Shown here piece after piece: positions 1 through 64,000 of a stretch of 64,000 nucleotides of DNA. Origin of the DNA: Prolixibacteraceae bacterium (GTDB lineage Bacteria; Bacteroidota; Bacteroidia; Bacteroidales; Prolixibacteraceae); NCBI GenBank assembly GCA_019459485.1, contig JAIBEZ010000099.1, forward strand, positions 62,001-126,000, in the 5' to 3' direction. Position 1 is the stretch's first letter; each line of letters begins with the position of its first letter. Both the position numbers and the translations under genes were made by a program. The notes beneath the pieces are model-generated. The model was not told where the DNA came from, ran no database searches, and saw only the letters and a list, made by a program, of their open reading frames with translations.

Positions 1-81
1 AGTAACGTAATCTTGGGTTCGTAAAAATTCAAGAAGCAATTCACCTTCTTTTGTTTTTTCATTGATAACAACAGTTGTCAT
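1..81 (-). CDS. Small hypothetical protein, N-terminal part only
   Basis: Reading the minus strand from an ATG at 81 gives 27 codons (MTTVVINEKTKEGELL...) that run off the window edge, so only the N-terminus is visible. The opening resembles short Bacteroidota proteins that often precede RelE-like toxins, but too little is present to assign a family. It lies 67 nt downstream of the YgjP-type peptidase gene on the same strand. Confidence 0.5.
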   Translation of the reverse strand, partial: MTTVVINEKTKEGELLLEFLRTQDYVT

Positions 82-148
82 ATATTTTTATTTTGCACGA
101 AGTTATAAAATCAAAAGTTAACCTCAAAAAATGGCCTTCCGAAGTGGC

Positions 149-859
149 CTAAAAAGTTTGTGTGCGGTAGTTGTTCATTTCCCTGTCTGCTTTTTTTGAG
201 TTCGGATAACATTTTTCCAGCAACGACCAGAATTTCGCTCCATGATTTTTCTCTACAGTGTGGGCCAGTTCATGCAACAGCACATAATCGATCAAATGTT
301 CAGGTACCCGCATCAAATGTAAGTTTAAATTGATGTTGTTGGCAAACGAACAGCTTCCCCAGCGTGTTTTTGTATTTTTTATACTCACATCCTGATATTT
401 AAATCCATGTTTCTCAGCCAGTTCTTTTAATCGTTTCGGGAGATAAACTTTTGCTTCCCAACGCATTACATCAATCAGTGTCTTTTTTATAAAGTCCTGA
501 ACTTTCGGCTGTTCGTGGTTTACTTTTTCAGGAATAAAAATTTGAATAACCCCGTTGCCTACCCGATTGTAAACCCGGTCGGTATTTCCTTTTGTGATGG
601 CCAGTTGGTGAAACCTGGTTTTAAAACAGCTTTCAGGAGCAAACAAAGTTAAACCAGCTTGCATTTTTGTTTGTTGTTTAATCAGCCAATCCGTTTTTGA
701 TTCAACGAAGCGGATGGCATCACGGTACAGCGCATCTGGAGGCATTGAAACGACAATTTCACCATCAGATTTTACGCTCAGGCGGATTCTTCGGGAGCGT
801 TCATTAATTGTGAACGAAACTGATCCAACTTGTTCAATATTTATGTATTTTGTTGTCAT
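149..859 (-). CDS. YgjP-type (DUF45) zinc metallopeptidase
   Basis: This 236-aa protein matches the YgjP/WLM-like family related to M48 and SprT peptidases. The zinc-binding HELAH motif lies in the C-terminal third, followed by a conserved H-G-x-x-F-W segment typical of the family. No signal peptide is visible, so it should be cytoplasmic. The N-terminal half carries the basic, beta-rich segment usual in this family. Substrates are unknown for most members; some sit beside type I restriction systems, but none is visible here. It is transcribed away from the gene starting at 913. Family assignment is strong and biological role is open. Confidence 0.85.
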   Translation of the reverse strand: MTTKYINIEQVGSVSFTINERSRRIRLSVKSDGEIVVSMPPDALYRDAIRFVESKTDWLIKQQTKMQAGLTLFAPESCFKTRFHQLAITKGNTDRVYNRVGNGVIQIFIPEKVNHEQPKVQDFIKKTLIDVMRWEAKVYLPKRLKELAEKHGFKYQDVSIKNTKTRWGSCSFANNINLNLHLMRVPEHLIDYVLLHELAHTVEKNHGAKFWSLLEKCYPNSKKADREMNNYRTQTF

Positions 860-912
860 TAAATCAAAGTGAATATTTTGCTAAAGTAATCAAACCAAAA
901 AAACTAACTTAT

Positions 913-1620
913 ATGGAACAGAACAAACAATTTGAAGTTTTTGGAACCTTAACAAAAACTGAAACAGTTTTTACAATCGACCAAAAAATCATTCCCGACA
1001 CTTTGGTTTTTGAAGCGCTGAAACCATTCCCCGGTTACTATTCTGATTCTCCAACCGGAGGAGCGAAACCAGTTTATATGTATCTGGCGCTGGAAGAGCA
1101 ATATGAGCTGGAAGATATTTTACGTGCATCGCAAAGGGTTCAACTTGAGTTTGATATTAGTTTCGATGCAGGGAAAGGATTTCTTCAGATTTTTGATACA
1201 AAATACAACATTATGCGTGTCAGGCATCTAAAAGATTACAACTTGCTTGAAAAGCTTCAGCGATCGTTCACTGAAAATGGTATTCGTTTTTTGATGAAGT
1301 CGAAAAAATACAAAGACGAATTGGTGAGAATAAGGATCATCAAATTTTTCTCACTCGAAGAAATTGGTGAAAAGATATACCTCGATAAGCGGGAAAAAAA
1401 ACATGCCTACATTGAAATTCCGAGATATTTGAAATGGGAAGAATTTGAGGCCATCAACAATAAAGTGAAATACAATTGGGTGGAAAGTAAATTTGATGCT
1501 GCAAAGGCTTCGTTTTATTACGAGGGCAAATTACATGAGGTTGTCCGAATTTATTCCGACAAAATCGGACCGGAATACCTTCAGGAATTGAGAAAGTTGT
1601 ATCTGGAGAAAATGAAATAA
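913..1620 (+). CDS. Unrecognised 235-aa protein
   Basis: I do not recognise a family. The open frame extends up to 850 but overlaps the start of the opposite-strand peptidase gene; the ATG at 913, after an A-rich leader, gives a more natural N-terminus (MEQNKQFEVFGTL). The protein is soluble, lysine-rich and without signal peptide or membrane segments. The N-terminal half looks beta-rich; the C-terminal half is charged and helical and ends in a basic tail (LRKLYLEKMK). Only 8 nt separate its stop from the fucosidase gene, so the two may be cotranscribed, but that does not predict a function. Confidence 0.6.
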   Translation: MEQNKQFEVFGTLTKTETVFTIDQKIIPDTLVFEALKPFPGYYSDSPTGGAKPVYMYLALEEQYELEDILRASQRVQLEFDISFDAGKGFLQIFDTKYNIMRVRHLKDYNLLEKLQRSFTENGIRFLMKSKKYKDELVRIRIIKFFSLEEIGEKIYLDKREKKHAYIEIPRYLKWEEFEAINNKVKYNWVESKFDAAKASFYYEGKLHEVVRIYSDKIGPEYLQELRKLYLEKMK

Positions 1621-1628
1621 CCTGGCAG

Positions 1629-2996
1629 ATGAACAAAATAGTAATGATTGCCTTACTGTTTGCGCTATTCCTTCAGGAAGCGAAATCGCAGCAAAAACTT
1701 TTCAAAGAAACAGAAGAACAGAAAAAGGAACGGATGGCCTGGTGGACGAACGATCGGTTCGGAATGTTTATTCACTGGGGATTGTATGCCCTCCCTGCCC
1801 GCCACGAATGGGTGAAAAATCAGGAACGTATTACCGACGAAAATTACCAGAAGTACTTCGATAATTTTAATCCTGATTTGTATAATCCGCGCGAATGGGC
1901 TAAAATGGCCAAAGCTGCCGGTATGAAATATGCCGTGATAACCACCAAACACCATGAAGGTTTCTGTTTGTTCGATTCGAAATTCACCGATTACAAATCA
2001 ACAAAAACTCAGTATGGCAAAGATCTCCTGAAAGAATGGGTGGATGCTTTTCGTGCTGAAGGCTTAAAGATCGGTTTTTATTACAGCCTGATCGACTGGC
2101 ATCATCCCGATTTTACGGTTGACCGTGTGCATCCGCAACGCACCGACGATAAAGCAAAATTGGCTGAATTGAACAAAAACCGCGATATGGGGAAATACCG
2201 CGAATACCTGCACAATCAGGTGCGCGAGTTGTTGACCAACTATGGAAAAGTGGACATGCTCTGGCTCGATTTTTCGTATCCGGGCGAAAATGGCAAAGAC
2301 AACAAAGACTGGGACTCTGAAAAACTCATCAAAATAGTTCGTCAGTTACAGCCTGCAATCTTGGTAAACGACCGCCTCGACCTGAAAGATTACGAAGATG
2401 GCTGGGATTTCACAACTCCTGAACAATACAAAGTTGCCAAATGGCCCGAAGTAAACGGCAAAAAAGTGGCTTGGGAAACATGTCAGACTTTCAGCGGATC
2501 GTGGGGTTACTACCGCGATGAGCATACATGGAAAGACACCAAACAATTGCTCGTTTTGTTGATCGAATCGGTTAGCAAAGGCGGAAATTTACTCCTGAAT
2601 GTTGGCCCGACAGCCCGTGGAACATTTGACGAACGTGCTGAATCGGCGCTGAACTCGATGGGCGAATGGATGAAATTAAACAACCGTTCCATTTATGGTT
2701 GCACGCAGGCTCCCGCTGAGTTTAAGGCTCCTGAAAACAGTTTGCTCACCTACAACCCAAAGACCAACCGTTTGTACATTCACTTGTTGGATTATCCGTT
2801 ACAGAATTTCAATTTGCCCGATTATGCCGGAAAAATCAAATACGCGCAATTCCTGCACGATGCATCCGAAATAAAAATTACAGCCCGCTACGGACATGGT
2901 ATGCAAGAAGGTGAAAACCCAACCGATATTAATTTGAGTTTGCCGGTGACCAAACCAAATGTTGAAATTCCGGTAATAGAATTGATTTTGAAGTAG
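1629..2996 (+). CDS. GH29 alpha-L-fucosidase, secreted
   Basis: This 455-aa protein is a family 29 glycoside hydrolase that releases terminal alpha-L-fucose by a retaining mechanism. Residues 1-20 form a signal peptide ending near the AKSQQ cleavage site, so it is exported, probably to the periplasm. The family signature (R-F-G-M-F-I-H-W-G) follows at about residues 43-51, with TTKHHEGFCLF further on. The nucleophile is expected to be Asp214 in LWLDFS. Length matches the catalytic domain plus a short C-terminal beta-sandwich. It begins 8 nt after the preceding gene. Target could be fucosylated plant, algal or host glycans; the sequence does not say which. Confidence 0.92.
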   Translation: MNKIVMIALLFALFLQEAKSQQKLFKETEEQKKERMAWWTNDRFGMFIHWGLYALPARHEWVKNQERITDENYQKYFDNFNPDLYNPREWAKMAKAAGMKYAVITTKHHEGFCLFDSKFTDYKSTKTQYGKDLLKEWVDAFRAEGLKIGFYYSLIDWHHPDFTVDRVHPQRTDDKAKLAELNKNRDMGKYREYLHNQVRELLTNYGKVDMLWLDFSYPGENGKDNKDWDSEKLIKIVRQLQPAILVNDRLDLKDYEDGWDFTTPEQYKVAKWPEVNGKKVAWETCQTFSGSWGYYRDEHTWKDTKQLLVLLIESVSKGGNLLLNVGPTARGTFDERAESALNSMGEWMKLNNRSIYGCTQAPAEFKAPENSLLTYNPKTNRLYIHLLDYPLQNFNLPDYAGKIKYAQFLHDASEIKITARYGHGMQEGENPTDINLSLPVTKPNVEIPVIELILK

Positions 2997-3004
2997 TTCG
3001 ACTG

Positions 3005-3039
3005 TACTCAGCAGGTGACTCAAAGTCACCTGCTGAGTA
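3005..3039. repeat. 35-nt REP-like palindrome, left of the RAYT gene
   Basis: Two perfect 16-nt arms (TACTCAGCAGGTGACT and its complement) surround a CAA loop. An identical 35-nt copy lies at 3773-3807, so the two bracket the transposase gene. It could also terminate the fucosidase transcript, although no T-run follows. Confidence 0.9.
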
Positions 3040-3083
3040 TTGAAATCATCTGCTGATTATACGAAGGCCACTCTCCAGACTTA

Positions 3084-3686
3084 TCAATACACTAACCCAA
3101 ATTCATTTGCACGGTTTTTATTGATAAGTTTACCGTTTCTTAAACCGGCATAATCTCTGGCTGACGAAAATTCCCATTCTTCCTGTATTTTCACAAATCC
3201 ATCTTTGACCGGATTTGCATGGATATAGTCGAAACATATTTGAGGATATTCCTTTGCCGGATCTGAAATGTTGATGATAGCACCAAAATTTGACTGAAAC
3301 CATGCTGGAGAAATACCTTCCATCTGGGTTAAGCAGTTTGCCTTTGTGCGATTTTGAAATAGGCTTCCGGTTAAATTCTCTTGCTTTTGAATTGCTCTGG
3401 TGTAGGAACGCAAAATAATTGAAATGGAATCATTGAGCGAACGCCTTTTAATGAGCAGGTGACTAAAACTCACCTGTTCGCAAATCTCCACCTCGACATT
3501 ATTGATATTTACCATTAAATGAAAATGACTTGGCATTAAGCACCATGCAAGAATATCAGCATGGGGTAAAATGTTTTTCTTGATTTTGTCAAGAAAAAAC
3601 AGATAATTTTCTCTGTTGAAAAAGATCTTTTGTGAATTGTTGCCACGATTGTAAATGTGGTAAAGATGAGATTGTTCGAATTGCAT
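3084..3686 (-). CDS. REP-associated tyrosine transposase (RAYT, Y1/TnpA_REP family)
   Basis: This 200-aa protein belongs to the HUH single-strand transposases domesticated as RAYTs. It opens with the typical YHIYNRGNN segment, carries the HUH motif as PSHFHLMV, and has the candidate nucleophile Tyr in LRSYTRAIQ, followed by GSLFQNR and the conserved YIHANPVK stretch. These proteins cut and move single-stranded DNA at REP hairpins. The gene is flanked by two identical 35-nt palindromes, the expected RAYT arrangement. A diverged copy of the same palindrome lies inside the coding sequence, between the HUH motif and the Tyr helix, and encodes extra residues (ICEQVSFSHLL). The catalytic residues look intact. 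Confidence 0.9.
   Translation of the reverse strand: MQFEQSHLYHIYNRGNNSQKIFFNRENYLFFLDKIKKNILPHADILAWCLMPSHFHLMVNINNVEVEICEQVSFSHLLIKRRSLNDSISIILRSYTRAIQKQENLTGSLFQNRTKANCLTQMEGISPAWFQSNFGAIINISDPAKEYPQICFDYIHANPVKDGFVKIQEEWEFSSARDYAGLRNGKLINKNRANEFGLVY
3453..3479. repeat. Degenerate REP-like palindrome inside the RAYT gene
   Basis: GAGCAGGTGA and TCACCTGTTC form 10-nt arms with one mismatch. The core GGTGACTAAAACTCACC differs from the flanking REPs at two of 17 positions. It is read in frame within the transposase gene, in the stretch between the HUH motif and the catalytic Tyr helix. Confidence 0.75.
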
Positions 3687-3772
3687 AAATTGGTTTTTGC
3701 TTCAAGTTAAACAAATGTGTTTTATTTTCCAAAACTATTTGCATGATCATCAACTTAGAAGGTGACTTTGAT

Positions 3773-3807
3773 TACTCAGCAGGTGACTCAAAGTCACCTG
3801 CTGAGTA
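3773..3807. repeat. 35-nt REP-like palindrome, right of the RAYT gene
   Basis: This is identical over 35 nt to the element at 3005-3039. A partial copy (GGTGACTTTGA) sits just before it at about 3761-3771, which suggests repeated insertion at this spot. It lies about 75 nt upstream of the GH9 gene. Confidence 0.9.
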
Positions 3808-3883
3808 ACAAATCCCTTTCTTGTTTGTAGATATTACAATAAGAAATATATCTTTATAACCTGAAACTTAAACCAAACCAATC

Positions 3884-6367
3884 ATGAAAAAGAAAGCATT
3901 TCTATTTTTTGCTATCATTTTACTCCTGAATGTTGCCACGAAACTGAATGCACAATCACTTCAAATCAACGAACACGAGTACTTCGAAAAGCCCGGCTTA
4001 AATGTGATGGTGTTTTTCGATATTTATCCGGAAGGACATCAGGGAGCGGTCGGCATTATTCAGAACGGAACACGGGTGGCGACCAACGGCGATTTGCGTT
4101 TGGAGCCAACTCCCGGCCAATGGCAGCCCATTCCAAAGGTTGGCAAGCGCTCGGCTGACCGCACCAAAAACGAAATATCAGTAAAATGTACCTATCCAGA
4201 TTCAAGTATCAACCGCAAAGGTTTTAATCCGGTTGAATACCCCGATTTGTATTTCACTTACAATGTTCGGGTCGTGGGCGAAGGCAATAAATTCCGTATT
4301 CTGGTCGATCTCGATAAACCACTTCCGGAGGGATGGGGAAAGAAAGTCGGGTTCAACTTCGAATTGTTTCCAGCTATTTTATTCGGCAAAAGCTGGTACC
4401 TCGATCAGCAATCGGGTATTTTTCCCACTCAGCCAAACGGTCCCATGGAAAAAGATGTGGATGGCGACTGGCAGGCTTTTCCGATGGCAACTGGCAGGAA
4501 ATTAACCATTGCTCCTGAAACTGCTGCACAAACGATGGTCATCGAAAGCAAAGGTCAGCCGCTGCAATTGCTCGACGGACGTTTTTACCACAACAATGGC
4601 TGGTTCGTGGTTCGTTCGCTGGTTACTCCCGGAAAAACGGTGGGCGCCGTCGAATGGGTAATCGACTGCAACGTGCTGCCCGATTTTCTTTCAAAACCGG
4701 TTGTTCACGTCAGCCAGATTGGTTACCATCCCGATCAGCAAAAAATAGCGGTGATCGAAGTCGATAAAAATGATCCGAAATTGGAGAAAGCCAGTTTGTA
4801 CCGCATTTCGGAAGATGGCGGATTGAAGGAAATCCGTACGGTAGAACCTCCGAAATGGGGAAAATTCCTGCGTTTCAACTATTATCAGTTCGATTTTTCG
4901 GATATCAAAACTCCCGGTATCTATCAGGTAAAATATGCCGGAAATACCACCGAACCTTTCAGGATTAGCCCTACCATTTACGACCGGCATGTGTGGCAGC
5001 CTACGGTTGAATATTTTCTGCCTGTACAGATGTGCCACATGCGCATCAACGAAGGCTACCGCGTTTGGCATGGCCTCTGCCACATGGACGACGCGCTGAT
5101 GGCTCCGGTTGACACCAACCATTTCGACGGATATGTTCAGGGATCTTCAACACTCACCAAATTTAAACCGCTGGATCAGGTTGCAGGACTAAACCGTGGA
5201 GGCTGGCACGATGCCGGTGATTACGATTTGCGGGTTGAATCGCAGGCTGGTGAAGTATGGATTTTGTCGCAGGCTTACGAATTGTTCAGGCCTGAAATTG
5301 ACCAAACCACCGTTGATCAGCACCAAAATCTGGTGGAAATTCATCTGCCTGACGGAAAGAACGATTTGCTTCAGCAGGTTGAACATGGTGTGATTTCCAT
5401 TTTGGCCGGTTACCAAAGCCTTGGCCGTTTGTACCGCGGAATCATTGAAAACAGTTTGCGGCAATATGTTCATTTGGGCGATGCAGCAACGATGACCGAT
5501 AACCGGAAATACAATCCAAACCTGAAAAAAGGCGAAGTGACTGCCCACGAATCGGGTGTTTTGGACGACCGTTTGGTTTTTACAGAAGAAAATCCCGGAC
5601 GCGAACTGGAAGTTGCCAAATCGCTCGCAACTGCGGCGCGTGTTCTAAAAGGTTTTAACGATACGCTTTCCAGCCAGTCGGTTGCTGCTGCCGAAGCGCT
5701 TTACGCTTTGGTGGATGCGAGTAAAAATCAAAGGCTGGCAGGTTCAAAAATAAATGCAGCCGTTGAATTGCTGATCACCACCGGAAATGCGAAATACAAG
5801 CAGGATATTCTGAAATATGCCAATCCTGAAGTGGTGAAAAGGAACGAAGTAATCGGATATATGGGCAGGGTTTTGAAGCAGATCAACAACGCGAACCTCA
5901 CCGGAATGGTGGTAACTGCTGCCAAAAATTACAAAGCCGAAGTTGACAAGGTACAGCTTGAAAATCCCTTTGGCGTGCCTTATCGTCCGCACATTTGGGG
6001 CGATGGCTGGACCATCCAGAGTTTTGGTGTCACCCAGTATTTCCTTCAAAAAGGTTTTCCTGAAATTTACGATTCGAAATACCTGCTGAATGCCCTGAAC
6101 TTTGTATTGGGCAACCATCCGGGCGAAAATACTTCTTCGTTTGTTTCCGGGGTTGGTTCGCGCTCTGTCCTTCAGGCTTATGGCGTAAACCGTGCCGATC
6201 GTTCATTCATTCCCGGTGGTTCTGTTTCCGGAACCGGAATTATCCGTCCCGATTTTCCGGAGCTGAAGGAATGGCCCTACTTCTGGCAGCAAACCGAATA
6301 CGTAATGGGCGGTGGTGCAACCAACTTTATGTTTCTGGTGCTGGCTGCGAAAGAGGTGCTGAAGTAA
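3884..6367 (+). CDS. GH9 glycanase (endoglucanase-type) with N-terminal CelD_N Ig-like domain
   Basis: This 827-aa exported enzyme starts with a signal peptide (residues 1-24, cleaved near LNAQS). After about 250 residues of beta-rich sequence without a clear assignment comes an Ig-like CelD_N domain (about 270-370: QIGYHPDQQKIAVIE), then the GH9 (alpha/alpha)6 barrel. The inverting catalytic base region is intact as GGWHDAGDYD (about 445), the substrate-binding region NHPGENTSSF lies near 745, and a C-terminal acid is likely in the QTEYVMGGG segment. GH9 enzymes hydrolyse beta-glucans such as cellulose. No dockerin, CBM or type IX sorting domain is visible. Its substrate could be a beta-glucan other than cellulose. 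Confidence 0.88.
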   Translation: MKKKAFLFFAIILLLNVATKLNAQSLQINEHEYFEKPGLNVMVFFDIYPEGHQGAVGIIQNGTRVATNGDLRLEPTPGQWQPIPKVGKRSADRTKNEISVKCTYPDSSINRKGFNPVEYPDLYFTYNVRVVGEGNKFRILVDLDKPLPEGWGKKVGFNFELFPAILFGKSWYLDQQSGIFPTQPNGPMEKDVDGDWQAFPMATGRKLTIAPETAAQTMVIESKGQPLQLLDGRFYHNNGWFVVRSLVTPGKTVGAVEWVIDCNVLPDFLSKPVVHVSQIGYHPDQQKIAVIEVDKNDPKLEKASLYRISEDGGLKEIRTVEPPKWGKFLRFNYYQFDFSDIKTPGIYQVKYAGNTTEPFRISPTIYDRHVWQPTVEYFLPVQMCHMRINEGYRVWHGLCHMDDALMAPVDTNHFDGYVQGSSTLTKFKPLDQVAGLNRGGWHDAGDYDLRVESQAGEVWILSQAYELFRPEIDQTTVDQHQNLVEIHLPDGKNDLLQQVEHGVISILAGYQSLGRLYRGIIENSLRQYVHLGDAATMTDNRKYNPNLKKGEVTAHESGVLDDRLVFTEENPGRELEVAKSLATAARVLKGFNDTLSSQSVAAAEALYALVDASKNQRLAGSKINAAVELLITTGNAKYKQDILKYANPEVVKRNEVIGYMGRVLKQINNANLTGMVVTAAKNYKAEVDKVQLENPFGVPYRPHIWGDGWTIQSFGVTQYFLQKGFPEIYDSKYLLNALNFVLGNHPGENTSSFVSGVGSRSVLQAYGVNRADRSFIPGGSVSGTGIIRPDFPELKEWPYFWQQTEYVMGGGATNFMFLVLAAKEVLK

Positions 6368-6427
6368 TAACTTTCTTTTCGTACCAAATAAAAAGTAAAT
6401 TTGCTGCTCACCTTAAGTTAATGTCCC

Positions 6428-8587
6428 TTGAGCAACCTGAAAGATAAATTTATTCCGACGGAAAAAGGGAACAGTCATTCAGCTTCGAATGGCAAAAACG
6501 GAAGCGGAATTATTTCAGGAGTTGGAAAATATTTTCAGGAACGACAAAATCTTGTTTTCGTGGTTGTTCCGCTGATGCTTTTTGTTTTGATGCTTTTCAG
6601 GGTGGCCGAAATTCACTATTATTTCCAGGGATGGTACGATCCTGTTTATGCTTACCTGACAAACGGGCTGACTTTTGCCCTTGGATCGAACGACATCGGG
6701 CACACCGATCATCCCGGCACGCCGCTGCAATTATTTATTGCATTGCTCATTACAATTGTCGGTTGGATTCGTGGCGCAAACGATCTTGCATCCGATGTGC
6801 TGGCCAACCCTGAAACTTACCTCCGGATTGTTACGATCGCATTGATTGCCATAAATTGCACAATGCTTTGGATGCTCGGCCTTTTTGCATATAAAAAACT
6901 GAAAAACAGAAACATGGCGGTTGTATTGCAATTGCTGCCGCTTTTGTCGTTTCAGTTGTTCAATTTCATGGCCGTAATCAATTGCGAATCGGTTATTTCG
7001 CTTTCATCTTTTGCCATTGCAGCCTGTATAATTCTATACGATAGAAGGGAAGAAGGCCGTATGAAGTTTCTGGTCATCATCGCAATCTTATCGGCCCTTT
7101 CGGTGGCAACAAAAATATCAGCTCTTTCCATTTTCATTGTTCCTTTCTTCTTTTTCGAAAAGACAAAATCAAAAACCGTTTACCTTTTGCTGTCGTTGTT
7201 GTTTATCTTTCTTTTCATCTCTCCGGTTATCGGCAAACTTGGAAACTTTACCGGATTTCTCGGCAAACTGGCCACGCACACCGGCCAATATGGTTCGGGC
7301 GAGCAGAAGCTTTTCGATGCGGCAATCTTTTTTCAATCGATGCGGATGATGGTACTGAAAGAATTGCCTTTTACGCTGCACCTTTTGCTTTTGCCGGTTG
7401 GATGGTTCGTGATTGTAAAGCGAAAAATTACCGGATCACTCAAACGATTGTATCTTGGCATCACGGTGGCGACTGTTTTTCAGGTGATTATCGTTGCCCG
7501 ACATTACGGCTTTCATTACCTAATGCCGGTATTTGCCTTGTTTATGCCGCTGCACGGATATTTCTGGCTGCAATTTTTCAGGGAGAAGATTGCAAGCGTT
7601 TCATCCAGAATTGTTTCTCTGATTGTGATATTACTGGTAACAGGCGTTTTTGCACGGTTAATTATCAGGAATAACTTTGATAAAGGAATCACCAATTCGG
7701 TTGAAAAAACTTCTCAAATCGTAAAATCGGAATTGAAAGGAAAGTACATTGTGCTCTCTGATTTCAACAATGGCGCGGCATTTATCGAACCTGCACTGAA
7801 ATTTGGATATAGCTATTCGGGCAATAGCATGAAAAAGCGGTATGCTGAAATACTGGCTTCGGTTTATCCCGAAAATTATCTCTGGAACATCCGTGACGGT
7901 TTTACCAACTGGACCGGTAGTTATCTTTCCACGGATATTTTTTCGATGAACGATCCTATTTACATCTATGCCAATACCGAAAATTGTGAGGTTTCGATGC
8001 AGAAAATTTCAGAAATGATTGATTTCTCTGGGATTTCAGGATTTGTGAGCCTGAAAAACGTGTATCAAAACGAAAAGAGGGGAGAGGTAATTTCACTGGC
8101 TATTGCAGATACAGCGATGATTCGGAAACACAGTCAGCCAACGTTGGTCATTGAAACCTCGATGGAAGAACTGTCCGAAGATGGTGAGTTGATTAAATCT
8201 AGCGTGGAAGAATATTCCTTCAGGGGAGGAAAGCTTCGAACCGACCGGCTTGCACGCAGCGGAAATTCGTCCATCTTGCTCACAGCTGCGAATCAATTCG
8301 GACTCAATGTTTCCATACCGGTTTCGGAGGGTAAACGGTACAAAGTAGAGTTCTGGCAACGAAGTTCCGATCAGAAGCAAACCCTCGTAGTGGCTTCTGC
8401 AAACCAAAGTGATATTTTCTACAAAACATCTTTTCAGGGCGAAAACAATTCAGGAGAATGGACCCGAAGCGAACTAAATTTGTCCCTCCCTGAAAATTAT
8501 CCGGATGCAAACCTTCAATTCTATCTTTGGAGTCCGGCATCCGATTCGGTTTGGGTTGATGATTTTCGGTTGACAGTGTTTGATTAA
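6428..8587 (+). CDS. Polytopic ArnT/PMT-like membrane glycosyltransferase candidate
   Basis: This 719-aa protein has about ten hydrophobic segments between residues 38 and 415. The first periplasmic loop contains a TDHPGTPLQ motif, like the acidic catalytic loop of GT-C enzymes (ArnT, PMT), which move sugars from polyprenyl-phosphate donors. After the membrane part come about 300 soluble residues; the last 140 look like a beta-sandwich carbohydrate-binding fold. The frame opens at a TTG (6428) with no in-frame ATG before the first membrane helix. An ATG at 6421 opens a different, 8-codon frame, so the true start is uncertain and an upstream frameshift is possible. The acceptor is unknown. Confidence 0.6.
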   Translation: MSNLKDKFIPTEKGNSHSASNGKNGSGIISGVGKYFQERQNLVFVVVPLMLFVLMLFRVAEIHYYFQGWYDPVYAYLTNGLTFALGSNDIGHTDHPGTPLQLFIALLITIVGWIRGANDLASDVLANPETYLRIVTIALIAINCTMLWMLGLFAYKKLKNRNMAVVLQLLPLLSFQLFNFMAVINCESVISLSSFAIAACIILYDRREEGRMKFLVIIAILSALSVATKISALSIFIVPFFFFEKTKSKTVYLLLSLLFIFLFISPVIGKLGNFTGFLGKLATHTGQYGSGEQKLFDAAIFFQSMRMMVLKELPFTLHLLLLPVGWFVIVKRKITGSLKRLYLGITVATVFQVIIVARHYGFHYLMPVFALFMPLHGYFWLQFFREKIASVSSRIVSLIVILLVTGVFARLIIRNNFDKGITNSVEKTSQIVKSELKGKYIVLSDFNNGAAFIEPALKFGYSYSGNSMKKRYAEILASVYPENYLWNIRDGFTNWTGSYLSTDIFSMNDPIYIYANTENCEVSMQKISEMIDFSGISGFVSLKNVYQNEKRGEVISLAIADTAMIRKHSQPTLVIETSMEELSEDGELIKSSVEEYSFRGGKLRTDRLARSGNSSILLTAANQFGLNVSIPVSEGKRYKVEFWQRSSDQKQTLVVASANQSDIFYKTSFQGENNSGEWTRSELNLSLPENYPDANLQFYLWSPASDSVWVDDFRLTVFD

Positions 8588-8832
8588 GCTATTTATTCTC
8601 TGAAAATATTCTTGAGTCCACTCTGAAAAAGTCAAAAAAATAAAATGCCACCAAACCTCCAAGACTCCAAATTGCACAAAACTGAAATTCAATGAATTTA
8701 TTTTGGTGAGATTTAGTGATTTCCCCGAGGTTTTCGGGGCAGGCTGTGTTTTGGTGGCAAAAAAATAGTTATCGGAGAGGATCACATTTCAATTTCTATA
8801 TTTTGTATATTGTTGGCAATAAATCATTAGCT

Positions 8833-10401
8833 ATGAAACGAACCGAATCATTGAGGGCAATTCAGCATTCACAGGAAAAAATTTGGGATGTTATCGTAAT
8901 CGGTGGTGGTGCAACCGGACTGGGTGCCGGAGTTGATGCTGCTTCAAGAGGTTTTGAAACCCTGGTACTCGAAAAGTATGACTTCGCAAAGGGAACGTCA
9001 TCGCGAAGTACAAAACTGGTACACGGTGGGGTTCGTTATCTGGCAGCCGGCGACATTGCCATGGTTTTGGAAGCGCTAAACGAAAGAGGATTGCTTTTGC
9101 AGAATGCGCCGCATCTGGTGCAAAATATGAAGTTCATTATTCCCATTTACGGTTGGTGGGACGGGCCTTTTTATACGGTCGGGTTAAAAGTTTATGATAT
9201 GATGGCCGGAAAACTGGGACTGGGTCCTTCTATCCATATTTCGAAAGAAGAAACCATGAAAGCCATACCAAACCTTGTGGAAAAGGATTTGAAGGGCGGC
9301 GTGATTTATCACGATGGTCAGTTTGATGACTCGAGGCTGGCTATAAGTTTGGCACAAACAATTACCGATAATGGTGGATATGTGTTGAATAATTTCGGTG
9401 TAACCGGATTGATAAAAAATGAGGAGGGCATGATTTCAGGTGTGCAATGTTTTGATTCTGAAAACAATAAATCATATAAGATAAAAGCAAAAGTTGTAGT
9501 CAATGCAACCGGTATTTTTGTTGATTCTATAAACCGTATGGATCAGCCTGAGCATGTAAATACTGTAGTTCCAAGTCAGGGCATTCATATTATTCTCGAC
9601 CAGTCATTTCTTCAGGGCGATTCGGCTATAATGATCCCCAAAACAGCGGATGGACGCGTATTGTTTGCTGTTCCGTGGCATGGAAAAGTGGTGGTTGGTA
9701 CAACAGATACACTGGTTGAAAATCCGGAGATTGAGCCGCGGGCACTGGATGAGGAAATCAAATTTATCCTGACTACAGCCGGGAAATACCTGGCCAAAAA
9801 GCCCCGACGAAAGGACGTTTTAAGCATTTTTGCCGGTTTAAGGCCACTGGCAGCTCCTGAAGACAAAAATCAGGAAACCAAAGAAATATCGCGCAGTCAC
9901 AGGTTGATTATTTCGCCGTCAGGGTTGATTACAATGATTGGCGGAAAGTGGACAACCTACCGCAAAATGGGCGAAGATATCGTTGATAAGGCAATCCTTC
10001 TGGGTGGCTTGAAGGATAAGGAATGTGTCACCAAAAATATGCCCATACACGGATATGTGAAAAATCACAAGAATTACGGGCACCTGTATGTTTATGGTTC
10101 TGATGTGCCAAAGATAAAAGCACTGATTAGTCAGGATCCGGAATTGGCAGAAAAACTCCATCCAGATTTGCCGTACTTGAAAGCTGAGGTTGTTTGGGCA
10201 GTTCGGGAAGAGATGGCACGAACGGTTGAGGATTTTCTTGCACGAAGAACACGGGCACTTTTACTCGATGCAAGGGCAAGTATTGCAATGGCTCCGCTGG
10301 TTGCAGAGATTATGGCTGATGAGCTTGGATACAGGAGAAAATGGCGGAAAGAACAAGTGCGATTATATACTGAATATGCAATTGGTTATATCTTAAACTG
10401 A
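8833..10401 (+). CDS. glpD: Aerobic glycerol-3-phosphate dehydrogenase GlpD
   Basis: This FAD enzyme oxidises sn-glycerol 3-phosphate to dihydroxyacetone phosphate at the membrane and passes electrons to quinone. From the ATG at 8833 it is 522 aa; an upstream in-frame extension to 8716 lacks family similarity. The N-terminus carries the dinucleotide-binding motif VIGGGATGLGAG, followed by SSRSTKLVHGGVRYL, both characteristic of GlpD/GlpA. The C-terminal DAO_C domain contains EEMARTVEDFLARRTR. Seven nt separate it from glpF, so the two form a glycerol operon. No glpK is in the window. Confidence 0.95.
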   Translation: MKRTESLRAIQHSQEKIWDVIVIGGGATGLGAGVDAASRGFETLVLEKYDFAKGTSSRSTKLVHGGVRYLAAGDIAMVLEALNERGLLLQNAPHLVQNMKFIIPIYGWWDGPFYTVGLKVYDMMAGKLGLGPSIHISKEETMKAIPNLVEKDLKGGVIYHDGQFDDSRLAISLAQTITDNGGYVLNNFGVTGLIKNEEGMISGVQCFDSENNKSYKIKAKVVVNATGIFVDSINRMDQPEHVNTVVPSQGIHIILDQSFLQGDSAIMIPKTADGRVLFAVPWHGKVVVGTTDTLVENPEIEPRALDEEIKFILTTAGKYLAKKPRRKDVLSIFAGLRPLAAPEDKNQETKEISRSHRLIISPSGLITMIGGKWTTYRKMGEDIVDKAILLGGLKDKECVTKNMPIHGYVKNHKNYGHLYVYGSDVPKIKALISQDPELAEKLHPDLPYLKAEVVWAVREEMARTVEDFLARRTRALLLDARASIAMAPLVAEIMADELGYRRKWRKEQVRLYTEYAIGYILN

Positions 10402-10408
10402 TTAAATT

Positions 10409-11146
10409 ATGAATCCACTTGTCGCGGAATATCTGGGTACATTTATACTGCTCCTGATGGGAAACGGCGTTTGTGCCAATAGTTCACTAAAAGGAACATT
10501 TGCCAAAGGCGCTGATTGGGTGTTAATATCATTTGGTTGGGGACTTGGAGTTTTCATTGGAGTTATTGTCGCTGGTCCGTCAAGCGGGGCACATTTAAAC
10601 CCGGCAGTTACAATCGGGTTGGCAGTTGCCGGAAAATTTGCGTGGACTGATATGCCCTTGTATGTTCTGGCTCAATTGCTTGGGGCAATGTCAGGAGCTT
10701 TTTTAACTTGGCTGCTTTTTGCCGACCATTATAACCTTACCGAAGATCCGGGAACAATAAAAGGTACATTTTGTACATCACCAGCCATAAAAAATACTCC
10801 CCGAAATGTATTGAGCGAAGTTGTCGGAACTTTTGTCCTGATATTTGTGGTTTTATTCATTGCCGGTCCGGAGTTCATATCTACTGGCGTGGGTGAGGTG
10901 AAAATGGGATTGGGATCGGTGGGCGCTTTGCCGGTTGCATTGTTGGTTGTAGCAATTGGGATGAGCCTTGGGGGGTTAACAGGTTATGCCATCAACCCGG
11001 CACGCGATCTTGGTCCCCGGATCATTCATTCCCTTGTTCCAATTAAATCAAAAGGCACCAGCGATTGGGGATATGCCTGGGTTCCAATTGTCGGACCGGT
11101 TATTGGAGCCATAATTGCTGCAGTGGTCTTTGTCGCAGTGAATTGA
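10409..11146 (+). CDS. glpF: Glycerol facilitator / aquaglyceroporin GlpF (MIP family)
   Basis: This 245-aa inner-membrane channel has six helices and the two half-helix NPA boxes, as AHLNPAVTIGLA and AINPARDLGPR. The Asp directly after the second NPA marks glycerol-conducting members rather than water-only aquaporins. It follows glpD by 7 nt, which supports a role in glycerol uptake before phosphorylation and oxidation. It is convergent with the O-methyltransferase gene 14 nt downstream. Confidence 0.95.
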   Translation: MNPLVAEYLGTFILLLMGNGVCANSSLKGTFAKGADWVLISFGWGLGVFIGVIVAGPSSGAHLNPAVTIGLAVAGKFAWTDMPLYVLAQLLGAMSGAFLTWLLFADHYNLTEDPGTIKGTFCTSPAIKNTPRNVLSEVVGTFVLIFVVLFIAGPEFISTGVGEVKMGLGSVGALPVALLVVAIGMSLGGLTGYAINPARDLGPRIIHSLVPIKSKGTSDWGYAWVPIVGPVIGAIIAAVVFVAVN

Positions 11147-11160
11147 ATTTTCACAGCTGA

Positions 11161-11805
11161 CTATTCCGCGACTTTCTGCACCACCATTATTCCATCCCGA
11201 ACCGGAAGGATCACATTTTTTACACGCTGATCGTTTTGTACCAAATCGTTGAACTCAAGGATTCCACGGGTTTGATCTTCGCCGGCAGCATCCGGATCGG
11301 CTACTTTGCCGTCCCACAGAACATTGTCGGCAATCAGAAATCCGCCAACCGGAATTTTATCAAATATCAAATGGTAATAGTTGCAATAATCACGCTTGTC
11401 AGCATCGATAAAAACCAGATCGAATGAATGGTTGATGGTTGTGATGATTTGCCTTGCATCGCCAATATGCTGAAAAATCCGGTCGGCCAAGCCCGATTTC
11501 AGGAAATATTTTTGTGCGATGGATTCCAGTTCGTCGTCTATTTCGATCGTGTGTAATTGCCCGCCATCGGCCAGTCCTTTTGCCAGACACAATGCTGAAT
11601 AGCCGGTAAAAGTGCCGATTTCGAGAATAAACCTCGGTTTAATCATGCAACTGATCATGCTCAGGATTTGCCCTTGCAGATGACCAGACAACATGCGCGA
11701 TCCCAATATTTTGATGTGTGTTTCGCGGTCGAGTTCACGAAGAAATTCCTCTTCAGGAGAAATATGGTTTAAAATATACTGGTCGAGTAAAACAGGATCG
11801 GTCAT
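11161..11805 (-). CDS. Class I SAM O-methyltransferase (COMT/CCoAMT-like)
   Basis: This 214-aa soluble protein has the Rossmann SAM-binding motif ILEIGTFTGYSALCLA, the acidic ribose-binding TIEIDDELE and the metal-binding segment FIDADKRDYCNYY, typical of the catechol/caffeoyl-CoA O-methyltransferase family, which uses a divalent cation. The acceptor is unknown; bacterial relatives methylate catechols and, in the TrmR branch, tRNA hydroxyuridine. It starts 1 nt downstream of the M16 peptidase stop, so the two are cotranscribed. Confidence 0.88.
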   Translation of the reverse strand: MTDPVLLDQYILNHISPEEEFLRELDRETHIKILGSRMLSGHLQGQILSMISCMIKPRFILEIGTFTGYSALCLAKGLADGGQLHTIEIDDELESIAQKYFLKSGLADRIFQHIGDARQIITTINHSFDLVFIDADKRDYCNYYHLIFDKIPVGGFLIADNVLWDGKVADPDAAGEDQTRGILEFNDLVQNDQRVKNVILPVRDGIMVVQKVAE

Positions 11806-11806
11806 T

Positions 11807-13021
11807 TTACTGATAGATTAAAGTACTGCTTTGCGGTTCATCCAATATTTCGTTGGCAATTTCGAGGATTTCGGCACAGCCAATCGCTTCAATTTTTTTG
11901 AAGATTGTTTCCAGCGTGTCAACCCGATCGAAAAACAAATAACTTTTCCCGATAGAAAGCATCAGATCTTCACGGTTTTCGGTCGAAATGGCCAATTGAC
12001 CGATCAGTTGCTTTTTTGCACGGCTCAATTGCAAAATCCCCATTGGCTGTTCCTTTATTTTCCTGAATTCCTTGTTTACCAACCGAAGCGCCTGCTCCAT
12101 GTTTTCCTTGTCGGTTCCAAAGTACACGCTGAATTCGCCCGTATCGAAATAACCGGTATAACCCGATTCAACATTGTATGCCATTCCGTTACGTTCGCGC
12201 AACACCATGTTCAGCCGCGAATTCATTGACGCCCCGCCCAGGATGTTGTTCAGCAAAACCATTTGCATCCGTTTCGGACTGAAAATAGTCGGTGCAAGGT
12301 TTCCAACAATGCAATGCGCCTGAAACGTATCTTTTTGAATAATCCTCGTCTCGGGTTTGTAATTGTAAAGATCCAACCGCTTTTTTGTTCGGATTTTCTC
12401 CGGAATTTCTCCAAAGAATTTTTCAGCCAGATGAATGAATTTCGTCATTGAAATATTGCCCACCGAACTTAAAACAATTTGGTCGGTATGGTAATTTTCA
12501 TCCATAAATTTCAGGATACTATTTTTGCTGAAAGTTTTAATGAGTTCGGGAGTTCCCAGAATATTGCGCGCAATCGGATGTCCATCGAACAGGATTTCTT
12601 CGAATTCATCAAAAATAAGTTCCGAGGGATTGTCCTTGTAAGAATTGATTTCTTCAATTACCACTTCCTTTTCGAGCTCCAGCTCTTTTGAAGGGAAAGT
12701 GCTGTTAATCAGGATGTCGCTGATCAAATCCATCGAGCGTTGGTAATATTCGCTGAGGAAAGTGGCATAAACAGCGGTTTCTTCCTTGGTGGTATAAGCA
12801 TTCAGTTCGCCGCCTACATCCTCAATCCGGTTTAAAATATGAAATGCCCTGCGCTTTTGGGTTCCTTTAAAAATTACGTGTTCAATAAAATGAGCGATGC
12901 CCTGTTCGTTTGCCTCCTCATCCCTCGATCCGGTATTGATCAGTACTCCAAAATGCGAAACCGGCGATTTCGCTTCCTGATGAATAATACGGATTCCATT
13001 CTTTAATACGAATGTTTGCAT
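11807..13021 (-). CDS. M16 family zinc peptidase (pitrilysin/processing-peptidase type)
   Basis: This 404-aa protein has the inverted zinc motif HFIEH at residues 44-48, with the distal Glu in the EKEVVIEEI segment about 70 residues later. It contains the two halves of an M16B peptidase: the active N-terminal domain and a C-terminal domain carrying the R-x-x-x-x-Y-type signature (LRERNGMAYNVES). No signal peptide is visible. Bacterial M16B enzymes are ATP-independent oligopeptidases. It is the first gene of an operon with the O-methyltransferase. Confidence 0.92.
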   Translation of the reverse strand: MQTFVLKNGIRIIHQEAKSPVSHFGVLINTGSRDEEANEQGIAHFIEHVIFKGTQKRRAFHILNRIEDVGGELNAYTTKEETAVYATFLSEYYQRSMDLISDILINSTFPSKELELEKEVVIEEINSYKDNPSELIFDEFEEILFDGHPIARNILGTPELIKTFSKNSILKFMDENYHTDQIVLSSVGNISMTKFIHLAEKFFGEIPEKIRTKKRLDLYNYKPETRIIQKDTFQAHCIVGNLAPTIFSPKRMQMVLLNNILGGASMNSRLNMVLRERNGMAYNVESGYTGYFDTGEFSVYFGTDKENMEQALRLVNKEFRKIKEQPMGILQLSRAKKQLIGQLAISTENREDLMLSIGKSYLFFDRVDTLETIFKKIEAIGCAEILEIANEILDEPQSSTLIYQ

Positions 13022-13124
13022 CTATTTTCCTGAAATGTGTAAAAATTTTTGGTCTGCAAAAGTATGAAAAAGAAATGGTTCAATACCGAAAGCAAAAAAA
13101 ATGCAACAGATGAAAACATTTATT

Positions 13125-13154
13125 TTTGTAGTTTAAATAATTGGTCTATATTTG
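13125..13154 (+). promoter_or_regulatory. Bacteroidota-type promoter for tRNA-Phe
   Basis: A TTTG at 13125-13128 is followed after 18 nt by TATATTTG at 13147-13154, matching the -33 TTTG / -7 TAnnTTTG pattern of the Bacteroidota primary sigma factor. A leader of about 70 nt separates it from the tRNA. Confidence 0.7.
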
Positions 13155-13229
13155 CAACCCGAAAGCGAAACGGAAGAGCCAAAAGCGACACCGAAAGGCC
13201 TCGAAAAAAGTCCGCGCCGGACTCAAAAT

Positions 13230-13302
13230 GGTGCCATAGCTCAGTTGGTAGAGCAATGGACTGAAAATCCATGTGTCCCTGGTTCAAATCCAGGTGGCAC
13301 CA
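13230..13302 (+). tRNA. tRNA-Phe (anticodon GAA)
   Basis: The acceptor stem pairs GGTGCCA (13230-13236) with TGGCACC (13295-13301), with discriminator A at 13302. The anticodon stem ATGGA/TCCAT encloses the loop CTGAAAA with GAA at 13263-13265, and the T arm is CCTGG-TTCAAAT-CCAGG. CCA is not encoded. A promoter lies upstream and a strong terminator directly downstream, so it is a single-tRNA transcription unit. Confidence 0.98.
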
Positions 13303-13335
13303 CAAAGGGAAGCAAATTGCTTCCCTTTGTTTTTT
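13303..13335 (+). terminator. Rho-independent terminator after tRNA-Phe
   Basis: CAAAGGGAAGCAA pairs perfectly with TTGCTTCCCTTTG around a single A, and a run of six T follows. Confidence 0.9.
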
Positions 13336-13355
13336 ATAAAAAAATCACTTCCCAA

Positions 13356-13387
13356 ATTGAATTGAAGTAATAAATATATTACTTTTG
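13356..13387 (+). promoter_or_regulatory. hicAB promoter with overlapping inverted repeat (candidate HicB operator)
   Basis: ATTG at 13356-13359 and TACTTTTG at 13380-13387, 20 nt apart, form a Bacteroidota-type promoter. An 8-nt inverted repeat, AAGTAATA (13365-13372) and TATTACTT (13377-13384), overlaps the -7 element. HicB antitoxins with an HTH domain repress their own operon, so this is a plausible operator. That is inference from position. Confidence 0.5.
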
Positions 13388-13478
13388 AATTCTTTCCTTC
13401 CATTAGAAACATTATTGTATTTCAATCTAAAAAAGGAAAAGTTTATGAAACCGAAAAACAATAATTTATCACAGAAGC

Positions 13479-13673
13479 GTGAAAAGCAGCGAACTTGTCA
13501 GACTATTGCAAAAAGATGGATGGTTTGTTGTCAGGCAAACGGGAAGTCACATGACTATGGAACATCCTTTCAAAAAGGGGAAAGTTGTTTGCCCTTTTCA
13601 CAGTAGTCACGAAGTTGGGAAAGGTCTTGCAGCAAAGATTCTTAAAGATGCCGGATTGATTGTTAAAAATTAG
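13479..13673 (+). CDS. hicA: HicA-type mRNA interferase toxin
   Basis: This 64-aa protein is a standard HicA toxin with a double-stranded-RNA-binding-like fold that cleaves mRNA. The catalytic His lies in the GSHMTMEHP segment, and the C-terminus has the usual GLAAKILKDAGL helix. Translation appears to start at a GTG (13479), giving KSSELVRLLQKDGW, the family's typical beginning. An ATG at 13445 belongs to another frame. The antitoxin gene begins 3 nt after its stop. Confidence 0.93.
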   Translation: MKSSELVRLLQKDGWFVVRQTGSHMTMEHPFKKGKVVCPFHSSHEVGKGLAAKILKDAGLIVKN

Positions 13674-13676
13674 GAA

Positions 13677-14057
13677 ATGAAGAAGATCGTAACAATTGTA
13701 GAAAAAACTGAAACAGGGTATTCCGCTTATGCAGAAAACTATCCGGTATTTACTGTTGGAAATAATCTGGATGAACTGAAATCAAATATTCTTGAAGCAC
13801 TAAATCTTTATTTTGAAGGGGAACATGTACCTGTTAAATTGGATGATATAAAAATCACTTTGGATTTGCCACAATTCTTCGAGTTCTATAAAGTTATTAA
13901 TGCTAAAGCTCTTTCTGAACGTATTGGAATGAATCAGAGTCTTTTGGCTCAATATATTAATGGGAATAAAAAACCTTCTTCAGCCCAGACTCAGAGAATT
14001 CTAAAAGGAGTCCAGCAAATTGGTCGCGAACTTTCAGAAATCGGGTTTCTGTTGTAA
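13677..14057 (+). CDS. hicB: HicB-type antitoxin with HTH DNA-binding domain
   Basis: This 126-aa protein has an N-terminal HicB RNase-H-like fold (TVEKTETGYSAYAENYPVFTVG), which neutralises HicA, and a C-terminal Cro/XRE-type helix-turn-helix (ALSERIGMNQSLLAQYINGNKKPS), which should bind the hicAB promoter. It is immediately downstream of hicA. It converges with queG, whose stop is 1 nt away. Confidence 0.93.
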   Translation: MKKIVTIVEKTETGYSAYAENYPVFTVGNNLDELKSNILEALNLYFEGEHVPVKLDDIKITLDLPQFFEFYKVINAKALSERIGMNQSLLAQYINGNKKPSSAQTQRILKGVQQIGRELSEIGFLL

Positions 14058-14058
14058 A

Positions 14059-14997
14059 TCAAAAATCTTCCCCCAAAAACCTCAAGTTCCTTTTCAGCCC
14101 TTCAAACCTCGTTCGTTTCACCGCCGAATTCCTGAAAAGCTCGTTAAACAATGGTTTATCCATGTTCTCCCAATCGCTTTTTCGCAAGTTCATCAGTTTA
14201 AAATCCGGGGTAAATGCCGGTTCGTTGTGTGTTTCCGATTTTAAATTCCAGGGACAAACATCTTGACAAATATCGCAGCCAAAAACACGGTTTTTGAATT
14301 TGTCTTTCAACTCCGGATCAATCTCTCCATGGTTTTCAATGGTTTGATACGAGATGCAGCGGCGAGCATCCAAAACGTAGGGAGCGACAATTGCCTGTGT
14401 AGGGCAGGCATCGATGCAGCGGGTGCAATTTCCGCAGTGGTCGCGTACAACTTTATCGTTGGCAGGCAATTCCAAATCGATGATCAGTTCGCCGATAAAA
14501 AAGAAGCTTCCATGTTCAGGCGAAATCAGGTTGGTATTTTTTCCAATCCATCCCAAACCAGCACGCGCTGCCCACGCCCGATCCAAAACGGGTGCCGAAT
14601 CAACAAAACAGCGGCCTTCGCAAGGCGCAATTTTTTCCTGAATAAACCGAAGCAGTTCGCCAAGTTTGTCTTTCATAACAAAATGGTAATCGGTACCAAA
14701 AGCATATTTGGAAAGAACAGGAGCTTCCGGATCAGCTTGTTTTTCAGCAGGGAAATAATTCAGTAAAACAGAAATAACCGATCTTGTATTTTCAACCAGT
14801 AATCGCGGATCGAGGCGTTTATCAAGGTTATTTGCCATGTAATTCATCTCTCCGTGCATTTCATTTGCCAGCCAATTCTGTAATCGGTCTTTTTCTTCCA
14901 CTAAAAAAAGTGCTTCGGAAATGCCACAATCCAGAAACCCAAGTTCTCTGGCTTTGGCTTTGATTTGTTCAACAGCATTTTCTGTAAGCTTACTCAT
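14059..14997 (-). CDS. queG: Epoxyqueuosine reductase QueG
   Basis: This 312-aa cobalamin-dependent iron-sulphur enzyme performs the last step of queuosine formation, reducing epoxyqueuosine to queuosine at tRNA position 34. Two [4Fe-4S] motifs are intact, CGNCTRCIDACP and CDICQDVCPWN. The N-terminal cobalamin-binding half contains SVISVLLNYFP and YAFGTDYH. Length is normal for the short form without the C-terminal HEAT repeats. Confidence 0.96.
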   Translation of the reverse strand: MSKLTENAVEQIKAKARELGFLDCGISEALFLVEEKDRLQNWLANEMHGEMNYMANNLDKRLDPRLLVENTRSVISVLLNYFPAEKQADPEAPVLSKYAFGTDYHFVMKDKLGELLRFIQEKIAPCEGRCFVDSAPVLDRAWAARAGLGWIGKNTNLISPEHGSFFFIGELIIDLELPANDKVVRDHCGNCTRCIDACPTQAIVAPYVLDARRCISYQTIENHGEIDPELKDKFKNRVFGCDICQDVCPWNLKSETHNEPAFTPDFKLMNLRKSDWENMDKPLFNELFRNSAVKRTRFEGLKRNLRFLGEDF

Positions 14998-15096
14998 GAA
15001 ACGATATGATTTAATTCACCAAAAATAGCTGAATTTATTCTTTTTATTTTATAATAAATACCTATTTTTACAAGTGCCACAAACCAAACAACCTGA

Positions 15097-17835
15097 ATGA
15101 CCTACACTTTGAAAAAAACGTTTATTTCATCGATCCTGAAAGTAATTTTCACCTTCTTTTGCTTTCTTTTTCTGAATTTTGCGCTTTCAGCCCAGAATAT
15201 TCAGGAGAAAATAATCAGCGGAAAGTACCAGCAGATCAGCCTGCATGAATTTTTCAATATTATCGAAAAGGAACATCATGTCCGTTTTTATTACAGGCCG
15301 GAATGGATAAAAGCCTATCAGGTCAATCAGGAATTTAAAGAAATGCCACTGATTCAGGTTCTCAATCTGTTACTCGACCGGCAACCACTTTCTTTTCGCT
15401 TTTTCCAGAACAATTCTGTGGTTGTTTTTCCTAAAGGAACCGATGGGCAAAATGTTTCAGGCGCAGACGAACCTCAAATACTGGTTATTGGCGACCCGCT
15501 CAACGAGGGCAGATATTCCACTGCCAAAATAAAAGGGAAAGTAATTGACGGCAAAAACAGCGAACCTTTGGCAGGAGCAATTATTTTTCATGCCCAAACC
15601 GGAACAGGAACCACGACCAGTCCGAAAGGAACCTATGAAATGGATTTACCAACAGGCGACCACACACTTCAGGTTTCATTTATGGGATACGAAGTTTTAC
15701 ATCAGAAAATAAAACTGATTGAAAATGGAAAAGCTGATTTCGAAATTTTTGAAGAAACGCATAGCCTCGATGAAGTAATTATAACGGGCGACGACAGCAA
15801 GGCATCGAAAGCACAAATGAGCATGGTGAGGGTAAATTCACGAATACTGAAAGAACTCCCGGTAATGATGGGCGAAGCCGATGTGATTAAAAGCATGATT
15901 ATGATGCCCGGAGTACAAAGTGTTGGCGAAATGTCGTCGGGCATCAATGTGCGGGGAGGAAATACCGACCAAAACCTCATCCTTATGGACGGTGCTCCCG
16001 TTTTCAACACATCGCATTTATTTGGGTTTTTCTCGATGATCAATCCGGATGCAGTGAAAGATGTGATATTGTTCAAGGGCGGAATTCCTGCTTCTTATGG
16101 CGAGCGTGTTTCGTCCATCATGGATGTGCAGCTCAAGGAAGGCAATACCAAAAATATACAGTTTTACGGCGGAATCGGCCTTATCAACAGTCGTTTCACG
16201 CTGGAAGGGCCGTTCGCAAAGGAAAAGAAAAGCACGTTCCTGATCGGTGGCCGCTCAACATATTCTGACTGGTTGATGAGGCAATCGCGAAATGCCCAGT
16301 TTATGAACAGTGTGGCTCATTTTTACGATGTAAACGGAACCGTCAACCTGGTTTTGGGCGAAAAAAGCAATCTGAAACTAACGGGCTACCACAGCAACGA
16401 TGTTTTTAACCTGAATTCAAATTCGCTTTATACCTACGGAAATTTAATCGGTTCGGCCAACTGGAAAGTGAATGTTTCAAAAAGCATGATCTCAAACCTG
16501 ACCCTGGCATATAGCAAATACAATTTTCAACTCGATCAGAAAGACCCAGATCTTTCAGAAGACGATTATTCTCTGATTACTGGTCTGGAATACGGCAGCG
16601 CAAAATACATCCTTTCGTGGCTACCCAACGATAAACACCGGGTAAATACAGGCTTTCAGGCAATCGGGTACAAGGTTTTTCCAGGCGAAGTCCGTCCGGC
16701 AGGCGATCCGTCGAATGTAATTCCTGAAAAAGTAGCCAAAGAACAATCAATTGAACTTGGGGCTTTTGTTGATGACGATTTTGATTTGTCTGAAAAAACT
16801 GCCATCAATGTTGGTGTTCGTTATGCCCGTTTCATGAGTAAAGGTCAAACAACAGAATCGGACTTCAACCCGACTTTGCCCATATATCCGGGCACGGTGA
16901 ATGGCTCAGGTTCGGGGTCTTGGGAAACAACCCAGATGTATCACGGCATCGAACCACGTTTGGCACTTAAAACCGATTTAAACAGTGGCGCTTCGTTCAG
17001 GTTAAGTTACCAGCGTATCCATCAGTTTATGAACCAGATTTCGAATACCTCGGTAATTTCGCCTGCCGATTTCTGGAAATCTGCCGATGCCAGCATCAAG
17101 CCGCTCATCAGCGATCAGGTTGCCATCGGGTTGTTTAAAACTCCGAAGAAAGGCTTGTTCGAAACTTCGGTGGAAGTATATTACAAAAATCTGCAAAATC
17201 TTCTGGAATATAAAAATGGAGCTGTTCTGGTGATGAACCACAAAATTGAGGATGACATCATCAACGCAGATGGCCACTCTTACGGACTTGAATTGTACAT
17301 GAAGAAGAATTCAGGAAGGCTCAAAGGCTGGGTCAGTTACACCTACTCGCGAACCATGCGCCAAACTGACAACGAGTTGGATGATGAAGTGATCAATGCC
17401 CGAAAGTTTTATCCGTCGGTGTACGATAAACCACACGATTTGTCTGCGGTGCTGAATTATCACATCAGCCGCCGCTGGCGTTTTTCGGGTAATTTTGTGC
17501 TTTCCTCCGGAAGGCCCATCACTTTGCCTGAACAGAAATACATGTTTGATGGCCGTCAGGTTGTATATTACTCCGACCGAAACAAATACCGGATGCCGCC
17601 CTATCACCGCGCTGATGTGAGCATAACGATCGACGAAAACCTGCGACGAAAACGCATGTGGAAAGGAAGCTGGACTTTTTCGGTCTATAATCTTTATGGC
17701 CGTAAAAATCCATATTCGGTATTTTACCGCAAAGATCCGTCCATTCAGCAGGTGGATAAAAACCAATATGCCATTTATAAACTTTCGGTTATTGGTGTAC
17801 CCGTGCCATCGATTACCTATAATTTTAAATTCTGA
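15097..17835 (+). CDS. TonB-dependent receptor with STN and carboxypeptidase-regulatory-like domains
   Basis: This 912-aa outer-membrane protein has a signal peptide (1-33), a secretin/TonB short N-terminal domain (about 40-105), a CarboxypepD_reg-like domain (about 148-230), a plug domain (about 240-350, with SGINVRGGNTDQNLILMDG) and a 22-strand barrel to the C-terminal Phe. STN domains often signal to anti-sigma factors, but no sigma/anti-sigma pair lies beside it. The following DUF4249 gene overlaps by one base, a pairing typical of Bacteroidota and distinct from SusC/SusD. The ligand is unknown. Confidence 0.93.
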   Translation: MTYTLKKTFISSILKVIFTFFCFLFLNFALSAQNIQEKIISGKYQQISLHEFFNIIEKEHHVRFYYRPEWIKAYQVNQEFKEMPLIQVLNLLLDRQPLSFRFFQNNSVVVFPKGTDGQNVSGADEPQILVIGDPLNEGRYSTAKIKGKVIDGKNSEPLAGAIIFHAQTGTGTTTSPKGTYEMDLPTGDHTLQVSFMGYEVLHQKIKLIENGKADFEIFEETHSLDEVIITGDDSKASKAQMSMVRVNSRILKELPVMMGEADVIKSMIMMPGVQSVGEMSSGINVRGGNTDQNLILMDGAPVFNTSHLFGFFSMINPDAVKDVILFKGGIPASYGERVSSIMDVQLKEGNTKNIQFYGGIGLINSRFTLEGPFAKEKKSTFLIGGRSTYSDWLMRQSRNAQFMNSVAHFYDVNGTVNLVLGEKSNLKLTGYHSNDVFNLNSNSLYTYGNLIGSANWKVNVSKSMISNLTLAYSKYNFQLDQKDPDLSEDDYSLITGLEYGSAKYILSWLPNDKHRVNTGFQAIGYKVFPGEVRPAGDPSNVIPEKVAKEQSIELGAFVDDDFDLSEKTAINVGVRYARFMSKGQTTESDFNPTLPIYPGTVNGSGSGSWETTQMYHGIEPRLALKTDLNSGASFRLSYQRIHQFMNQISNTSVISPADFWKSADASIKPLISDQVAIGLFKTPKKGLFETSVEVYYKNLQNLLEYKNGAVLVMNHKIEDDIINADGHSYGLELYMKKNSGRLKGWVSYTYSRTMRQTDNELDDEVINARKFYPSVYDKPHDLSAVLNYHISRRWRFSGNFVLSSGRPITLPEQKYMFDGRQVVYYSDRNKYRMPPYHRADVSITIDENLRRKRMWKGSWTFSVYNLYGRKNPYSVFYRKDPSIQQVDKNQYAIYKLSVIGVPVPSITYNFKF

Positions 17836-18899
17836 TGCAAAAAAGAATCATATACATGGTGTTGTTTGCATTGCTCTCCGTTTCTTGTGAAGAGTACTAC
17901 AAACCCGAACTCGAGGTTGTTCCGGCGATGTTGGTGGTCGAGTCGCATTTGACCAACGACCCGGGACAAAATTTTGTCAGGCTTTCTATGACGCAGGATT
18001 TTTACAACACTGTTCAGGAAGAAGAAATTACAGGCGCTAAAGTTGACCTTGTTGAATTGGGAGGCCAGATAATGAGCGGACTTGAGAACAGTCCAGGATA
18101 TTTTACCTTTCCTTCAACACCGGTTCCGGGGAGACAATACAAAATTCAGATTACTTATCAGAACGATGTATTTATTTCGGATCTTGTTACAATGCCTCCG
18201 ATTCCGACCATTGACTCACTTTATACTGTGCACAGGATTGAAAAATCTTTCCGTACCAATTCATCCGGAATTCCGGAGCTTATTGAAACACCCGTGCGTG
18301 AAATCTGCATAGATGCCCCTTTAAGTTTTCAACTCGGATATTACCGTTTTAACAGCAGGGCAATTCTTCAGTGGATCTATTCTCCTGCACCTTCAAACGG
18401 GCCTCCACCACCGTCCTGGTATGGATGGCTTTCGGTTTACGACCGGGGTTTGTTTAATCTGGCAGGGCCGAAAGAGTATAGCATATCGAATAAAGTACGA
18501 CAGCATCCGGTTGTTTCGCTCGATTACAACGGTAAGGTTTATCTCGACTCTACCGCACAGTCTCCATCAGGCTGGATTCTCATTCTCGACGAATATGGAA
18601 TCTCGAAGGAATCCTACGATTTTCATGAAAAACTGAACCAACAATTTTCCGCAGAAGGGAGCCTTTTTGATCCTGTTTTAACGCAGGTTTACGGGAATAT
18701 AAAATGCACAACTTCACCTGAAAAAATAGTACTTGGATTTTTTGATCTGAATTCGTACCGTCAATACCGTTATTATCTGAGTTTGGGGACTGGCCCCGAT
18801 GATCAGGTCATTCAACGACGTCTAAACAGCTATCCTGGAATTCCTGACAAAGGTTATCAGATCGGAATCCGTCCGTCATTTTGGGAAACCAATTATTAA
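17835..18899 (+). CDS. DUF4249 lipoprotein, partner of the TonB receptor
   Basis: This 354-aa protein begins with a lipoprotein signal (LFALLSVSCEEYY, lipid Cys at about residue 19) and matches the DUF4249 family: an N-terminal Ig-like stretch (MLVVESHLTNDPG) followed by a long beta-rich region with VPGRQYKIQI. It overlaps the receptor gene in an ATGA-like junction and directly abuts the next gene. The family is found almost only with TonB receptors of this type and probably sits on the outer-membrane surface or assists the receptor. Its biochemical role is undefined. Confidence 0.9.
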   Translation: MQKRIIYMVLFALLSVSCEEYYKPELEVVPAMLVVESHLTNDPGQNFVRLSMTQDFYNTVQEEEITGAKVDLVELGGQIMSGLENSPGYFTFPSTPVPGRQYKIQITYQNDVFISDLVTMPPIPTIDSLYTVHRIEKSFRTNSSGIPELIETPVREICIDAPLSFQLGYYRFNSRAILQWIYSPAPSNGPPPPSWYGWLSVYDRGLFNLAGPKEYSISNKVRQHPVVSLDYNGKVYLDSTAQSPSGWILILDEYGISKESYDFHEKLNQQFSAEGSLFDPVLTQVYGNIKCTTSPEKIVLGFFDLNSYRQYRYYLSLGTGPDDQVIQRRLNSYPGIPDKGYQIGIRPSFWETNY

Positions 18900-20522
18900 A
18901 TGAAGAAAAAAATAATCATATCTCTATTCCTGATAGTCGTTGCGATGACTGGGAACACTCAGGAAAAAGCAGGGTTCGGTTTTTACACCGACCGAGATGT
19001 TTATGTCAGTGGCGAAACCTTGTTTGCCAAAATCTTTACGCCGGAAGGCAATCCTGCCCGAATCGTCTATCTCGATCTTGTAAATCATTATGGCGTCAGG
19101 GTTACCGGAGTTTCGCTTGAAATTAAAAGTAATCAGGCCAACGGTTTTATCCAGTTGCCCGATTCGCTCGGCTCCGGAAATTATCTGGCAAGAGCTTATC
19201 TGAAAAATACCTCCGGAAAACTTAAAATTCTACATGAAATTTGGATTTCGAACAGGTTCGATGGTCGGGAAAAGACAAACGAAATGAAACGGATTTCCGG
19301 ACTGGAAAAAATTCAGGAAGAAAGAACCGGAAAAATTGAATTTGAAAATATTGAAGCCAACTACCAAACGAACAGCAATATCGCCGCTACCATCAGAATC
19401 GATGAAACACTCGTGAATGAAATTGATGGTAATCTGCTTATTTCTGTGGCTCAGGCAGAAGCATCGTTCGATGCTGCTTCGTTTATTTGGAGCTCCGATC
19501 AGGGAAAAGAAGGAATGACCGAAAACAAAGGCATCATACTTTCAGGAACAGTAACCGATAGGAAAACCTTGGAACCGGCTGCCGGAATTACCGTTTACCT
19601 GACGATACCGGATTCGGTTCCCGGATTTCAGTACTACCAAACCCGAAAAGACGGCCGCTTTTATTTTCTGCTGGAAGATTATTTCGGAGCGGTTCAGGCA
19701 GTCGTTCAATGTTTCGGCAATACTCCGGTACAACGGTTGAAAATAACGATGGATGAACTTTTCGCGGACGCAGGCACATTGCCAGAATTCAGGCAACATC
19801 CTATTTCTGAAGAATTTAAACACAATGTCAGCAGGAATATTGATGCATTGACTTTCCGGAAAATTTTTGAACAGGATAAAATAAAACTGGTGCCACCTGC
19901 CATAAAAGAACAAGAATCATCTCCTTATTATGGAAATCCAACCCGAACTGTCGATCCGCAGTTGTTTATAGATCTTCCGAATTTTACTGAAATTTCAAGA
20001 GAGCTTTTACCGGGCGTAAAATGGAGGAACTACAACAACGAACCGACCCTTCAGGTGATTAACAACAACATGCATAACTACTTTGCCGATACTCCATTGA
20101 TACTGATCGACGGAATTCCAATCCGGGATTTGAATGTAATAAAGGACATGGGAACTGCCGACATCGACCGGGTTGAGATTTGCCAGTATGAGCGGTATTA
20201 TGGCGACCTCCGGTTTCCGGGTGTGGTAGCAATTTACACCACCAAAGCCGATTATTCATCGCTACCCACATCCGACCAGCTTATTCGAATGGATCTTGAA
20301 ACCATACAGGTAAAGGTTGCAACTGCCGAACACGCAATTCAGGAACCAACCATTCCCGATTTGAGGCAGCTTATCTATTGGAATCCTTTGGCTGAACCCA
20401 AAAATGAAATTTTTATTAAATGTAATACTTCTGCAATTGCAGGCCAGTTTATGCTGATCGTAAGAGGTCGGTTGAAAAATGGAACGCTGATTTTTGCAGA
20501 AAAACAATTTGAAGTAAAATGA
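18900..20522 (+). CDS. Exported 540-aa protein with MG2-like N-terminus and plug-like C-terminal segment
   Basis: A signal peptide (1-20) is followed by an alpha-2-macroglobulin MG2-like beta-sandwich (FYTDRDVYVSGETLFAKI). Around residues 215-285 there is a carboxypeptidase-regulatory-like repeat (SGTVTDRKTLEPAAGITVYL). A later segment (about 385-460, LILIDGIPIRDLNVIKDM, then VVAIYTTK) resembles a TonB-receptor plug, yet no barrel follows. The start codon directly abuts the DUF4249 stop, so it is the third gene of the receptor operon. It could be a periplasmic or surface partner that docks with the receptor; function is unknown. Confidence 0.7.
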   Translation: MKKKIIISLFLIVVAMTGNTQEKAGFGFYTDRDVYVSGETLFAKIFTPEGNPARIVYLDLVNHYGVRVTGVSLEIKSNQANGFIQLPDSLGSGNYLARAYLKNTSGKLKILHEIWISNRFDGREKTNEMKRISGLEKIQEERTGKIEFENIEANYQTNSNIAATIRIDETLVNEIDGNLLISVAQAEASFDAASFIWSSDQGKEGMTENKGIILSGTVTDRKTLEPAAGITVYLTIPDSVPGFQYYQTRKDGRFYFLLEDYFGAVQAVVQCFGNTPVQRLKITMDELFADAGTLPEFRQHPISEEFKHNVSRNIDALTFRKIFEQDKIKLVPPAIKEQESSPYYGNPTRTVDPQLFIDLPNFTEISRELLPGVKWRNYNNEPTLQVINNNMHNYFADTPLILIDGIPIRDLNVIKDMGTADIDRVEICQYERYYGDLRFPGVVAIYTTKADYSSLPTSDQLIRMDLETIQVKVATAEHAIQEPTIPDLRQLIYWNPLAEPKNEIFIKCNTSAIAGQFMLIVRGRLKNGTLIFAEKQFEVK

Positions 20523-20614
20523 TATGAAACGAGCCATCAGAGAAAATCTCAAATACAGCAGAATGACTATATTGGCGAGTTCCATATGGCAATTGAAATA
20601 CAAATTATAGGCAT

Positions 20615-21331
20615 ATGAACATCAGGATAATTCTTCTATTCATTCTTTTTCATGCAGCAGGTTTTACCACCACTGTTCTCGCGCAGGAACCGCTGAACCC
20701 GAATTGGGATGCCGAAAAAATTAAAGGTACACGCTACATTCCTTATCCCATATACGATGGGTTCCCTTTTCTGAATGACTCGTGGCTGCCGGGAAAAATT
20801 GAATTTGCCAGTGGCGAAATTGCTGATAGTTTATATCTGAGATACAGCTCGTTTAAAGATGACATTATTTATTACAATAAAGCCATCACCACCCAGATTG
20901 TAATTGACAAAGCGAGTTTGAATGGTTTTTCGTTTACTGAAAAAGACGGCAGGACAAGGGTATTCCGGAAACAGTATTTCGATGGTTTTATGAAAGGCGA
21001 TCGTTATTTTGAAGTCCTGTCGGATGGAGAAACCGATTTACTGGTCTACCGAAAAGTAATTCTAATCACAATATCACCATACAAGGACCAGAATAATATT
21101 TTAAAAAACCAGGCTTATGCCCCAAATTACCAATACTATTTCTATTCGCCGTCAAAGGGATACGCTTCGGTGAGAATGAATTTAGGCGCTTTGCTGTCAA
21201 AATTCGACAAGGTTTCACAAAAAAGCATCAAAAAACTTCTCCGGAAAAACAGAATCAGAATTCTCGATGAAAATAGTTTTGTTCGAGCCTGGAAGGTAGT
21301 TGAAAAAGAGGGGTTTGAGGTTGAATTTTAG
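20615..21331 (+). CDS. Exported hypothetical protein, 238 aa
   Basis: The protein has a signal peptide (1-24, cleaved near VLAQEP) and a beta-rich body with a basic C-terminal helix (KKLLRKNRIRILDENSFVRAW). I recognise no named family. It lies 92 nt downstream of the receptor operon on the same strand and may be its last member. Confidence 0.65.
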   Translation: MNIRIILLFILFHAAGFTTTVLAQEPLNPNWDAEKIKGTRYIPYPIYDGFPFLNDSWLPGKIEFASGEIADSLYLRYSSFKDDIIYYNKAITTQIVIDKASLNGFSFTEKDGRTRVFRKQYFDGFMKGDRYFEVLSDGETDLLVYRKVILITISPYKDQNNILKNQAYAPNYQYYFYSPSKGYASVRMNLGALLSKFDKVSQKSIKKLLRKNRIRILDENSFVRAWKVVEKEGFEVEF

Positions 21332-21434
21332 CCATACTTTGAATGTGCAAAGTGCTTTTGTTAATTTAATAACTTGTTGTAAAAGAATAAATTAATTAAG
21401 ATTCAAATATCAAGTTCAAACTAAAAATTTGCCA

Positions 21435-21638
21435 ATGAAAAATTTTTACTTTTTCGGATTAGCATTTTTTCCAATTGCTGTTGGATTAACTGTTGGTTTT
21501 ATCGTTTACGATTTATTCGACACATCTGACATAGGAAATTTAGTATTGAAAAGCACTGGCAAGGGAATTATTATAGGAGCTTTGTTCGGATTGTTTAATT
21601 TGTTTTTAAAAATTGGACCTTTTAATAGAACAAAATAA
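21435..21638 (+). CDS. Small two-helix membrane protein
   Basis: From the ATG at 21435 this is a 67-aa protein with two hydrophobic helices (FFGLAFFPIAVGLTVGFIVY and GIIIGALFGLFNLFL) and a short basic tail. A TTG two codons upstream is less likely to be the start. The family is unknown. An A-rich ribosome-binding region precedes the ATG. Confidence 0.5.
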   Translation: MKNFYFFGLAFFPIAVGLTVGFIVYDLFDTSDIGNLVLKSTGKGIIIGALFGLFNLFLKIGPFNRTK

Positions 21639-21850
21639 AAATTCCGAAGAACAGATTGTTTGTGCAAGATACATTTGCAACGGTTTATCGGGAATGTCTC
21701 TTCTTTCACCAAGTGGCATCAGGATTCCAGATGCGGAAATTCGGACTTCTTATAAATTCATTCTAAAATCCCCAATTTTCTGAATTCGTTTTGTTAAATT
21801 TATTGAGTCGTTTTTGGATAAAACTCAAAGAAAAACATAAAACAAAGCAG

Positions 21851-22867
21851 ATGAATAAGATCCTACTTTTTACCATTCCGGTTTTACTCGTATTTTGCCA
21901 ATGTAAAACCAATACAGGAAATGGCATCATCATGACAGTTAACGGACCAATTTCTTCTGAAAAGTTGGGAACATGGCTAACCCACGAGCATATTCTGGTC
22001 GATTTTATTGGCGCCGATTCGATAAGCAATGAAAGATGGGAAAGGCCGGAAGTAATTGAAAAGGCATTTCCATACCTTCAGCAAATAAAAGATTTAGGTT
22101 GCCAGACCTTTGTCGAATGTACGCCGGATTTTCTTGGCAGAGATCCGATATTGCTGAAAAGCCTGTCTGATTCAACCGGATTGAATATCATTACAAACAC
22201 AGGGCTTTACGGTGCAAGAAATAATAAATTCATTCCCGGTTATGCATTTGAAGAAACCGCTGAACAGCTTGCCAAACGTTGGACGACAGAATGGGAGGAA
22301 GGGATTGACGGTACCGGAATAAAACCGGGATTCATCAAAATTGGTGTTGACAATGGCAATTTATCCGAAATGCATAAAAAGCTGATCTCGGCTGCCGCTA
22401 TCGCACATTTAAAAACCGGACTTGTAATCGCATCGCATACAGGATCAGCAATTCCGGCATTCGAACAAATCGAGATCCTAAAACAGTTGGGAGTATCGCC
22501 CGAAGCATTTATTTGGGTTCATGCCCAGTCGGAAAAAGAGGTGATGAACCACATAAAAGCAGCACAGTCGGGAGCATGGATTAGTCTTGATGGCTTGGGC
22601 GAGAATAACCTTCAGGATTATTTGAAAATGATTAATAACCTAAAAGATAATAATTTGCTGAACAAGGTTTTGTTATCGCATGACGCAGGTTGGTACGATC
22701 CGGCCAAAGAAAACAGCGGAGAATACCGGGGCTACACCACACTTTTTGAAAAGCTTGTTCCTTTGTTGCGGAGTGGAAACTATTCTGAAAAGGAAATTAA
22801 CCAGCTTTTGGTGATAAATCCGGCACAGGCTTTTACCATTAAAATACGCAAAGCCAATCAGAAATAA
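21851..22867 (+). CDS. Phosphotriesterase-family metal-dependent hydrolase, lipoprotein
   Basis: This is an amidohydrolase-superfamily protein with the phosphotriesterase (PHP/PTE) arrangement of metal ligands. HxH is in LTHEHILVDF, the bridging (carboxylated) Lys in PGFIKIGVD, His ligands in ASHTGSA and WVHAQSE, and the final Asp in LLSHDAGWY. From the ATG at 21851 it is 338 aa and starts with a lipoprotein signal (LLVFCQCKTN). Natural members of this group are usually lactonases or esterases; true phosphotriesterase activity is rare. It is followed by the DUF2851 gene after 12 nt. Confidence 0.87.
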   Translation: MNKILLFTIPVLLVFCQCKTNTGNGIIMTVNGPISSEKLGTWLTHEHILVDFIGADSISNERWERPEVIEKAFPYLQQIKDLGCQTFVECTPDFLGRDPILLKSLSDSTGLNIITNTGLYGARNNKFIPGYAFEETAEQLAKRWTTEWEEGIDGTGIKPGFIKIGVDNGNLSEMHKKLISAAAIAHLKTGLVIASHTGSAIPAFEQIEILKQLGVSPEAFIWVHAQSEKEVMNHIKAAQSGAWISLDGLGENNLQDYLKMINNLKDNNLLNKVLLSHDAGWYDPAKENSGEYRGYTTLFEKLVPLLRSGNYSEKEINQLLVINPAQAFTIKIRKANQK

Positions 22868-22879
22868 CAACTCCAACTT

Positions 22880-24169
22880 ATGAAAGAAGAGTTTTTGCAG
22901 TTTATCTGGAAACATGGGTTGTATCTGAAGGACGACCTGAAAACCACCGATGGAAAACCTGTCGAAATCATTTCGTCGGGTCGGCCAAACACCGATTCGG
23001 GACCCGATTTCTTCAATGGCAAAATCCGAATTGGAGAAACAACCTGGGCAGGAAATATCGAAGTCCACCAGAAATCGTCGCATTGGTATAACCACAAACA
23101 TGACATCGATGGGGCCTACGACAATGTTATCCTGCATGTTGTCGAACTGCACGACAAAGCCGTTCAGGTAAAAAACCACGGACTGCCAACACTCGAAATC
23201 AGGTATCCGGTCGAAATTTTGGAAAACTACGAACAGCTCCTGAAATCGGAACGCTGGATTGCCTGCGAGAAAAAGTTGCCTGAAGTTGAACCGTTCATCC
23301 TGCGATTTTGGTTCAGTTCACTGATGATTGAACGGCTTCAATCGAAAACCGGTGATATCCTGAATATTCTGGAACAGAATAAAAACAACTGGAACGAAAC
23401 TTTTTATCAGTTGCTTGCCCGTAATTTCGGGATGAAAACCAACGCGCTGCCATTCGAACTGCTCGCCAAATCGCTGCCACTGCAAATATTATCGAAACAC
23501 AAAAACGATTTGTTCCAGATAGAAGCTTTGCTGTTCGGGCAATCTGGCTTGCTGAACGAAACTTTACTTGGCGATGATTATTATTTATCGCTTCGGAAAG
23601 AGTATTCCTATCTGTACAAAAAGTATAGCTTATCGGGTATCGAAGCGCATTTGTGGAAGTTTATGCGATTACGTCCCATCAACTTTCCAACCGTCCGGAT
23701 CGCGCAACTGGCAATGCTTGTGCATCATTCTTCGGCTTTGTTTTCCCAGATTCTGGAAACCGAAAATCCCGAAGAGCTACGTAAACTTTTTGATGTAAAA
23801 GCTTCAGGATATTGGGATACGCATTATCGTTTTAACAAACCTTCCGGAGAAAACAGGCAAAAAGTGCTTGGCGATACCGCATTCAATAATTTGGTGATCA
23901 ACACGATTGTTCCGCTGCTGTTTGTTTACGGCGACCAACACCTCGATCAGGCCATGAAAGACCGCGCTCTGTTTCTGCTAGAGAAGCTGGCTCCTGAAGA
24001 AAATCAGATCATCCGAAAATGGAACGAGCTGGGAATTGAAAGCCGCACCGCATTTGAAACACAGGCCTTGCTTCAGTTGAAAAATAACTACTGCGACCAT
24101 AAAAAATGTTTGAATTGTCAGATGGGGGCGAAGATCATCACTTTAACCAATCATTCCGACAGCAGATAA
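22880..24169 (+). CDS. DUF2851 family protein
   Basis: This 429-aa cytoplasmic protein matches DUF2851, widespread in Bacteroidota and of unknown function. The conserved N-terminal part includes SGRPNTDSGPDFFNGKIRIG and EVHQKSSHWYNHKHD, a beta-rich stretch. The rest is helical and ends in a Cys-rich motif (CDHKKCLNCQMG) that could bind metal. It lies 12 nt downstream of the phosphotriesterase-like gene. Confidence 0.85.
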   Translation: MKEEFLQFIWKHGLYLKDDLKTTDGKPVEIISSGRPNTDSGPDFFNGKIRIGETTWAGNIEVHQKSSHWYNHKHDIDGAYDNVILHVVELHDKAVQVKNHGLPTLEIRYPVEILENYEQLLKSERWIACEKKLPEVEPFILRFWFSSLMIERLQSKTGDILNILEQNKNNWNETFYQLLARNFGMKTNALPFELLAKSLPLQILSKHKNDLFQIEALLFGQSGLLNETLLGDDYYLSLRKEYSYLYKKYSLSGIEAHLWKFMRLRPINFPTVRIAQLAMLVHHSSALFSQILETENPEELRKLFDVKASGYWDTHYRFNKPSGENRQKVLGDTAFNNLVINTIVPLLFVYGDQHLDQAMKDRALFLLEKLAPEENQIIRKWNELGIESRTAFETQALLQLKNNYCDHKKCLNCQMGAKIITLTNHSDSR

Positions 24170-24205
24170 TTGTATCAATTAAATTTCAGAGTCAATCAGA
24201 ATTGT

Positions 24206-24213
24206 TAATTTTG
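24206..24213 (+). promoter_or_regulatory. -7 promoter element (TAATTTTG) for the 24234-mutL-rhomboid operon
   Basis: TAATTTTG matches the Bacteroidota TAnnTTTG element and lies about 20 nt upstream of the small gene at 24234. No -33 box was assigned. Confidence 0.45.
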
Positions 24214-24233
24214 TACTATTAAAATAAAATTCA

Positions 24234-24530
24234 ATGGGAATGAAATTCATGAATCTGCCAAAGGCAAGACAATTCAATATAGTTACGCGCTTTTACGATC
24301 CTCAAAAAGAGGCGATGAAGGAGCGCGAAGAAAGGATTAGACGGGAGTTGGCGCAAGATAATCCCGATGGATCAACTTTTTCGTATCATGCTGATATCAA
24401 AGGAAAGTTCAGAAGTGCCGGGAAATTTGTTAACAACAAGACTGTTGCAGAGGCCCGCAGAAAATCGAACATGCGTTTAATTTATATTGTGATCATCCTG
24501 ACGGCATTGGTTTATTTTTTTCTCAAATAG
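24234..24530 (+). CDS. Small conserved membrane-anchored protein upstream of mutL
   Basis: This 98-aa protein has a charged N-terminal region (FYDPQKEAMKEREERIRRELA) and one C-terminal membrane helix (LIYIVIILTALVYFFL). Similar small proteins sit directly before mutL in other Bacteroidota and are sometimes misannotated as riboflavin synthase subunits; nothing here supports that activity. mutL begins 13 nt after its stop. Function is unknown. Confidence 0.75.
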   Translation: MGMKFMNLPKARQFNIVTRFYDPQKEAMKEREERIRRELAQDNPDGSTFSYHADIKGKFRSAGKFVNNKTVAEARRKSNMRLIYIVIILTALVYFFLK

Positions 24531-24543
24531 TTCAAATTATCCT

Positions 24544-26394
24544 GTGCCAGATATTATTCAACTACTTCCAGACTCGGTTGCCAACCAGATAGCTGCCGGA
24601 GAGGTCATTCAAAGACCTGCTTCGGTTGTGAAAGAATTGGTGGAAAACGCCATCGATGCCGGGGCAACCCAAATAAAAGTGAACATTAAAGATGCAGGCC
24701 GCACCCTCATCCAGATTACCGACAATGGCTGCGGCATGTCGGATACCGATGCGCGCATGGCCTTCGAGCGGCACGCCACCTCCAAAATTAAGTCAGCCAG
24801 CGATATATTTGCCATTCGTACCATGGGTTTCAGGGGCGAAGCGCTGGCCTCGATAGCTGCCATTGCCGAAGTTGAACTCCGAACCAAAGAACATGATCAG
24901 GATTTGGGGACTTTTATTCACATTTCAGGGTCAAATATTATTGCTCAGGAACCGGTAAGTTGCGACAGCGGCACTAATTTCCAGATAAAAAACCTGTTTT
25001 TTAATGTTCCGGCAAGGCGCAAATTCCTGAAGTCGAACCCGGCAGAGCTGAAACACATCATCAACGAAATTCAACGCATTGCACTCGCCAATTCAGACAT
25101 TTCCATATCGCTGTATCACAACGGATCGGCCATTTATGAATTGAATGGCTCTAACAAAAGGGTACGGATCGTTTCAATATTCGGAAAAAATATCAATCAA
25201 AACCTGATCCCGATCGAAACGGAAACTTCACTAGTCAAAATCAGCGGCTTCATCGGGCAGCCCAAACATGCGCGAAAAATGTTTGGCGAACAGTTCTTTT
25301 TCGTCAACCAGCGGTACATCAAGCATCCATATTTTCACCGCGCCATCATGCAGGCTTACGAAAAAATATTGCCGCCCGATGCAATTCCTTCGTATTTCAT
25401 TTATTTCGATATGAACCCTGCCGACATCGATGTAAATATTCATCCGACCAAAACCGAAATTAAATTCGAAAACGAACAGGCGGTCTGGCAAATTCTTCAG
25501 GCCTCGGTCCGCGAAGCGCTCGGAAAGTTCAACATCGTTCCATCCATCGACTTCGATCAGGCCGGAAGTGTAGATATTCCGATGCCGCTCAGGGATTACG
25601 GCGATGTGCACACTCCTGAAATAAAAATTAACCCGGCCTACAATCCTTTTGAACAGACAGGTTCGACAAAAAACTATTCGGGAACCGACAGAAGTTTTGC
25701 GCCGACACCAACACAGCGCACCAACCTTTCAAGCTGGCAATCTTTGTACAAAGGCCTCGAGCCCGATTTTTCCTCGCAACCGGAAACTCCAGCTGATGAA
25801 CCTGTACAATTCAGGATGGAAGAACAGCAAACTGCAAAAAGTTCGGTGCAATTCAAAAACAAATACATCCTGACGCCTGTTAAATCGGGTTTGATGGTGA
25901 TTGACCAGAAGCGAGCCCACGAGCGCATTTTGTACGAGCGGTTAATGCAGGTGATTGAAAACCATGAGGTGGCCAGTCAGCAACAGCTTTTTCCTGAAAC
26001 CTTTGAACTGAATGCTTCGGATGCAACTTTGCTTACAAGTATTTTGCCCGAACTGAGAGCATTGGGTTTCGATGTCCGCGATTTTGGCAAGAACAGTTTC
26101 ATTATCAACGGAACGCCGGGAGTGCTGCATACCTCTTCGCCGGTTGAGATTATTGAAAGTTTACTGGAAGAATTTAAAAATTCGCCGGTCAACCTTCAGG
26201 AGAAAGCCCGCGAAACGGTTGCAATGTCGCTGGCACAAGCGTCATCCATTCAATACGGGCAGGCATTAAAGCCAGCGGAAATAAGCGAATTGATTGATAA
26301 TCTGTTTGCCTGTAAGACGCCCAATTTTTCGCCAAAAGGAAAGAAGATACTGTCGATCATGCCATTGGATGATTTTGAAAAACTATTGAAATGA
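24544..26394 (+). CDS. mutL: DNA mismatch repair protein MutL
   Basis: This 616-aa protein is a GHKL ATPase of mismatch repair that links MutS recognition to strand incision. The N-terminal motifs are complete: IAAGEVIQRPASVVKELVENAIDAG, DNGCGM and TMGFRGEALASI. A proline- and serine-rich linker (about 350-430) leads to the C-terminal dimerisation domain. The endonuclease motif appears as DQKRAHERILYE, where the usual DQHA is DQKR, while the spaced Glu residues remain. Translation starts at a GTG (24544). It is the second gene of the operon and is followed by two rhomboids. Confidence 0.96.
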   Translation: MPDIIQLLPDSVANQIAAGEVIQRPASVVKELVENAIDAGATQIKVNIKDAGRTLIQITDNGCGMSDTDARMAFERHATSKIKSASDIFAIRTMGFRGEALASIAAIAEVELRTKEHDQDLGTFIHISGSNIIAQEPVSCDSGTNFQIKNLFFNVPARRKFLKSNPAELKHIINEIQRIALANSDISISLYHNGSAIYELNGSNKRVRIVSIFGKNINQNLIPIETETSLVKISGFIGQPKHARKMFGEQFFFVNQRYIKHPYFHRAIMQAYEKILPPDAIPSYFIYFDMNPADIDVNIHPTKTEIKFENEQAVWQILQASVREALGKFNIVPSIDFDQAGSVDIPMPLRDYGDVHTPEIKINPAYNPFEQTGSTKNYSGTDRSFAPTPTQRTNLSSWQSLYKGLEPDFSSQPETPADEPVQFRMEEQQTAKSSVQFKNKYILTPVKSGLMVIDQKRAHERILYERLMQVIENHEVASQQQLFPETFELNASDATLLTSILPELRALGFDVRDFGKNSFIINGTPGVLHTSSPVEIIESLLEEFKNSPVNLQEKARETVAMSLAQASSIQYGQALKPAEISELIDNLFACKTPNFSPKGKKILSIMPLDDFEKLLK

Positions 26395-26427
26395 CATTTT
26401 AACGGAAAACCTATAAAATAACAGACT

Positions 26428-27171
26428 ATGATGCAAAATACAAGATCTGGTTTCAATGCCATACCTCCGGTTGTTAAAAACCTGATTATCATTAATATTA
26501 TCATGCTGCTTGCAACTTATATTTTAAGTATGCGAGGAATAGAACTTACCAGTATTTTGGGACTGCACTATTTTCAGTCTCCTGAATTCAGGCCCTATCA
26601 GCTTGTGACACATATGTTTATGCATGGCGGATTTACCCATCTTTTGTTTAACATGTTTGCACTCTGGATGTTTGGTCGAGTACTGGAAGGTGTTTGGGGA
26701 CCAAAGCGTTTCTTTATTTACTATTTTGTTACCGGTCTTGGAGCTGCATTGCTTCATACCTTTGTTAATTTTTTAGAGTTTCAGAGTGTTGCCTCTAAAA
26801 TGACTCCTGAGGCTGTCGAAATGGTGATGACTCAGGGGACAGAAATATTCAATCAAGGGAAAAATTTCTCCGATCCAATAGCAGGCAAGCTGAATCTTTT
26901 ACTGAATATTCCGACTGTAGGGGCATCAGGTGCCGTTTTCGGTATTCTCCTCGGCTTTGGAATGTTATTTCCCAATACTCAGTTGATGCTGCTTTTTCCG
27001 CCAATACCAATCAAAGCCAAATATTTTGTGATGGGCTACGGAGCCATCGAACTTTACCTTGGACTTACCCAATCGGGTAGCAACATCGCTCATTTTGCAC
27101 ATCTTGGCGGTATGCTCTTCGGCTTTTTCATGATTAAATACTGGAACAAAAACACCAAACATTTTTATTAA
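26428..27171 (+). CDS. Rhomboid intramembrane serine protease (first of two)
   Basis: This 247-aa six-helix membrane protease has the catalytic Ser in GASGAVFGILLGFG and the catalytic His in HFAHLGGMLFG. The L1-loop and helix-2 signatures (FMHGGFTHLLFNMFALWMFG) are also present. Such proteases cleave membrane helices of substrate proteins. It lies 33 nt after mutL and 2 nt before a second rhomboid gene. Confidence 0.95.
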   Translation: MMQNTRSGFNAIPPVVKNLIIINIIMLLATYILSMRGIELTSILGLHYFQSPEFRPYQLVTHMFMHGGFTHLLFNMFALWMFGRVLEGVWGPKRFFIYYFVTGLGAALLHTFVNFLEFQSVASKMTPEAVEMVMTQGTEIFNQGKNFSDPIAGKLNLLLNIPTVGASGAVFGILLGFGMLFPNTQLMLLFPPIPIKAKYFVMGYGAIELYLGLTQSGSNIAHFAHLGGMLFGFFMIKYWNKNTKHFY

Positions 27172-27173
27172 TC

Positions 27174-28043
27174 ATGAATCTTTGGGACGAAATAAAAGAA
27201 TCATTCAGGGAAGGATCGGCCTTAACCCGACTTATTTACATTAATCTGGGTGTATTTTTACTGATCCGTATTGTCAATGTTATTTTTTTTCTGGCTGAAG
27301 CTCATTTCCCTTTTCTTGACTGGCTGGCTCTTCCGGCAGATTTTGCTACGCTTGCAAGCAGACCCTGGACGCTGATCACTTATATGTTTCTCCATTTCGA
27401 TTTTCTTCACATCCTGTTCAACCTGCTTTGGTTGTATTGGATGGGACAGATATTTCTTGGTTATTTCGATCAGGGAAAACTAATTGCCATTTACCTTCTT
27501 GGAGGTATATTCGGAGGTTTGTTTTATGTTTTAGGGTACAACTCGTTTCCGGTTTTCGCAGAAATGGTGGCTGATTCAAGGCTTCTGGGTGCGTCAGCTT
27601 CTGTAATTGCAATTATTACTGCATTGGCCATGCATGCTCCCAATCACGCCATCCACCTCCTGTTTATCGGGCCGGTGAAGATGAAATACATTGCACTCTT
27701 TTCTGTGTTGATGTATGTAATTGGCATTTCATCGAGCAATGCAGGAGGCAACCTGGCTCATTTGGGAGGCGCTGCGTTGGGCGTGATTTATGTGTTTCAG
27801 TTGCGGAGAGGGATTGATCCGGCAAAAGGAGTGACCTCCTTGATGAATAGTTTGAAAAAGCAATTCGCCCCAAAACCGAAAGTTAAAATAACTTACCGGA
27901 AACCTGAAAACGATATTGAATACAACCGCAAAAGGAATCTGGATCAGGCCCGGATGAATGAAATTCTGGAAAAAATCAGCAAATCAGGCTATGGTTCTCT
28001 CACCAAAGAGGAAAAAGAAATCTTATTCAGGATGGGGAATTAG
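27174..28043 (+). CDS. Rhomboid intramembrane serine protease (second of two)
   Basis: This 289-aa paralogue has the catalytic Ser in LLGASASVIAI and His in NLAHLGGAALG, with the family FLHFDFLHILFNLLWLYWMG signature. It extends beyond the membrane core into a basic cytoplasmic tail of about 80 residues. It lies 2 nt after the first rhomboid, and its last 17 nt overlap the converging YihY gene. The divergent N-terminus and tail suggest a different substrate set from its neighbour. Confidence 0.94.
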   Translation: MNLWDEIKESFREGSALTRLIYINLGVFLLIRIVNVIFFLAEAHFPFLDWLALPADFATLASRPWTLITYMFLHFDFLHILFNLLWLYWMGQIFLGYFDQGKLIAIYLLGGIFGGLFYVLGYNSFPVFAEMVADSRLLGASASVIAIITALAMHAPNHAIHLLFIGPVKMKYIALFSVLMYVIGISSSNAGGNLAHLGGAALGVIYVFQLRRGIDPAKGVTSLMNSLKKQFAPKPKVKITYRKPENDIEYNRKRNLDQARMNEILEKISKSGYGSLTKEEKEILFRMGN

Positions 28044-28986
28044 AGTGATGCTTCTGCAAAGTATCTCTCTTCGAGTGTTTTACTGCTTCGTTAATGCTTG
28101 CATTTAATTCAAACCCGATTAAAAGGATCAGTGAAAGAAAATACATCAGAAGCATAATTACCAGTAAAGTTCCTATTGATCCGTACAACTTGTTGTATTG
28201 TCCGAAGCGGTTAATATAGTATGAAAATCCGATAAATGTGATAATAATCAAAACTGTGGAAAGAGTACTTCCTGCAGAGATAAACCGCCACCTGGTTTTT
28301 TTTGCAGGAGCCAGATAGTAAAGGAATGAATTGGCCATAAAGAACAAAAACAATATCACCAGCCATTTCCCAATAATCAAGGTATAAATGGTAAAATTAT
28401 CCCGCAGATAACCATTGGCAACCATATAGTTTATAAAGTGCTGTCCGAAAGTGATTAAGCCGATCGCGAGGGTAATTAATACTGAAAGAATCACAAGTAA
28501 TAACAGCGCAATAATGTACTGTCCTATCCAGGTTCGGCGTTCAAATGTATGTAGCGATGCATCAAATGCGCTCATCATCGACGATAATCCACTGGTTGAA
28601 AAAATGAGCGCCATAAAAAAACCAATTGAAAGTAAATCACCGCGCTGCTGTGTAAGAATATCCTGAACTGTTTCTTCGATGGCTAAAAAGGCAGTCTCCG
28701 GCACTACGTCTTTGATAAGCAAAAACAATTCGACCTGAAAATTATCAATCGGGATGTATGGGATGAGTGTAAAAAGGAAAATAATGGCCGGGAACAATGC
28801 CATAAAAAAGCTGAATGTAATAGCAGAAGCACGTGTTGTAAGCGAGCCATCGACTATACTGCGCCAGAAAAATACCATCACATCATAAAGAGGCATTTCG
28901 TCAAACCCTGGTAAGATTAATTTTTTTGCCTTTTCCAGAATTCGTTCCCATAGGCCAATTAGCTTCTTTTTGATTCTTTCAGGCAT
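28027..28986 (-). CDS. YihY/BrkB family inner-membrane protein
   Basis: This 319-aa protein belongs to the YihY/UPF0761 family (historically confused with RNase BN). It has about six membrane helices, beginning after a soluble N-terminal segment with SLTTRASAITFSFFMALFPA, the conserved family core. Function is not established; transport or envelope roles have been suggested. Its start codon overlaps the stop of the DUF4783 gene by one base, so the two are translationally coupled. Confidence 0.9.
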   Translation of the reverse strand: MPERIKKKLIGLWERILEKAKKLILPGFDEMPLYDVMVFFWRSIVDGSLTTRASAITFSFFMALFPAIIFLFTLIPYIPIDNFQVELFLLIKDVVPETAFLAIEETVQDILTQQRGDLLSIGFFMALIFSTSGLSSMMSAFDASLHTFERRTWIGQYIIALLLLVILSVLITLAIGLITFGQHFINYMVANGYLRDNFTIYTLIIGKWLVILFLFFMANSFLYYLAPAKKTRWRFISAGSTLSTVLIIITFIGFSYYINRFGQYNKLYGSIGTLLVIMLLMYFLSLILLIGFELNASINEAVKHSKRDTLQKHHSNSPS

Positions 28987-29381
28987 TAATCCTGTTTTTC
29001 AATTCGTAATTGATGGATGTAGGAGTTATTGTCTTTGTTTTTCAACAAAAAATATACCCGGAAAGTACCGGTATTGGTGATTAAGCTTCCAATTGCATAA
29101 CGTGCGCCGTCTTTTCCTCCCTGATGAATAATACTGAATTGTTTGGGTTTGTTGGCCTTGAAAAATTCTGCTACAATTTGTTGAGCCTGAGATTTACTGA
29201 AAACATCGTCATGCGATTGAACCACCAACTCAACATTCTGATTAAAATAGCTTGCCAGCGTTACGTCATTGCCACTCTGTATGCTCAAAACAATCTCGTC
29301 GGGAATTTGTGAAAACGACTGTGAAACAGTTGCAAACAGACCAAAAAATAACAATACCAGCTTAAATTTTAAATTCTTCAT
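28986..29381 (-). CDS. DUF4783 exported protein
   Basis: This 131-aa protein has a signal peptide (1-25, cleaved near SFSQIP) and a small cystatin/NTF2-like fold of the DUF4783 family (IHQGGKDGARYAIGSL). It is restricted to Bacteroidota and of unknown role. It is the first gene of a two-gene unit with the YihY gene. Confidence 0.85.
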   Translation of the reverse strand: MKNLKFKLVLLFFGLFATVSQSFSQIPDEIVLSIQSGNDVTLASYFNQNVELVVQSHDDVFSKSQAQQIVAEFFKANKPKQFSIIHQGGKDGARYAIGSLITNTGTFRVYFLLKNKDNNSYIHQLRIEKQD

Positions 29382-29625
29382 TTTAGAAATTTTTGTTCAG
29401 ACTTCTTTCAGCGAGAAACATTACCAAAAACCGTGCAATTTTTTCACTCAAAAATATTTGAGTTGTTAATTTGCTTATCTGTGTGTTCTTGTGGAACTCC
29501 ATGCCAGGTGATTTCCACTTCGGACAATATTATCATTCTATTTTTATGCCGTCAACTTTAAAATGATTATCAATGGCATGTTCGTTTCATTAAACAAATA
29601 CCTTTGCAAAAGTAACATATTTCAA

Positions 29626-30099
29626 ATGAAAATCAGCCTTATTGTAATTGGAAAAACAGACGAAGCCTATCTCCAAAAAGGATTGGAAATATTTTTAAAG
29701 CGGATACCTCATTATGTTCCGTTTGAAATGAAGGTGATTCCGGATATTAAAAATGCCAAAAACCTGAGCGGGGAACAACAAAAAGACAAAGAAGGAGAAC
29801 TGATTTTACAGCAAATCCTTCCATCCGACGAATTGCTCCTGCTCGATGAAAATGGACTTGAGGCTTCATCCGTTGATTTTGCACGGTTTTTGGAGAAAAA
29901 AATGCTTTCAGGAATAAAACGCATGGTATTCGTAATTGGGGGTCCTTATGGATTTTCAGGAAATGTTTATTCAAGGGCAATCGGGAAAGTAAGTTTGTCA
30001 AAAATGACTTTTTCGCATCAAATGGTCAGGCTGATTTTTGCGGAACAATTGTACCGCGCTTTTACCATTCTAAAGGGAGAACCGTACCATCATCAATAA
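29626..30099 (+). CDS. rlmH: 23S rRNA (pseudouridine1915-N3)-methyltransferase RlmH
   Basis: This 157-aa SPOUT enzyme methylates N3 of pseudouridine 1915 in helix 69 of 23S rRNA. It has the trefoil-knot SAM site (VFVIGGPYGFSG) and the canonical C-terminus (FAEQLYRAFTILKGEPYHH). The ATG at 29626 (MKISLIVIGKTDE) is the family start; the open frame upstream to 29563 is not conserved. Confidence 0.97.
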   Translation: MKISLIVIGKTDEAYLQKGLEIFLKRIPHYVPFEMKVIPDIKNAKNLSGEQQKDKEGELILQQILPSDELLLLDENGLEASSVDFARFLEKKMLSGIKRMVFVIGGPYGFSGNVYSRAIGKVSLSKMTFSHQMVRLIFAEQLYRAFTILKGEPYHHQ

Positions 30100-30151
30100 A
30101 TTTAATCCGGCTAAATTCTGGATTGAAACGTTAATTTAATTATTTTGTGGC

Positions 30152-33100
30152 ATGTATGATTTCCGAAAATATTTATTCCCCGTACTTTCGATTCTGTTCT
30201 TTGTGTTGGCATCCATTCAGGAACAACAGACTTTAAAGCATCAGCCCGAAAAAAAACTTATTCAGGCTTTTCAGCATACTTTGCACAGGCAGGAACTGGA
30301 GCTTTCGGAATACCTGAACATTGCAGCGAAGAGAATAAACGACAACCCGACTTCTGAGAATTATGCCACCATTTTCTCAGACTTAAATGAGTTGTTTGAA
30401 AAAGAAGGGCTTGGGTTTGTCATTTTTCAAAATCAGAAAATGGTTTACTGGTCGAGCAACCATCTTTCTTTTCCAAATTTGCAATCGAAATTTTCGGGTG
30501 AAAACGGATTGGTGATTTTGCCAAACGGGATTTTCGAGGCCCGGAAAAGAGTGGTGGGAGATTTCCAGCTGATGGGACTGATCCATATCAAAAACAATTA
30601 TTCCTACGAAAACCAATTTCTGATAAATAGCTTTATTGCGCCTTTCGAATTACCAGCCAATTTTAATATTACTGCCGAAAAAGGTAAAAGTTCATACGAG
30701 ATAAGGGATCTGACCAATCAATATCTTTTTTCGGTGATGCCAACCGGCAAATTATTGGCAAATGCATCGCAACTCTACTTTTCGGCTTTATTGTATTTGC
30801 TTGGTTTGTTATTCCTGCTTCTGGCGCTGTACCGGAAAATCGACGATTACCGTGAAGAGAACTTTGTGTCAAAAATGCTGCTGTTAATGGTGGTTCTTTT
30901 CGTGATTTACTGGATTCATATCATTTTCGGAATACCAGACATACTGAACCATCTGGAGATTTTTGGCCCCAAATATTACGCGATATCAACATGGCTTCCG
31001 TCGTTGGGCGACTTTTTCCTGATTACCGTATTGTTCTTTTTCTGGAGCCTGGTGTTTGTCAGGGAATTCTCGTTACACGGCAAATCAGGAAAACAAATGA
31101 TCATTCCTTCATTTGTATTTGCCGGTTCGCTTTATCAGATAGTGGGCCTTCTGATTGGAAATTTGATAGGAAACAGCAACATTACGTATAAATTAAACCG
31201 GATTACCGATATCGACCTTATCAGTATAAGCAGCTATCTGGCCATTGCAATGTTGCTTTTTTCTGTTTTCCTGATCAACCTGAAAATTATTGACAGATCG
31301 GAGAACCTTATCAACAAGAAGTACTTCCGGAATTTTCATTTGTTTGCGTTGCCGGTTTCTATTTTGTTGTGCATCATTATTAATACCGGCGAATTATATC
31401 TTTTGACATTGTTTTTTGCTGTCAATTTGCTTCAAAGTCAGGTAAAGAAAATGCATATTCCAAAATTTTCGCTTTCGTACGCCATTTTGTTTATCTCGTT
31501 ATTTTCAATTACAACTTTGGGAGTTGTTTATAAAACCATTGAAAAACGGGATGTTCAGATACAAAAGCTGATGGCAGTGAATTTAAGTTCGGAACAGGAT
31601 CCAGTCGCTGAAATATTTCTGGACAATATGCAGCATCAATTCAATATCGATTCGATTATTCCAAGTTTGCTTATTCCTCCATACAAGGAGTTGGAAAGCT
31701 ATCTCAATCGATATTATTTCGATGGTTATTTCAGAAAATTTGATATTCAGTTTTGGTTTTGTACCGGTAGCGATAGTGTAATTATTCATCCTGAAAACGT
31801 TTCAGAACCATGTTTTCCATTTTTTGAAAAAATGATCAAAACGTCAGGAATTGCAATTCCGGGGAGCAGCTTTTATTTCATGGATAATATGAACGGAAGG
31901 GTTTCTTATATGGGGAGACTTCATTATCCCTTGGTTGACGATCCGGACGGAATATCGGTTTACATTGAACTGAATTCGAAAACTATTTCGGAAGGCATTG
32001 GATTCCCGGAATTGCTCATGGACCGGACTTTGATCAAGCCATTCAGGTACAAATACCTTTCGTACGCCAAATATTTCGACGAAGAGCTTGTGAACAAGTC
32101 GGGAGAATACGACTACAATTCATATTATCAGGCATACAATCTTGAAAATTTTAATTCCGAATTCGAGTTCAAACATTGGGATGGCTACGACCACGTTATC
32201 TACAACTACGATGAAATTAACCATATTATCGTCAGCAAACGGTCGGTTCGGTTGGTCGATTACCTTATATCATTTCCGTACATTTTTGTTTTCTTCTTTG
32301 TATTTGTTTTGTTTGTTTCTATGGTGGGCAATCCAACCTTCAGGAAACTGATGATCCCAAGGGATTTGCGCTTCAGGATTCAGGCAGCGATCATTTCGGT
32401 AGTTTTGATTTCCTTGATTTTCGTTGCTGCCGGAACCATTTATTACAACCTTCAGGAATACAAAATCAGGCACCAAACCGATCTTCAGGAAAAAATGTCG
32501 TCCATTTCTGTTGAAATCGACAATATGCTTGGAAATGTAAATTCAATTACTCCTGAACTTCAGCAGTTGCTTTTTATCGAATTGTATAAATTATCCAATA
32601 TTTTCAAGACCGATATCAATATTTACGATGTTAACGGCGAGCTGCTTGCCACCTCGCGACCCGAAATATTTCGCAAAGGAATTACTTCCGAAAGGATAAA
32701 TGCAAAAGCTTTTTATGAATTGTCGGAAAAGTATCAGCAAAACTATTTTCAGCCCGAAAAAATCGGAAACCTCTCATACCTGTCGGCCTACGAACCAATT
32801 ATGAACAACCGGGGCGATTATCAGGCTTACCTGAATCTGCCTTATTTTACCAGAGAGGATGAATTAAAACAGGGAATTTCTACTTTCGTGGTAGCGTTCA
32901 TCAACCTGTACCTAATTTTATTTCTGGCCAGTGTGATCGTGGCGGTAATATTGTCAAACAAAATCACCTTGCCATTGAGCCTGATCCGTGAAAAGTTAAA
33001 AGGTATTCAACTTGGGAAAAAGAACGAGCAGATTAATTATGAGGCCGAAGACGAAATTGGAGCGCTGGTAAAGGAATACAACCACAAAGTTGACGAACTG

Positions 33101-33823
33101 GCCGAAAGTGCCGAATTGCTGGCCAGATCGGAACGTGAATCGGCCTGGCGCGAAATGGCCAAACAGGTTGCCCACGAAATTAAAAATCCGCTTACCCCAA
33201 TGAAGCTGAACATTCAGTATTTGCAGCGGGCCAAAGCGGAAGGCAGGGAGCATTACGATGACTTTTTTGAGCGCGTAACAAAAAACCTGATAGAACAAAT
33301 TGATACACTTTCCGGAATTGCAACGGAGTTTTCAAATTTTGCCCAAATCCCGAAAGCGAAGAATGAAGTTTTCGACCTTCTTGAAGTGCTTCAGAATGTA
33401 TGCGACCTTTTCGAACCCAACGAAAACCTTCGTTTTTCATTTGAGATGAACAACCTGAAAGAGGTTCGTATTTTTGCTGACAAAGAACAACTTTCAAGGG
33501 CGTTTCTTAACCTGATAAAAAACTCCATTCAGGCGATTCCGACAGATAAAAATGGGGAAATACGCATTGCGGTTAAAAAAGATGAAACGGTTGCACTTAT
33601 TGCCATCAGCGACAACGGATCAGGAATTAGCGAAGAAGCGATTGGACACATGTTCGAGCCCAATTTCACTACAAAAACCAGTGGGATGGGACTTGGGCTA
33701 TCGATCGTGAGAAATATTGTCAATAATTTTGGCGGGAAAGTATGGTACGAAACAGAAATGGAGAAGGGGACCACCTTTTACATTGAAATTCCCGTATTCA
33801 AAAATGGAAAAATCAAGAATTAA
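30152..33823 (+). CDS. Large NtrY-like sensor histidine kinase
   Basis: This 1223-aa membrane protein has one N-terminal helix, a sensory segment, a cluster of about six to seven membrane helices (residues 205-430), a large extracytoplasmic region (450-705), further helices near 710-770, a second external domain, a last helix near 920 and then HAMP. The kinase core is complete: the phosphoacceptor is His1008 in QVAHEIKNPLTP, the N box is NLIKNSIQAIP, and the G boxes are DNGSGIS and GMGLGLSIV. The HEIKNPLTP form is typical of NtrY. No response regulator gene is adjacent. An aldo/keto reductase gene follows after 5 nt. Confidence 0.92.
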   Translation: MYDFRKYLFPVLSILFFVLASIQEQQTLKHQPEKKLIQAFQHTLHRQELELSEYLNIAAKRINDNPTSENYATIFSDLNELFEKEGLGFVIFQNQKMVYWSSNHLSFPNLQSKFSGENGLVILPNGIFEARKRVVGDFQLMGLIHIKNNYSYENQFLINSFIAPFELPANFNITAEKGKSSYEIRDLTNQYLFSVMPTGKLLANASQLYFSALLYLLGLLFLLLALYRKIDDYREENFVSKMLLLMVVLFVIYWIHIIFGIPDILNHLEIFGPKYYAISTWLPSLGDFFLITVLFFFWSLVFVREFSLHGKSGKQMIIPSFVFAGSLYQIVGLLIGNLIGNSNITYKLNRITDIDLISISSYLAIAMLLFSVFLINLKIIDRSENLINKKYFRNFHLFALPVSILLCIIINTGELYLLTLFFAVNLLQSQVKKMHIPKFSLSYAILFISLFSITTLGVVYKTIEKRDVQIQKLMAVNLSSEQDPVAEIFLDNMQHQFNIDSIIPSLLIPPYKELESYLNRYYFDGYFRKFDIQFWFCTGSDSVIIHPENVSEPCFPFFEKMIKTSGIAIPGSSFYFMDNMNGRVSYMGRLHYPLVDDPDGISVYIELNSKTISEGIGFPELLMDRTLIKPFRYKYLSYAKYFDEELVNKSGEYDYNSYYQAYNLENFNSEFEFKHWDGYDHVIYNYDEINHIIVSKRSVRLVDYLISFPYIFVFFFVFVLFVSMVGNPTFRKLMIPRDLRFRIQAAIISVVLISLIFVAAGTIYYNLQEYKIRHQTDLQEKMSSISVEIDNMLGNVNSITPELQQLLFIELYKLSNIFKTDINIYDVNGELLATSRPEIFRKGITSERINAKAFYELSEKYQQNYFQPEKIGNLSYLSAYEPIMNNRGDYQAYLNLPYFTREDELKQGISTFVVAFINLYLILFLASVIVAVILSNKITLPLSLIREKLKGIQLGKKNEQINYEAEDEIGALVKEYNHKVDELAESAELLARSERESAWREMAKQVAHEIKNPLTPMKLNIQYLQRAKAEGREHYDDFFERVTKNLIEQIDTLSGIATEFSNFAQIPKAKNEVFDLLEVLQNVCDLFEPNENLRFSFEMNNLKEVRIFADKEQLSRAFLNLIKNSIQAIPTDKNGEIRIAVKKDETVALIAISDNGSGISEEAIGHMFEPNFTTKTSGMGLGLSIVRNIVNNFGGKVWYETEMEKGTTFYIEIPVFKNGKIKN

Positions 33824-33828
33824 AAATT

Positions 33829-34824
33829 ATGGAATACAGAAAATTGGGACAATCAGATTTAAATTTATCAGTGGTTACTTTTGGAGCCTGGGCCGCCGGA
33901 GGCTGGATGTGGGGAGGAACTGAACGAAAAGAATCAGTAAAAGCAATACAGGCTTCCTACGATTGCGGAGTGACCTCCATCGATACTGCTCCGGCCTACG
34001 GACAGGGAACAAGTGAAGAAATTGTCGGCGAAGCTATAAAAGGCATTCCGCGCGATAAGGTTCAGATCCTGACAAAATTCGGCCTGGGCTGGAGCGGAAC
34101 CAAGGGAGAATTCTTCTTCCATAGCAAAAACAATGAAGGCAAACCGATTGAAATCTACAGATACGCCGGTAAGGAAAGTATAATCAGAGAATGTGAAAAC
34201 AGTTTGCGGCTGCTTGGAACCGATTACATTGATCTTTACCAGATTCACTGGGCCGATCCGACAACACCTGTTCAGGAAACAATGGAAGCTGTTGCCCAAT
34301 TGATAAAGGAAGGAAAAGTGCGCTATGCCGGCGTTTGCAATTACGATGTGTCGCTGATGAAAGAAGCTGCAAATTATATCGATCTGGTTTCAGACCAGGT
34401 TTCATACAGCATGCTCAACCGGGGAATCGAACAGGAACTCGTACCTTATCTGATCGAAAACAATCAATCGGTGCTTGCCTACAGCCCATTGCAGCGCGGT
34501 GTACTTACCGGAAAATTAAAACCGGGACATCAGTTTGCCGAAGGTGATACACGGGCCGATTTGCCTTATTATTCGGATGAAAATATACTGCTGACCAATG
34601 CTTTTCTTGAAAAAATTAAACCGCTGGCGGATGGCAAGAATGCAACATTAAGCCAGTTGGTAATACAAAGGACAATCAGCCAACCCGGAATTACAATCGC
34701 ATTGGTTGGCGCCAGAAATGCAGAGCAGGCCATTCAGAATGCAAAAGCAGCCGAACTGAAATTAAGTGCTGAAGAAATTAGCTTTATAAACGACGAGCTT
34801 AACAAGTTGAAACTGAAACTTTAA
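33829..34824 (+). CDS. Aldo/keto reductase
   Basis: This 331-aa NAD(P)H-dependent TIM-barrel oxidoreductase carries the tetrad residues: Asp and Tyr in SIDTAPAYGQGTSEE, Lys in VQILTKFGLG and His in YQIHWADP. Its layout resembles the YajO/PdxI/GSP69-like branch. It begins 5 nt after the histidine kinase gene. Substrate is unknown. Confidence 0.92.
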   Translation: MEYRKLGQSDLNLSVVTFGAWAAGGWMWGGTERKESVKAIQASYDCGVTSIDTAPAYGQGTSEEIVGEAIKGIPRDKVQILTKFGLGWSGTKGEFFFHSKNNEGKPIEIYRYAGKESIIRECENSLRLLGTDYIDLYQIHWADPTTPVQETMEAVAQLIKEGKVRYAGVCNYDVSLMKEAANYIDLVSDQVSYSMLNRGIEQELVPYLIENNQSVLAYSPLQRGVLTGKLKPGHQFAEGDTRADLPYYSDENILLTNAFLEKIKPLADGKNATLSQLVIQRTISQPGITIALVGARNAEQAIQNAKAAELKLSAEEISFINDELNKLKLKL

Positions 34825-34827
34825 TCG

Positions 34828-34863
34828 AAATGGGACAATCGGCTTACCGGTTGTCCCATTTTT
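34828..34863. terminator. Bidirectional terminator between converging genes
   Basis: AAATGGGACAA (34828-34838) pairs perfectly with TTGTCCCATTT (34851-34861), with T-runs usable on both strands. The hairpin contains the stop codon and last codons of the minus-strand gene. Confidence 0.85.
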
Positions 34864-35503
34864 GCCGGTCGAACGATTCGTTTATGGAGTAATCAATTCT
34901 GGTATCGCCAACGCAATCCTGCAGAATATTCAGCGCCCTGAAATTGATGATGATTTGCTCCGCCTGTTTGTAGGTTAAGTGAGCAATGCGGGCGAATTTG
35001 CTGACAGAAATTTTTTCGTGGTTTTCGAGATAATCGAGCAGGATTTTCTCGCCTTCAGAATAATTAATCAGGATTCCGTCCGTACTTTTCTGCTTCTTCC
35101 AAACTTCAAGCATCACTTTGCTGGCCAACCGGTTTTCGTCATCTTTCCTGAAGTAGGCCCACCAATTGCCATTTTCGTCGGCAGCAAAATGAGGTTTGTC
35201 CGGACTTGGCTTTATCATCACTTCCAGCACCGTTTTCCCATCGATGAAATGTTGCTTCGTGGTAAAGTCGATCATCGGCTTCGAATAAATGCGGGCTGCA
35301 GCTTCCACCATGTAATATTCCTCTTCCGACCGCACACCGGCAATGTTTCCGTTGTCTTTTACACCAATGAGCAGCCTTCCGCCATCGGTATTGGCAAAAG
35401 CCACCAACGACCGCGCAATCTTCCTGGAGTCGCTGATGCAGTATTTAAAATCCTGCGTCTGATGTTCGCCTTGCTGGATAAGATTTATTAAGTATTTGCT
35501 CAC
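34844..35503 (-). CDS. AlbA_2/Schlafen-like putative DNA-binding protein
   Basis: This 219-aa protein matches the AlbA_2 (divergent AAA-4, Schlafen-like) domain: GEHQTQDFKYCISDSRKIARS, then AFANTDGGRLLIGVKDNGN, followed by a stretch with PDKPHFAADENGNWWAYFR. The C-terminal third looks like a winged helix (ISVSKFARIAHLTYKQAEQIIINF). Members are often transcriptional regulators or nucleic-acid-binding proteins. It is a single gene ending inside a bidirectional terminator. Confidence 0.8.
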   Translation of the reverse strand: MSKYLINLIQQGEHQTQDFKYCISDSRKIARSLVAFANTDGGRLLIGVKDNGNIAGVRSEEEYYMVEAAARIYSKPMIDFTTKQHFIDGKTVLEVMIKPSPDKPHFAADENGNWWAYFRKDDENRLASKVMLEVWKKQKSTDGILINYSEGEKILLDYLENHEKISVSKFARIAHLTYKQAEQIIINFRALNILQDCVGDTRIDYSINESFDRQKWDNR

Positions 35504-35577
35504 GACAAATTGTTTCCTGATTTCGAGATCATGTTATTAACTGAAATTTTTTCACTTTCTCGTATTCTCCGTTTTTT

Positions 35578-36459
35578 CTACACTTCAATTCCAAAGAAGA
35601 TCCTTACCACATAACCTAAACCGAAGGAAATGAGGCCGACGACAGTGCTTAAAACGACCATTTCGGTGAATCGTTTTCGGAAAGGCTGATCGTTGGCTAC
35701 GGAAATATAATAGGTAAACAGAAATACAATCAGGATTGAGTCGAACAGCGCAACCAGCAAGGCAACAAACACGGAAGTGAAAATCAGGAAAGGCGCAACC
35801 AGAAAGATTACTGCAATTACATATGCAATCCCTGTAAATACCGCCGATTTAATGGCCATGTCGTTTTTGCCTTCTGCCTTGTTCGACAAATATTCAGATG
35901 ACGACATTGACAAAGCGCCTGCTATCCCTGTAATTATTCCGGCTAAAGCGACCAGTTTTGTATTTTGAAGCGCGAATGTCAATCCGGCCAGTGTTCCCAG
36001 AATTTCTACCAAAGCATCGTTAAGGCCAAGCACAATCGAACCCATGTATTTCAGATGTTCTTCCCGAATCAGCCCAATCAACTCTTGTTCATGTTGATTT
36101 TCATCTTCAGCAACGGTCAGCGCTTCGGGTACTTCTGTGGCAATCAAAGCATAATTGACTTGCGCTTTTTCCTCGCCTTTCTCCAACAATTTCAGTCCAA
36201 AAGTTAAACCGAAAATTTTCGCAATCCAGTAATATTTTCTGATTTCCCACTGGCTGGGCGAAACTTCCTTATTGGTATAAGCCGACCAGATTTTGTAATG
36301 TTTCAGTTCATCAGCAGCAATTCGGGTCAGCACTTTTTTGTTTTCAGGATCGCGGGTTTGATTTGCCAGTTTGGTATAAATGTGGTATTCGGTAATCTCT
36401 TCCCGCTGTGCGAAAATCAACTGCCTGCGAGTTTCCGGAGAAATGGGTTTTTTAATCAT
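35578..36459 (-). CDS. Ferritin-like/VIT1-CCC1 fusion, predicted Fe/Mn transporter
   Basis: This 293-aa protein joins an N-terminal ferritin/rubrerythrin-like four-helix domain (residues 1-140) to a five-helix VIT1/CCC1 membrane domain (145-293). The N-terminal part has metal ligands in QREEITEYHIY, AADELKHYKIW and EDENQHEQEL. The membrane part has the family signature LGLNDALVEILGTLAGL and MSSSEYLSNKAEGK. VIT1/CCC1 proteins move Fe2+ or Mn2+ out of the cytoplasm; this fused form is the membrane-bound ferritin (MbfA-like) type that exports iron. It is a single gene. Confidence 0.9.
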   Translation of the reverse strand: MIKKPISPETRRQLIFAQREEITEYHIYTKLANQTRDPENKKVLTRIAADELKHYKIWSAYTNKEVSPSQWEIRKYYWIAKIFGLTFGLKLLEKGEEKAQVNYALIATEVPEALTVAEDENQHEQELIGLIREEHLKYMGSIVLGLNDALVEILGTLAGLTFALQNTKLVALAGIITGIAGALSMSSSEYLSNKAEGKNDMAIKSAVFTGIAYVIAVIFLVAPFLIFTSVFVALLVALFDSILIVFLFTYYISVANDQPFRKRFTEMVVLSTVVGLISFGLGYVVRIFFGIEV

Positions 36460-36536
36460 ATCTAAAATTGACTGAAGGATTGAAATACATGAGTGGGCTG
36501 TGATCTAAGTTACTGAAAACTGCGACTGAACACTTT

Positions 36537-36986
36537 TCATTCTTTCATCCATTCGTACATCTGATAATGTTCGGCGGTCATTCCCAAATGTTCGTAAACG
36601 CCGTGAGCCGAAGTGTTGGTTTTGTCGGCATATAAACGAATACCCCGCAAATTGGCGTTATTAGCGACTTTCTCCTGAATGTGTTTATACAATCGGCTGA
36701 AAATACTTTTCTTTCTGAATTCAGGCCTGACATAGACCGATTGAATCCAAAGCACCGTGCCGTTTCGCCAGTCGCTCCATTCAAAGGTTGTAAGCAGCGA
36801 ACCAACTACTCTACCATCAGTTTCGGCAACGTAATAAATGCCTTTCGATGGATCTGCAAAAACGGCAGCAACACCTTTAACTACGGTGGGTTCGTGTAAT
36901 TGAAGTTGTTCCGTTTCCAAAGCCATTGCCAGTTGGAATTCAACAATACTGGCCGAATCTGTAATGTTTGCTTGTCTGATAATCAT
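36537..36986 (-). CDS. GNAT family N-acetyltransferase
   Basis: From the ATG at 36986 this is a 149-aa protein (MIIRQANITDSASIV...). The acetyl-CoA-binding motif A is VYVRPEFRKKSIFSRLYKHI, and motif B ends in ADKTNTSAHGVYEHLGM. A longer frame up to 37076 exists, but its N-terminus does not look like the family and would run into the divergent gene's promoter. Substrate is unknown. It is transcribed away from yjjX. Confidence 0.87.
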   Translation of the reverse strand: MIIRQANITDSASIVEFQLAMALETEQLQLHEPTVVKGVAAVFADPSKGIYYVAETDGRVVGSLLTTFEWSDWRNGTVLWIQSVYVRPEFRKKSIFSRLYKHIQEKVANNANLRGIRLYADKTNTSAHGVYEHLGMTAEHYQMYEWMKE

Positions 36987-37103
36987 TGTAGGTTGGTTTT
37001 TCGAAGCATCAAAATTAAGAAAAATAGCTTGTTTGCCTTCGTCATAGTTCATCAGTATGTATTGTTTTTTGTACATTGGACGGCAATTATAATTTACCCT
37101 TCA

Positions 37104-37634
37104 ATGATAAAAATTTTTATAGCTTCTAAAAATCCGGTAAAACTGGATGCAGTAGATGAGGGATTGTCTGTTTTTTTGAAACAGGAGGTTACAGTACTTG
37201 GCGGATCGGTTGAAAGCGGTGTTTCCGATCAGCCAATGAGTGATATTGAAACTCTGGTGGGAGCCGAAAGCCGGGTAAAAAATGCACACGATCTTTTTTC
37301 AGGATTCGATTACTATGTTGGAATTGAAGGTGGGGTAGAAGAATCGGAATCAGGATTAATGGCTTTTGCCTGGGTGGTAATCAGCGACGGAACGAAAATT
37401 GGAAAAGCCCGTACAGCCACTTTTACACTTCCGCCACGCGTGGCCGAATTGATTCATCAAGGATACGAACTGGGCGATGCCGACGATATTGTTTTTGAGA
37501 AAATGAATTCGAAGCAGCAAAACGGTGCGGTGGGTCTGCTCACCAACGATGTTATTACGCGCAAAATCCTTTATCAGTCTGCCGTTCAGCTGGCATTTAT
37601 TCCGTTTTTAAATCCTGAATTGTATCCTGGGTGA
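37104..37634 (+). CDS. yjjX: Inosine/xanthosine triphosphatase (YjjX/NTPase family)
   Basis: This 176-aa enzyme hydrolyses non-canonical (d)ITP/XTP to keep them out of nucleic acids. It starts with the typical IFIASKNPVKLDAV motif and contains VESGVSDQPMSD, YVGIEGGVE and a late QQNGAVGLLTNDVITR segment. The ATG at 37104 is chosen over an upstream in-frame ATG that overlaps the divergent GNAT gene. Confidence 0.92.
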   Translation: MIKIFIASKNPVKLDAVDEGLSVFLKQEVTVLGGSVESGVSDQPMSDIETLVGAESRVKNAHDLFSGFDYYVGIEGGVEESESGLMAFAWVVISDGTKIGKARTATFTLPPRVAELIHQGYELGDADDIVFEKMNSKQQNGAVGLLTNDVITRKILYQSAVQLAFIPFLNPELYPG

Positions 37635-37653
37635 TGTGGTTTTTGGCCGCATT

Positions 37654-37998
37654 TTATTGATTCTGCAATTCTTCCCAGTATTCCACTGCACGGCGTGTAT
37701 GAGGAATGACGATGGTTCCGCCCACCAGATTGGCAACAGAAAAGATTTCGAAAACTTCATCAGTAGTAACACCAAGTTCGAAGCATTTTCCCAGATGATA
37801 CTTTACACAATCGTCGCAACGCAACACCATCGACGAAACCAAGCCAAGCATTTCCTTGGTTTTGGTGCTCAATGCTCCTTCCTGGTAGGTCAAAGTATCG
37901 ATACTGTAGATGCGTTTCATCACTTTGTTATCGCTTGCCAAAATCTTTTCGTTCATTTTGGCGCGGTAGCTGTTAAAATCTTCAATTAATTGGCTCAT
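37654..37998 (-). CDS. Carboxymuconolactone decarboxylase/AhpD-like protein
   Basis: This 114-aa helical protein has the CMD-family redox motif as LRCDDCVKYHLGKC, with C-x-x-C followed by His, as in AhpD-type thiol peroxidase adaptors. It also has the typical GVTTDEVFEIFSVANLVGG segment. It probably acts as a hexameric disulphide-reducing or antioxidant protein rather than a decarboxylase. It converges with yjjX 19 nt away. Confidence 0.9.
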   Translation of the reverse strand: MSQLIEDFNSYRAKMNEKILASDNKVMKRIYSIDTLTYQEGALSTKTKEMLGLVSSMVLRCDDCVKYHLGKCFELGVTTDEVFEIFSVANLVGGTIVIPHTRRAVEYWEELQNQ

Positions 37999-38408
37999 AA
38001 TTTAAAGTTCCAAGTTTAAGGTTTCAAGTTCCAAGTTTGTGCTTGTAGCTGAGTTCTGTTTACAAAAATATGCCGGTTACTTTCGGACTTATTCATTTTC
38101 GGGTTTGCAAATTTCACTAATTTTCAGGAATAAGCAAGAGCCAAAAGTTTAAAGCGGGAAGTACCAGTAATCAGAAAAAGGAAACCGTTGATTTTGTTGG
38201 AGTGAGATCAAAAAATTAACATTCAGAAAAAAACCTTTATTTGACACTTTCAATTTAATCGCTTATTCAATGTCTGTTTGCTCTGAGTTTCACCGTCAAA
38301 CATGATTTTGCATTCATTTCATAAAGAATATTACCCAATCGCCGGTTGAAGCCTGTTGAATAGTTGTTCCATTAAAATCTTATATTTGCAAACTCAAAAA
38401 CTGATCGT
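37999..38408. other. Gene-free 410-nt region with a short repeat and promoter
   Basis: No credible coding frame is seen. AAGTTCCAAGTTT occurs twice (38005-38017 and 38026-38038), a simple-repeat motif next to the CMD-gene start. The last part carries the promoter element of the SPOR gene. The middle is A+T-rich with no strong hairpin. Confidence 0.6.
38381..38388 (+). promoter_or_regulatory. -7 promoter element (TATATTTG) of the SPOR-purF operon
   Basis: TATATTTG matches the Bacteroidota -7 consensus and ends 20 nt before the start codon at 38409. The upstream TTG candidates are not well spaced. Confidence 0.5.
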
Positions 38409-38912
38409 ATGAGGTATTTGTGTAGTGTCATCTTATTTCTTGGACTATTGAGCGCGTCGGTTTATGCTCAAACTGATACACTTGGCCTGTACCCTGGAAT
38501 CTCCAGCCAAACCGCAAAAATGGAGGAACTACTTGGAAAATTACCCATCAGGCAAGATCCCCGAATCACTGATCTGCTTGTCAGACATTCCCAAATCAAC
38601 CAGCGCAAACGCGGAACCGATGGTTTTCGTCTCGAAATATTCTTCAGCTCCGGAAGCAAAGCCCGCGAACAGGCAGAACGGGTGCGAAATGATTTTAACT
38701 TCACTTTCCCAAATATTCCTGCTTACCTTATTTTTCAAACACCTAATTTCAAATTGAGGGTTGGTGATTTTCGCAACAAAAGCGAAGCCTTGAAAGCGAA
38801 ATCGACCATCTCGTATAAATACCCGAATGCATTTATTGTAAAAGATGTCATCCGGTTTCCTGAATTATTTCCTGAAAATTTTGAACAAATAGAAGAACCC
38901 GAAGAACAATGA
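38409..38912 (+). CDS. SPOR-domain exported protein
   Basis: This 167-aa protein has a signal peptide (1-20, cleaved near SVYAQT) and a C-terminal SPOR domain (about 75-155: FRLEIFFSSGSKAREQAERV, then KLRVGDFRNKSEALKA). SPOR domains bind denuded peptidoglycan at division sites, so a periplasmic, cell-wall-associated role is likely. Its stop overlaps the start of purF by 4 nt (ATGA), implying translational coupling with a purine-type enzyme. Confidence 0.9.
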   Translation: MRYLCSVILFLGLLSASVYAQTDTLGLYPGISSQTAKMEELLGKLPIRQDPRITDLLVRHSQINQRKRGTDGFRLEIFFSSGSKAREQAERVRNDFNFTFPNIPAYLIFQTPNFKLRVGDFRNKSEALKAKSTISYKYPNAFIVKDVIRFPELFPENFEQIEEPEEQ

Positions 38913-40807
38913 GCGAATTGATTAAGCATGAGTGTGGGATAGCATTGATACGTTTGCGTAAGCCGCTTGAATATTACAAGGAGAAATACGGCACCTGGCA
39001 ATATGGCCTGAACAAACTGTACCTGCTGATGGAGAAGCAACACAATCGCGGTCAGGACGGAGCCGGAATTGTAAATATCAAAATGGAACTTAGTCCGGGT
39101 CAGGAGTACATCAACCGTCATCGGTCGATTGAACCGAACCCGATAAAGAACATCTTCGAAAAAGTTGCGAAGGGAATTAAAAAAGCTGAAAAAAATAAAC
39201 CGGCTGATGCCGATGTTCGCTGGATATATGAAAATGTACCGTTCTCGGGCGAAGTTTACCTCGGGCACCTGCGCTACGGAACTTTTGGCCGCAACAGCAT
39301 TGAGTTTGTACATCCGGTAATGCGCCAGAACAACTGGAAATCGAGAACTTTGGTGATGGCCGGAAATTTTAACCTGACCAATACCGACGAACTTTTTGAA
39401 AGATTGATTGCTTTAGGGCAACATCCAAAAGCTTATACCGATACAGTAACTGTTCTTGAAAAAGTCGGTCATTTTTTGGACGAAGAGAACCAGTTGCATT
39501 TCAGACAATACAAAAATACAGGATATTCGAACCGTGAAATTTCACCGCTAATTGAGACAAATCTCGATGTGCAAAAAGTACTTGAAAATGCCAGCAAAGA
39601 TTGGGACGGCGGATATGCCATCGCCGGAATGTTCGGGCACGGCGATGCTTTTGTGATGCGCGATCCGTCCGGAATCCGTCCGGCATTTTATTACTACGAC
39701 GACGAAATCGTGGTAGTAGCATCTGAACGTCCTGTAATTCAGACCGTAATGAATGTGAAAGCAGAAAGTGTCAATGAAATAAAACCCGGCGATGCTTTGA
39801 TCATCAAAAAAGATGGTTCGGTTTCAAGTAAAATGATCCGCGTGCCTCACACCCGCAGGTCGTGTTCGTTCGAGCGCATCTATTTTTCACGCGGAAGCGA
39901 CAAAGACATTTATCAGGAACGTAAAAAACTGGGCAATTTGCTTTCGCCTGCCATCCTGAAGTCGATTGACTACGATATTGAAAATACTGTATTTTCCTTT
40001 ATCCCAAATACTTCTGAAACGGCTTTCTACGGGCTTGTTCAGGGTGTGCGGCAATATTGTGTCGACTGGAAAATCAAAGAACTGAAAGAGCGCAACGGCA
40101 GCATCACCTATGAAGAAATGGTGGCAGTACTTTCGGTGGAACCACGCGTTGAAAAACTTGCCATTAAAGATGTCAAACTGCGCACTTTTATTGCCGACGA
40201 TGCCAGCCGCGACGACCTTGTTGCCCACGTTTACGACGTTACTTACGGAATTATTAAGGAAAATACAGATACGCTGGTTATTATCGACGATTCGATTGTT
40301 CGCGGAACAACACTGAAAAAAAGTATCCTGAAAATACTTGATCGGCTGAACCCGAAGAAAATCATCGTGGTTTCGTCGGCTCCACAGATTCGCTATCCCG
40401 ATTGTTACGGCATCGACATGGCTGTGCTCGAAAAATTCATCGCTTTTACCGCAACCATTGAGTTACTGAAAGACACCGATCAGCAACAAGTCATTGATGA
40501 TGTTTACCGCAAATGCAAAGAACAGCAGAACTTGCCCAAGGAAGAGATTGTCAATTACGTGAAGGAAATTTACAAACCGTTTAAGGCAGAAGAAGTCTCG
40601 GCCAAAATTGCAGAAATGCTGAAACCGGAAGACTGCAAAGCGGAGGTCGAAATCATTTATCAGACCATCGAGAATCTGCATGTTGCCTGTCCCAACGATA
40701 CCGGCGACTGGTATTTCACAGGAAATTACCCAACTCCCGGCGGAAACAAGGTGGTCAACACGTCGTTTATCAACTATATTGAAGGGATAGAAGGAAGAGC
40801 ATATTAG
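38909..40807 (+). CDS. purF: Amidophosphoribosyltransferase (PurF-type), long form
   Basis: This 632-aa protein is a class II glutamine amidotransferase joined to a type I phosphoribosyltransferase. The nucleophilic Cys9 follows a short N-terminal leader in HECGIALIRL; the glutaminase part continues with KQHNRGQDGAG, LGHLRYGTFG and DPSGIRPAFYY. The PRPP loop is VIIDDSIVRGTT (about residues 457-468). PurF makes 5-phosphoribosylamine from PRPP and glutamine. The protein is longer than the usual 470-510 aa, with inserts and a C-terminal extension (GDWYFTGNYPTPGG). It may be a lineage-specific form with altered regulation. Confidence 0.88.
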   Translation: MSELIKHECGIALIRLRKPLEYYKEKYGTWQYGLNKLYLLMEKQHNRGQDGAGIVNIKMELSPGQEYINRHRSIEPNPIKNIFEKVAKGIKKAEKNKPADADVRWIYENVPFSGEVYLGHLRYGTFGRNSIEFVHPVMRQNNWKSRTLVMAGNFNLTNTDELFERLIALGQHPKAYTDTVTVLEKVGHFLDEENQLHFRQYKNTGYSNREISPLIETNLDVQKVLENASKDWDGGYAIAGMFGHGDAFVMRDPSGIRPAFYYYDDEIVVVASERPVIQTVMNVKAESVNEIKPGDALIIKKDGSVSSKMIRVPHTRRSCSFERIYFSRGSDKDIYQERKKLGNLLSPAILKSIDYDIENTVFSFIPNTSETAFYGLVQGVRQYCVDWKIKELKERNGSITYEEMVAVLSVEPRVEKLAIKDVKLRTFIADDASRDDLVAHVYDVTYGIIKENTDTLVIIDDSIVRGTTLKKSILKILDRLNPKKIIVVSSAPQIRYPDCYGIDMAVLEKFIAFTATIELLKDTDQQQVIDDVYRKCKEQQNLPKEEIVNYVKEIYKPFKAEEVSAKIAEMLKPEDCKAEVEIIYQTIENLHVACPNDTGDWYFTGNYPTPGGNKVVNTSFINYIEGIEGRAY

Positions 40808-40898
40808 CGTTCAAAGTTGTGATTTGTTAAGAATCGTTGTCTAAATCCGCAATGTATTGAGCTTATCGAAACTTCGAAGGTAAAAAATGCAATATCAG

Positions 40899-40939
40899 AA
40901 AGGGATTTCATCTTTAAATATAGATGAAATCCCTTTTTT
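40899..40939 (+). terminator. Rho-independent terminator after purF
   Basis: AAAGGGATTTCATCT (40899-40913) pairs perfectly with AGATGAAATCCCTTT (40922-40936) around an 8-nt loop; the T-run extends to 40939. Confidence 0.9.
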
Positions 40940-41265
40940 CAATTTATTGAAGTCAATCAAAGCATCAAAATATTTGGCTGCAATAACACTTCCGGTTTTT
41001 ATTACTGTCGAATTTAAATTTCAGCCATCTATCGCAAATCACTAAAAATATAAAATATTCAGAAAATAGAAAAAAGCTGAATATTTACACGTAATTTCAA
41101 AATTACCGTGCATATATTAAGGTTATTTCTGAATTAATTGTAAATATTTTATCAGATGCCTGTATTTTTATATGTGTGTTTCGTTTTTTGTATATTTTTG
41201 CTACGTAATTATTTCAGAAAAAAATAGACATTAACAAAAACATAAACGATTAAATTTTTAAAATT
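40940..41265 (+). promoter_or_regulatory. glnN upstream region with two inverted repeats and a -7 element
   Basis: This A+T-rich 326-nt stretch has no coding frame. AAATATTCAG (41053-41062) and CTGAATATTT (41077-41086) form a perfect 10-nt inverted repeat. CACGTAATTT (41088-41097) and AAATTACCGTG (41100-41110) form another, with one bulged base. TATTTTTG at 41193-41200 fits the Bacteroidota -7 element and would give a leader of about 55-60 nt. The repeats lie upstream of it, as operator sites might. Nitrogen control is inference. Confidence 0.5.
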
Positions 41266-43455
41266 ATGGCACAATTCAGATTTAGAGCTCTTGAAGAAGT
41301 TCTTACAAGAAAACCGGTAGAAGTTAAACGACAGGAGAACCTTGTTTCTGACTTTTATGGTATGAATGTTTTCGATCGGCCAAAAATGAAGAAATACTTG
41401 TCGAAGGAAGCATACAAGTCAGTAATTGATGCAGTTGACAATGGAACTCCAATTGATCGCAAAATGGCCGATCAGGTTGCGCAGGGAATGAAATCGTGGG
41501 CGTTGGAAAACGGAGCCACACACATTACCCACTGGTTTCATCCGTTGACCGACGGCACCGCTGAAAAACATGATGCATTTGTTGTTCATGGTGAAAACGG
41601 CGGCGTTGTTGAAACATTATCAGGAACAATGCTATCGCAGCAGGAGCCAGATGCTTCTTCTTTCCCAAGCGGGGGTATCCGTCAGACTTTCGAGGCACGT
41701 GGTTATACCGCATGGGATCCATCTTCACCCGCCTTCATTGTCGACAATACATTGACAATTCCAACAATATTTATTTCATATACCGGCGAGGCGCTTGATT
41801 ATAAAACTCCATTGTTAAGGGCAATTGCTGCTGTTGACAAAGCGGCTACCGATGTTTGCCAGATGTTCGATAAAAATGTTTCGAAAGTAAATGCAAACCT
41901 TGGATGGGAACAGGAATACTTTTTGGTTGACGAAGCTTTGTTCATGGCCCGTCCCGACCTGATGCTGACCGGACGCACTCTGATGGGTCACTCTGCTTCG
42001 AAAGATCAGCAGTTGGACGATCATTATTTCAGTTCAATTCCAACCCGTGTTTTCCGTTTCATGGAAGATCTGGAAAATGAAGCATTCAAATTGGGTATTC
42101 CGGTAAAAACCCGTCACAACGAGGTTGCTCCTAACCAATTCGAACTTGCCCCCATTTACGAAGAATTGAATCTGGCCAACGATCACAACCAGATGATCAT
42201 GGATTTGATGAAAAAAATTGCCCGTCGTCACAATTTTGCAGTTCTTTTTCACGAAAAACCATTTGCCGGAATCAACGGTTCAGGAAAACACAACAACTGG
42301 TCATTATCAACCGATACCGGCGTAAACTTGTTTTCCCCAGGGAAAAACCCAAAATCGAATTTACAGTTCCTGACTTTCGTAATCAACACACTGAAAGCAT
42401 TGTACGTAAACCAGGATATGTTGCGTGCCAGTATTCTTACAGCTCCAAACACACACCGTTTGGGCGCAAACGAAGCTCCACCTGCAATCATTTCGGCTTT
42501 CCTTGGTACTGAAATCTCAAAGATGCTCGATTTGATGGAAGTCGCTGTTGTTGACCGCAAAATGACTCCGGACGAAAAAACAGCTTTGAAATTAAATATC
42601 GGTCGAATTCCTGAAATTATTCTTGACAACACCGACCGTAACCGGACTTCACCATTTGCATTTACAGGAAACCGTTTCGAATTCCGCGCCGTGGGTTCAT
42701 CAGCAAACTGCGCTTCTGCAATGATTGCACTGAATACTGCCGTTGCCGATCAGCTTGCTAAATTCAAAATTGAAGTTGACGCATTGGTTGAAGGTGGTGT
42801 TAAGAAAGACGAAGCCATCTTCCAGGTATTGAAAAAACTTATCATCGAATCAAAACCAATCCGATTTGACGGCAACGGTTATAGCGAGGAATGGAGAATT
42901 GAAGCTGCCCGTCGTGGTTTGACCAATATTACCAGCGTGCCAACTGCATTGGAAGCTTTGCACGATAAACGTGTAATTGAAATGTATGGTAAAGCCGGTG
43001 TTTTAACTCCACGCGAAATTGAAGGCCGTGTCGAGGTAGAACTTGAAAAATACACCAAGAAAATTCAGATCGAATCACGCGTTTTGGGTGATTTGGCAAT
43101 CAACCACATTGTGCCAACAGCCATTCAGTACCAATCAATGCTGCTTGAAAATGTTAAAAACCTGAAGATCGTTTTTGACGACGAAGAATACAAATCACTG
43201 GCTGAAGGCCGTCTTGAACTGATCAGGGAAATTGGTGGTCATGTTTCATCTATCAAAGCCAAAGTGAAAGAGATGATTGAAGCCCGTAAAGTTGCCAATA
43301 TCATTGAAACTGAAAAGGAAAAAACTTATGCCTACGAAAAAAGCGTGAGACCTTATCTGGATGATATTCGTTATCACATTGACAAGCTCGAACTGATTGT
43401 TGATAATGAACTTTGGCCATTGCCAAAATACAGGGAATTACTATTCGTTAAATAG
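41266..43455 (+). CDS. glnN: Type III glutamine synthetase (GSIII)
   Basis: This 729-aa enzyme makes glutamine from glutamate, ammonia and ATP; GSIII forms dodecamers and is the main form in Bacteroidota. It has the GSIII N-terminal signature (FGMNVFDRP appears as FYGMNVFDRPKMKKYL), the metal- and substrate-binding GWEQEYFLVD, NQFELAPIYEE, FAGINGSGKHNNWSL and the GSIII-specific C-terminal region. Length matches the family. It should assimilate the ammonium produced by the nitrate cluster about 5 kb downstream. It has its own terminator. Confidence 0.97.
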   Translation: MAQFRFRALEEVLTRKPVEVKRQENLVSDFYGMNVFDRPKMKKYLSKEAYKSVIDAVDNGTPIDRKMADQVAQGMKSWALENGATHITHWFHPLTDGTAEKHDAFVVHGENGGVVETLSGTMLSQQEPDASSFPSGGIRQTFEARGYTAWDPSSPAFIVDNTLTIPTIFISYTGEALDYKTPLLRAIAAVDKAATDVCQMFDKNVSKVNANLGWEQEYFLVDEALFMARPDLMLTGRTLMGHSASKDQQLDDHYFSSIPTRVFRFMEDLENEAFKLGIPVKTRHNEVAPNQFELAPIYEELNLANDHNQMIMDLMKKIARRHNFAVLFHEKPFAGINGSGKHNNWSLSTDTGVNLFSPGKNPKSNLQFLTFVINTLKALYVNQDMLRASILTAPNTHRLGANEAPPAIISAFLGTEISKMLDLMEVAVVDRKMTPDEKTALKLNIGRIPEIILDNTDRNRTSPFAFTGNRFEFRAVGSSANCASAMIALNTAVADQLAKFKIEVDALVEGGVKKDEAIFQVLKKLIIESKPIRFDGNGYSEEWRIEAARRGLTNITSVPTALEALHDKRVIEMYGKAGVLTPREIEGRVEVELEKYTKKIQIESRVLGDLAINHIVPTAIQYQSMLLENVKNLKIVFDDEEYKSLAEGRLELIREIGGHVSSIKAKVKEMIEARKVANIIETEKEKTYAYEKSVRPYLDDIRYHIDKLELIVDNELWPLPKYRELLFVK

Positions 43456-43476
43456 TTATTCCAAACTGATAAATTT

Positions 43477-43508
43477 AAAGGCTTCCAAACATTACGGAAG
43501 CCTTTTTT
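43477..43508 (+). terminator. Rho-independent terminator after glnN
   Basis: AAAGGCTTCC (43477-43486) pairs with GGAAGCCTTT (43496-43505), followed by T residues to 43508. Confidence 0.88.
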
Positions 43509-43612
43509 ATTTCCTGAATTATCCACCTTCGCCCAATCCTGCAATTTTTCATCGTCAATTCCGTTTCCCTTCAACCGAAAAGAGTAATTTCGGACTTTCT
43601 TAGTCTTTATAA

Positions 43613-45580
43613 ATGAAAATTAAATTCCTGTTATTGATTGCAGTCGCACTTTTGGGTTCGGCTTGTTCGGTAAACAAACTGATTTCGGATGCGGATGCTT
43701 CTTTTTCAAGGAAAGAATTTTTCGATGCTGCGGAAAAATTTAGGCTGGCCAATGAAAAAGTTAAAGACAAAACAATCAAATCCGCACTGTATTTCAAGCT
43801 TGCCGAAAGTTACCGTCAATCGGGCGATTACACAAAAGCGGCTGTTTGGTACCGGAATGCAATTCGTTCAGGATACAAAGATCCGACACTTGAAATACGA
43901 CACGCCGATGCTTTGCGTGGCGCCGGAAAGCCTGAGGAGGCCAAACTTATTTATGAAACCGAACTGAAGAAGGATCCCAAAAACACACAGGCCATCAATG
44001 GAATCGAATCCATTCGCCGAATTCAGGAATGGAAAGAAACTCCTGAGCTTTACATCGTTGAAAACCTTAAAACAGTCAATTCAGTAGCCAACGATATTGC
44101 CGTTCAAATCAATCCTGAATCAGAAAAGTCCATCTTTATAAAATCGTCGCGCGAAGAAGTTCCAGACAAAAAGATCAATCCGGTTACCGGACAAAAATTC
44201 GCTGATTTTTTCCAATCAGTTTACGATACCGTCAAAAAGCGATGGACACTTCCTGAACTTTTAAAAGAACCCATTACCCTGAATTCAACCGAAGACGAAT
44301 TATTCCTGAATTTTAGTCCGTCAAAAGAACTGATTGTTTTCTCAAGATCAGTTTCAAATCCAACTCAACGGGCAGCAAGCCAATTGCTTTTTATTCAGAA
44401 ACAAAACGGGCAGTGGACAAGCCCTATACCACTGAATTTTACCGCCGATGGTGCCAACTATCTTCAACCAATGATAACAGAAAACGGCAAAACACTTTGG
44501 TTCGCATCTGACCGGTCCGGAGGTTTTGGCGGATTTGATATCTGGAAATCAGAAATAAATGAACCAGGCATTTTTTCCGAACCAATCAATGCGGGCGCTG
44601 AAATCAATACTCCGGGTGACGAATTGTATCCTTTCGAAAAACCCAATGGCTACTTCTATTTCTCCTCCGATTTTCATCCGGGGTTGGGCGGATTCGACAT
44701 TTTTCAGGCGCAAAAATCAGGTGGGAAATGGCAAATTGAGCAACTTCCCCCGCCAGTAAACTCAGTCGGCGACGATTTGTCCATTCAGTTTTCCGGTAAC
44801 CTTGAAAAAGGTTTTTTTACCTCAAATAGAAAAGGCAGCCGCGGGACAGACATTTATTCCTTCTTTCTTCCGCCAAAATTATTTCAGTGTTTTGGTAAAA
44901 TTCACGACAGCGAAACCGACTCAATCCTTCCTGATGTAAACATCCGGATTGTTGGTTCTGATGGCAGTTCTCAGAAAATCAGATCGGTAAACGGCAGGTT
45001 TCAGGCCAGTTTAAATCCTGAAAGCGATTATGCAATTGTGGTTTTTGCCAACGGCTATCTCAATGCTCAGGCAAAAGTATCAACGCGCGGCCTTCGCGAA
45101 GCCAAAGAGTTTGAGGTCGATATCAAACCAATTCCAACCAACAAACCCATCCGGATCGATAACATCAACTACGAATTGGGGAAATGGGACTTGCTTCCGC
45201 AGGCAAAAGCTTCGCTCGACAAGTTGGTTGAACTTCTGAAATTAAATCCGGAGGCGATCATAGAACTGTCTGCCCACACAGATGATATTGGCGATGAGAA
45301 ATTTAACCTTGAACTCTCCGAAAAACGTGCAGCATCGGTGGCGCAATACCTTACAGGAAAGGGTATTCAGGATAAAAACCTGAAAGCCAAAGGTTACGGC
45401 GAATCGGTGCCGCTGAAGATAAATGCAAAACTTGCCCGGCAATACGAATTTTTAAATGAAGGCGATGTCTTAGATTCAGGCACGATTGAAAAAATCGGGA
45501 GCGATAACCTGAAAGAACTGGCTCGCGGACTAAACCGGCGAACCGAATTCAAAGTAATTAATACCGTCGCGGTAAAATAA
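43613..45580 (+). CDS. OmpA-family lipoprotein with TPR and WD40-like (PD40) repeats, copy 1
   Basis: This 655-aa protein begins with a lipoprotein signal (ALLGSACSVNK, lipid Cys at residue 19). TPR repeats follow (about 25-130: ALYFKLAESYRQSGDYTKAAVWYRNAI), then PD40 beta-propeller repeats (about 170-420, with LWFASDRSGGFGGFDIW), a carboxypeptidase-regulatory-like domain (about 425-505) and a C-terminal OmpA peptidoglycan-binding domain (INYELGKWDLLPQAK, then SAHTDDIGDEKFNLELSEKRA). It should anchor the outer membrane to peptidoglycan. The next gene is a paralogue of the same domain order. Relatives of this layout occur near type IX secretion or gliding genes; no such gene is seen here. Confidence 0.9.
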   Translation: MKIKFLLLIAVALLGSACSVNKLISDADASFSRKEFFDAAEKFRLANEKVKDKTIKSALYFKLAESYRQSGDYTKAAVWYRNAIRSGYKDPTLEIRHADALRGAGKPEEAKLIYETELKKDPKNTQAINGIESIRRIQEWKETPELYIVENLKTVNSVANDIAVQINPESEKSIFIKSSREEVPDKKINPVTGQKFADFFQSVYDTVKKRWTLPELLKEPITLNSTEDELFLNFSPSKELIVFSRSVSNPTQRAASQLLFIQKQNGQWTSPIPLNFTADGANYLQPMITENGKTLWFASDRSGGFGGFDIWKSEINEPGIFSEPINAGAEINTPGDELYPFEKPNGYFYFSSDFHPGLGGFDIFQAQKSGGKWQIEQLPPPVNSVGDDLSIQFSGNLEKGFFTSNRKGSRGTDIYSFFLPPKLFQCFGKIHDSETDSILPDVNIRIVGSDGSSQKIRSVNGRFQASLNPESDYAIVVFANGYLNAQAKVSTRGLREAKEFEVDIKPIPTNKPIRIDNINYELGKWDLLPQAKASLDKLVELLKLNPEAIIELSAHTDDIGDEKFNLELSEKRAASVAQYLTGKGIQDKNLKAKGYGESVPLKINAKLARQYEFLNEGDVLDSGTIEKIGSDNLKELARGLNRRTEFKVINTVAVK

Positions 45581-45680
45581 TTGGTTATTTATACGATCTC
45601 CGATACTTTAAATAAACCTTTTCCGTTTTTCAGAATGGATTTAAATTGGTTACTTTTACCCCGAAACGTCATAATTTAAA

Positions 45681-47660
45681 ATGAAGCACACGGTTTTCCC
45701 CAAAACATTTCTGATTCTGCTGGTTGTCTTGCTTGGTTCCTGTTCTGCGCGCAAATACATGAATACTGGTCAGGTGTCATTTGACATTGGTGAACATTAC
45801 AATGCCATTGAAAAATACCGAAAAGCATACAGGGGACAGAAATTAAAAGAAGAAAAAGCCGAAATTACTTTCAAAATCGCCGAGTCGTATTACAAACTAA
45901 GTGAATTTGCGAAAGCTGCAATTTGGTACAAAAATGCCATTAAGCGAAATTATGACGATCCGATGTGCATGTTGCATTATGCCGATTGCCTGAGGGCTAC
46001 CCAAAAATACGACGAAGCCATAACCTGGTATCAAACCTATCTGGGCGTAAAACCCGACGATCAGTATGCAAAAAACGGACTCAAAGCCAGCAAAGTAGTG
46101 AACGACTGGCTTGAAAACCCCGGAAGATATTTGGTAAATCCGGTGAAGGAACTGAATTCGAAGAACAACGATTTTAGTCCCGTTTTCGTTGGTGGACGCG
46201 ACAATGAAATTATTTTTTCCTCCACGCGCGAAACAGTGACCGGAAAACGTACCAGCAACATTACCGGCACGCGCTATGCCGATTTATTCACCAGTAAGTT
46301 TGGAATACAAAAGCAAAAATGGGAAAAACCGGTGCTTCTGGAAGAAAACCTGCTAATCAATACTCTAAACGACGAGGGTGCTGCAACGCTTTCATCCCGG
46401 GGCGATCAAATGATTTTTACTCGCGCCCGGTTCGACAAAACAAAAGATCTGGGAACCGAATTGTATGCAGCCAATCAATCGAGGGGCGAATGGTCTGAAC
46501 CAACGCTCATTGAGCTGGTAGGCGACAGCATCATTGCAGCACATCCATCGTTGAGCGATGATGGCACGTTGCTCTATTTCGTGTCGGACAGAATCGGAGG
46601 ATATGGCGGTAAAGACATCTGGGTTGCCAAGGACAAAGGTGGAGGCGCCTTCGATAAACCTGAAAACCTTGGACCTGAAATTAATACCCCCGGCGACGAA
46701 ATGTTTCCCTTTATCCGCGAAAACGGCGATTTGTATTTTTCATCGAATTACCACCTTGGAATTGGCGGTCTCGATATATTCAAAGCCGTTAAAGATGAAA
46801 AAGAGAAGTGGGTCATCCAAAACATGAAAACACCTGTCAATTCGCCCGGCGACGATTTTGGAATGGCATTTATCAAAGGAGAAGTTGAAAAAGGACTGTT
46901 TACATCAAACCGCAAAGGCTCGAGAAGCGACGATATCTATTCTTTTTACCTTCCTCCGAAAATTTTCAATGCCACCGGCGAAGTTTTTAACAAAGAAACC
47001 AATCAGAAAATTGATGGCGCGATGATCCGTATCATTGGAACCGATGGAACCAACCTGAAAATGCGGGCTGACGGCGGACGTTTTCAGTACAAATTAAAAC
47101 CTGAAACCGAATATGTTTTTGCTGCTTTCAGAGACGGCTTTCTGAACGACAAAGCCAGGACTTCAACAATTGGACTTGAAGACAGCAAGGAATTCAGGTT
47201 TGAGTTTAAACTGTCGCCTACCGATGCGCCAATTAAAGTCAACAACATCAATTATGCCTTCGGAAGTTACGAAATCACTGAAGAATCAAAATTGGCGCTC
47301 GATTCGGTTGTTCAGTTACTGGTACTCAACCCAACTATTACCATTGAACTGATGGCACACACCGACCACATTGGCAGCGAACAGTTCAATTCAGATCTTT
47401 CACAAAAGAGAGCACAATCAGTGGTTGATTACCTGATATTTAAAGGCATTACTCCCACACGATTGGTAGCCAAAGGTTACGGTGAAACCTGGCCAAAAAC
47501 AGTAACCCGGGCCATTGCCCAACAATACGACTTCCTGAAACGCAACGATGAACTCACCGAAGAATTCATTCTAAAACTCACGCCTGAACAGCAGGAAATA
47601 GCGAAAGGTCTGAATCGACGAACTGAATTCAGGGTACTGTCGAACGATTTCCACGAATAG
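45681..47660 (+). CDS. OmpA-family lipoprotein with TPR and WD40-like repeats, copy 2
   Basis: This 659-aa paralogue of the preceding gene has the same order: lipoprotein signal (LLGSCSARKYM), TPR region (FKIAESYYKLSEFAKAAIWY), PD40 repeats (LYFVSDRIGGYGGKDIWVA), a regulatory-like domain and OmpA (INYAFGSYEITEESKLALD, MAHTDHIGSEQFNSDLSQKRA). The two align along their full length, including the same C-terminal ending ('A/KGLNRRTEF'), so they arose by tandem duplication. A 100-nt spacer separates them, so this copy may have its own promoter. Confidence 0.9.
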   Translation: MKHTVFPKTFLILLVVLLGSCSARKYMNTGQVSFDIGEHYNAIEKYRKAYRGQKLKEEKAEITFKIAESYYKLSEFAKAAIWYKNAIKRNYDDPMCMLHYADCLRATQKYDEAITWYQTYLGVKPDDQYAKNGLKASKVVNDWLENPGRYLVNPVKELNSKNNDFSPVFVGGRDNEIIFSSTRETVTGKRTSNITGTRYADLFTSKFGIQKQKWEKPVLLEENLLINTLNDEGAATLSSRGDQMIFTRARFDKTKDLGTELYAANQSRGEWSEPTLIELVGDSIIAAHPSLSDDGTLLYFVSDRIGGYGGKDIWVAKDKGGGAFDKPENLGPEINTPGDEMFPFIRENGDLYFSSNYHLGIGGLDIFKAVKDEKEKWVIQNMKTPVNSPGDDFGMAFIKGEVEKGLFTSNRKGSRSDDIYSFYLPPKIFNATGEVFNKETNQKIDGAMIRIIGTDGTNLKMRADGGRFQYKLKPETEYVFAAFRDGFLNDKARTSTIGLEDSKEFRFEFKLSPTDAPIKVNNINYAFGSYEITEESKLALDSVVQLLVLNPTITIELMAHTDHIGSEQFNSDLSQKRAQSVVDYLIFKGITPTRLVAKGYGETWPKTVTRAIAQQYDFLKRNDELTEEFILKLTPEQQEIAKGLNRRTEFRVLSNDFHE

Positions 47661-48021
47661 TATGCCCATTTTGGGCAGGTAACTCTGCCATATTTCCACC
47701 CATAAATAGAATTAACAATTATTTCTTGTTTGATTGTTTTCATAGCATTGTGGCATGAAAATGCCACAAATGATACCATATATCAAGCATATGTGGTATT
47801 TAAGTGTCTTGCTGTCATTTCTATTTGCAAGGCCGTTTCATCCATTTGCCATCACTTTTCTCTCACTTTGGTCCTTCTTATAAAATGGGACTTCGAACTC
47901 TTTATATCTTTTATTTATTTTTACCATCGTAAAACGAGGGGGTTGCACTCCAGATAGACGCAATTTTTTTCATGTGTTACTGAAATTTGCGGGGGTAAAA
48001 TTAAAACTTAAAATATCAGGT
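47661..48021. promoter_or_regulatory. 361-nt region upstream of the nitrate cluster, with hairpins
   Basis: No coding frame is supported. GGCAG/CTGCC pairing near 47676-47691 may end the OmpA transcript. TTGTGGCAT (47748-47756) and ATGCCACAA (47761-47769) form a perfect 9-nt stem with a GAAA loop; as DNA this is a 22-bp dyad of the TTGT...ACAA type seen at Crp/Fnr-family sites. A weaker dyad (ATACCATAT / ATATGTGGTAT) follows directly. Position suggests control of the nitrate genes. Confidence 0.45.
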
Positions 48022-49410
48022 ATGAAAAGTAAAGTTAGACCATCAATAAAATCTGCATCATTAAATCTGTTAAGTTTCAAGGCCCCATACATGAGATCGT
48101 TTCACATTACATGGATGGCATTCTTTCTTTGCTTTTTTGGCTGGTTCGGAGTGGCGCCATTAATGGCCGTTGTTCGGGAGGAATTTCAGCTTACCAAATC
48201 ACAAATCGGGAATATCATCATCTCCTCGGTTATGATCACCATTTTTGCCCGTTTACTGATTGGATGGCTTTGCGACAGAATTGGGCCCAGAATTACCTAC
48301 AGCTTACTTTTGCTTATTGGTTCCTTTCCCGTCATGCTGATCGGTTTGAGTTACGATTACACAAGCTTCCTTATTTTCAGACTGATGATTGGGGTGATTG
48401 GCGCCTCTTTCGTAATTACACAATACCATACTTCGGTGATGTTTGCCCCCAACGTAGTGGGTACGGCCAATGCAACTTCCGCCGGATGGGGAAACCTGGG
48501 CGGCGGTGTCACACAAATGGTTATGCCCTTGATTTTTGGGGTTTTTATTTCATTGGGGTATCTTGACGCGCAGGCCTGGCGGTATTCAATGGTCATTCCC
48601 GGAATTGCTTTGTTTATAATGGCCTTCGTTTACTATTTCTATACACAGGATACTCCTGAAGGAAATTTCAGCGACCTGAAAAAGAACAATCCTGAATTCC
48701 GTGCAAAAACAAAAGAGTCTGCTGGCGCATTTCTGGCAGCTGTAAAAGATTACCGGGTTTGGGGTTTGTTCCTGATTTACGGTGCCTGTTTTGGGGTCGA
48801 ACTCACAATTAACAATATTGCTGCCCTGTATTATAAAGATTATTTCACGCTGGATGTGAAGACTGCCGGGCTAATTGCTGGATTATTTGGTCTAATGAAC
48901 ATTTTTGCACGATCTCTCGGTGGCTTTGTGGGCGACAAAGCTGGAATCCGTTGGGGATTGAAAGGCCGTGTTTATTTTCTGTTCATCGTTTTGTTTCTCG
49001 AAGGATTGTCATTGATGCTTTTTAGCCGGATCAGCGTGCTGCCTTTGGCGATCGGATCAATGGTTATTTTCAGTTTGTTTGTGCAGATGGCAGAAGGAGC
49101 CACTTTTTCCGTCGTTCCGTTTGTAAACAAAAAAGCAGTGGGAACCATCTCCGGAATTGTTGGCGCTGGCGGAAATGCCGGAGCTGTAGCAGCGGGCTTC
49201 TTATTTAAAGCCGAAGGGATTTCGTACCAACAGGGGCTGTTAATTCTGGGAGCCGCTGTAACTGCGATTTCATTGGTGACGTTTTTTGTTCGATTCTCCA
49301 AGGATGCTGAAGAAGCCGAAAAATCGGAACTAAAAGAATATCTAAAAATCAAGGACGAATCTTTGGATGAAGTTGAACCTGCATTCGCCTACTCAAAATC
49401 AAATAAATAG
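48022..49410 (+). CDS. narK: Nitrate/nitrite MFS transporter (NNP/NarK family)
   Basis: This twelve-helix transporter is 462 aa from the ATG at 48022 (MKSKVRPSIKS). Both NNP nitrate signatures are present, GWGNLGGGVTQM in helix 5 and GIVGAGGNAGAVAAG in helix 11, plus the MFS loop motif GWLCDRIGPR. It should import nitrate, and perhaps export nitrite. It is the first gene of the assimilatory cluster, 35 nt before the nitrate reductase gene. A longer frame from 47974 is less likely. Confidence 0.93.
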   Translation: MKSKVRPSIKSASLNLLSFKAPYMRSFHITWMAFFLCFFGWFGVAPLMAVVREEFQLTKSQIGNIIISSVMITIFARLLIGWLCDRIGPRITYSLLLLIGSFPVMLIGLSYDYTSFLIFRLMIGVIGASFVITQYHTSVMFAPNVVGTANATSAGWGNLGGGVTQMVMPLIFGVFISLGYLDAQAWRYSMVIPGIALFIMAFVYYFYTQDTPEGNFSDLKKNNPEFRAKTKESAGAFLAAVKDYRVWGLFLIYGACFGVELTINNIAALYYKDYFTLDVKTAGLIAGLFGLMNIFARSLGGFVGDKAGIRWGLKGRVYFLFIVLFLEGLSLMLFSRISVLPLAIGSMVIFSLFVQMAEGATFSVVPFVNKKAVGTISGIVGAGGNAGAVAAGFLFKAEGISYQQGLLILGAAVTAISLVTFFVRFSKDAEEAEKSELKEYLKIKDESLDEVEPAFAYSKSNK

Positions 49411-49445
49411 ATTATTTATCCATCGAATATTAAAACCCCCATTTT

Positions 49446-52400
49446 ATGGTTGTTGGCGAATATAAATCGACTTGTTCCTATTGCGGTGTGGGGTGCGGAA
49501 TAATCGTCACCCGGCAAAGTAACGCGAAAGTAAGCGTCCGGGGAGATGGGAGTCACCCGGTCAACAAAGGAAAACTTTGTTCGAAGGGCATGAACCTGCA
49601 TTACGTTGTCAATAAACAGGATGATCGATTGTTGACTCCATATATTCGCGGGGGAAAGGATCATCCGTTGCATCCTGTTGAATGGCCCGAAGCCATCGAA
49701 AAAGTTGCCAGCTCGTTTAAACAGCTGATCAAAAAATACGGCCCTGATTCGGTGGGTTTTTATGTTTCCGGGCAATGTCTCACTGAAGAATATTACGTTG
49801 CCACCAAGTTGGCCAAAGGTTTTTGGGGAACCAATAATATTGATACAAATTCCCGTCTTTGCATGAGTTCGGCCGTGGTTGGTTATAAAATGCAGTTGGG
49901 AGAGGATGCTGTGCCTATTTCGTACGATGACATTGAATTGGCTGATTGCTTTTTTATTACCGGCGCAAACCCAAGCTGGTGTCATCCCATCCTATTTCAA
50001 CGCATGGAAGAGCACAGGCGAAAGAATCCGGGAGTAAAAGTAATCGTTGCCGATCCGCGTCGGACTCAAAGCTGTTCAATTGCTGATATTCACCTGCAAA
50101 TAAAGCCCGGCTCTGATGTATTTCTGAATCATGCGATTGGAAGATGTTTAATTGAAATGGGATTGATTGATGCCGATTTTGTAAAAGAACACACCAACGG
50201 GTTTGAAGATTACCGAAAAAAAGTATTTGAATTACCATTGGATGAATATGCCGAACAGTGTGGTGTTACTGCTGAATCCATTAGGCTGACAGCTTCGCTT
50301 ATCGGTCGTTCGAAAGGATTTATCTCCATGTGGGCGATGGGACTAAACCAGAGCGTGATTGGGGTCAATAAAAATTTATCACTGATTAACCTGTCGCTGA
50401 TTACAGGGAAAATCGGAAAACCCGGATCGGGTCCGTTTTCGTTGACAGGTCAGCCCAATGCGATGGGTGGACGCGAAGTTGGTGGAATGTGCAACCTGCT
50501 GCCGGCTCACCGCAACCTGGCCAACGAATCGCACCGGCAGGAAGTTGCCAACTTTTGGGGCGTTAAAAATATTCCGGAGAAACCAGGCTTTAGCGCTACT
50601 GAAATGATTGATGCCCTGAACTCCGGAAAAATGAAAGCGATCTGGATCATCTGCACCAATCCGCTGGTTAGTTTGCCAAACTCTACTCAGGTTGAAAACG
50701 CAATGAAAAAAGCGAGAATGGTTGTTGTTCAGGATATTTCGGCACGATCTGATACCGTGAAATATGCGGATGTAATTTTTCCTGCTGCCGGATGGCTCGA
50801 AAAAGAGGGAACCATGACCAACTCTGAACGACGGGTCAGTTACCTCGAAAAAGTGGTGGAAGGCCCGGGAGAAGCACTTCCCGATTACGAAATTATTTGC
50901 CGGGTTGCGCGCAAAATGGACTATAAAGGGTTCAATTTCAGAAACAGCGAAGAAGTTTTTGATGAATACAAACAATTGACAAAAGGCACCAACATCGACA
51001 TTAGTGCGCTTACATACAATTACTTAAAAGTAAAAGGCAGTGTGCAATGGCCATTTTCTGCTGAAAGGCGGGAAGGAACCACCCGCTTGTTTGAGGATTT
51101 CAGGTTTTATACTCCTGATCAAAGGGCGCAGATATTCGATGTTGAAGCTCCCAATCAATCAGAAGCAATATCCGACGAATTTCCTTTTGTCCTGACCACC
51201 GGACGAATTCGCGATCAGTGGCATACGATGACCAAAACAGGAAAAGTTTCGCGGTTAAACAGGCACATCCCCGAATCATTTTTGCAAATGAACCCCGCTG
51301 ATGCTGACAAATTGAAGCTGAATGATAACGACCTGATTGTTGTAACCGGAAGGCGTGGAATGGTGAAAGTCCCGTTACAGATTACCGATGAGATTCGGGC
51401 GGGAGTCGTATTTTTACCCATGCACTGGGGGAAAATACTCTCGCAAAACGATGTTCGTACAAACAACATTACCAATGTGCTGATTGATCCGAAATCGAAG
51501 GAACCTGATTTTAAATTTTCGGCGGTCAATGTCAGCAAATATCAAAAACCGGTTGAACGCATTCTGATCGCCGGTGCCGGAACCGCTGCATTCGAATTTA
51601 TCCGCAAGTTCCGAGAGAAAAACAAGGAAGATCAAATCATCGTGCTGTCGAAAGAAAAAACAGCTTTTTACAACCGGATACTGTTGCCCGAATACATTTC
51701 CGGAGTGCGAAAATGGGACGAGCTGATGAAGGCTACCGAAAATGACTGGACTTCACTAAATATTACGGTCGAGACCGGCGTATCCATTGAGTTGATCAAT
51801 GCTGAAGACAAAATTGTTGTTGGGTCAAACCGAAAGCAATATGCCTACGACAAACTCATTCTGGCAACCGGCTCGAGGTCAGGAACACCTCCGGAAGAAT
51901 GGCGGACGCTTGACCGGGTATTCACCATTCGAAACAGGGAAGATGCGGATCGGTTAATGGCTGAAGTCGAATCCTGCAGGAATATGCTGGTAGTTGGCGG
52001 CGGATTGTTGGGTCTTGAAATGGCATCGGCACTGATGGAAATTGGGCTGGAAACAACTTTGGTGAACCGGAATCCAAGGTTAATGGACCGGCAACTCGAC
52101 AATGAGTCAAGCCAACTTTTGGCTGAACTGATGTTAACCAAAGGTTTGAATATTTTTTTCAATGATGAAGTAAAAAACATGTCGGAAAATCGAAACTCCG
52201 GAAAAATTGAAGTGGTTTTCAGAAGTGGGAAACGGCTTGATTTTGACGGCATTGTGTTTTCGATCGGAACACGTCCAAACATTGAATACGCTAAGAACAT
52301 ACTGAAATGCAACCGCGGAATTGTTGTAACCGAGTACCTGAAAACCAGCAATGAAAACATATTTGCGATCGGCGAAATTGCCGAATTCAAAGGAAAACTT

Positions 52401-53042
52401 TATGGAATTGCGGCGGCCGCAGAACAACAGGCAGCCGTTTTGTCCTCTTTTCTGAATGGCAATATTTCAGGATACTATCAGGGTTCTGTTATGATGAATA
52501 TCCTGAAAGTCCCGGATATTGATTTGTGTTCGATCGGGCTAACAAGCCTTTCTGATGAGAATCCGGAATATGAAGAAATCATTTTTATTGACAAAGCCGC
52601 CCACTTTTACAAGAAATGCATCGTGAAGGATGATGTTTTGGTCGGTGCAATTTTATTGGGCGACAAGGCCGAATTTGCGGAATACAAAAACCTTATTTCC
52701 CTGCAAAGCGAACTGGGCAGCAAACGGATGAAGTTGCTCCGTGCGGGAAAACCGATGGAACAGGTGATCGGGAAACTGGTGTGTTCCTGCAACAATGTGG
52801 GTGAAGGAAATATTCAGAAAGCCTTGAAAAACGGAATCGTAGGTTTTGAAAATATTTGCGCTGAAACCGGTGCAGGCACCGGATGTGGAAGTTGCAAGCC
52901 CGAAGTGATGAAAATCGTTCAGGAATTCGAAGCTTCGGCTTTGCATTTTCCCAACTCACCCCACGTCCGCTTGCGGACGTCCCCCTCTCTTTCAAAAAGA
53001 GAGGGGAAAGCATCGCAGATGCTAAGGGGTGAGTTAGGATAA
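49446..53042 (+). CDS. Assimilatory nitrate reductase fused to FAD/NAD(P) oxidoreductase and BFD-like Fe-S module
   Basis: This 1198-aa cytoplasmic protein combines three units. Residues 1-690 are a NasA/NapA-like molybdopterin oxidoreductase: [4Fe-4S] ligands Cys10, Cys13, Cys17 and Cys45, a likely Mo-ligand Cys139 in NSRLCMSS, and the dinucleotide-binding domain after about 560. Residues 695-1100 resemble the pyridine-nucleotide-disulphide reductase part of NirB (LIAGAGTAAFEF, VVGGGLLGLEMASAL, FSIGTRPN). A BFD-like [2Fe-2S] domain follows (VCSCNNVGEGNI, GTGCGSCKPEV). It could thus draw electrons from NAD(P)H directly. No Tat signal is present. The last 29 codons and the stop lie largely in an 83-bp palindromic repeat. 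Confidence 0.88.
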   Translation: MVVGEYKSTCSYCGVGCGIIVTRQSNAKVSVRGDGSHPVNKGKLCSKGMNLHYVVNKQDDRLLTPYIRGGKDHPLHPVEWPEAIEKVASSFKQLIKKYGPDSVGFYVSGQCLTEEYYVATKLAKGFWGTNNIDTNSRLCMSSAVVGYKMQLGEDAVPISYDDIELADCFFITGANPSWCHPILFQRMEEHRRKNPGVKVIVADPRRTQSCSIADIHLQIKPGSDVFLNHAIGRCLIEMGLIDADFVKEHTNGFEDYRKKVFELPLDEYAEQCGVTAESIRLTASLIGRSKGFISMWAMGLNQSVIGVNKNLSLINLSLITGKIGKPGSGPFSLTGQPNAMGGREVGGMCNLLPAHRNLANESHRQEVANFWGVKNIPEKPGFSATEMIDALNSGKMKAIWIICTNPLVSLPNSTQVENAMKKARMVVVQDISARSDTVKYADVIFPAAGWLEKEGTMTNSERRVSYLEKVVEGPGEALPDYEIICRVARKMDYKGFNFRNSEEVFDEYKQLTKGTNIDISALTYNYLKVKGSVQWPFSAERREGTTRLFEDFRFYTPDQRAQIFDVEAPNQSEAISDEFPFVLTTGRIRDQWHTMTKTGKVSRLNRHIPESFLQMNPADADKLKLNDNDLIVVTGRRGMVKVPLQITDEIRAGVVFLPMHWGKILSQNDVRTNNITNVLIDPKSKEPDFKFSAVNVSKYQKPVERILIAGAGTAAFEFIRKFREKNKEDQIIVLSKEKTAFYNRILLPEYISGVRKWDELMKATENDWTSLNITVETGVSIELINAEDKIVVGSNRKQYAYDKLILATGSRSGTPPEEWRTLDRVFTIRNREDADRLMAEVESCRNMLVVGGGLLGLEMASALMEIGLETTLVNRNPRLMDRQLDNESSQLLAELMLTKGLNIFFNDEVKNMSENRNSGKIEVVFRSGKRLDFDGIVFSIGTRPNIEYAKNILKCNRGIVVTEYLKTSNENIFAIGEIAEFKGKLYGIAAAAEQQAAVLSSFLNGNISGYYQGSVMMNILKVPDIDLCSIGLTSLSDENPEYEEIIFIDKAAHFYKKCIVKDDVLVGAILLGDKAEFAEYKNLISLQSELGSKRMKLLRAGKPMEQVIGKLVCSCNNVGEGNIQKALKNGIVGFENICAETGAGTGCGSCKPEVMKIVQEFEASALHFPNSPHVRLRTSPSLSKREGKASQMLRGELG
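52953..53035. repeat. 83-bp three-hairpin palindromic element at the end of the nitrate reductase gene
   Basis: Ten-bp terminal inverted repeats AACTCACCCC (52953-52962) and GGGGTGAGTT (53026-53035) enclose three perfect hairpins: 52963-52980 (8-bp stem, ACGTCCGC), 52982-53006 (11-bp stem, CCCCTCTCTTT) and 53009-53023 (6-bp stem, AGCATC). The predicted form is a cloverleaf. It is read in frame to provide the C-terminal tail of the reductase. It resembles the short palindromic intergenic repeats of Bacteroidota. Confidence 0.85.
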
Positions 53043-53090
53043 AAAACACAAATTCAAATGCGACAATATTTCATTATAGCCATGAAACAA

Positions 53091-53130
53091 TCAATGACAA
53101 CGAATGACAACGAATGACAACAATTGACAA
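53091..53130. repeat. Four 10-bp tandem repeats
   Basis: Four consecutive decamers follow the pattern CGAATGACAA (two exact copies, two with one to three changes). They lie in the 159-nt spacer between the nitrate reductase and rubredoxin-tailed genes, which holds no other feature. Confidence 0.8.
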
Positions 53131-53201
53131 CCATAAAAAAGCAGATAGGTAAATAAATAAACAAACAATCATTTAAAAGTATAACATCATTTAGGAACAG
53201 T

Positions 53202-54677
53202 ATGGCAACCAGGAAAAAATTGCTTCGGGTTTTATTAAAGGGAGGAGTGGCCTCCCCCGATTTCTTGCTGCAGCTTTTGGAGTGCGCAGAAAGTTTCGGA
53301 AACCGGACCATCTTTTTTGGCTCCAGACAGGATGTTCTGTTTTATCAGAATAAGGATGAAGTAACCGGCGAAACGATTCAACCCTATGAGAAAATCCTTT
53401 ACGACCGCGATTCAAGCGAGCAAAATATTGTTTCATCGTTTGTTTGTGTCGATGTGTATCCGTCAACTTCGTGGGTACATGCAGGTACATACCTGAGGGT
53501 ACTGGACTCTTTTCGATATCCACACCAACTGCGGGTGAACATTGTCGATCCCAAACAAACGCTCGTTCCGCTATTTTACGGACACATTAATTTTGTGGCG
53601 TCAACAGTCGATAATTATTGGTTTCTCTACCTCAACAACAACGAAAACGGACAACCCGAAGCCTGGAACCGCCTGGTTTTTACCGACGACCTTGCAGTTG
53701 TTGCCGAAGAAGTTGAGAAAATTATCCTGAATTCGCCGGGGCTTTCGGCTGCCGAATATTTTAATCGGTTAATGAAATCATTACAAGTCAACACAATTCG
53801 TGTTCAGGAACCATTGGTTTTGCCTGAAAGCTCCTTTCCCAATTACGAAGGCTTTTATCTGATGGAAAACAAAACGGAGTATTGGGCAGGTTTTTACTGG
53901 CGCAACAATCAATACGACATTCCATTCCTGAAGGAAGTTTGCAATCTGTGCAGGCAATTTGACATCGGGCGGATTGCCATTACGCCGTGGAAAACCTTTA
54001 TGGTAATGGGAATCAAGCTTGCACATCGTGTGTATTGGGAGGAATTGCTGGGTCGGTTTGGTATCAATTTGCGGCATTCGTCCTTCGAATTAAACTGGCA
54101 TCTTCCGTTGCTGGACAACGATGCTTTGGCGCTAAAAAGGTACATTGTTGGTAGGTTCGACAAACGGGATGTACGAACATTTGGGATGTCGTTCGCTATT
54201 AAATCAGGCCCTTCCGAAGAATTTACTTCCGTAGTAATTGAAGTGAAAACACCCACTTTTCTTTCCGTTAACCTGAAATGGCTGGTTAAGTATGATGTGT
54301 GGTTTGCCTACGATTTTAATCCGAACACCCACAAGTACATTTTGTACGAACAAAACCTGTCGAAAAATGAGCTTCCGGAAGTATTGACTGAATTGAGCAA
54401 AAAATATTATTCGCGATTAACTGTACAAAATCGTCAGCTGATAAATCCCAAACCAACTTCAGTAAAAAAACTCAAACAAGTGGTTTACCAATGCCCCGAT
54501 TGCTTCACCATTTATGATGAACGATACGGCGATTTGTTTGCCGGAATTCCTGCACAAACCCCATTCAGACTTTTGCCCGAAAGTTATTGCTGCCAACTGT
54601 GCGAACAAAGCAAAAATCAGTTTGTTGAAATAGAAGTGGATGCAGTGTACAATTCAAAATTGAATTTTGATGGTTGA
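53202..54677 (+). CDS. Rubredoxin-tailed protein of the nitrate cluster
   Basis: This 491-aa cytoplasmic protein ends in a rubredoxin domain (about 425-475): CPDCFTIYDERYGD, then FRLLPESYCCQLC. The four Cys are in place, although the usual second C-P-x-C reads C-Q-L-C. The first 420 residues form a large domain that I cannot assign with certainty. Its two halves (FFGSRQDVLFY and IGRIAITPWKTFMVMG) faintly recall the ferredoxin-like half-domains of sirohaem nitrite/sulphite reductases, but the sirohaem/[4Fe-4S] Cys motifs are absent. It is probably an electron carrier or assembly factor for nitrate or nitrite reduction. moaA overlaps its last codons. Confidence 0.65.
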   Translation: MATRKKLLRVLLKGGVASPDFLLQLLECAESFGNRTIFFGSRQDVLFYQNKDEVTGETIQPYEKILYDRDSSEQNIVSSFVCVDVYPSTSWVHAGTYLRVLDSFRYPHQLRVNIVDPKQTLVPLFYGHINFVASTVDNYWFLYLNNNENGQPEAWNRLVFTDDLAVVAEEVEKIILNSPGLSAAEYFNRLMKSLQVNTIRVQEPLVLPESSFPNYEGFYLMENKTEYWAGFYWRNNQYDIPFLKEVCNLCRQFDIGRIAITPWKTFMVMGIKLAHRVYWEELLGRFGINLRHSSFELNWHLPLLDNDALALKRYIVGRFDKRDVRTFGMSFAIKSGPSEEFTSVVIEVKTPTFLSVNLKWLVKYDVWFAYDFNPNTHKYILYEQNLSKNELPEVLTELSKKYYSRLTVQNRQLINPKPTSVKKLKQVVYQCPDCFTIYDERYGDLFAGIPAQTPFRLLPESYCCQLCEQSKNQFVEIEVDAVYNSKLNFDG

Positions 54678-55662
54678 TGTTAGCGAAGGTATTACGGACA
54701 GGTTTGGCAGAAAATTTGAAAAGTTGCGGGTGAGCCTCATCAATGAATGCAATTTTGCATGCACTTATTGCGTGAGCGATGATGCAAATGGAAGAAATCA
54801 CCTTGAGCCAAATATCAATACTGCGCCTCACCAAAAAAGGCTGAATACTAGGGAGTTTATCGAATCCATCACTTTGGTGCACGATATCGTAAACCTGAAA
54901 AGTATTCGGTTAACCGGCGGCGAACCATTACTTTATCCTGATTTGGCTGGAATTATCCGGGAAATAAAACTTCTGGGAATTGACGATATCCGGCTGACAA
55001 CCAATGCGTATTATTTGAAAGACAAATCTGTTGAACTGAAACAAAGCGGATTGCGGGCGATCAACATTTCTCTTGATGCCGTTGACGGTGAAATTTTCCG
55101 GATGATGTCGGGGAATCAGCGGATGCAACGGGTGCTCGATGGCGTTGATGATGCTCTGGATGCCGGATTGGACGTAAAGCTAAACGCTGTGATCATGAAA
55201 GGTAAAAATGACAATCAGATCATTCCCTTACTTCGATACGCCGGACACAAAGGCATCGACATCCGATACCTTGAACTGATGAAAATGGGTCATTTATACC
55301 ATCACATGGACGGCTTCTTCTTCTCGCAGCAGAATATTCTGGATGTCATTCAAGCCAACTATTTCATTACTGAAGTTTCCCGGAAAAAATCCTCCACCTC
55401 TAATTACTGGAACGTACCCGGAATCGGAAATTTTGGCATCATTGCCAATGAATCGGTTCCTTTTTGTGGCGACTGCAACCGCCTTCGGATGGACAGTTTC
55501 GGAAATTTTTACGGTTGCCTCAGCAGCAGCGTAGGTATTCCGCTGATGAAAGAATCGGGTAACCGCGAGAAAACGGTCGATTCACTTAAACGATTATTAT
55601 CATACAAGCAATCTCATCATTTCAAAGGAAATGAAATGACGATGCGCTATATAGGAGGCTGA
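54670..55662 (+). CDS. moaA: GTP 3',8-cyclase MoaA
   Basis: This radical SAM enzyme starts molybdopterin synthesis from GTP together with MoaC. From the ATG at 54670 it is 330 aa. It has the SAM cluster motif CNFACTYC, the second [4Fe-4S] site FCGDCNRLRMDSFGNFYGC and the functionally important C-terminal Gly-Gly (RYIGG). The start overlaps the preceding gene by 8 nt. No moaC is in the window, so the partner must be encoded elsewhere. Confidence 0.96.
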   Translation: MVDVSEGITDRFGRKFEKLRVSLINECNFACTYCVSDDANGRNHLEPNINTAPHQKRLNTREFIESITLVHDIVNLKSIRLTGGEPLLYPDLAGIIREIKLLGIDDIRLTTNAYYLKDKSVELKQSGLRAINISLDAVDGEIFRMMSGNQRMQRVLDGVDDALDAGLDVKLNAVIMKGKNDNQIIPLLRYAGHKGIDIRYLELMKMGHLYHHMDGFFFSQQNILDVIQANYFITEVSRKKSSTSNYWNVPGIGNFGIIANESVPFCGDCNRLRMDSFGNFYGCLSSSVGIPLMKESGNREKTVDSLKRLLSYKQSHHFKGNEMTMRYIGG

Positions 55663-55666
55663 TTAT

Positions 55667-55924
55667 ATGAGCGATACAAAAAAAGAAGTCAAGGTAATTT
55701 GCTTCGCTGGCTTGCGGAAATATTTTAATCCGGAACTTGCGGTGACGATGGATTTTCCTTCGTCGTATGCTGATTTACTGGATCATTTGGGCAATATAAA
55801 TCCGGAGTCGGTGCCGGTTTTGAAAAACTGCCGGATTGCAGTCGATGAAACTTTCATTCCGGCCACCAGCCCGATAGATGCGACGAAAACTGTGTTTTTA
55901 ATTCCACCGTCAAGTGGTGGTTAA
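55667..55924 (+). CDS. moaD: Molybdopterin synthase sulphur carrier MoaD
   Basis: This 85-aa ubiquitin-like protein ends in the Gly-Gly needed for thiocarboxylation (LIPPSSGG). It provides sulphur to precursor Z within the MoaD-MoaE complex. It sits 4 nt after moaA and 11 nt before moaE. Confidence 0.93.
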   Translation: MSDTKKEVKVICFAGLRKYFNPELAVTMDFPSSYADLLDHLGNINPESVPVLKNCRIAVDETFIPATSPIDATKTVFLIPPSSGG

Positions 55925-55935
55925 AAGGTGATTCG

Positions 55936-56364
55936 ATGAAATTTATTACTGAAAAAGATATTGAAATCGAAAAGCTGTTTGCACAAAGTCACCACCGGCT
56001 TGCGGGTGCAGTGGTTTTGTTTAGCGGCGAAGTGCGCGCATCCAATAAGGATCGTGACGTGTTGCACCTGGAGTACGAAGCTTACATCCCGATGGCCGAA
56101 AAACTGATAGCTGCGATTTTAGACGAAGCCAAAGAAAAGTGGAATTTGAATACTGCTATCTGTGTGCACCGGATTGGCCGGGTTGAAATTTCGGGCTGTG
56201 CAGTGGTGGTAATCACTGCTTCCGCTCACCGTACTCAGGCATATCAGGCCAATCAATTCATCATCGACCGTGTTAAAAATGAAGTGCCGATTTGGAAACA
56301 CGAATTTTTTACTGACGGAACAAGTGAATGGGGTGATAACTGCGATTGCCATCATCATGAATAA
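55936..56364 (+). CDS. moaE: Molybdopterin synthase catalytic subunit MoaE
   Basis: This 142-aa protein has the MoaE signature with LEYEAYIPMAEK, the HRIGRVEISGCAVVV core and the substrate-binding RTQAYQANQFIIDRVKNEVPIWKHEFF, containing the catalytic Lys. It converts cyclic pyranopterin monophosphate to molybdopterin using MoaD thiocarboxylate. It overlaps moeB by 8 nt. The His-rich end (CDCHHHE) is a minor curiosity. Confidence 0.95.
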   Translation: MKFITEKDIEIEKLFAQSHHRLAGAVVLFSGEVRASNKDRDVLHLEYEAYIPMAEKLIAAILDEAKEKWNLNTAICVHRIGRVEISGCAVVVITASAHRTQAYQANQFIIDRVKNEVPIWKHEFFTDGTSEWGDNCDCHHHE

Positions 56365-57082
56365 AACAAACAAATTAACCGAAGCTGAATTAACCCGTTA
56401 CGGAAGGCAGGTCTCGCTGAAAGAAATTGGTGAAGCTGGTCAGCTCAAATTAAAGAATGCCAATGTTTTGGTTATTGGTTGTGGCGGATTGGGTTGTCCG
56501 GCCATTACTTACCTCGCCGCTGCCGGTGTTGGCCGTATTACGATTGTGGACGATGATGTGGTTGATTTAAGCAATCTTCACCGGCAAACGCTATACAGTA
56601 CAGATGATTTGGGCGAAAAGAAAGTTTTTCTGGCTGGAAAGCGTGTTCAGAAAAACAACCCACTGGTAGAGATTGAATGTCTCGACACACGCTTTTCGGA
56701 AGAAAATGCTGCCGGATTGCTCAATGATCGTGATGCAGTGCTCGATTGCACCGACAATTTTAGTACACGCCAACTTCTTGGGGAAAAATCCAGGGAATAT
56801 AAAGTTCCATTGATATTTGCCTCGGTATTAAATTACGAAGCACAGGTCACAGTCTTCAATTTCCAGGAAGGGCCCGCTTACCAGGATTTGTTTCCGGAGT
56901 TGCCCAAAGATGGCATTTACAAACCCGAAGACATTGGTTTATTTGGAGTACTTCCGGGCATTGCCGGAGCATTACAGGCCAATGAGTTGATTAAAATAAT
57001 TACCGGATGTGGCGAAGTACTTTCCGGAAAACTACTCGTCTTTTCTATCCAATCCAACAGGTTCAACGTAATCCGGTTTTAA
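56357..57082 (+). CDS. moeB: Molybdopterin-synthase adenylyltransferase (MoeB/ThiF family)
   Basis: This 241-aa E1-like enzyme adenylates the MoaD C-terminus. It contains the ATP-binding VLVIGCGGLGCPAITYLAAAGVG, DLSNLHRQTLYSTDDLGEKK and DCTDNFSTRQLL. The zinc-binding Cys pairs of classical MoeB are not evident, and it lacks a rhodanese domain. The ATG at 56357 overlaps the moaE stop. The gene's end lies in the left copy of the 33-bp direct repeat. Confidence 0.9.
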   Translation: MNKTNKLTEAELTRYGRQVSLKEIGEAGQLKLKNANVLVIGCGGLGCPAITYLAAAGVGRITIVDDDVVDLSNLHRQTLYSTDDLGEKKVFLAGKRVQKNNPLVEIECLDTRFSEENAAGLLNDRDAVLDCTDNFSTRQLLGEKSREYKVPLIFASVLNYEAQVTVFNFQEGPAYQDLFPELPKDGIYKPEDIGLFGVLPGIAGALQANELIKIITGCGEVLSGKLLVFSIQSNRFNVIRF

Positions 57083-57105
57083 CGGATAATTACTTTCAGA
57101 ATCTC
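57073..57105. repeat. 33-bp direct repeat, left end of the inserted segment
   Basis: It is identical at 32 of 33 positions to 62849-62881 (starting CCGGTTTTAACGGAT; the one difference is at 57088). It contains the last moeB codons and stop; on the minus strand it reads the same C-terminal codons (E-I-L-K-V-I-I-R-stop) that end the DUF4202 gene 5.8 kb away. Confidence 0.92.
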
Positions 57106-57256
57106 GATTAATTTGTGACAATCAAATTAAAACAGTGTAACTATGGTATGAAACGCTGTTTGGTTCTGGCTTGTTTAGGTACTACTCTCTGATTTTTACT
57201 TGTGCAGTCCACAAACAATATTGAAATGCAAATGACAAACAAATTTTATTCAATTT

Positions 57257-57943
57257 TTAATTTCTACCTACAAGTTCAATCAAATAATGCCACAGTGAAA
57301 TCCTATCTTTTGACAGTTCCCTATAATGAGATGAGAATAACTTCTCCACATGAGGAAATGAATCTACTTTCGTCAATTCTTCGTCACTTTCCGACCAATT
57401 AATTGTTGGGTCACTATGATTTTCAGACAATTCTTTAATCCAGTTATTCACTTTTTCTATCCAATCCAAGGAAGTCCGGTTTTGAACATATCCAAACATG
57501 CCACATAATTTGAGATGTGAAGAATGATGCCCTCTTTTAAAACGTTCAATTCCACCTCTAATTCCACATACGTATTCTTTATTATTTGATGATTCTGAAA
57601 ATCTTTTTGCTTCAAATTCAATAATCGGAAGCGGCTTTTGATTTCGCGTCATCACAAAAACACCAATATCTGTTTCTTTATCGGATTCTGGTCGTGTTGG
57701 ATTTTTACTAAACCTAAAAGGGAAATAACCTCCAGTTTCATTCTTGCACAATTCAAAATGATGAACAAGAATATCACTTATCCTATTTTCTTTGTCTGAA
57801 TCTTTTACTGATTGGTAATAAGGTGGAAAATCCGGAACATACTGATCAATAAACGTTAATACTAAATCTACTTCAAAATTTGGAGCAACGCTAAGGTCAT
57901 CAACACTGGGTGTTTGATATGTAGGTAATGAATCTTTAAGCAT
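57257..57943 (-). CDS. PD-(D/E)XK-type putative restriction endonuclease
   Basis: From the ATG at 57943 this is a 228-aa soluble protein; the ATG overlaps the methylase gene's stop by 8 nt. A PD-(D/E)XK-like active site is visible: Asp92 in ETDIGVFVM and Glu111-x-Lys113 in PIIEFEAKRF, with beta-strand spacing as expected for a nuclease core. Translational coupling to an adenine methylase supports a restriction role. No named family was recognised. An alternative is a nicking or repair nuclease. Confidence 0.65.
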   Translation of the reverse strand: MLKDSLPTYQTPSVDDLSVAPNFEVDLVLTFIDQYVPDFPPYYQSVKDSDKENRISDILVHHFELCKNETGGYFPFRFSKNPTRPESDKETDIGVFVMTRNQKPLPIIEFEAKRFSESSNNKEYVCGIRGGIERFKRGHHSSHLKLCGMFGYVQNRTSLDWIEKVNNWIKELSENHSDPTINWSESDEELTKVDSFPHVEKLFSSHYRELSKDRISLWHYLIELVGRN

Positions 57944-60839
57944 TATGGTACCGGGATTTAACATAGTCTGCAAAAGTTTCATCTGCATCCCTTAATGCTA
58001 TAGATGGTAACCAGTAACGTAATTGTTTTGGCTTGGCTAAAATAATAGTGTCCTGTCCATAAGCCTTTATAATTTTCTGTATATGTGTACTTTCCTGATT
58101 TTCCTTTCTTGCAGGTATTACTGCTTCAATGTATTTTTCTATATCATCAGCTTTTTCGTGTTTTGCATTAAGTTTTTCAGGAGTGTATTCAAAGTGCAAT
58201 GCATAATATTTACCAGCATCGATGATTTTAAATAATTGAAATGATTTTTCTTTTTGGTAGATGCTGTTTAAGGTTTTGCAGAATATTTCAGAAAAGAACG
58301 AAACCTCATCATTCGAAGAGTATTCTGATAAATCATTTTTTGCAAGTTGGCTGTTTAATACATCATTAATAATAATTTCTTCAGCATCAGATATTATCAA
58401 GTCATTTTCATTTTCTGAAAACGGTAAATCCATAAAATCCTCAGTCATCGGAACGGTATGGCGATTAACTTTTATTTGACTACTAGTAGCCAAAATATAA
58501 AACCTTAAAATTTTACCATTATTTTTTAAATAGTGAAAAAGTCTTTCTAATGCCGACCGTTGGTTGTCAGGCGCATGAATACCAATTATTTTATTTCTAA
58601 AAACTAAATATTCATCAGATAAGTGAGTTATTAATCCTTCTTTTCCAATGTTGGCTCGAATTAGAATATGAGGTGGAGTGTAAATAAGTATGTTTCTAGG
58701 TCTATGAAATTTTTGTATGTCGCATGAAGTAATTTGAGATTCGTCAATACCATCTTCGGATAAAGCTTTAGATGGTAAATATTTCTTTCCTGTTATATAG
58801 TTACAAGGGTCTCCACTTAATGGGTTATCAATAAAACCTTCACCCTTTAACCAACCATCCGTTTGCTTTGATTCAATGTAATATCTTAAAGAATTAAATT
58901 TGGCTAGTCTTTCTAAAAGATTAATAATTCTACCACCACCTAATAAATTAGCTTTCCATACATATGTGTTATCTAGCACAGCTCTTTTGCTTACTAGATG
59001 GAAATCATAATGGTCAAATTCTAAAAACAATCTATTGGAATTCGAAAATGTTTTATTAGCAACTAAGTGTAAAACATCGTCATTAGTTGGTAAACAATTT
59101 TGCATAAAAACAGCAGCTGTAGCAACAGTTCTTGAACCCCAAAGTATAGTTGCCAACTTAGTTAAATCGATAACCTGCAATAGATTATATTTAACAAACA
59201 ACCCATTTCTAAAACTAATATCTTTTGTATATAAAATAGGAACAGATGGTTGAATTAAACACAGCATTGCATTTTCTTTGAGTAGTTTCAGGGATTGTAC
59301 AAGAAAATGTAACGCGGGATTTTCGTCAGGAATATTTATTTCACTTTTATATCCTATTCTATCTTTTAATTCTTTAAAATGCCTTGTTCTGCTAGGTTCT
59401 TTACCGTTTACTGGAGGTAAATTAAAGGGAGGATTACCAATAACCAAATCAAAATCGGCTTTGGGTTTACTCATAATGAATTTAAAGAAATCCTGAGCAA
59501 TAATGTTTTTACTTAAATCAGGGAACTTTAATTTCTCCCACGTTGGCGGGTCTAAATCAACTTCATCTAATATTGCCAATGCTAAACTGAATATGGATAG
59601 TCGAATCGCGTCCTGTTCAATGTCGACACCGTGAATGCTTTTTAATAAAAGCTCCTTTAGTACCGGCAATGAAGGTTTAATTAATTTTCCGGTCTTTTTC
59701 CACTGTTCATACCGCCACCATTGAACGATGCGTTTGTAGGTTTTTACCAGGAAAATTCCCGAACCACAGCTAACGTCAATTATTTTAAAATCCTTCTGTG
59801 GGTTCTTTATGGGCATGCATTCATCCACCAAAGTGCTAACAACCATTTCAGGGGTATATACAATATCCTTGCTATCTGTTAGTAGTTCTTCATATACCGA
59901 ACTAATAACCTCAACCGGTAAATGTGAAAAAGAATACAGGCGCCAAATTACATATTGATTGTTTTGGATATTTCCATCCAAATAATTGGCTAATTTTTGG
60001 ACTTCGGATTGCTGAATAGCTTTTCTTGCTTCAATTTCTTCGTCCTTGTCCCATTCAAATATTTTTCCATTAAAGTCTTCGCCTAATTTGTCTAGCAAAT
60101 CAAGCAATTTACCTTTTCGAATGGTTTCACAAAAATCGGAGCATTGAAAATTATTTTTAAAATATGTGCCTGCAAAATAACCGCTGGCACTTTTTACATC
60201 TCTTTCTTCTAGGTATTTTATTAAAAGACTTTGAACCAAAAGCTTTAATGCTACGTGTCGGTTTAGCCCGGACCCTTTCTGAAAATCAAGAAATACATTT
60301 TTTAGCCCTTTAATCAAATCCCTTGTCGCTGATTGATCAAATTGAAAATCTTTTTTCTCATTTCGTTCATCCCAAAATATACCGCTGTCAAAATCTTTAG
60401 CGTTAAAGTCTTTGATAGCCTCGCCCGTCCATGTTAATATTTCTTTGGCATAACTGTCTTTTTCCTCTTTTGGTCTTTTCCGGGAATCAAAAATACTTAC
60501 CGTTGATTGTTCAATGATAATGTAAGCAGGAACCTGATAGCCATTCCACATTTGGATATGTATCTTGTTCTTTTCTTCATTAGTAAGTTTTGTATGAGTA
60601 TAATCAAACAAGTATAATTGAGGAACAGAGGCCCTGCCATCCTGAAAATGTCTAAAATAGACGGCATCAGCTTGAAATTTGTTTTTCGCAGTCTCCAGTG
60701 CGAAAAGTATATCTGGTGATGCCAAATCCGAATCCATATCTTCAAAATTATTTGTCAACAGCACTCCGCTCTTCTTCTTATCATCTAATAAAGAGAAGTT
60801 TAAGTCAATGATATGTTGTTCAAATAATTGTGTTGACAT
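57936..60839 (-). CDS. N6-adenine DNA methyltransferase, large (type I/IIG-like)
   Basis: This 967-aa protein has an N-terminal region of about 150 residues (with NGYQVPAYIIIEQSTVSIFD) like those preceding type IIG methylases, and a helical N6_Mtase-like stretch with EVISSVYEELL and YTPEMVV. SAM motif I follows (DVSCGSGIFLV, about 355-365), then the adenine-methylase catalytic motif NPPF at 469-472. The C-terminal 400 residues probably recognise DNA (target-recognition-like). No separate specificity subunit or helicase is nearby. With the downstream nuclease it forms a compact two-gene system. Confidence 0.83.
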   Translation of the reverse strand: MSTQLFEQHIIDLNFSLLDDKKKSGVLLTNNFEDMDSDLASPDILFALETAKNKFQADAVYFRHFQDGRASVPQLYLFDYTHTKLTNEEKNKIHIQMWNGYQVPAYIIIEQSTVSIFDSRKRPKEEKDSYAKEILTWTGEAIKDFNAKDFDSGIFWDERNEKKDFQFDQSATRDLIKGLKNVFLDFQKGSGLNRHVALKLLVQSLLIKYLEERDVKSASGYFAGTYFKNNFQCSDFCETIRKGKLLDLLDKLGEDFNGKIFEWDKDEEIEARKAIQQSEVQKLANYLDGNIQNNQYVIWRLYSFSHLPVEVISSVYEELLTDSKDIVYTPEMVVSTLVDECMPIKNPQKDFKIIDVSCGSGIFLVKTYKRIVQWWRYEQWKKTGKLIKPSLPVLKELLLKSIHGVDIEQDAIRLSIFSLALAILDEVDLDPPTWEKLKFPDLSKNIIAQDFFKFIMSKPKADFDLVIGNPPFNLPPVNGKEPSRTRHFKELKDRIGYKSEINIPDENPALHFLVQSLKLLKENAMLCLIQPSVPILYTKDISFRNGLFVKYNLLQVIDLTKLATILWGSRTVATAAVFMQNCLPTNDDVLHLVANKTFSNSNRLFLEFDHYDFHLVSKRAVLDNTYVWKANLLGGGRIINLLERLAKFNSLRYYIESKQTDGWLKGEGFIDNPLSGDPCNYITGKKYLPSKALSEDGIDESQITSCDIQKFHRPRNILIYTPPHILIRANIGKEGLITHLSDEYLVFRNKIIGIHAPDNQRSALERLFHYLKNNGKILRFYILATSSQIKVNRHTVPMTEDFMDLPFSENENDLIISDAEEIIINDVLNSQLAKNDLSEYSSNDEVSFFSEIFCKTLNSIYQKEKSFQLFKIIDAGKYYALHFEYTPEKLNAKHEKADDIEKYIEAVIPARKENQESTHIQKIIKAYGQDTIILAKPKQLRYWLPSIALRDADETFADYVKSRYHNA

Positions 60840-61175
60840 AATAGAATTTCACCAATATTCGTATAAACAAAAGTACATTTTTATTAACGAGTTCCTGAAA
60901 AAAAATCAACCGAAATTTCAATCGTATTTTCAGTCACAATGAAGAAGGTGCGCCGGAAAAAAATTGGCTCTTTTGCAAACAGAAGCATATGCTTGTGGGT
61001 TGGAACTTGCAAAAGTGCCAAATGTGCGTTGGCAATTATCATTTCCATTTTACTCCTCCGTTTCATAGTTGTCTTTTTTTAGCATGGCAGCCAATGTCTT
61101 CGTATATCTACCTTGTAAGTATATTTTCTTTTTATTATATGGCGATACCGCATTAGTACCTCCCTTTTAAGCAAA
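60840..61175. other. Gene-free region with nested inverted repeats
   Basis: This region precedes the methylase gene and should hold its promoter. GGCTCTTTTGCAA (60966-60978) and TTGCAAAAGTGCC (61007-61019) form a 12/13 inverted repeat around the perfect palindrome AAGCATATGCTT (60983-60994). TGCCAA/TTGGCA (61016-61021, 61029-61034) follows. Short open frames here look like chance. The sequence resembles a dispersed Bacteroidota repeat. Confidence 0.55.
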
Positions 61176-61205
61176 ACTCCCACCGCCATTGCAAGCGGTG
61201 GGAGT
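61176..61205 (-). terminator. Terminator of the DUF6261-like gene
   Basis: ACTCCCACCGC (61176-61186) pairs perfectly with GCGGTGGGAGT (61195-61205). Read on the minus strand, the hairpin lies just after the stop at 61212 and is followed by TTTTGCTT. Confidence 0.8.
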
Positions 61206-61211
61206 CTTACT

Positions 61212-61958
61212 TTATTTCGCCGGTACCGAATTGGTTTCTTCTTCTTCGGGTTGTTCTTTATAGATGGCGAAGTGCGCATATTCTCTGCGGAGGCCGTCAA
61301 TTTGGTTAAAAAGTTGGGTAAGTGCCTCAGAAGGGATGTGTTTTACGGCTTGCTCAATGGCATCACAAAAGTCGTTGTAGTTTTCAACCACCGTGGCTTT
61401 CAAACTGCTGGCCGAAGGACCACCGTTTGCATCCTGCGATGCGCGTTCTTCCGAAAGCGTCTGATAATTAAGGTTAACGGATTCCAAATCATTTAGCATA
61501 CCGTCAATACCTATTGTGATGGCATGTTCCTGCACTCCTCCCTTGTTGGTTTTATAGATATCAAATAGCTCAATGTAAAGGGAGGTTTGAACATTCACCG
61601 GTTTGCTGTTGGCTTTCCAGCATGGCTCCAGAAATAACTTCAGCAAACGTCCCGATTCCTTTTTAACAGGGTCGAGGCCTTCCAATGCCGTGTTTACGTT
61701 TCTTTTAATTTCAGACCATCGGGTCTTGCGGTCATTCCCTGCTTCTTTAACGGCCGGGGTCAGATCACTTTTTCTCGATTTCATCATGCTTTCGCCCATC
61801 GCGTCGTTACTGGTTTCAAGTGTAGTAAAGGCAACAGCTGCAACTGTGCCGATTTCTTCCTGTACAGGCCTTGCATACTTTAAGGTACCGTGACAAAGGG
61901 CATTGAGTTTCTCGATCGATAAGCGGACCGTGTAGATTGTGCTTAGTTCATTCGACAT
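61212..61958 (-). CDS. DUF6261-like protein of unknown function
   Basis: From the ATG at 61958, after an A-rich leader, this is a 248-aa soluble, mostly helical protein (MSNELSTIYTVRLSIEKLN). It resembles the DUF6261 group of Bacteroidota proteins, which have no known role; this match is from memory of the family's style. The C-terminal tail is acidic (EQPEEEETNS). It lies inside the inserted segment. Four 41-bp tandem repeats lie just upstream of its start. Confidence 0.65.
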   Translation of the reverse strand: MSNELSTIYTVRLSIEKLNALCHGTLKYARPVQEEIGTVAAVAFTTLETSNDAMGESMMKSRKSDLTPAVKEAGNDRKTRWSEIKRNVNTALEGLDPVKKESGRLLKLFLEPCWKANSKPVNVQTSLYIELFDIYKTNKGGVQEHAITIGIDGMLNDLESVNLNYQTLSEERASQDANGGPSASSLKATVVENYNDFCDAIEQAVKHIPSEALTQLFNQIDGLRREYAHFAIYKEQPEEEETNSVPAK

Positions 61959-62064
61959 TTTTTTTAATTTAAAGGTTACACATTTATTGGCCATCAACCG
62001 GCATTGATGTCTTTCTTTTTTGCATAGACCAAGCCATGCTGCCGTTTTTTTTAAAATTCCACAA

Positions 62065-62228
62065 TTTTCAGAACCATTCTCACCAACGAATTTGTGCTTC
62101 TGAAATTTTCAGAACCATTCTCACCGACGAATTTATGCTTCAGAAGTTTTCAGAATGATTCTTACCAACGAATTTATGCTTCTGAAATTTTCAGAAGTAT
62201 TCTCACCGGCGTTTTTTTGCTTCTTTCG
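62065..62228. repeat. Four 41-bp tandem repeats
   Basis: Copies begin at 62065, 62106, 62147 and 62188, each opening TTTTCAGAA and containing ATTCTCACC and GCTTCTGAA blocks. The first three are close to each other; the fourth diverges at its end. Each junction (TTCTGAAATTTTCAGAA) is palindromic. The 41-bp period is not a multiple of three, which argues against coding. There are no unique spacers, so it is not a CRISPR array. Confidence 0.9.
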
Positions 62229-62848
62229 TTGGCAGGTTCCATTCCATCCGCCCGAATTTTATTCCCCAATAAATCTTTTCAGCTTTTCAATGCCAGTGTA
62301 ACTTGTAAAACGGAACTAAATTACAACAGTTTTCTAAATAATTTGTTATGTTTTTCAATTATAATTGTGAACTATACAAATTTTATTGGCAATCTCTGCA
62401 GAATTACCATCATTTTGGGGATTATCAGTTTTACTCACAAAAATGGAACGCGGATAAAATCCCGAGGACTCGGGACGGATATAAAACGGATAAAATATTG
62501 CATATTTAAACGGCAGGCACTCGTAAGGGAAGTTGAATCCGTCCCGATAAATCAGCGATTTTATAGGGTATATCAGTTTTATAGTATTGAATAATAAACA
62601 ACAATAAATGAATGAGTTACCGGTAAATTCGAACACTCTAAAAATGGCGGTATCCATTTTTATTATTCATTAGATATTTTAGCGGCGAAAGGTAAGGTAA
62701 TAAGGTGAAAATCAAATGTGCAACTTTTTCCACTATGGTTAATAAATTGGAAATGAGGTTTTTGTATTTTTAAAAAACCTTATTTTCCACATTAAACCTA
62801 AGTAGAAAGACAAAACAGGGGAAAAGCAACCTTATTCCCTTATTTATC
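62229..62848. other. Gene-free right part of the insert with inverted repeats
   Basis: No supported gene is present. TCCCGAG/CTCGGGA pairing (about 62460-62474) adjoins CGGGACGGAT (62471-62480), whose complement ATCCGTCCCG recurs at 62537-62546. AGGTTTTT/AAAAACCT (62756-62763, 62773-62780) forms a further hairpin that could terminate minus-strand transcription from the DUF4202 gene. The rest is A+T-rich and looks like remnant or regulatory DNA. Confidence 0.5.
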
Positions 62849-62881
62849 CCGGTTTTAACGGATTATTACTTTCAGAATCTC
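62849..62881. repeat. 33-bp direct repeat, right end of the inserted segment
   Basis: This copy (32/33 identical to 57073-57105) contains the stop and last codons of the DUF4202 gene. Its sequence also matches the last moeB codons and stop in the left copy, which shows that the two genes were probably convergent neighbours. Confidence 0.92.
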
Positions 62882-63439
62882 CTTTATTTGCTCCGGAAAT
62901 GAAATTTTCAGAGCCTCTGCAATTCCACCTTTTGACATCTTGTCCATTGTTTTGAATAAAATCCGTTTAAATTCCAGGTGTTGGTTTTTAGCTGCGAAAT
63001 CCTCCAGATAATATTCCATAAAAATCAGGCAAACGGCATCCTCCAATGTCTGAGCTTCCTCATCGTTGTGTAGGTTATCTTTCAGGGTAATCGAGCGTAT
63101 CCTGCTGATAGTCTGTTCAGAAAAGCCTGCACTGGCAAGAATTTCAGCAGCTTTCTTCGACTGATATTTTGCCAGAAACGTTCGCCATTCCAAATATCCG
63201 TTCCTGCCATCCGGATAATCGCTCCGGGCAATTTCCCATCGGTACAAATGCTGGCAATAGCCTGCCAGTAAAAGCTCTTCTGAAGCATCCGGCCTTAAAG
63301 CTTTTATTCGGCTCACCAAACGTTGGGTGTAAAGCCATTCTGCGGGAATTGCTTCTCCTTCCGAAAATTCAGAATGCGGATCTTCTCTGTGTGCTATTTC
63401 AAATGCGGCAATTGCACGGTTGTGAAATTCAGTTTTCAT
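62855..63439 (-). CDS. DUF4202 family protein
   Basis: This 194-aa (from the ATG at 63439) helical protein matches DUF4202: FHNRAIAAFEIAHREDPH, PAEWLYTQRL, then AGYCQHLYRWEIARSDYPDGRNGYLEWR, with conserved His and Asp residues that suggest a metal site. A start 13 codons upstream (63478) is possible. DUF4202 genes often lie beside nitrite or nitrate assimilation genes, as here with nirB diverging on the other strand. The biochemical function is unknown. Confidence 0.85.
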   Translation of the reverse strand: MKTEFHNRAIAAFEIAHREDPHSEFSEGEAIPAEWLYTQRLVSRIKALRPDASEELLLAGYCQHLYRWEIARSDYPDGRNGYLEWRTFLAKYQSKKAAEILASAGFSEQTISRIRSITLKDNLHNDEEAQTLEDAVCLIFMEYYLEDFAAKNQHLEFKRILFKTMDKMSKGGIAEALKISFPEQIKEILKVIIR

Positions 63440-63757
63440 TAAAAATTTGTGTTGCAAAATATCATCAAATAACGTCATTTTATAGCGTAATGTTTCCTGA
63501 CGGTTAATATTTCAGTCTAAATATCATCAATTTGCAAATTAACACAACTTCAATAAAAGATATAAATATCTTTATATGCCCAAGATAAAAAAGGGGGTCA
63601 ATTTCAGAATAGCGAAATTAATTTGACATTGACTTCATTTTTTCAGGGGGTACAACCAAAAAACCACAAAACCAGCCAGCATTCACCACTATAAATAGAA
63701 TGGAATATTTCTCATCAGGATTGATTCCATGTATTATAAGAACAAATTACAACCGAG
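63440..63757. promoter_or_regulatory. Divergent intergenic region between the DUF4202 gene and nirB
   Basis: This A+T-rich, 318-nt space must hold promoters for both directions. TATAAATATCTTTATAT near 63559-63575 is a loose palindrome. No coding frame or clear terminator is present. No firm TAnnTTTG element was assigned. Confidence 0.4.
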
Positions 63758-64000
63758 ATGAAAAAGAAAATTGTATTAATCGGAAACGGAATGACAGGTT
63801 TCAAATTCTGCGAAAAATTCGCGGAAGCCGGAATGAGTGCAGATCACGAATTGATGGTATTTGGTGAAGAAAATCATCCGGCATACGACCGCGTTCACCT
63901 CACTTCCTTTTATACCGGAACCAGCTCTGACGAACTTTTGCTTGCGCCTTCCAATTGGCACAGCGACAACCATATTGTGCTAAAAACCGGAGATCGCATT
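63758..64000 (+). CDS. nirB: Assimilatory nitrite reductase large subunit NirB, N-terminal part
   Basis: The 81 codons from the ATG at 63758 to the window end encode the FAD-binding start of NirB: KIVLIGNGMTGFKFCEKF (Rossmann GxGxxG), then GEENHPAYDRVHLTSFY, the conserved YDRV-L motif, and LLLAPSNWH. NirB reduces nitrite to ammonium with NAD(P)H using sirohaem and Fe-S clusters; those domains lie beyond the edge. Its position completes the nitrate-to-ammonium route. Confidence 0.92.
   Translation, partial: MKKKIVLIGNGMTGFKFCEKFAEAGMSADHELMVFGEENHPAYDRVHLTSFYTGTSSDELLLAPSNWHSDNHIVLKTGDRI

Follow-up and report, generated by a model that had tools for sequence, protein, structure and literature searches.

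A 5743-bp segment with a restriction–modification (R-M)-like gene pair was found in the window (the whole 64-kb stretch of DNA analyzed here) inside a nitrate assimilation cluster, between the convergent genes moeB and DUF4202, with a 33-bp direct repeat at its two ends (Table 1). The locus fits the Helicobacter pattern of insertion with long target duplication: it combines the 33-bp repeats, flanking genes that are joined in relatives, and R-M genes, the nuclease being assigned by motif and gene pairing. On balance, we think it probable that a DNA fragment was captured at a staggered break, or inserted by template switching, at the stop-codon overlap of the two genes, with 33 bases copied twice.

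The two copies of the repeat were located by sequence comparison and are identical at 32 of 33 positions, as had been noticed in a first, sequence-only reading of this DNA. The left copy is CCGGTTTTAACGGATAATTACTTTCAGAATCTC and the right one differs from it by A to T at position 16, so that the consensus is CCGGTTTTAACGGAT(A/T)ATTACTTTCAGAATCTC. The stop codon of moeB (57080–57082) lies inside the left copy, and that of DUF4202, encoded on the minus strand, inside the right copy (62855–62857). The last bases of moeB are retained in the right copy, and the left copy retains the last codons and the stop of DUF4202. The earlier statement that the left copy still encodes these residues on the minus strand was thus confirmed in the sequence, and both genes proved to be intact, as had been supposed. 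A search of the genome (5,528,957 bases, up to 3 mismatches allowed) found the repeat in exactly two places, those of the window; the reversed control pattern gave zero matches in the same search. Since it occurs in only two places genome-wide, the repeat is neither a dispersed element nor, at such length, a chance match. A further direct repeat, exact and ~35 bp long, is present elsewhere in the window (3005–3039 and 3773–3807), outside the insert.

Table 1. Positions in the window of the insert, its contents and the flanking genes
Feature	Position	Strand	Basis or remark
Nitrate assimilation cluster, left part	47974..56364	+	Pfam domains; putative gene names, taken from domains
moeB (MoeB/ThiF family adenylyltransferase), intact	56357..57082	+	Pfam ThiF 1.9e-68
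Left 33-bp direct repeat copy	57073..57105		moeB end and remnant of DUF4202 end
Inserted segment between repeats, 5743 bp, 35.0% G+C	57106..62848		Site empty in four relatives
Nuclease-like gene, 243 aa, D107 / E126-x-K128 motif	57257..57988	-	Motif in aligned relatives
Eco57I/N6_Mtase-type methyltransferase, 967 aa	57936..60839	-	Pfam Eco57I 1e-12, N6_Mtase 2.3e-10
DUF6261 gene, 248 aa	61212..61958	-	Pfam 2.3e-11
Tandem array upstream of DUF6261, about four units of 41 bp	62050..62213
Dispersed repeat element, left arm and ~155 bp palindrome (~62690–62848)	62543..62848		Ends at right 33-bp repeat
Right 33-bp direct repeat copy	62849..62881		DUF4202 end and remnant of moeB end
DUF4202 gene, intact	62855..63478	-	Pfam 5.7e-58
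Start of reductase gene, probably nirB (putative name), cut by window end	63758..64000	+

To the left of the insert, the nitrate assimilation cluster encodes an MFS transporter, a molybdopterin oxidoreductase fused to a pyridine nucleotide reductase, a NIR_SIR half-domain/rubredoxin protein, moaA, moaD, and moaE. The product of moeB matched the NCBIfam MoeB models below their curated cut-offs. On the other side, the 81-aa reductase fragment at the window end had no Pfam match and aligned at ~83% identity with the beginning of an 828-aa ORF located beside DUF4202 in genome G018, which belongs to the same genus as the window. The DUF4202 gene is rare: counting the genome of the window each time, it was found in 3 of 61 relatives, in 8 of 140 genomes of the family, and in 3 of 393 genomes across the order. 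A literature search found no paper on DUF4202.

In four of the seven other DUF4202-bearing genomes of the family (G018, G499, G518, and G498), moeB and DUF4202 are adjacent and convergent with a 4-bp overlap of their stops and nothing between them. The surroundings in G018 also resemble those in the window, with a set of nitrate reductase-type genes beyond moeB and a reductase of the same kind beyond DUF4202. The other three family genomes (G464, G439, and G030), as well as G412 and G316 from the search of the order, are uninformative on the empty site because moeB was not beside DUF4202 in the stretch read (~1.5 kb on each side for G464 and G439; 18 kb for G030, as also for G018). In G464 and G439, DUF4202 is adjoined instead by a relative of the 491-aa protein of the window (53202–54677), and none of the DUF4202 neighbors matched in the 18 kb read for G030. 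The DUF4202 proteins of the window and of its family relatives are only 44–49% identical; therefore, the 33 bases could not be aligned in the relatives, and it is the joint that was compared. Each of the four empty-site relatives has one moeB–DUF4202 joint, and two repeat copies were found in none of them. Thus, the original proposal that moeB and DUF4202 were once convergent with overlapping stops agrees with the arrangement in four relatives, and the adjacency predicted for genomes without the methylase was observed in all the family genomes that are informative.

The base composition of the insert is foreign to its surroundings: its G+C content is 35.0% vs. 43.9% in the region to the left (47974–57072), in line with the early description of the segment as A+T-rich. 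Within the insert, the G+C content was 33.2% for the methylase–nuclease pair and 45.8% for the DUF6261 gene. The former value was the lowest in the whole window when it was scanned in stretches of 3583 bp at 250-bp steps (mean of 41.6, standard deviation of 2.5). Besides the methylase gene, the insert contains the nuclease-like gene, the DUF6261 gene, a tandem array, and a dispersed element reaching to the right repeat. As already remarked on first reading, no integrase is visible: neither transposase nor integrase was found among the ORFs of the insert or by Pfam and NCBIfam searches of four genes. We failed to find in this genome a second copy of the insert or a match to its left end. Rfam search of the insert gave nothing at the gathering score, and below it (E up to 1) only two weak animal microRNA models. 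Phage origin was rejected, as the methylase had no match in 50,697 phage records and the nuclease had no relative on viral contigs; plasmid origin was also rejected, the plasmid relatives of the methylase all being below 60% identity (53 records; 27–29% among the matches listed).

The methyltransferase was closest to type IIG restriction enzyme–methylases (PADLOC REase_MTase_IIG, 8.2e-38), and its N-terminal region is conserved. The gene of the 243-aa protein overlaps the methylase gene by 53 bp. This small protein belongs to no Pfam, NCBIfam, or PADLOC family; residues D107, E126, and K128 were invariant in all 30 aligned relatives. In its predicted structure (pLDDT 85.6), E126 and K128 lie on strand 121–130 and D107 just before strand 108–112. 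A search of the PDB with this model gave no match at E ≤ 0.001 (R.SwaI had rank 19 with E 0.17); hence, the name of nuclease is drawn from the motif, its layout, and the gene pairing, which point to a putative PD-(D/E)XK-like nuclease. The partner gene was found beside the methylase at 33 of the 35 named loci examined (of 80 found) and at eight of the nine family loci, the contig of the ninth ending within the methylase. The designation of the pair as defence comes from homology; the pair would restrict unmodified DNA while protecting its own.

The domain of the methylase matches Pfam Eco57I and the PADLOC type IIG model, as in Eco57I/MmeI-like type IIG enzymes; however, at these 33 of 35 loci the methylase gene is followed by a small nuclease gene of its own, which has a D...ExK motif, and cutting therefore probably does not, or does not only, reside in the methylase chain. 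Weak similarity of the methylase domain to BREX PglX and MADS methylases was also detected (PADLOC mad2 2.1e-14 and PglX 4.1e-10; also NCBIfam), but the scores were far below the NCBIfam cut-offs (41.3 vs. 720 and 36 vs. 400), and none of the other genes of the insert matched a BREX or MADS model of PADLOC or NCBIfam.

The closest loci, L064 and L112, have DNA 82–84% identical to that of the window, the shared stretch being limited to the methylase–nuclease core (57243–61034). The surroundings of this core are different in the two loci, which indicates that the 33-bp repeat belongs to the target and not to the core. In L112, the 84%-identical pair of Alkalitalea saponilacus is located between two imperfect palindromic stretches (180–330 and 4258–4410), which we take to resemble integron-type recombination sites. 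Upstream of the methylase in L064 (genome G452), a short stretch at ~9000–9130 looks like the C-terminus of a maturase from a group II intron.

The right end of the insert is formed by a dispersed repeat element consisting, in the window, of a left arm and a palindrome; the latter folds at -51.7 kcal/mol as part of 62660–62860 (z -4.3). The family of this element was present in 15 of the 31 genomes searched, mainly in the genus of the window, across which the palindrome family recurs. At L195:1350–1785, the element is ~430 bp long and has inverted ends CCCCGATTAATCAGCGATTTT with the palindrome of ~155 bp inside. We read the borders of nine copies besides that of the window, and in seven the sequence extends to the right base of the palindrome. 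Of these seven, six (L193, L194, L195, L196, L002, and L003) continue into a right arm of ~110 bp, among them all three copies that share most of the left arm of the window (L193, L195, and L003). This right arm, seen in the closest copies, is missing from the copy of the window and was found nowhere in the window. The end therefore looks broken rather than like the terminus of a transposon. On the other hand, the seventh copy (L004) has no right arm and nearly all the shorter, more diverged copies in this genome end near the palindrome base, so that this base may be a natural end. Most likely, if not provably, the DNA broke at the foot of the long hairpin to give the right end of the insert.

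Under the preferred reading, non-homologous recombination would have placed a linear DNA fragment of ~5.7 kb, with the R-M-like pair, DUF6261 and its array, and part of the dispersed repeat, in a break where the stops of moeB and DUF4202 overlap. The ends of the break would have been staggered by ~33 nt, or the repair would have copied 33 nt twice, e.g., by template switching; the joint would have been duplicated in this way, leaving a complete 3' end to each of the genes. Compared as an inverted repeat, the insert ends GATTAATTTGTG and GATAAATAAGGG agree at 8 of 12 positions; this would be in keeping with a process resembling transposition and counts against capture; random ends of the same insert reached this match in 0.57% of 20,000 trials, the match itself having been noticed after the fact.

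One point against this reading is that arrival in one step is presumed, and that the methylase–nuclease pair and the DUF6261 gene differ in G+C content. The insert may instead have been assembled stepwise, the duplication coming from a first insertion or from a small tandem duplication at the joint and the parts arriving separately or being trimmed later. The nearest loci, L064 and L112, which share the core without the DUF6261 part, also speak for such a history; against it, DUF6261 stands directly upstream of a like methylase and nuclease in L117, so their pairing is not unique to the window. We consider stepwise assembly unlikely, if worth keeping in mind. Integrative elements commonly use the 3' ends of genes and leave direct repeats, and the restored ends of both moeB and DUF4202 would agree with site-specific integration, in which the 33 bp would be an attachment core and the integrase would act in trans or have been lost. 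The lack of an integrase gene in the insert, the absence of any insert at DUF4202 in the other nine genomes whose neighborhood was read, and the absence of a matching core repeat in all relatives of the core make this rather improbable. A non-autonomous element with unusual ends may also have transposed and duplicated 33 bp of its target; this would explain the partial agreement of the insert ends and is consistent with diverged copies of the dispersed element often ending at the palindrome base; however, 33 bp is long for a duplication made by a transposase, and the insert has no second copy and its left end no match elsewhere in the genome, so we regard this possibility as slight. An assembly error that joined unrelated DNA at the 33-bp sequence is hardly credible: although the genome is a draft of 114 contigs with an estimated contamination of 3.67%, both joints are inside one contig of 135,829 bp, a repeat family with other members in the genome is represented in the insert, as is a DUF6261 gene with a paralogue there, and two false joins would arise only if the foreign DNA also contained the 33 bp.

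Long target duplication as a habit of the whole R-M family was not supported, tight flanking repeats being found at just 3 of 41 cores. At seven of the nine family loci, those that were testable, there was no bracketing repeat longer than 17 bp. In a first scan, the best ungapped bracketing repeat was determined at 32 of 35 loci chosen from 80, the other three having short flanks. Three loci scored above the window (30): L117 (101), L118 (58), and L123 (169). The repeats of L117 and L123 involve similar, paralogous-looking genes on both sides. That of L118 is an intergenic sequence, presumably common in its group, and a repeat in L122 (score 26) lies inside two genes and presumably encodes a motif of class I tRNA synthetases. 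A second, tighter and gapped scan gave repeats at L117, L123, and L135 (the 3 of 41 cores) vs. 17 of 625 shifted control cores, of which two were the repeat of the window itself and two came from L123; the core of the window was one of the 41 and was negative, its repeat lying beyond the 2-kb flank. In L117, a remnant resembling the end of a DUF6261 gene follows the nuclease; the right repeat copy looks like this remnant followed by an identical hairpin, and L117 is thus not a clean target duplication. The rarity of bracketing repeats at related R-M loci counts against the capture reading.

The DUF6261 gene of the insert is accompanied by its tandem array, and such arrays proved to be widespread. 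Repeat periods of 20 to 120 bp were scored upstream of DUF6261 genes (window 61212–62213; L046–L050, L200–L245, L117:3000–4457), and 43 of 49 loci from the genus and the order had a peak at ~41–43 bp or its double. In the genus, 21 of 24 loci peaked at 41 or 82–84 bp; of the exceptions, masked bases interfered in L206, and no such array was present at L214 and L050. In the order, the peak was at 41, 42, 43, or 82 bp in 22 of 25 loci, which remained from a sample of 28 (out of more than 100 matches listed) after three proved too short. At a match score of at least 0.60, such an upstream period was found at 40 of the 49 loci. In the downstream control, 7 of 49 peaked at such a period and only two of them at a score of at least 0.60, both being contig-edge loci (L209 and L212) in which the upstream and downstream stretches cover the same DNA. 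Among 507 ORFs of at least 200 aa at the examined loci, DUF6261 genes included, 20 had any upstream period at a score of at least 0.60. In seven of these, the period was 41–43 or 82–84 bp: six were DUF6261 genes, including that of L117, a locus that had not been chosen for DUF6261, and the seventh, the sole non-DUF6261 case, was a divergent neighbor sharing the array of L117.

The sequence of the array unit is specific to each locus, and the period stays at ~41–43 bp; one unit spans about four helical turns, and the units often contain a short palindrome. A single-sequence model of the DUF6261 protein was useless (pLDDT 36.5). In L117 (3708–8299), DUF6261, the methylase, and the nuclease are ordered and oriented like their counterparts in the window; DUF6261 was absent from beside the pair at the other 79 named loci and the nine family loci. 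The literature search yielded no paper on DUF6261 arrays, and the sole paper on DUF6261 was unrelated by its title. It appears about evenly balanced whether the insert carries an undescribed gene-plus-array module, in which the DUF6261 protein may bind to its own array or maintain it and which might help R-M genes to settle in chromosomes; the last point is left open because DUF6261 recurs directly upstream of the pair in L117.

Insertion of R-M genes with long target duplication in Helicobacter pylori was reportedly described by Nobusato et al. in 2000 (Gene 259:99). The Helicobacter precedent invoked in the sequence-only reading could be substantiated, since passages of four papers describe such insertions in H. 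pylori (PMC1643837, PMC3031569, PMC4978471, PMC11708052), and a passage in one of them attributes the same pattern to Neisseria as well (PMC11708052). Going by these passages, the window resembles the H. pylori cases in its R-M-type genes, the direct repeat of the target at both ends, and the joining of the flanking genes in relatives without the insert. It differs from them in several respects: the host is only distantly related to Helicobacter, DUF6261 with its array and part of a dispersed element are additional contents of the insert, the duplicated bases are placed exactly at the 4-bp stop-codon overlap of convergent genes, and the comparison with relatives concerns the joint rather than a single copy at the nucleotide level. 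Among the matches listed in the literature search (titles and beginnings of abstracts), which included Bacteroidetes, no such insertion outside Helicobacter and Neisseria was seen.

It has long been asked how R-M genes come to be in chromosomes without the help of a transposase. The locus described here offers a clean comparison of the states before and after insertion: at the site the two stops overlap by 4 bp, the duplication preserved both genes, and relatives have the empty state. The repeat element at one end of the insert, which looks broken, speaks for a DNA fragment having been captured at a break, an idea that is testable. The DUF6261 arrays may be a by-product of this analysis that matters more than the insert itself.
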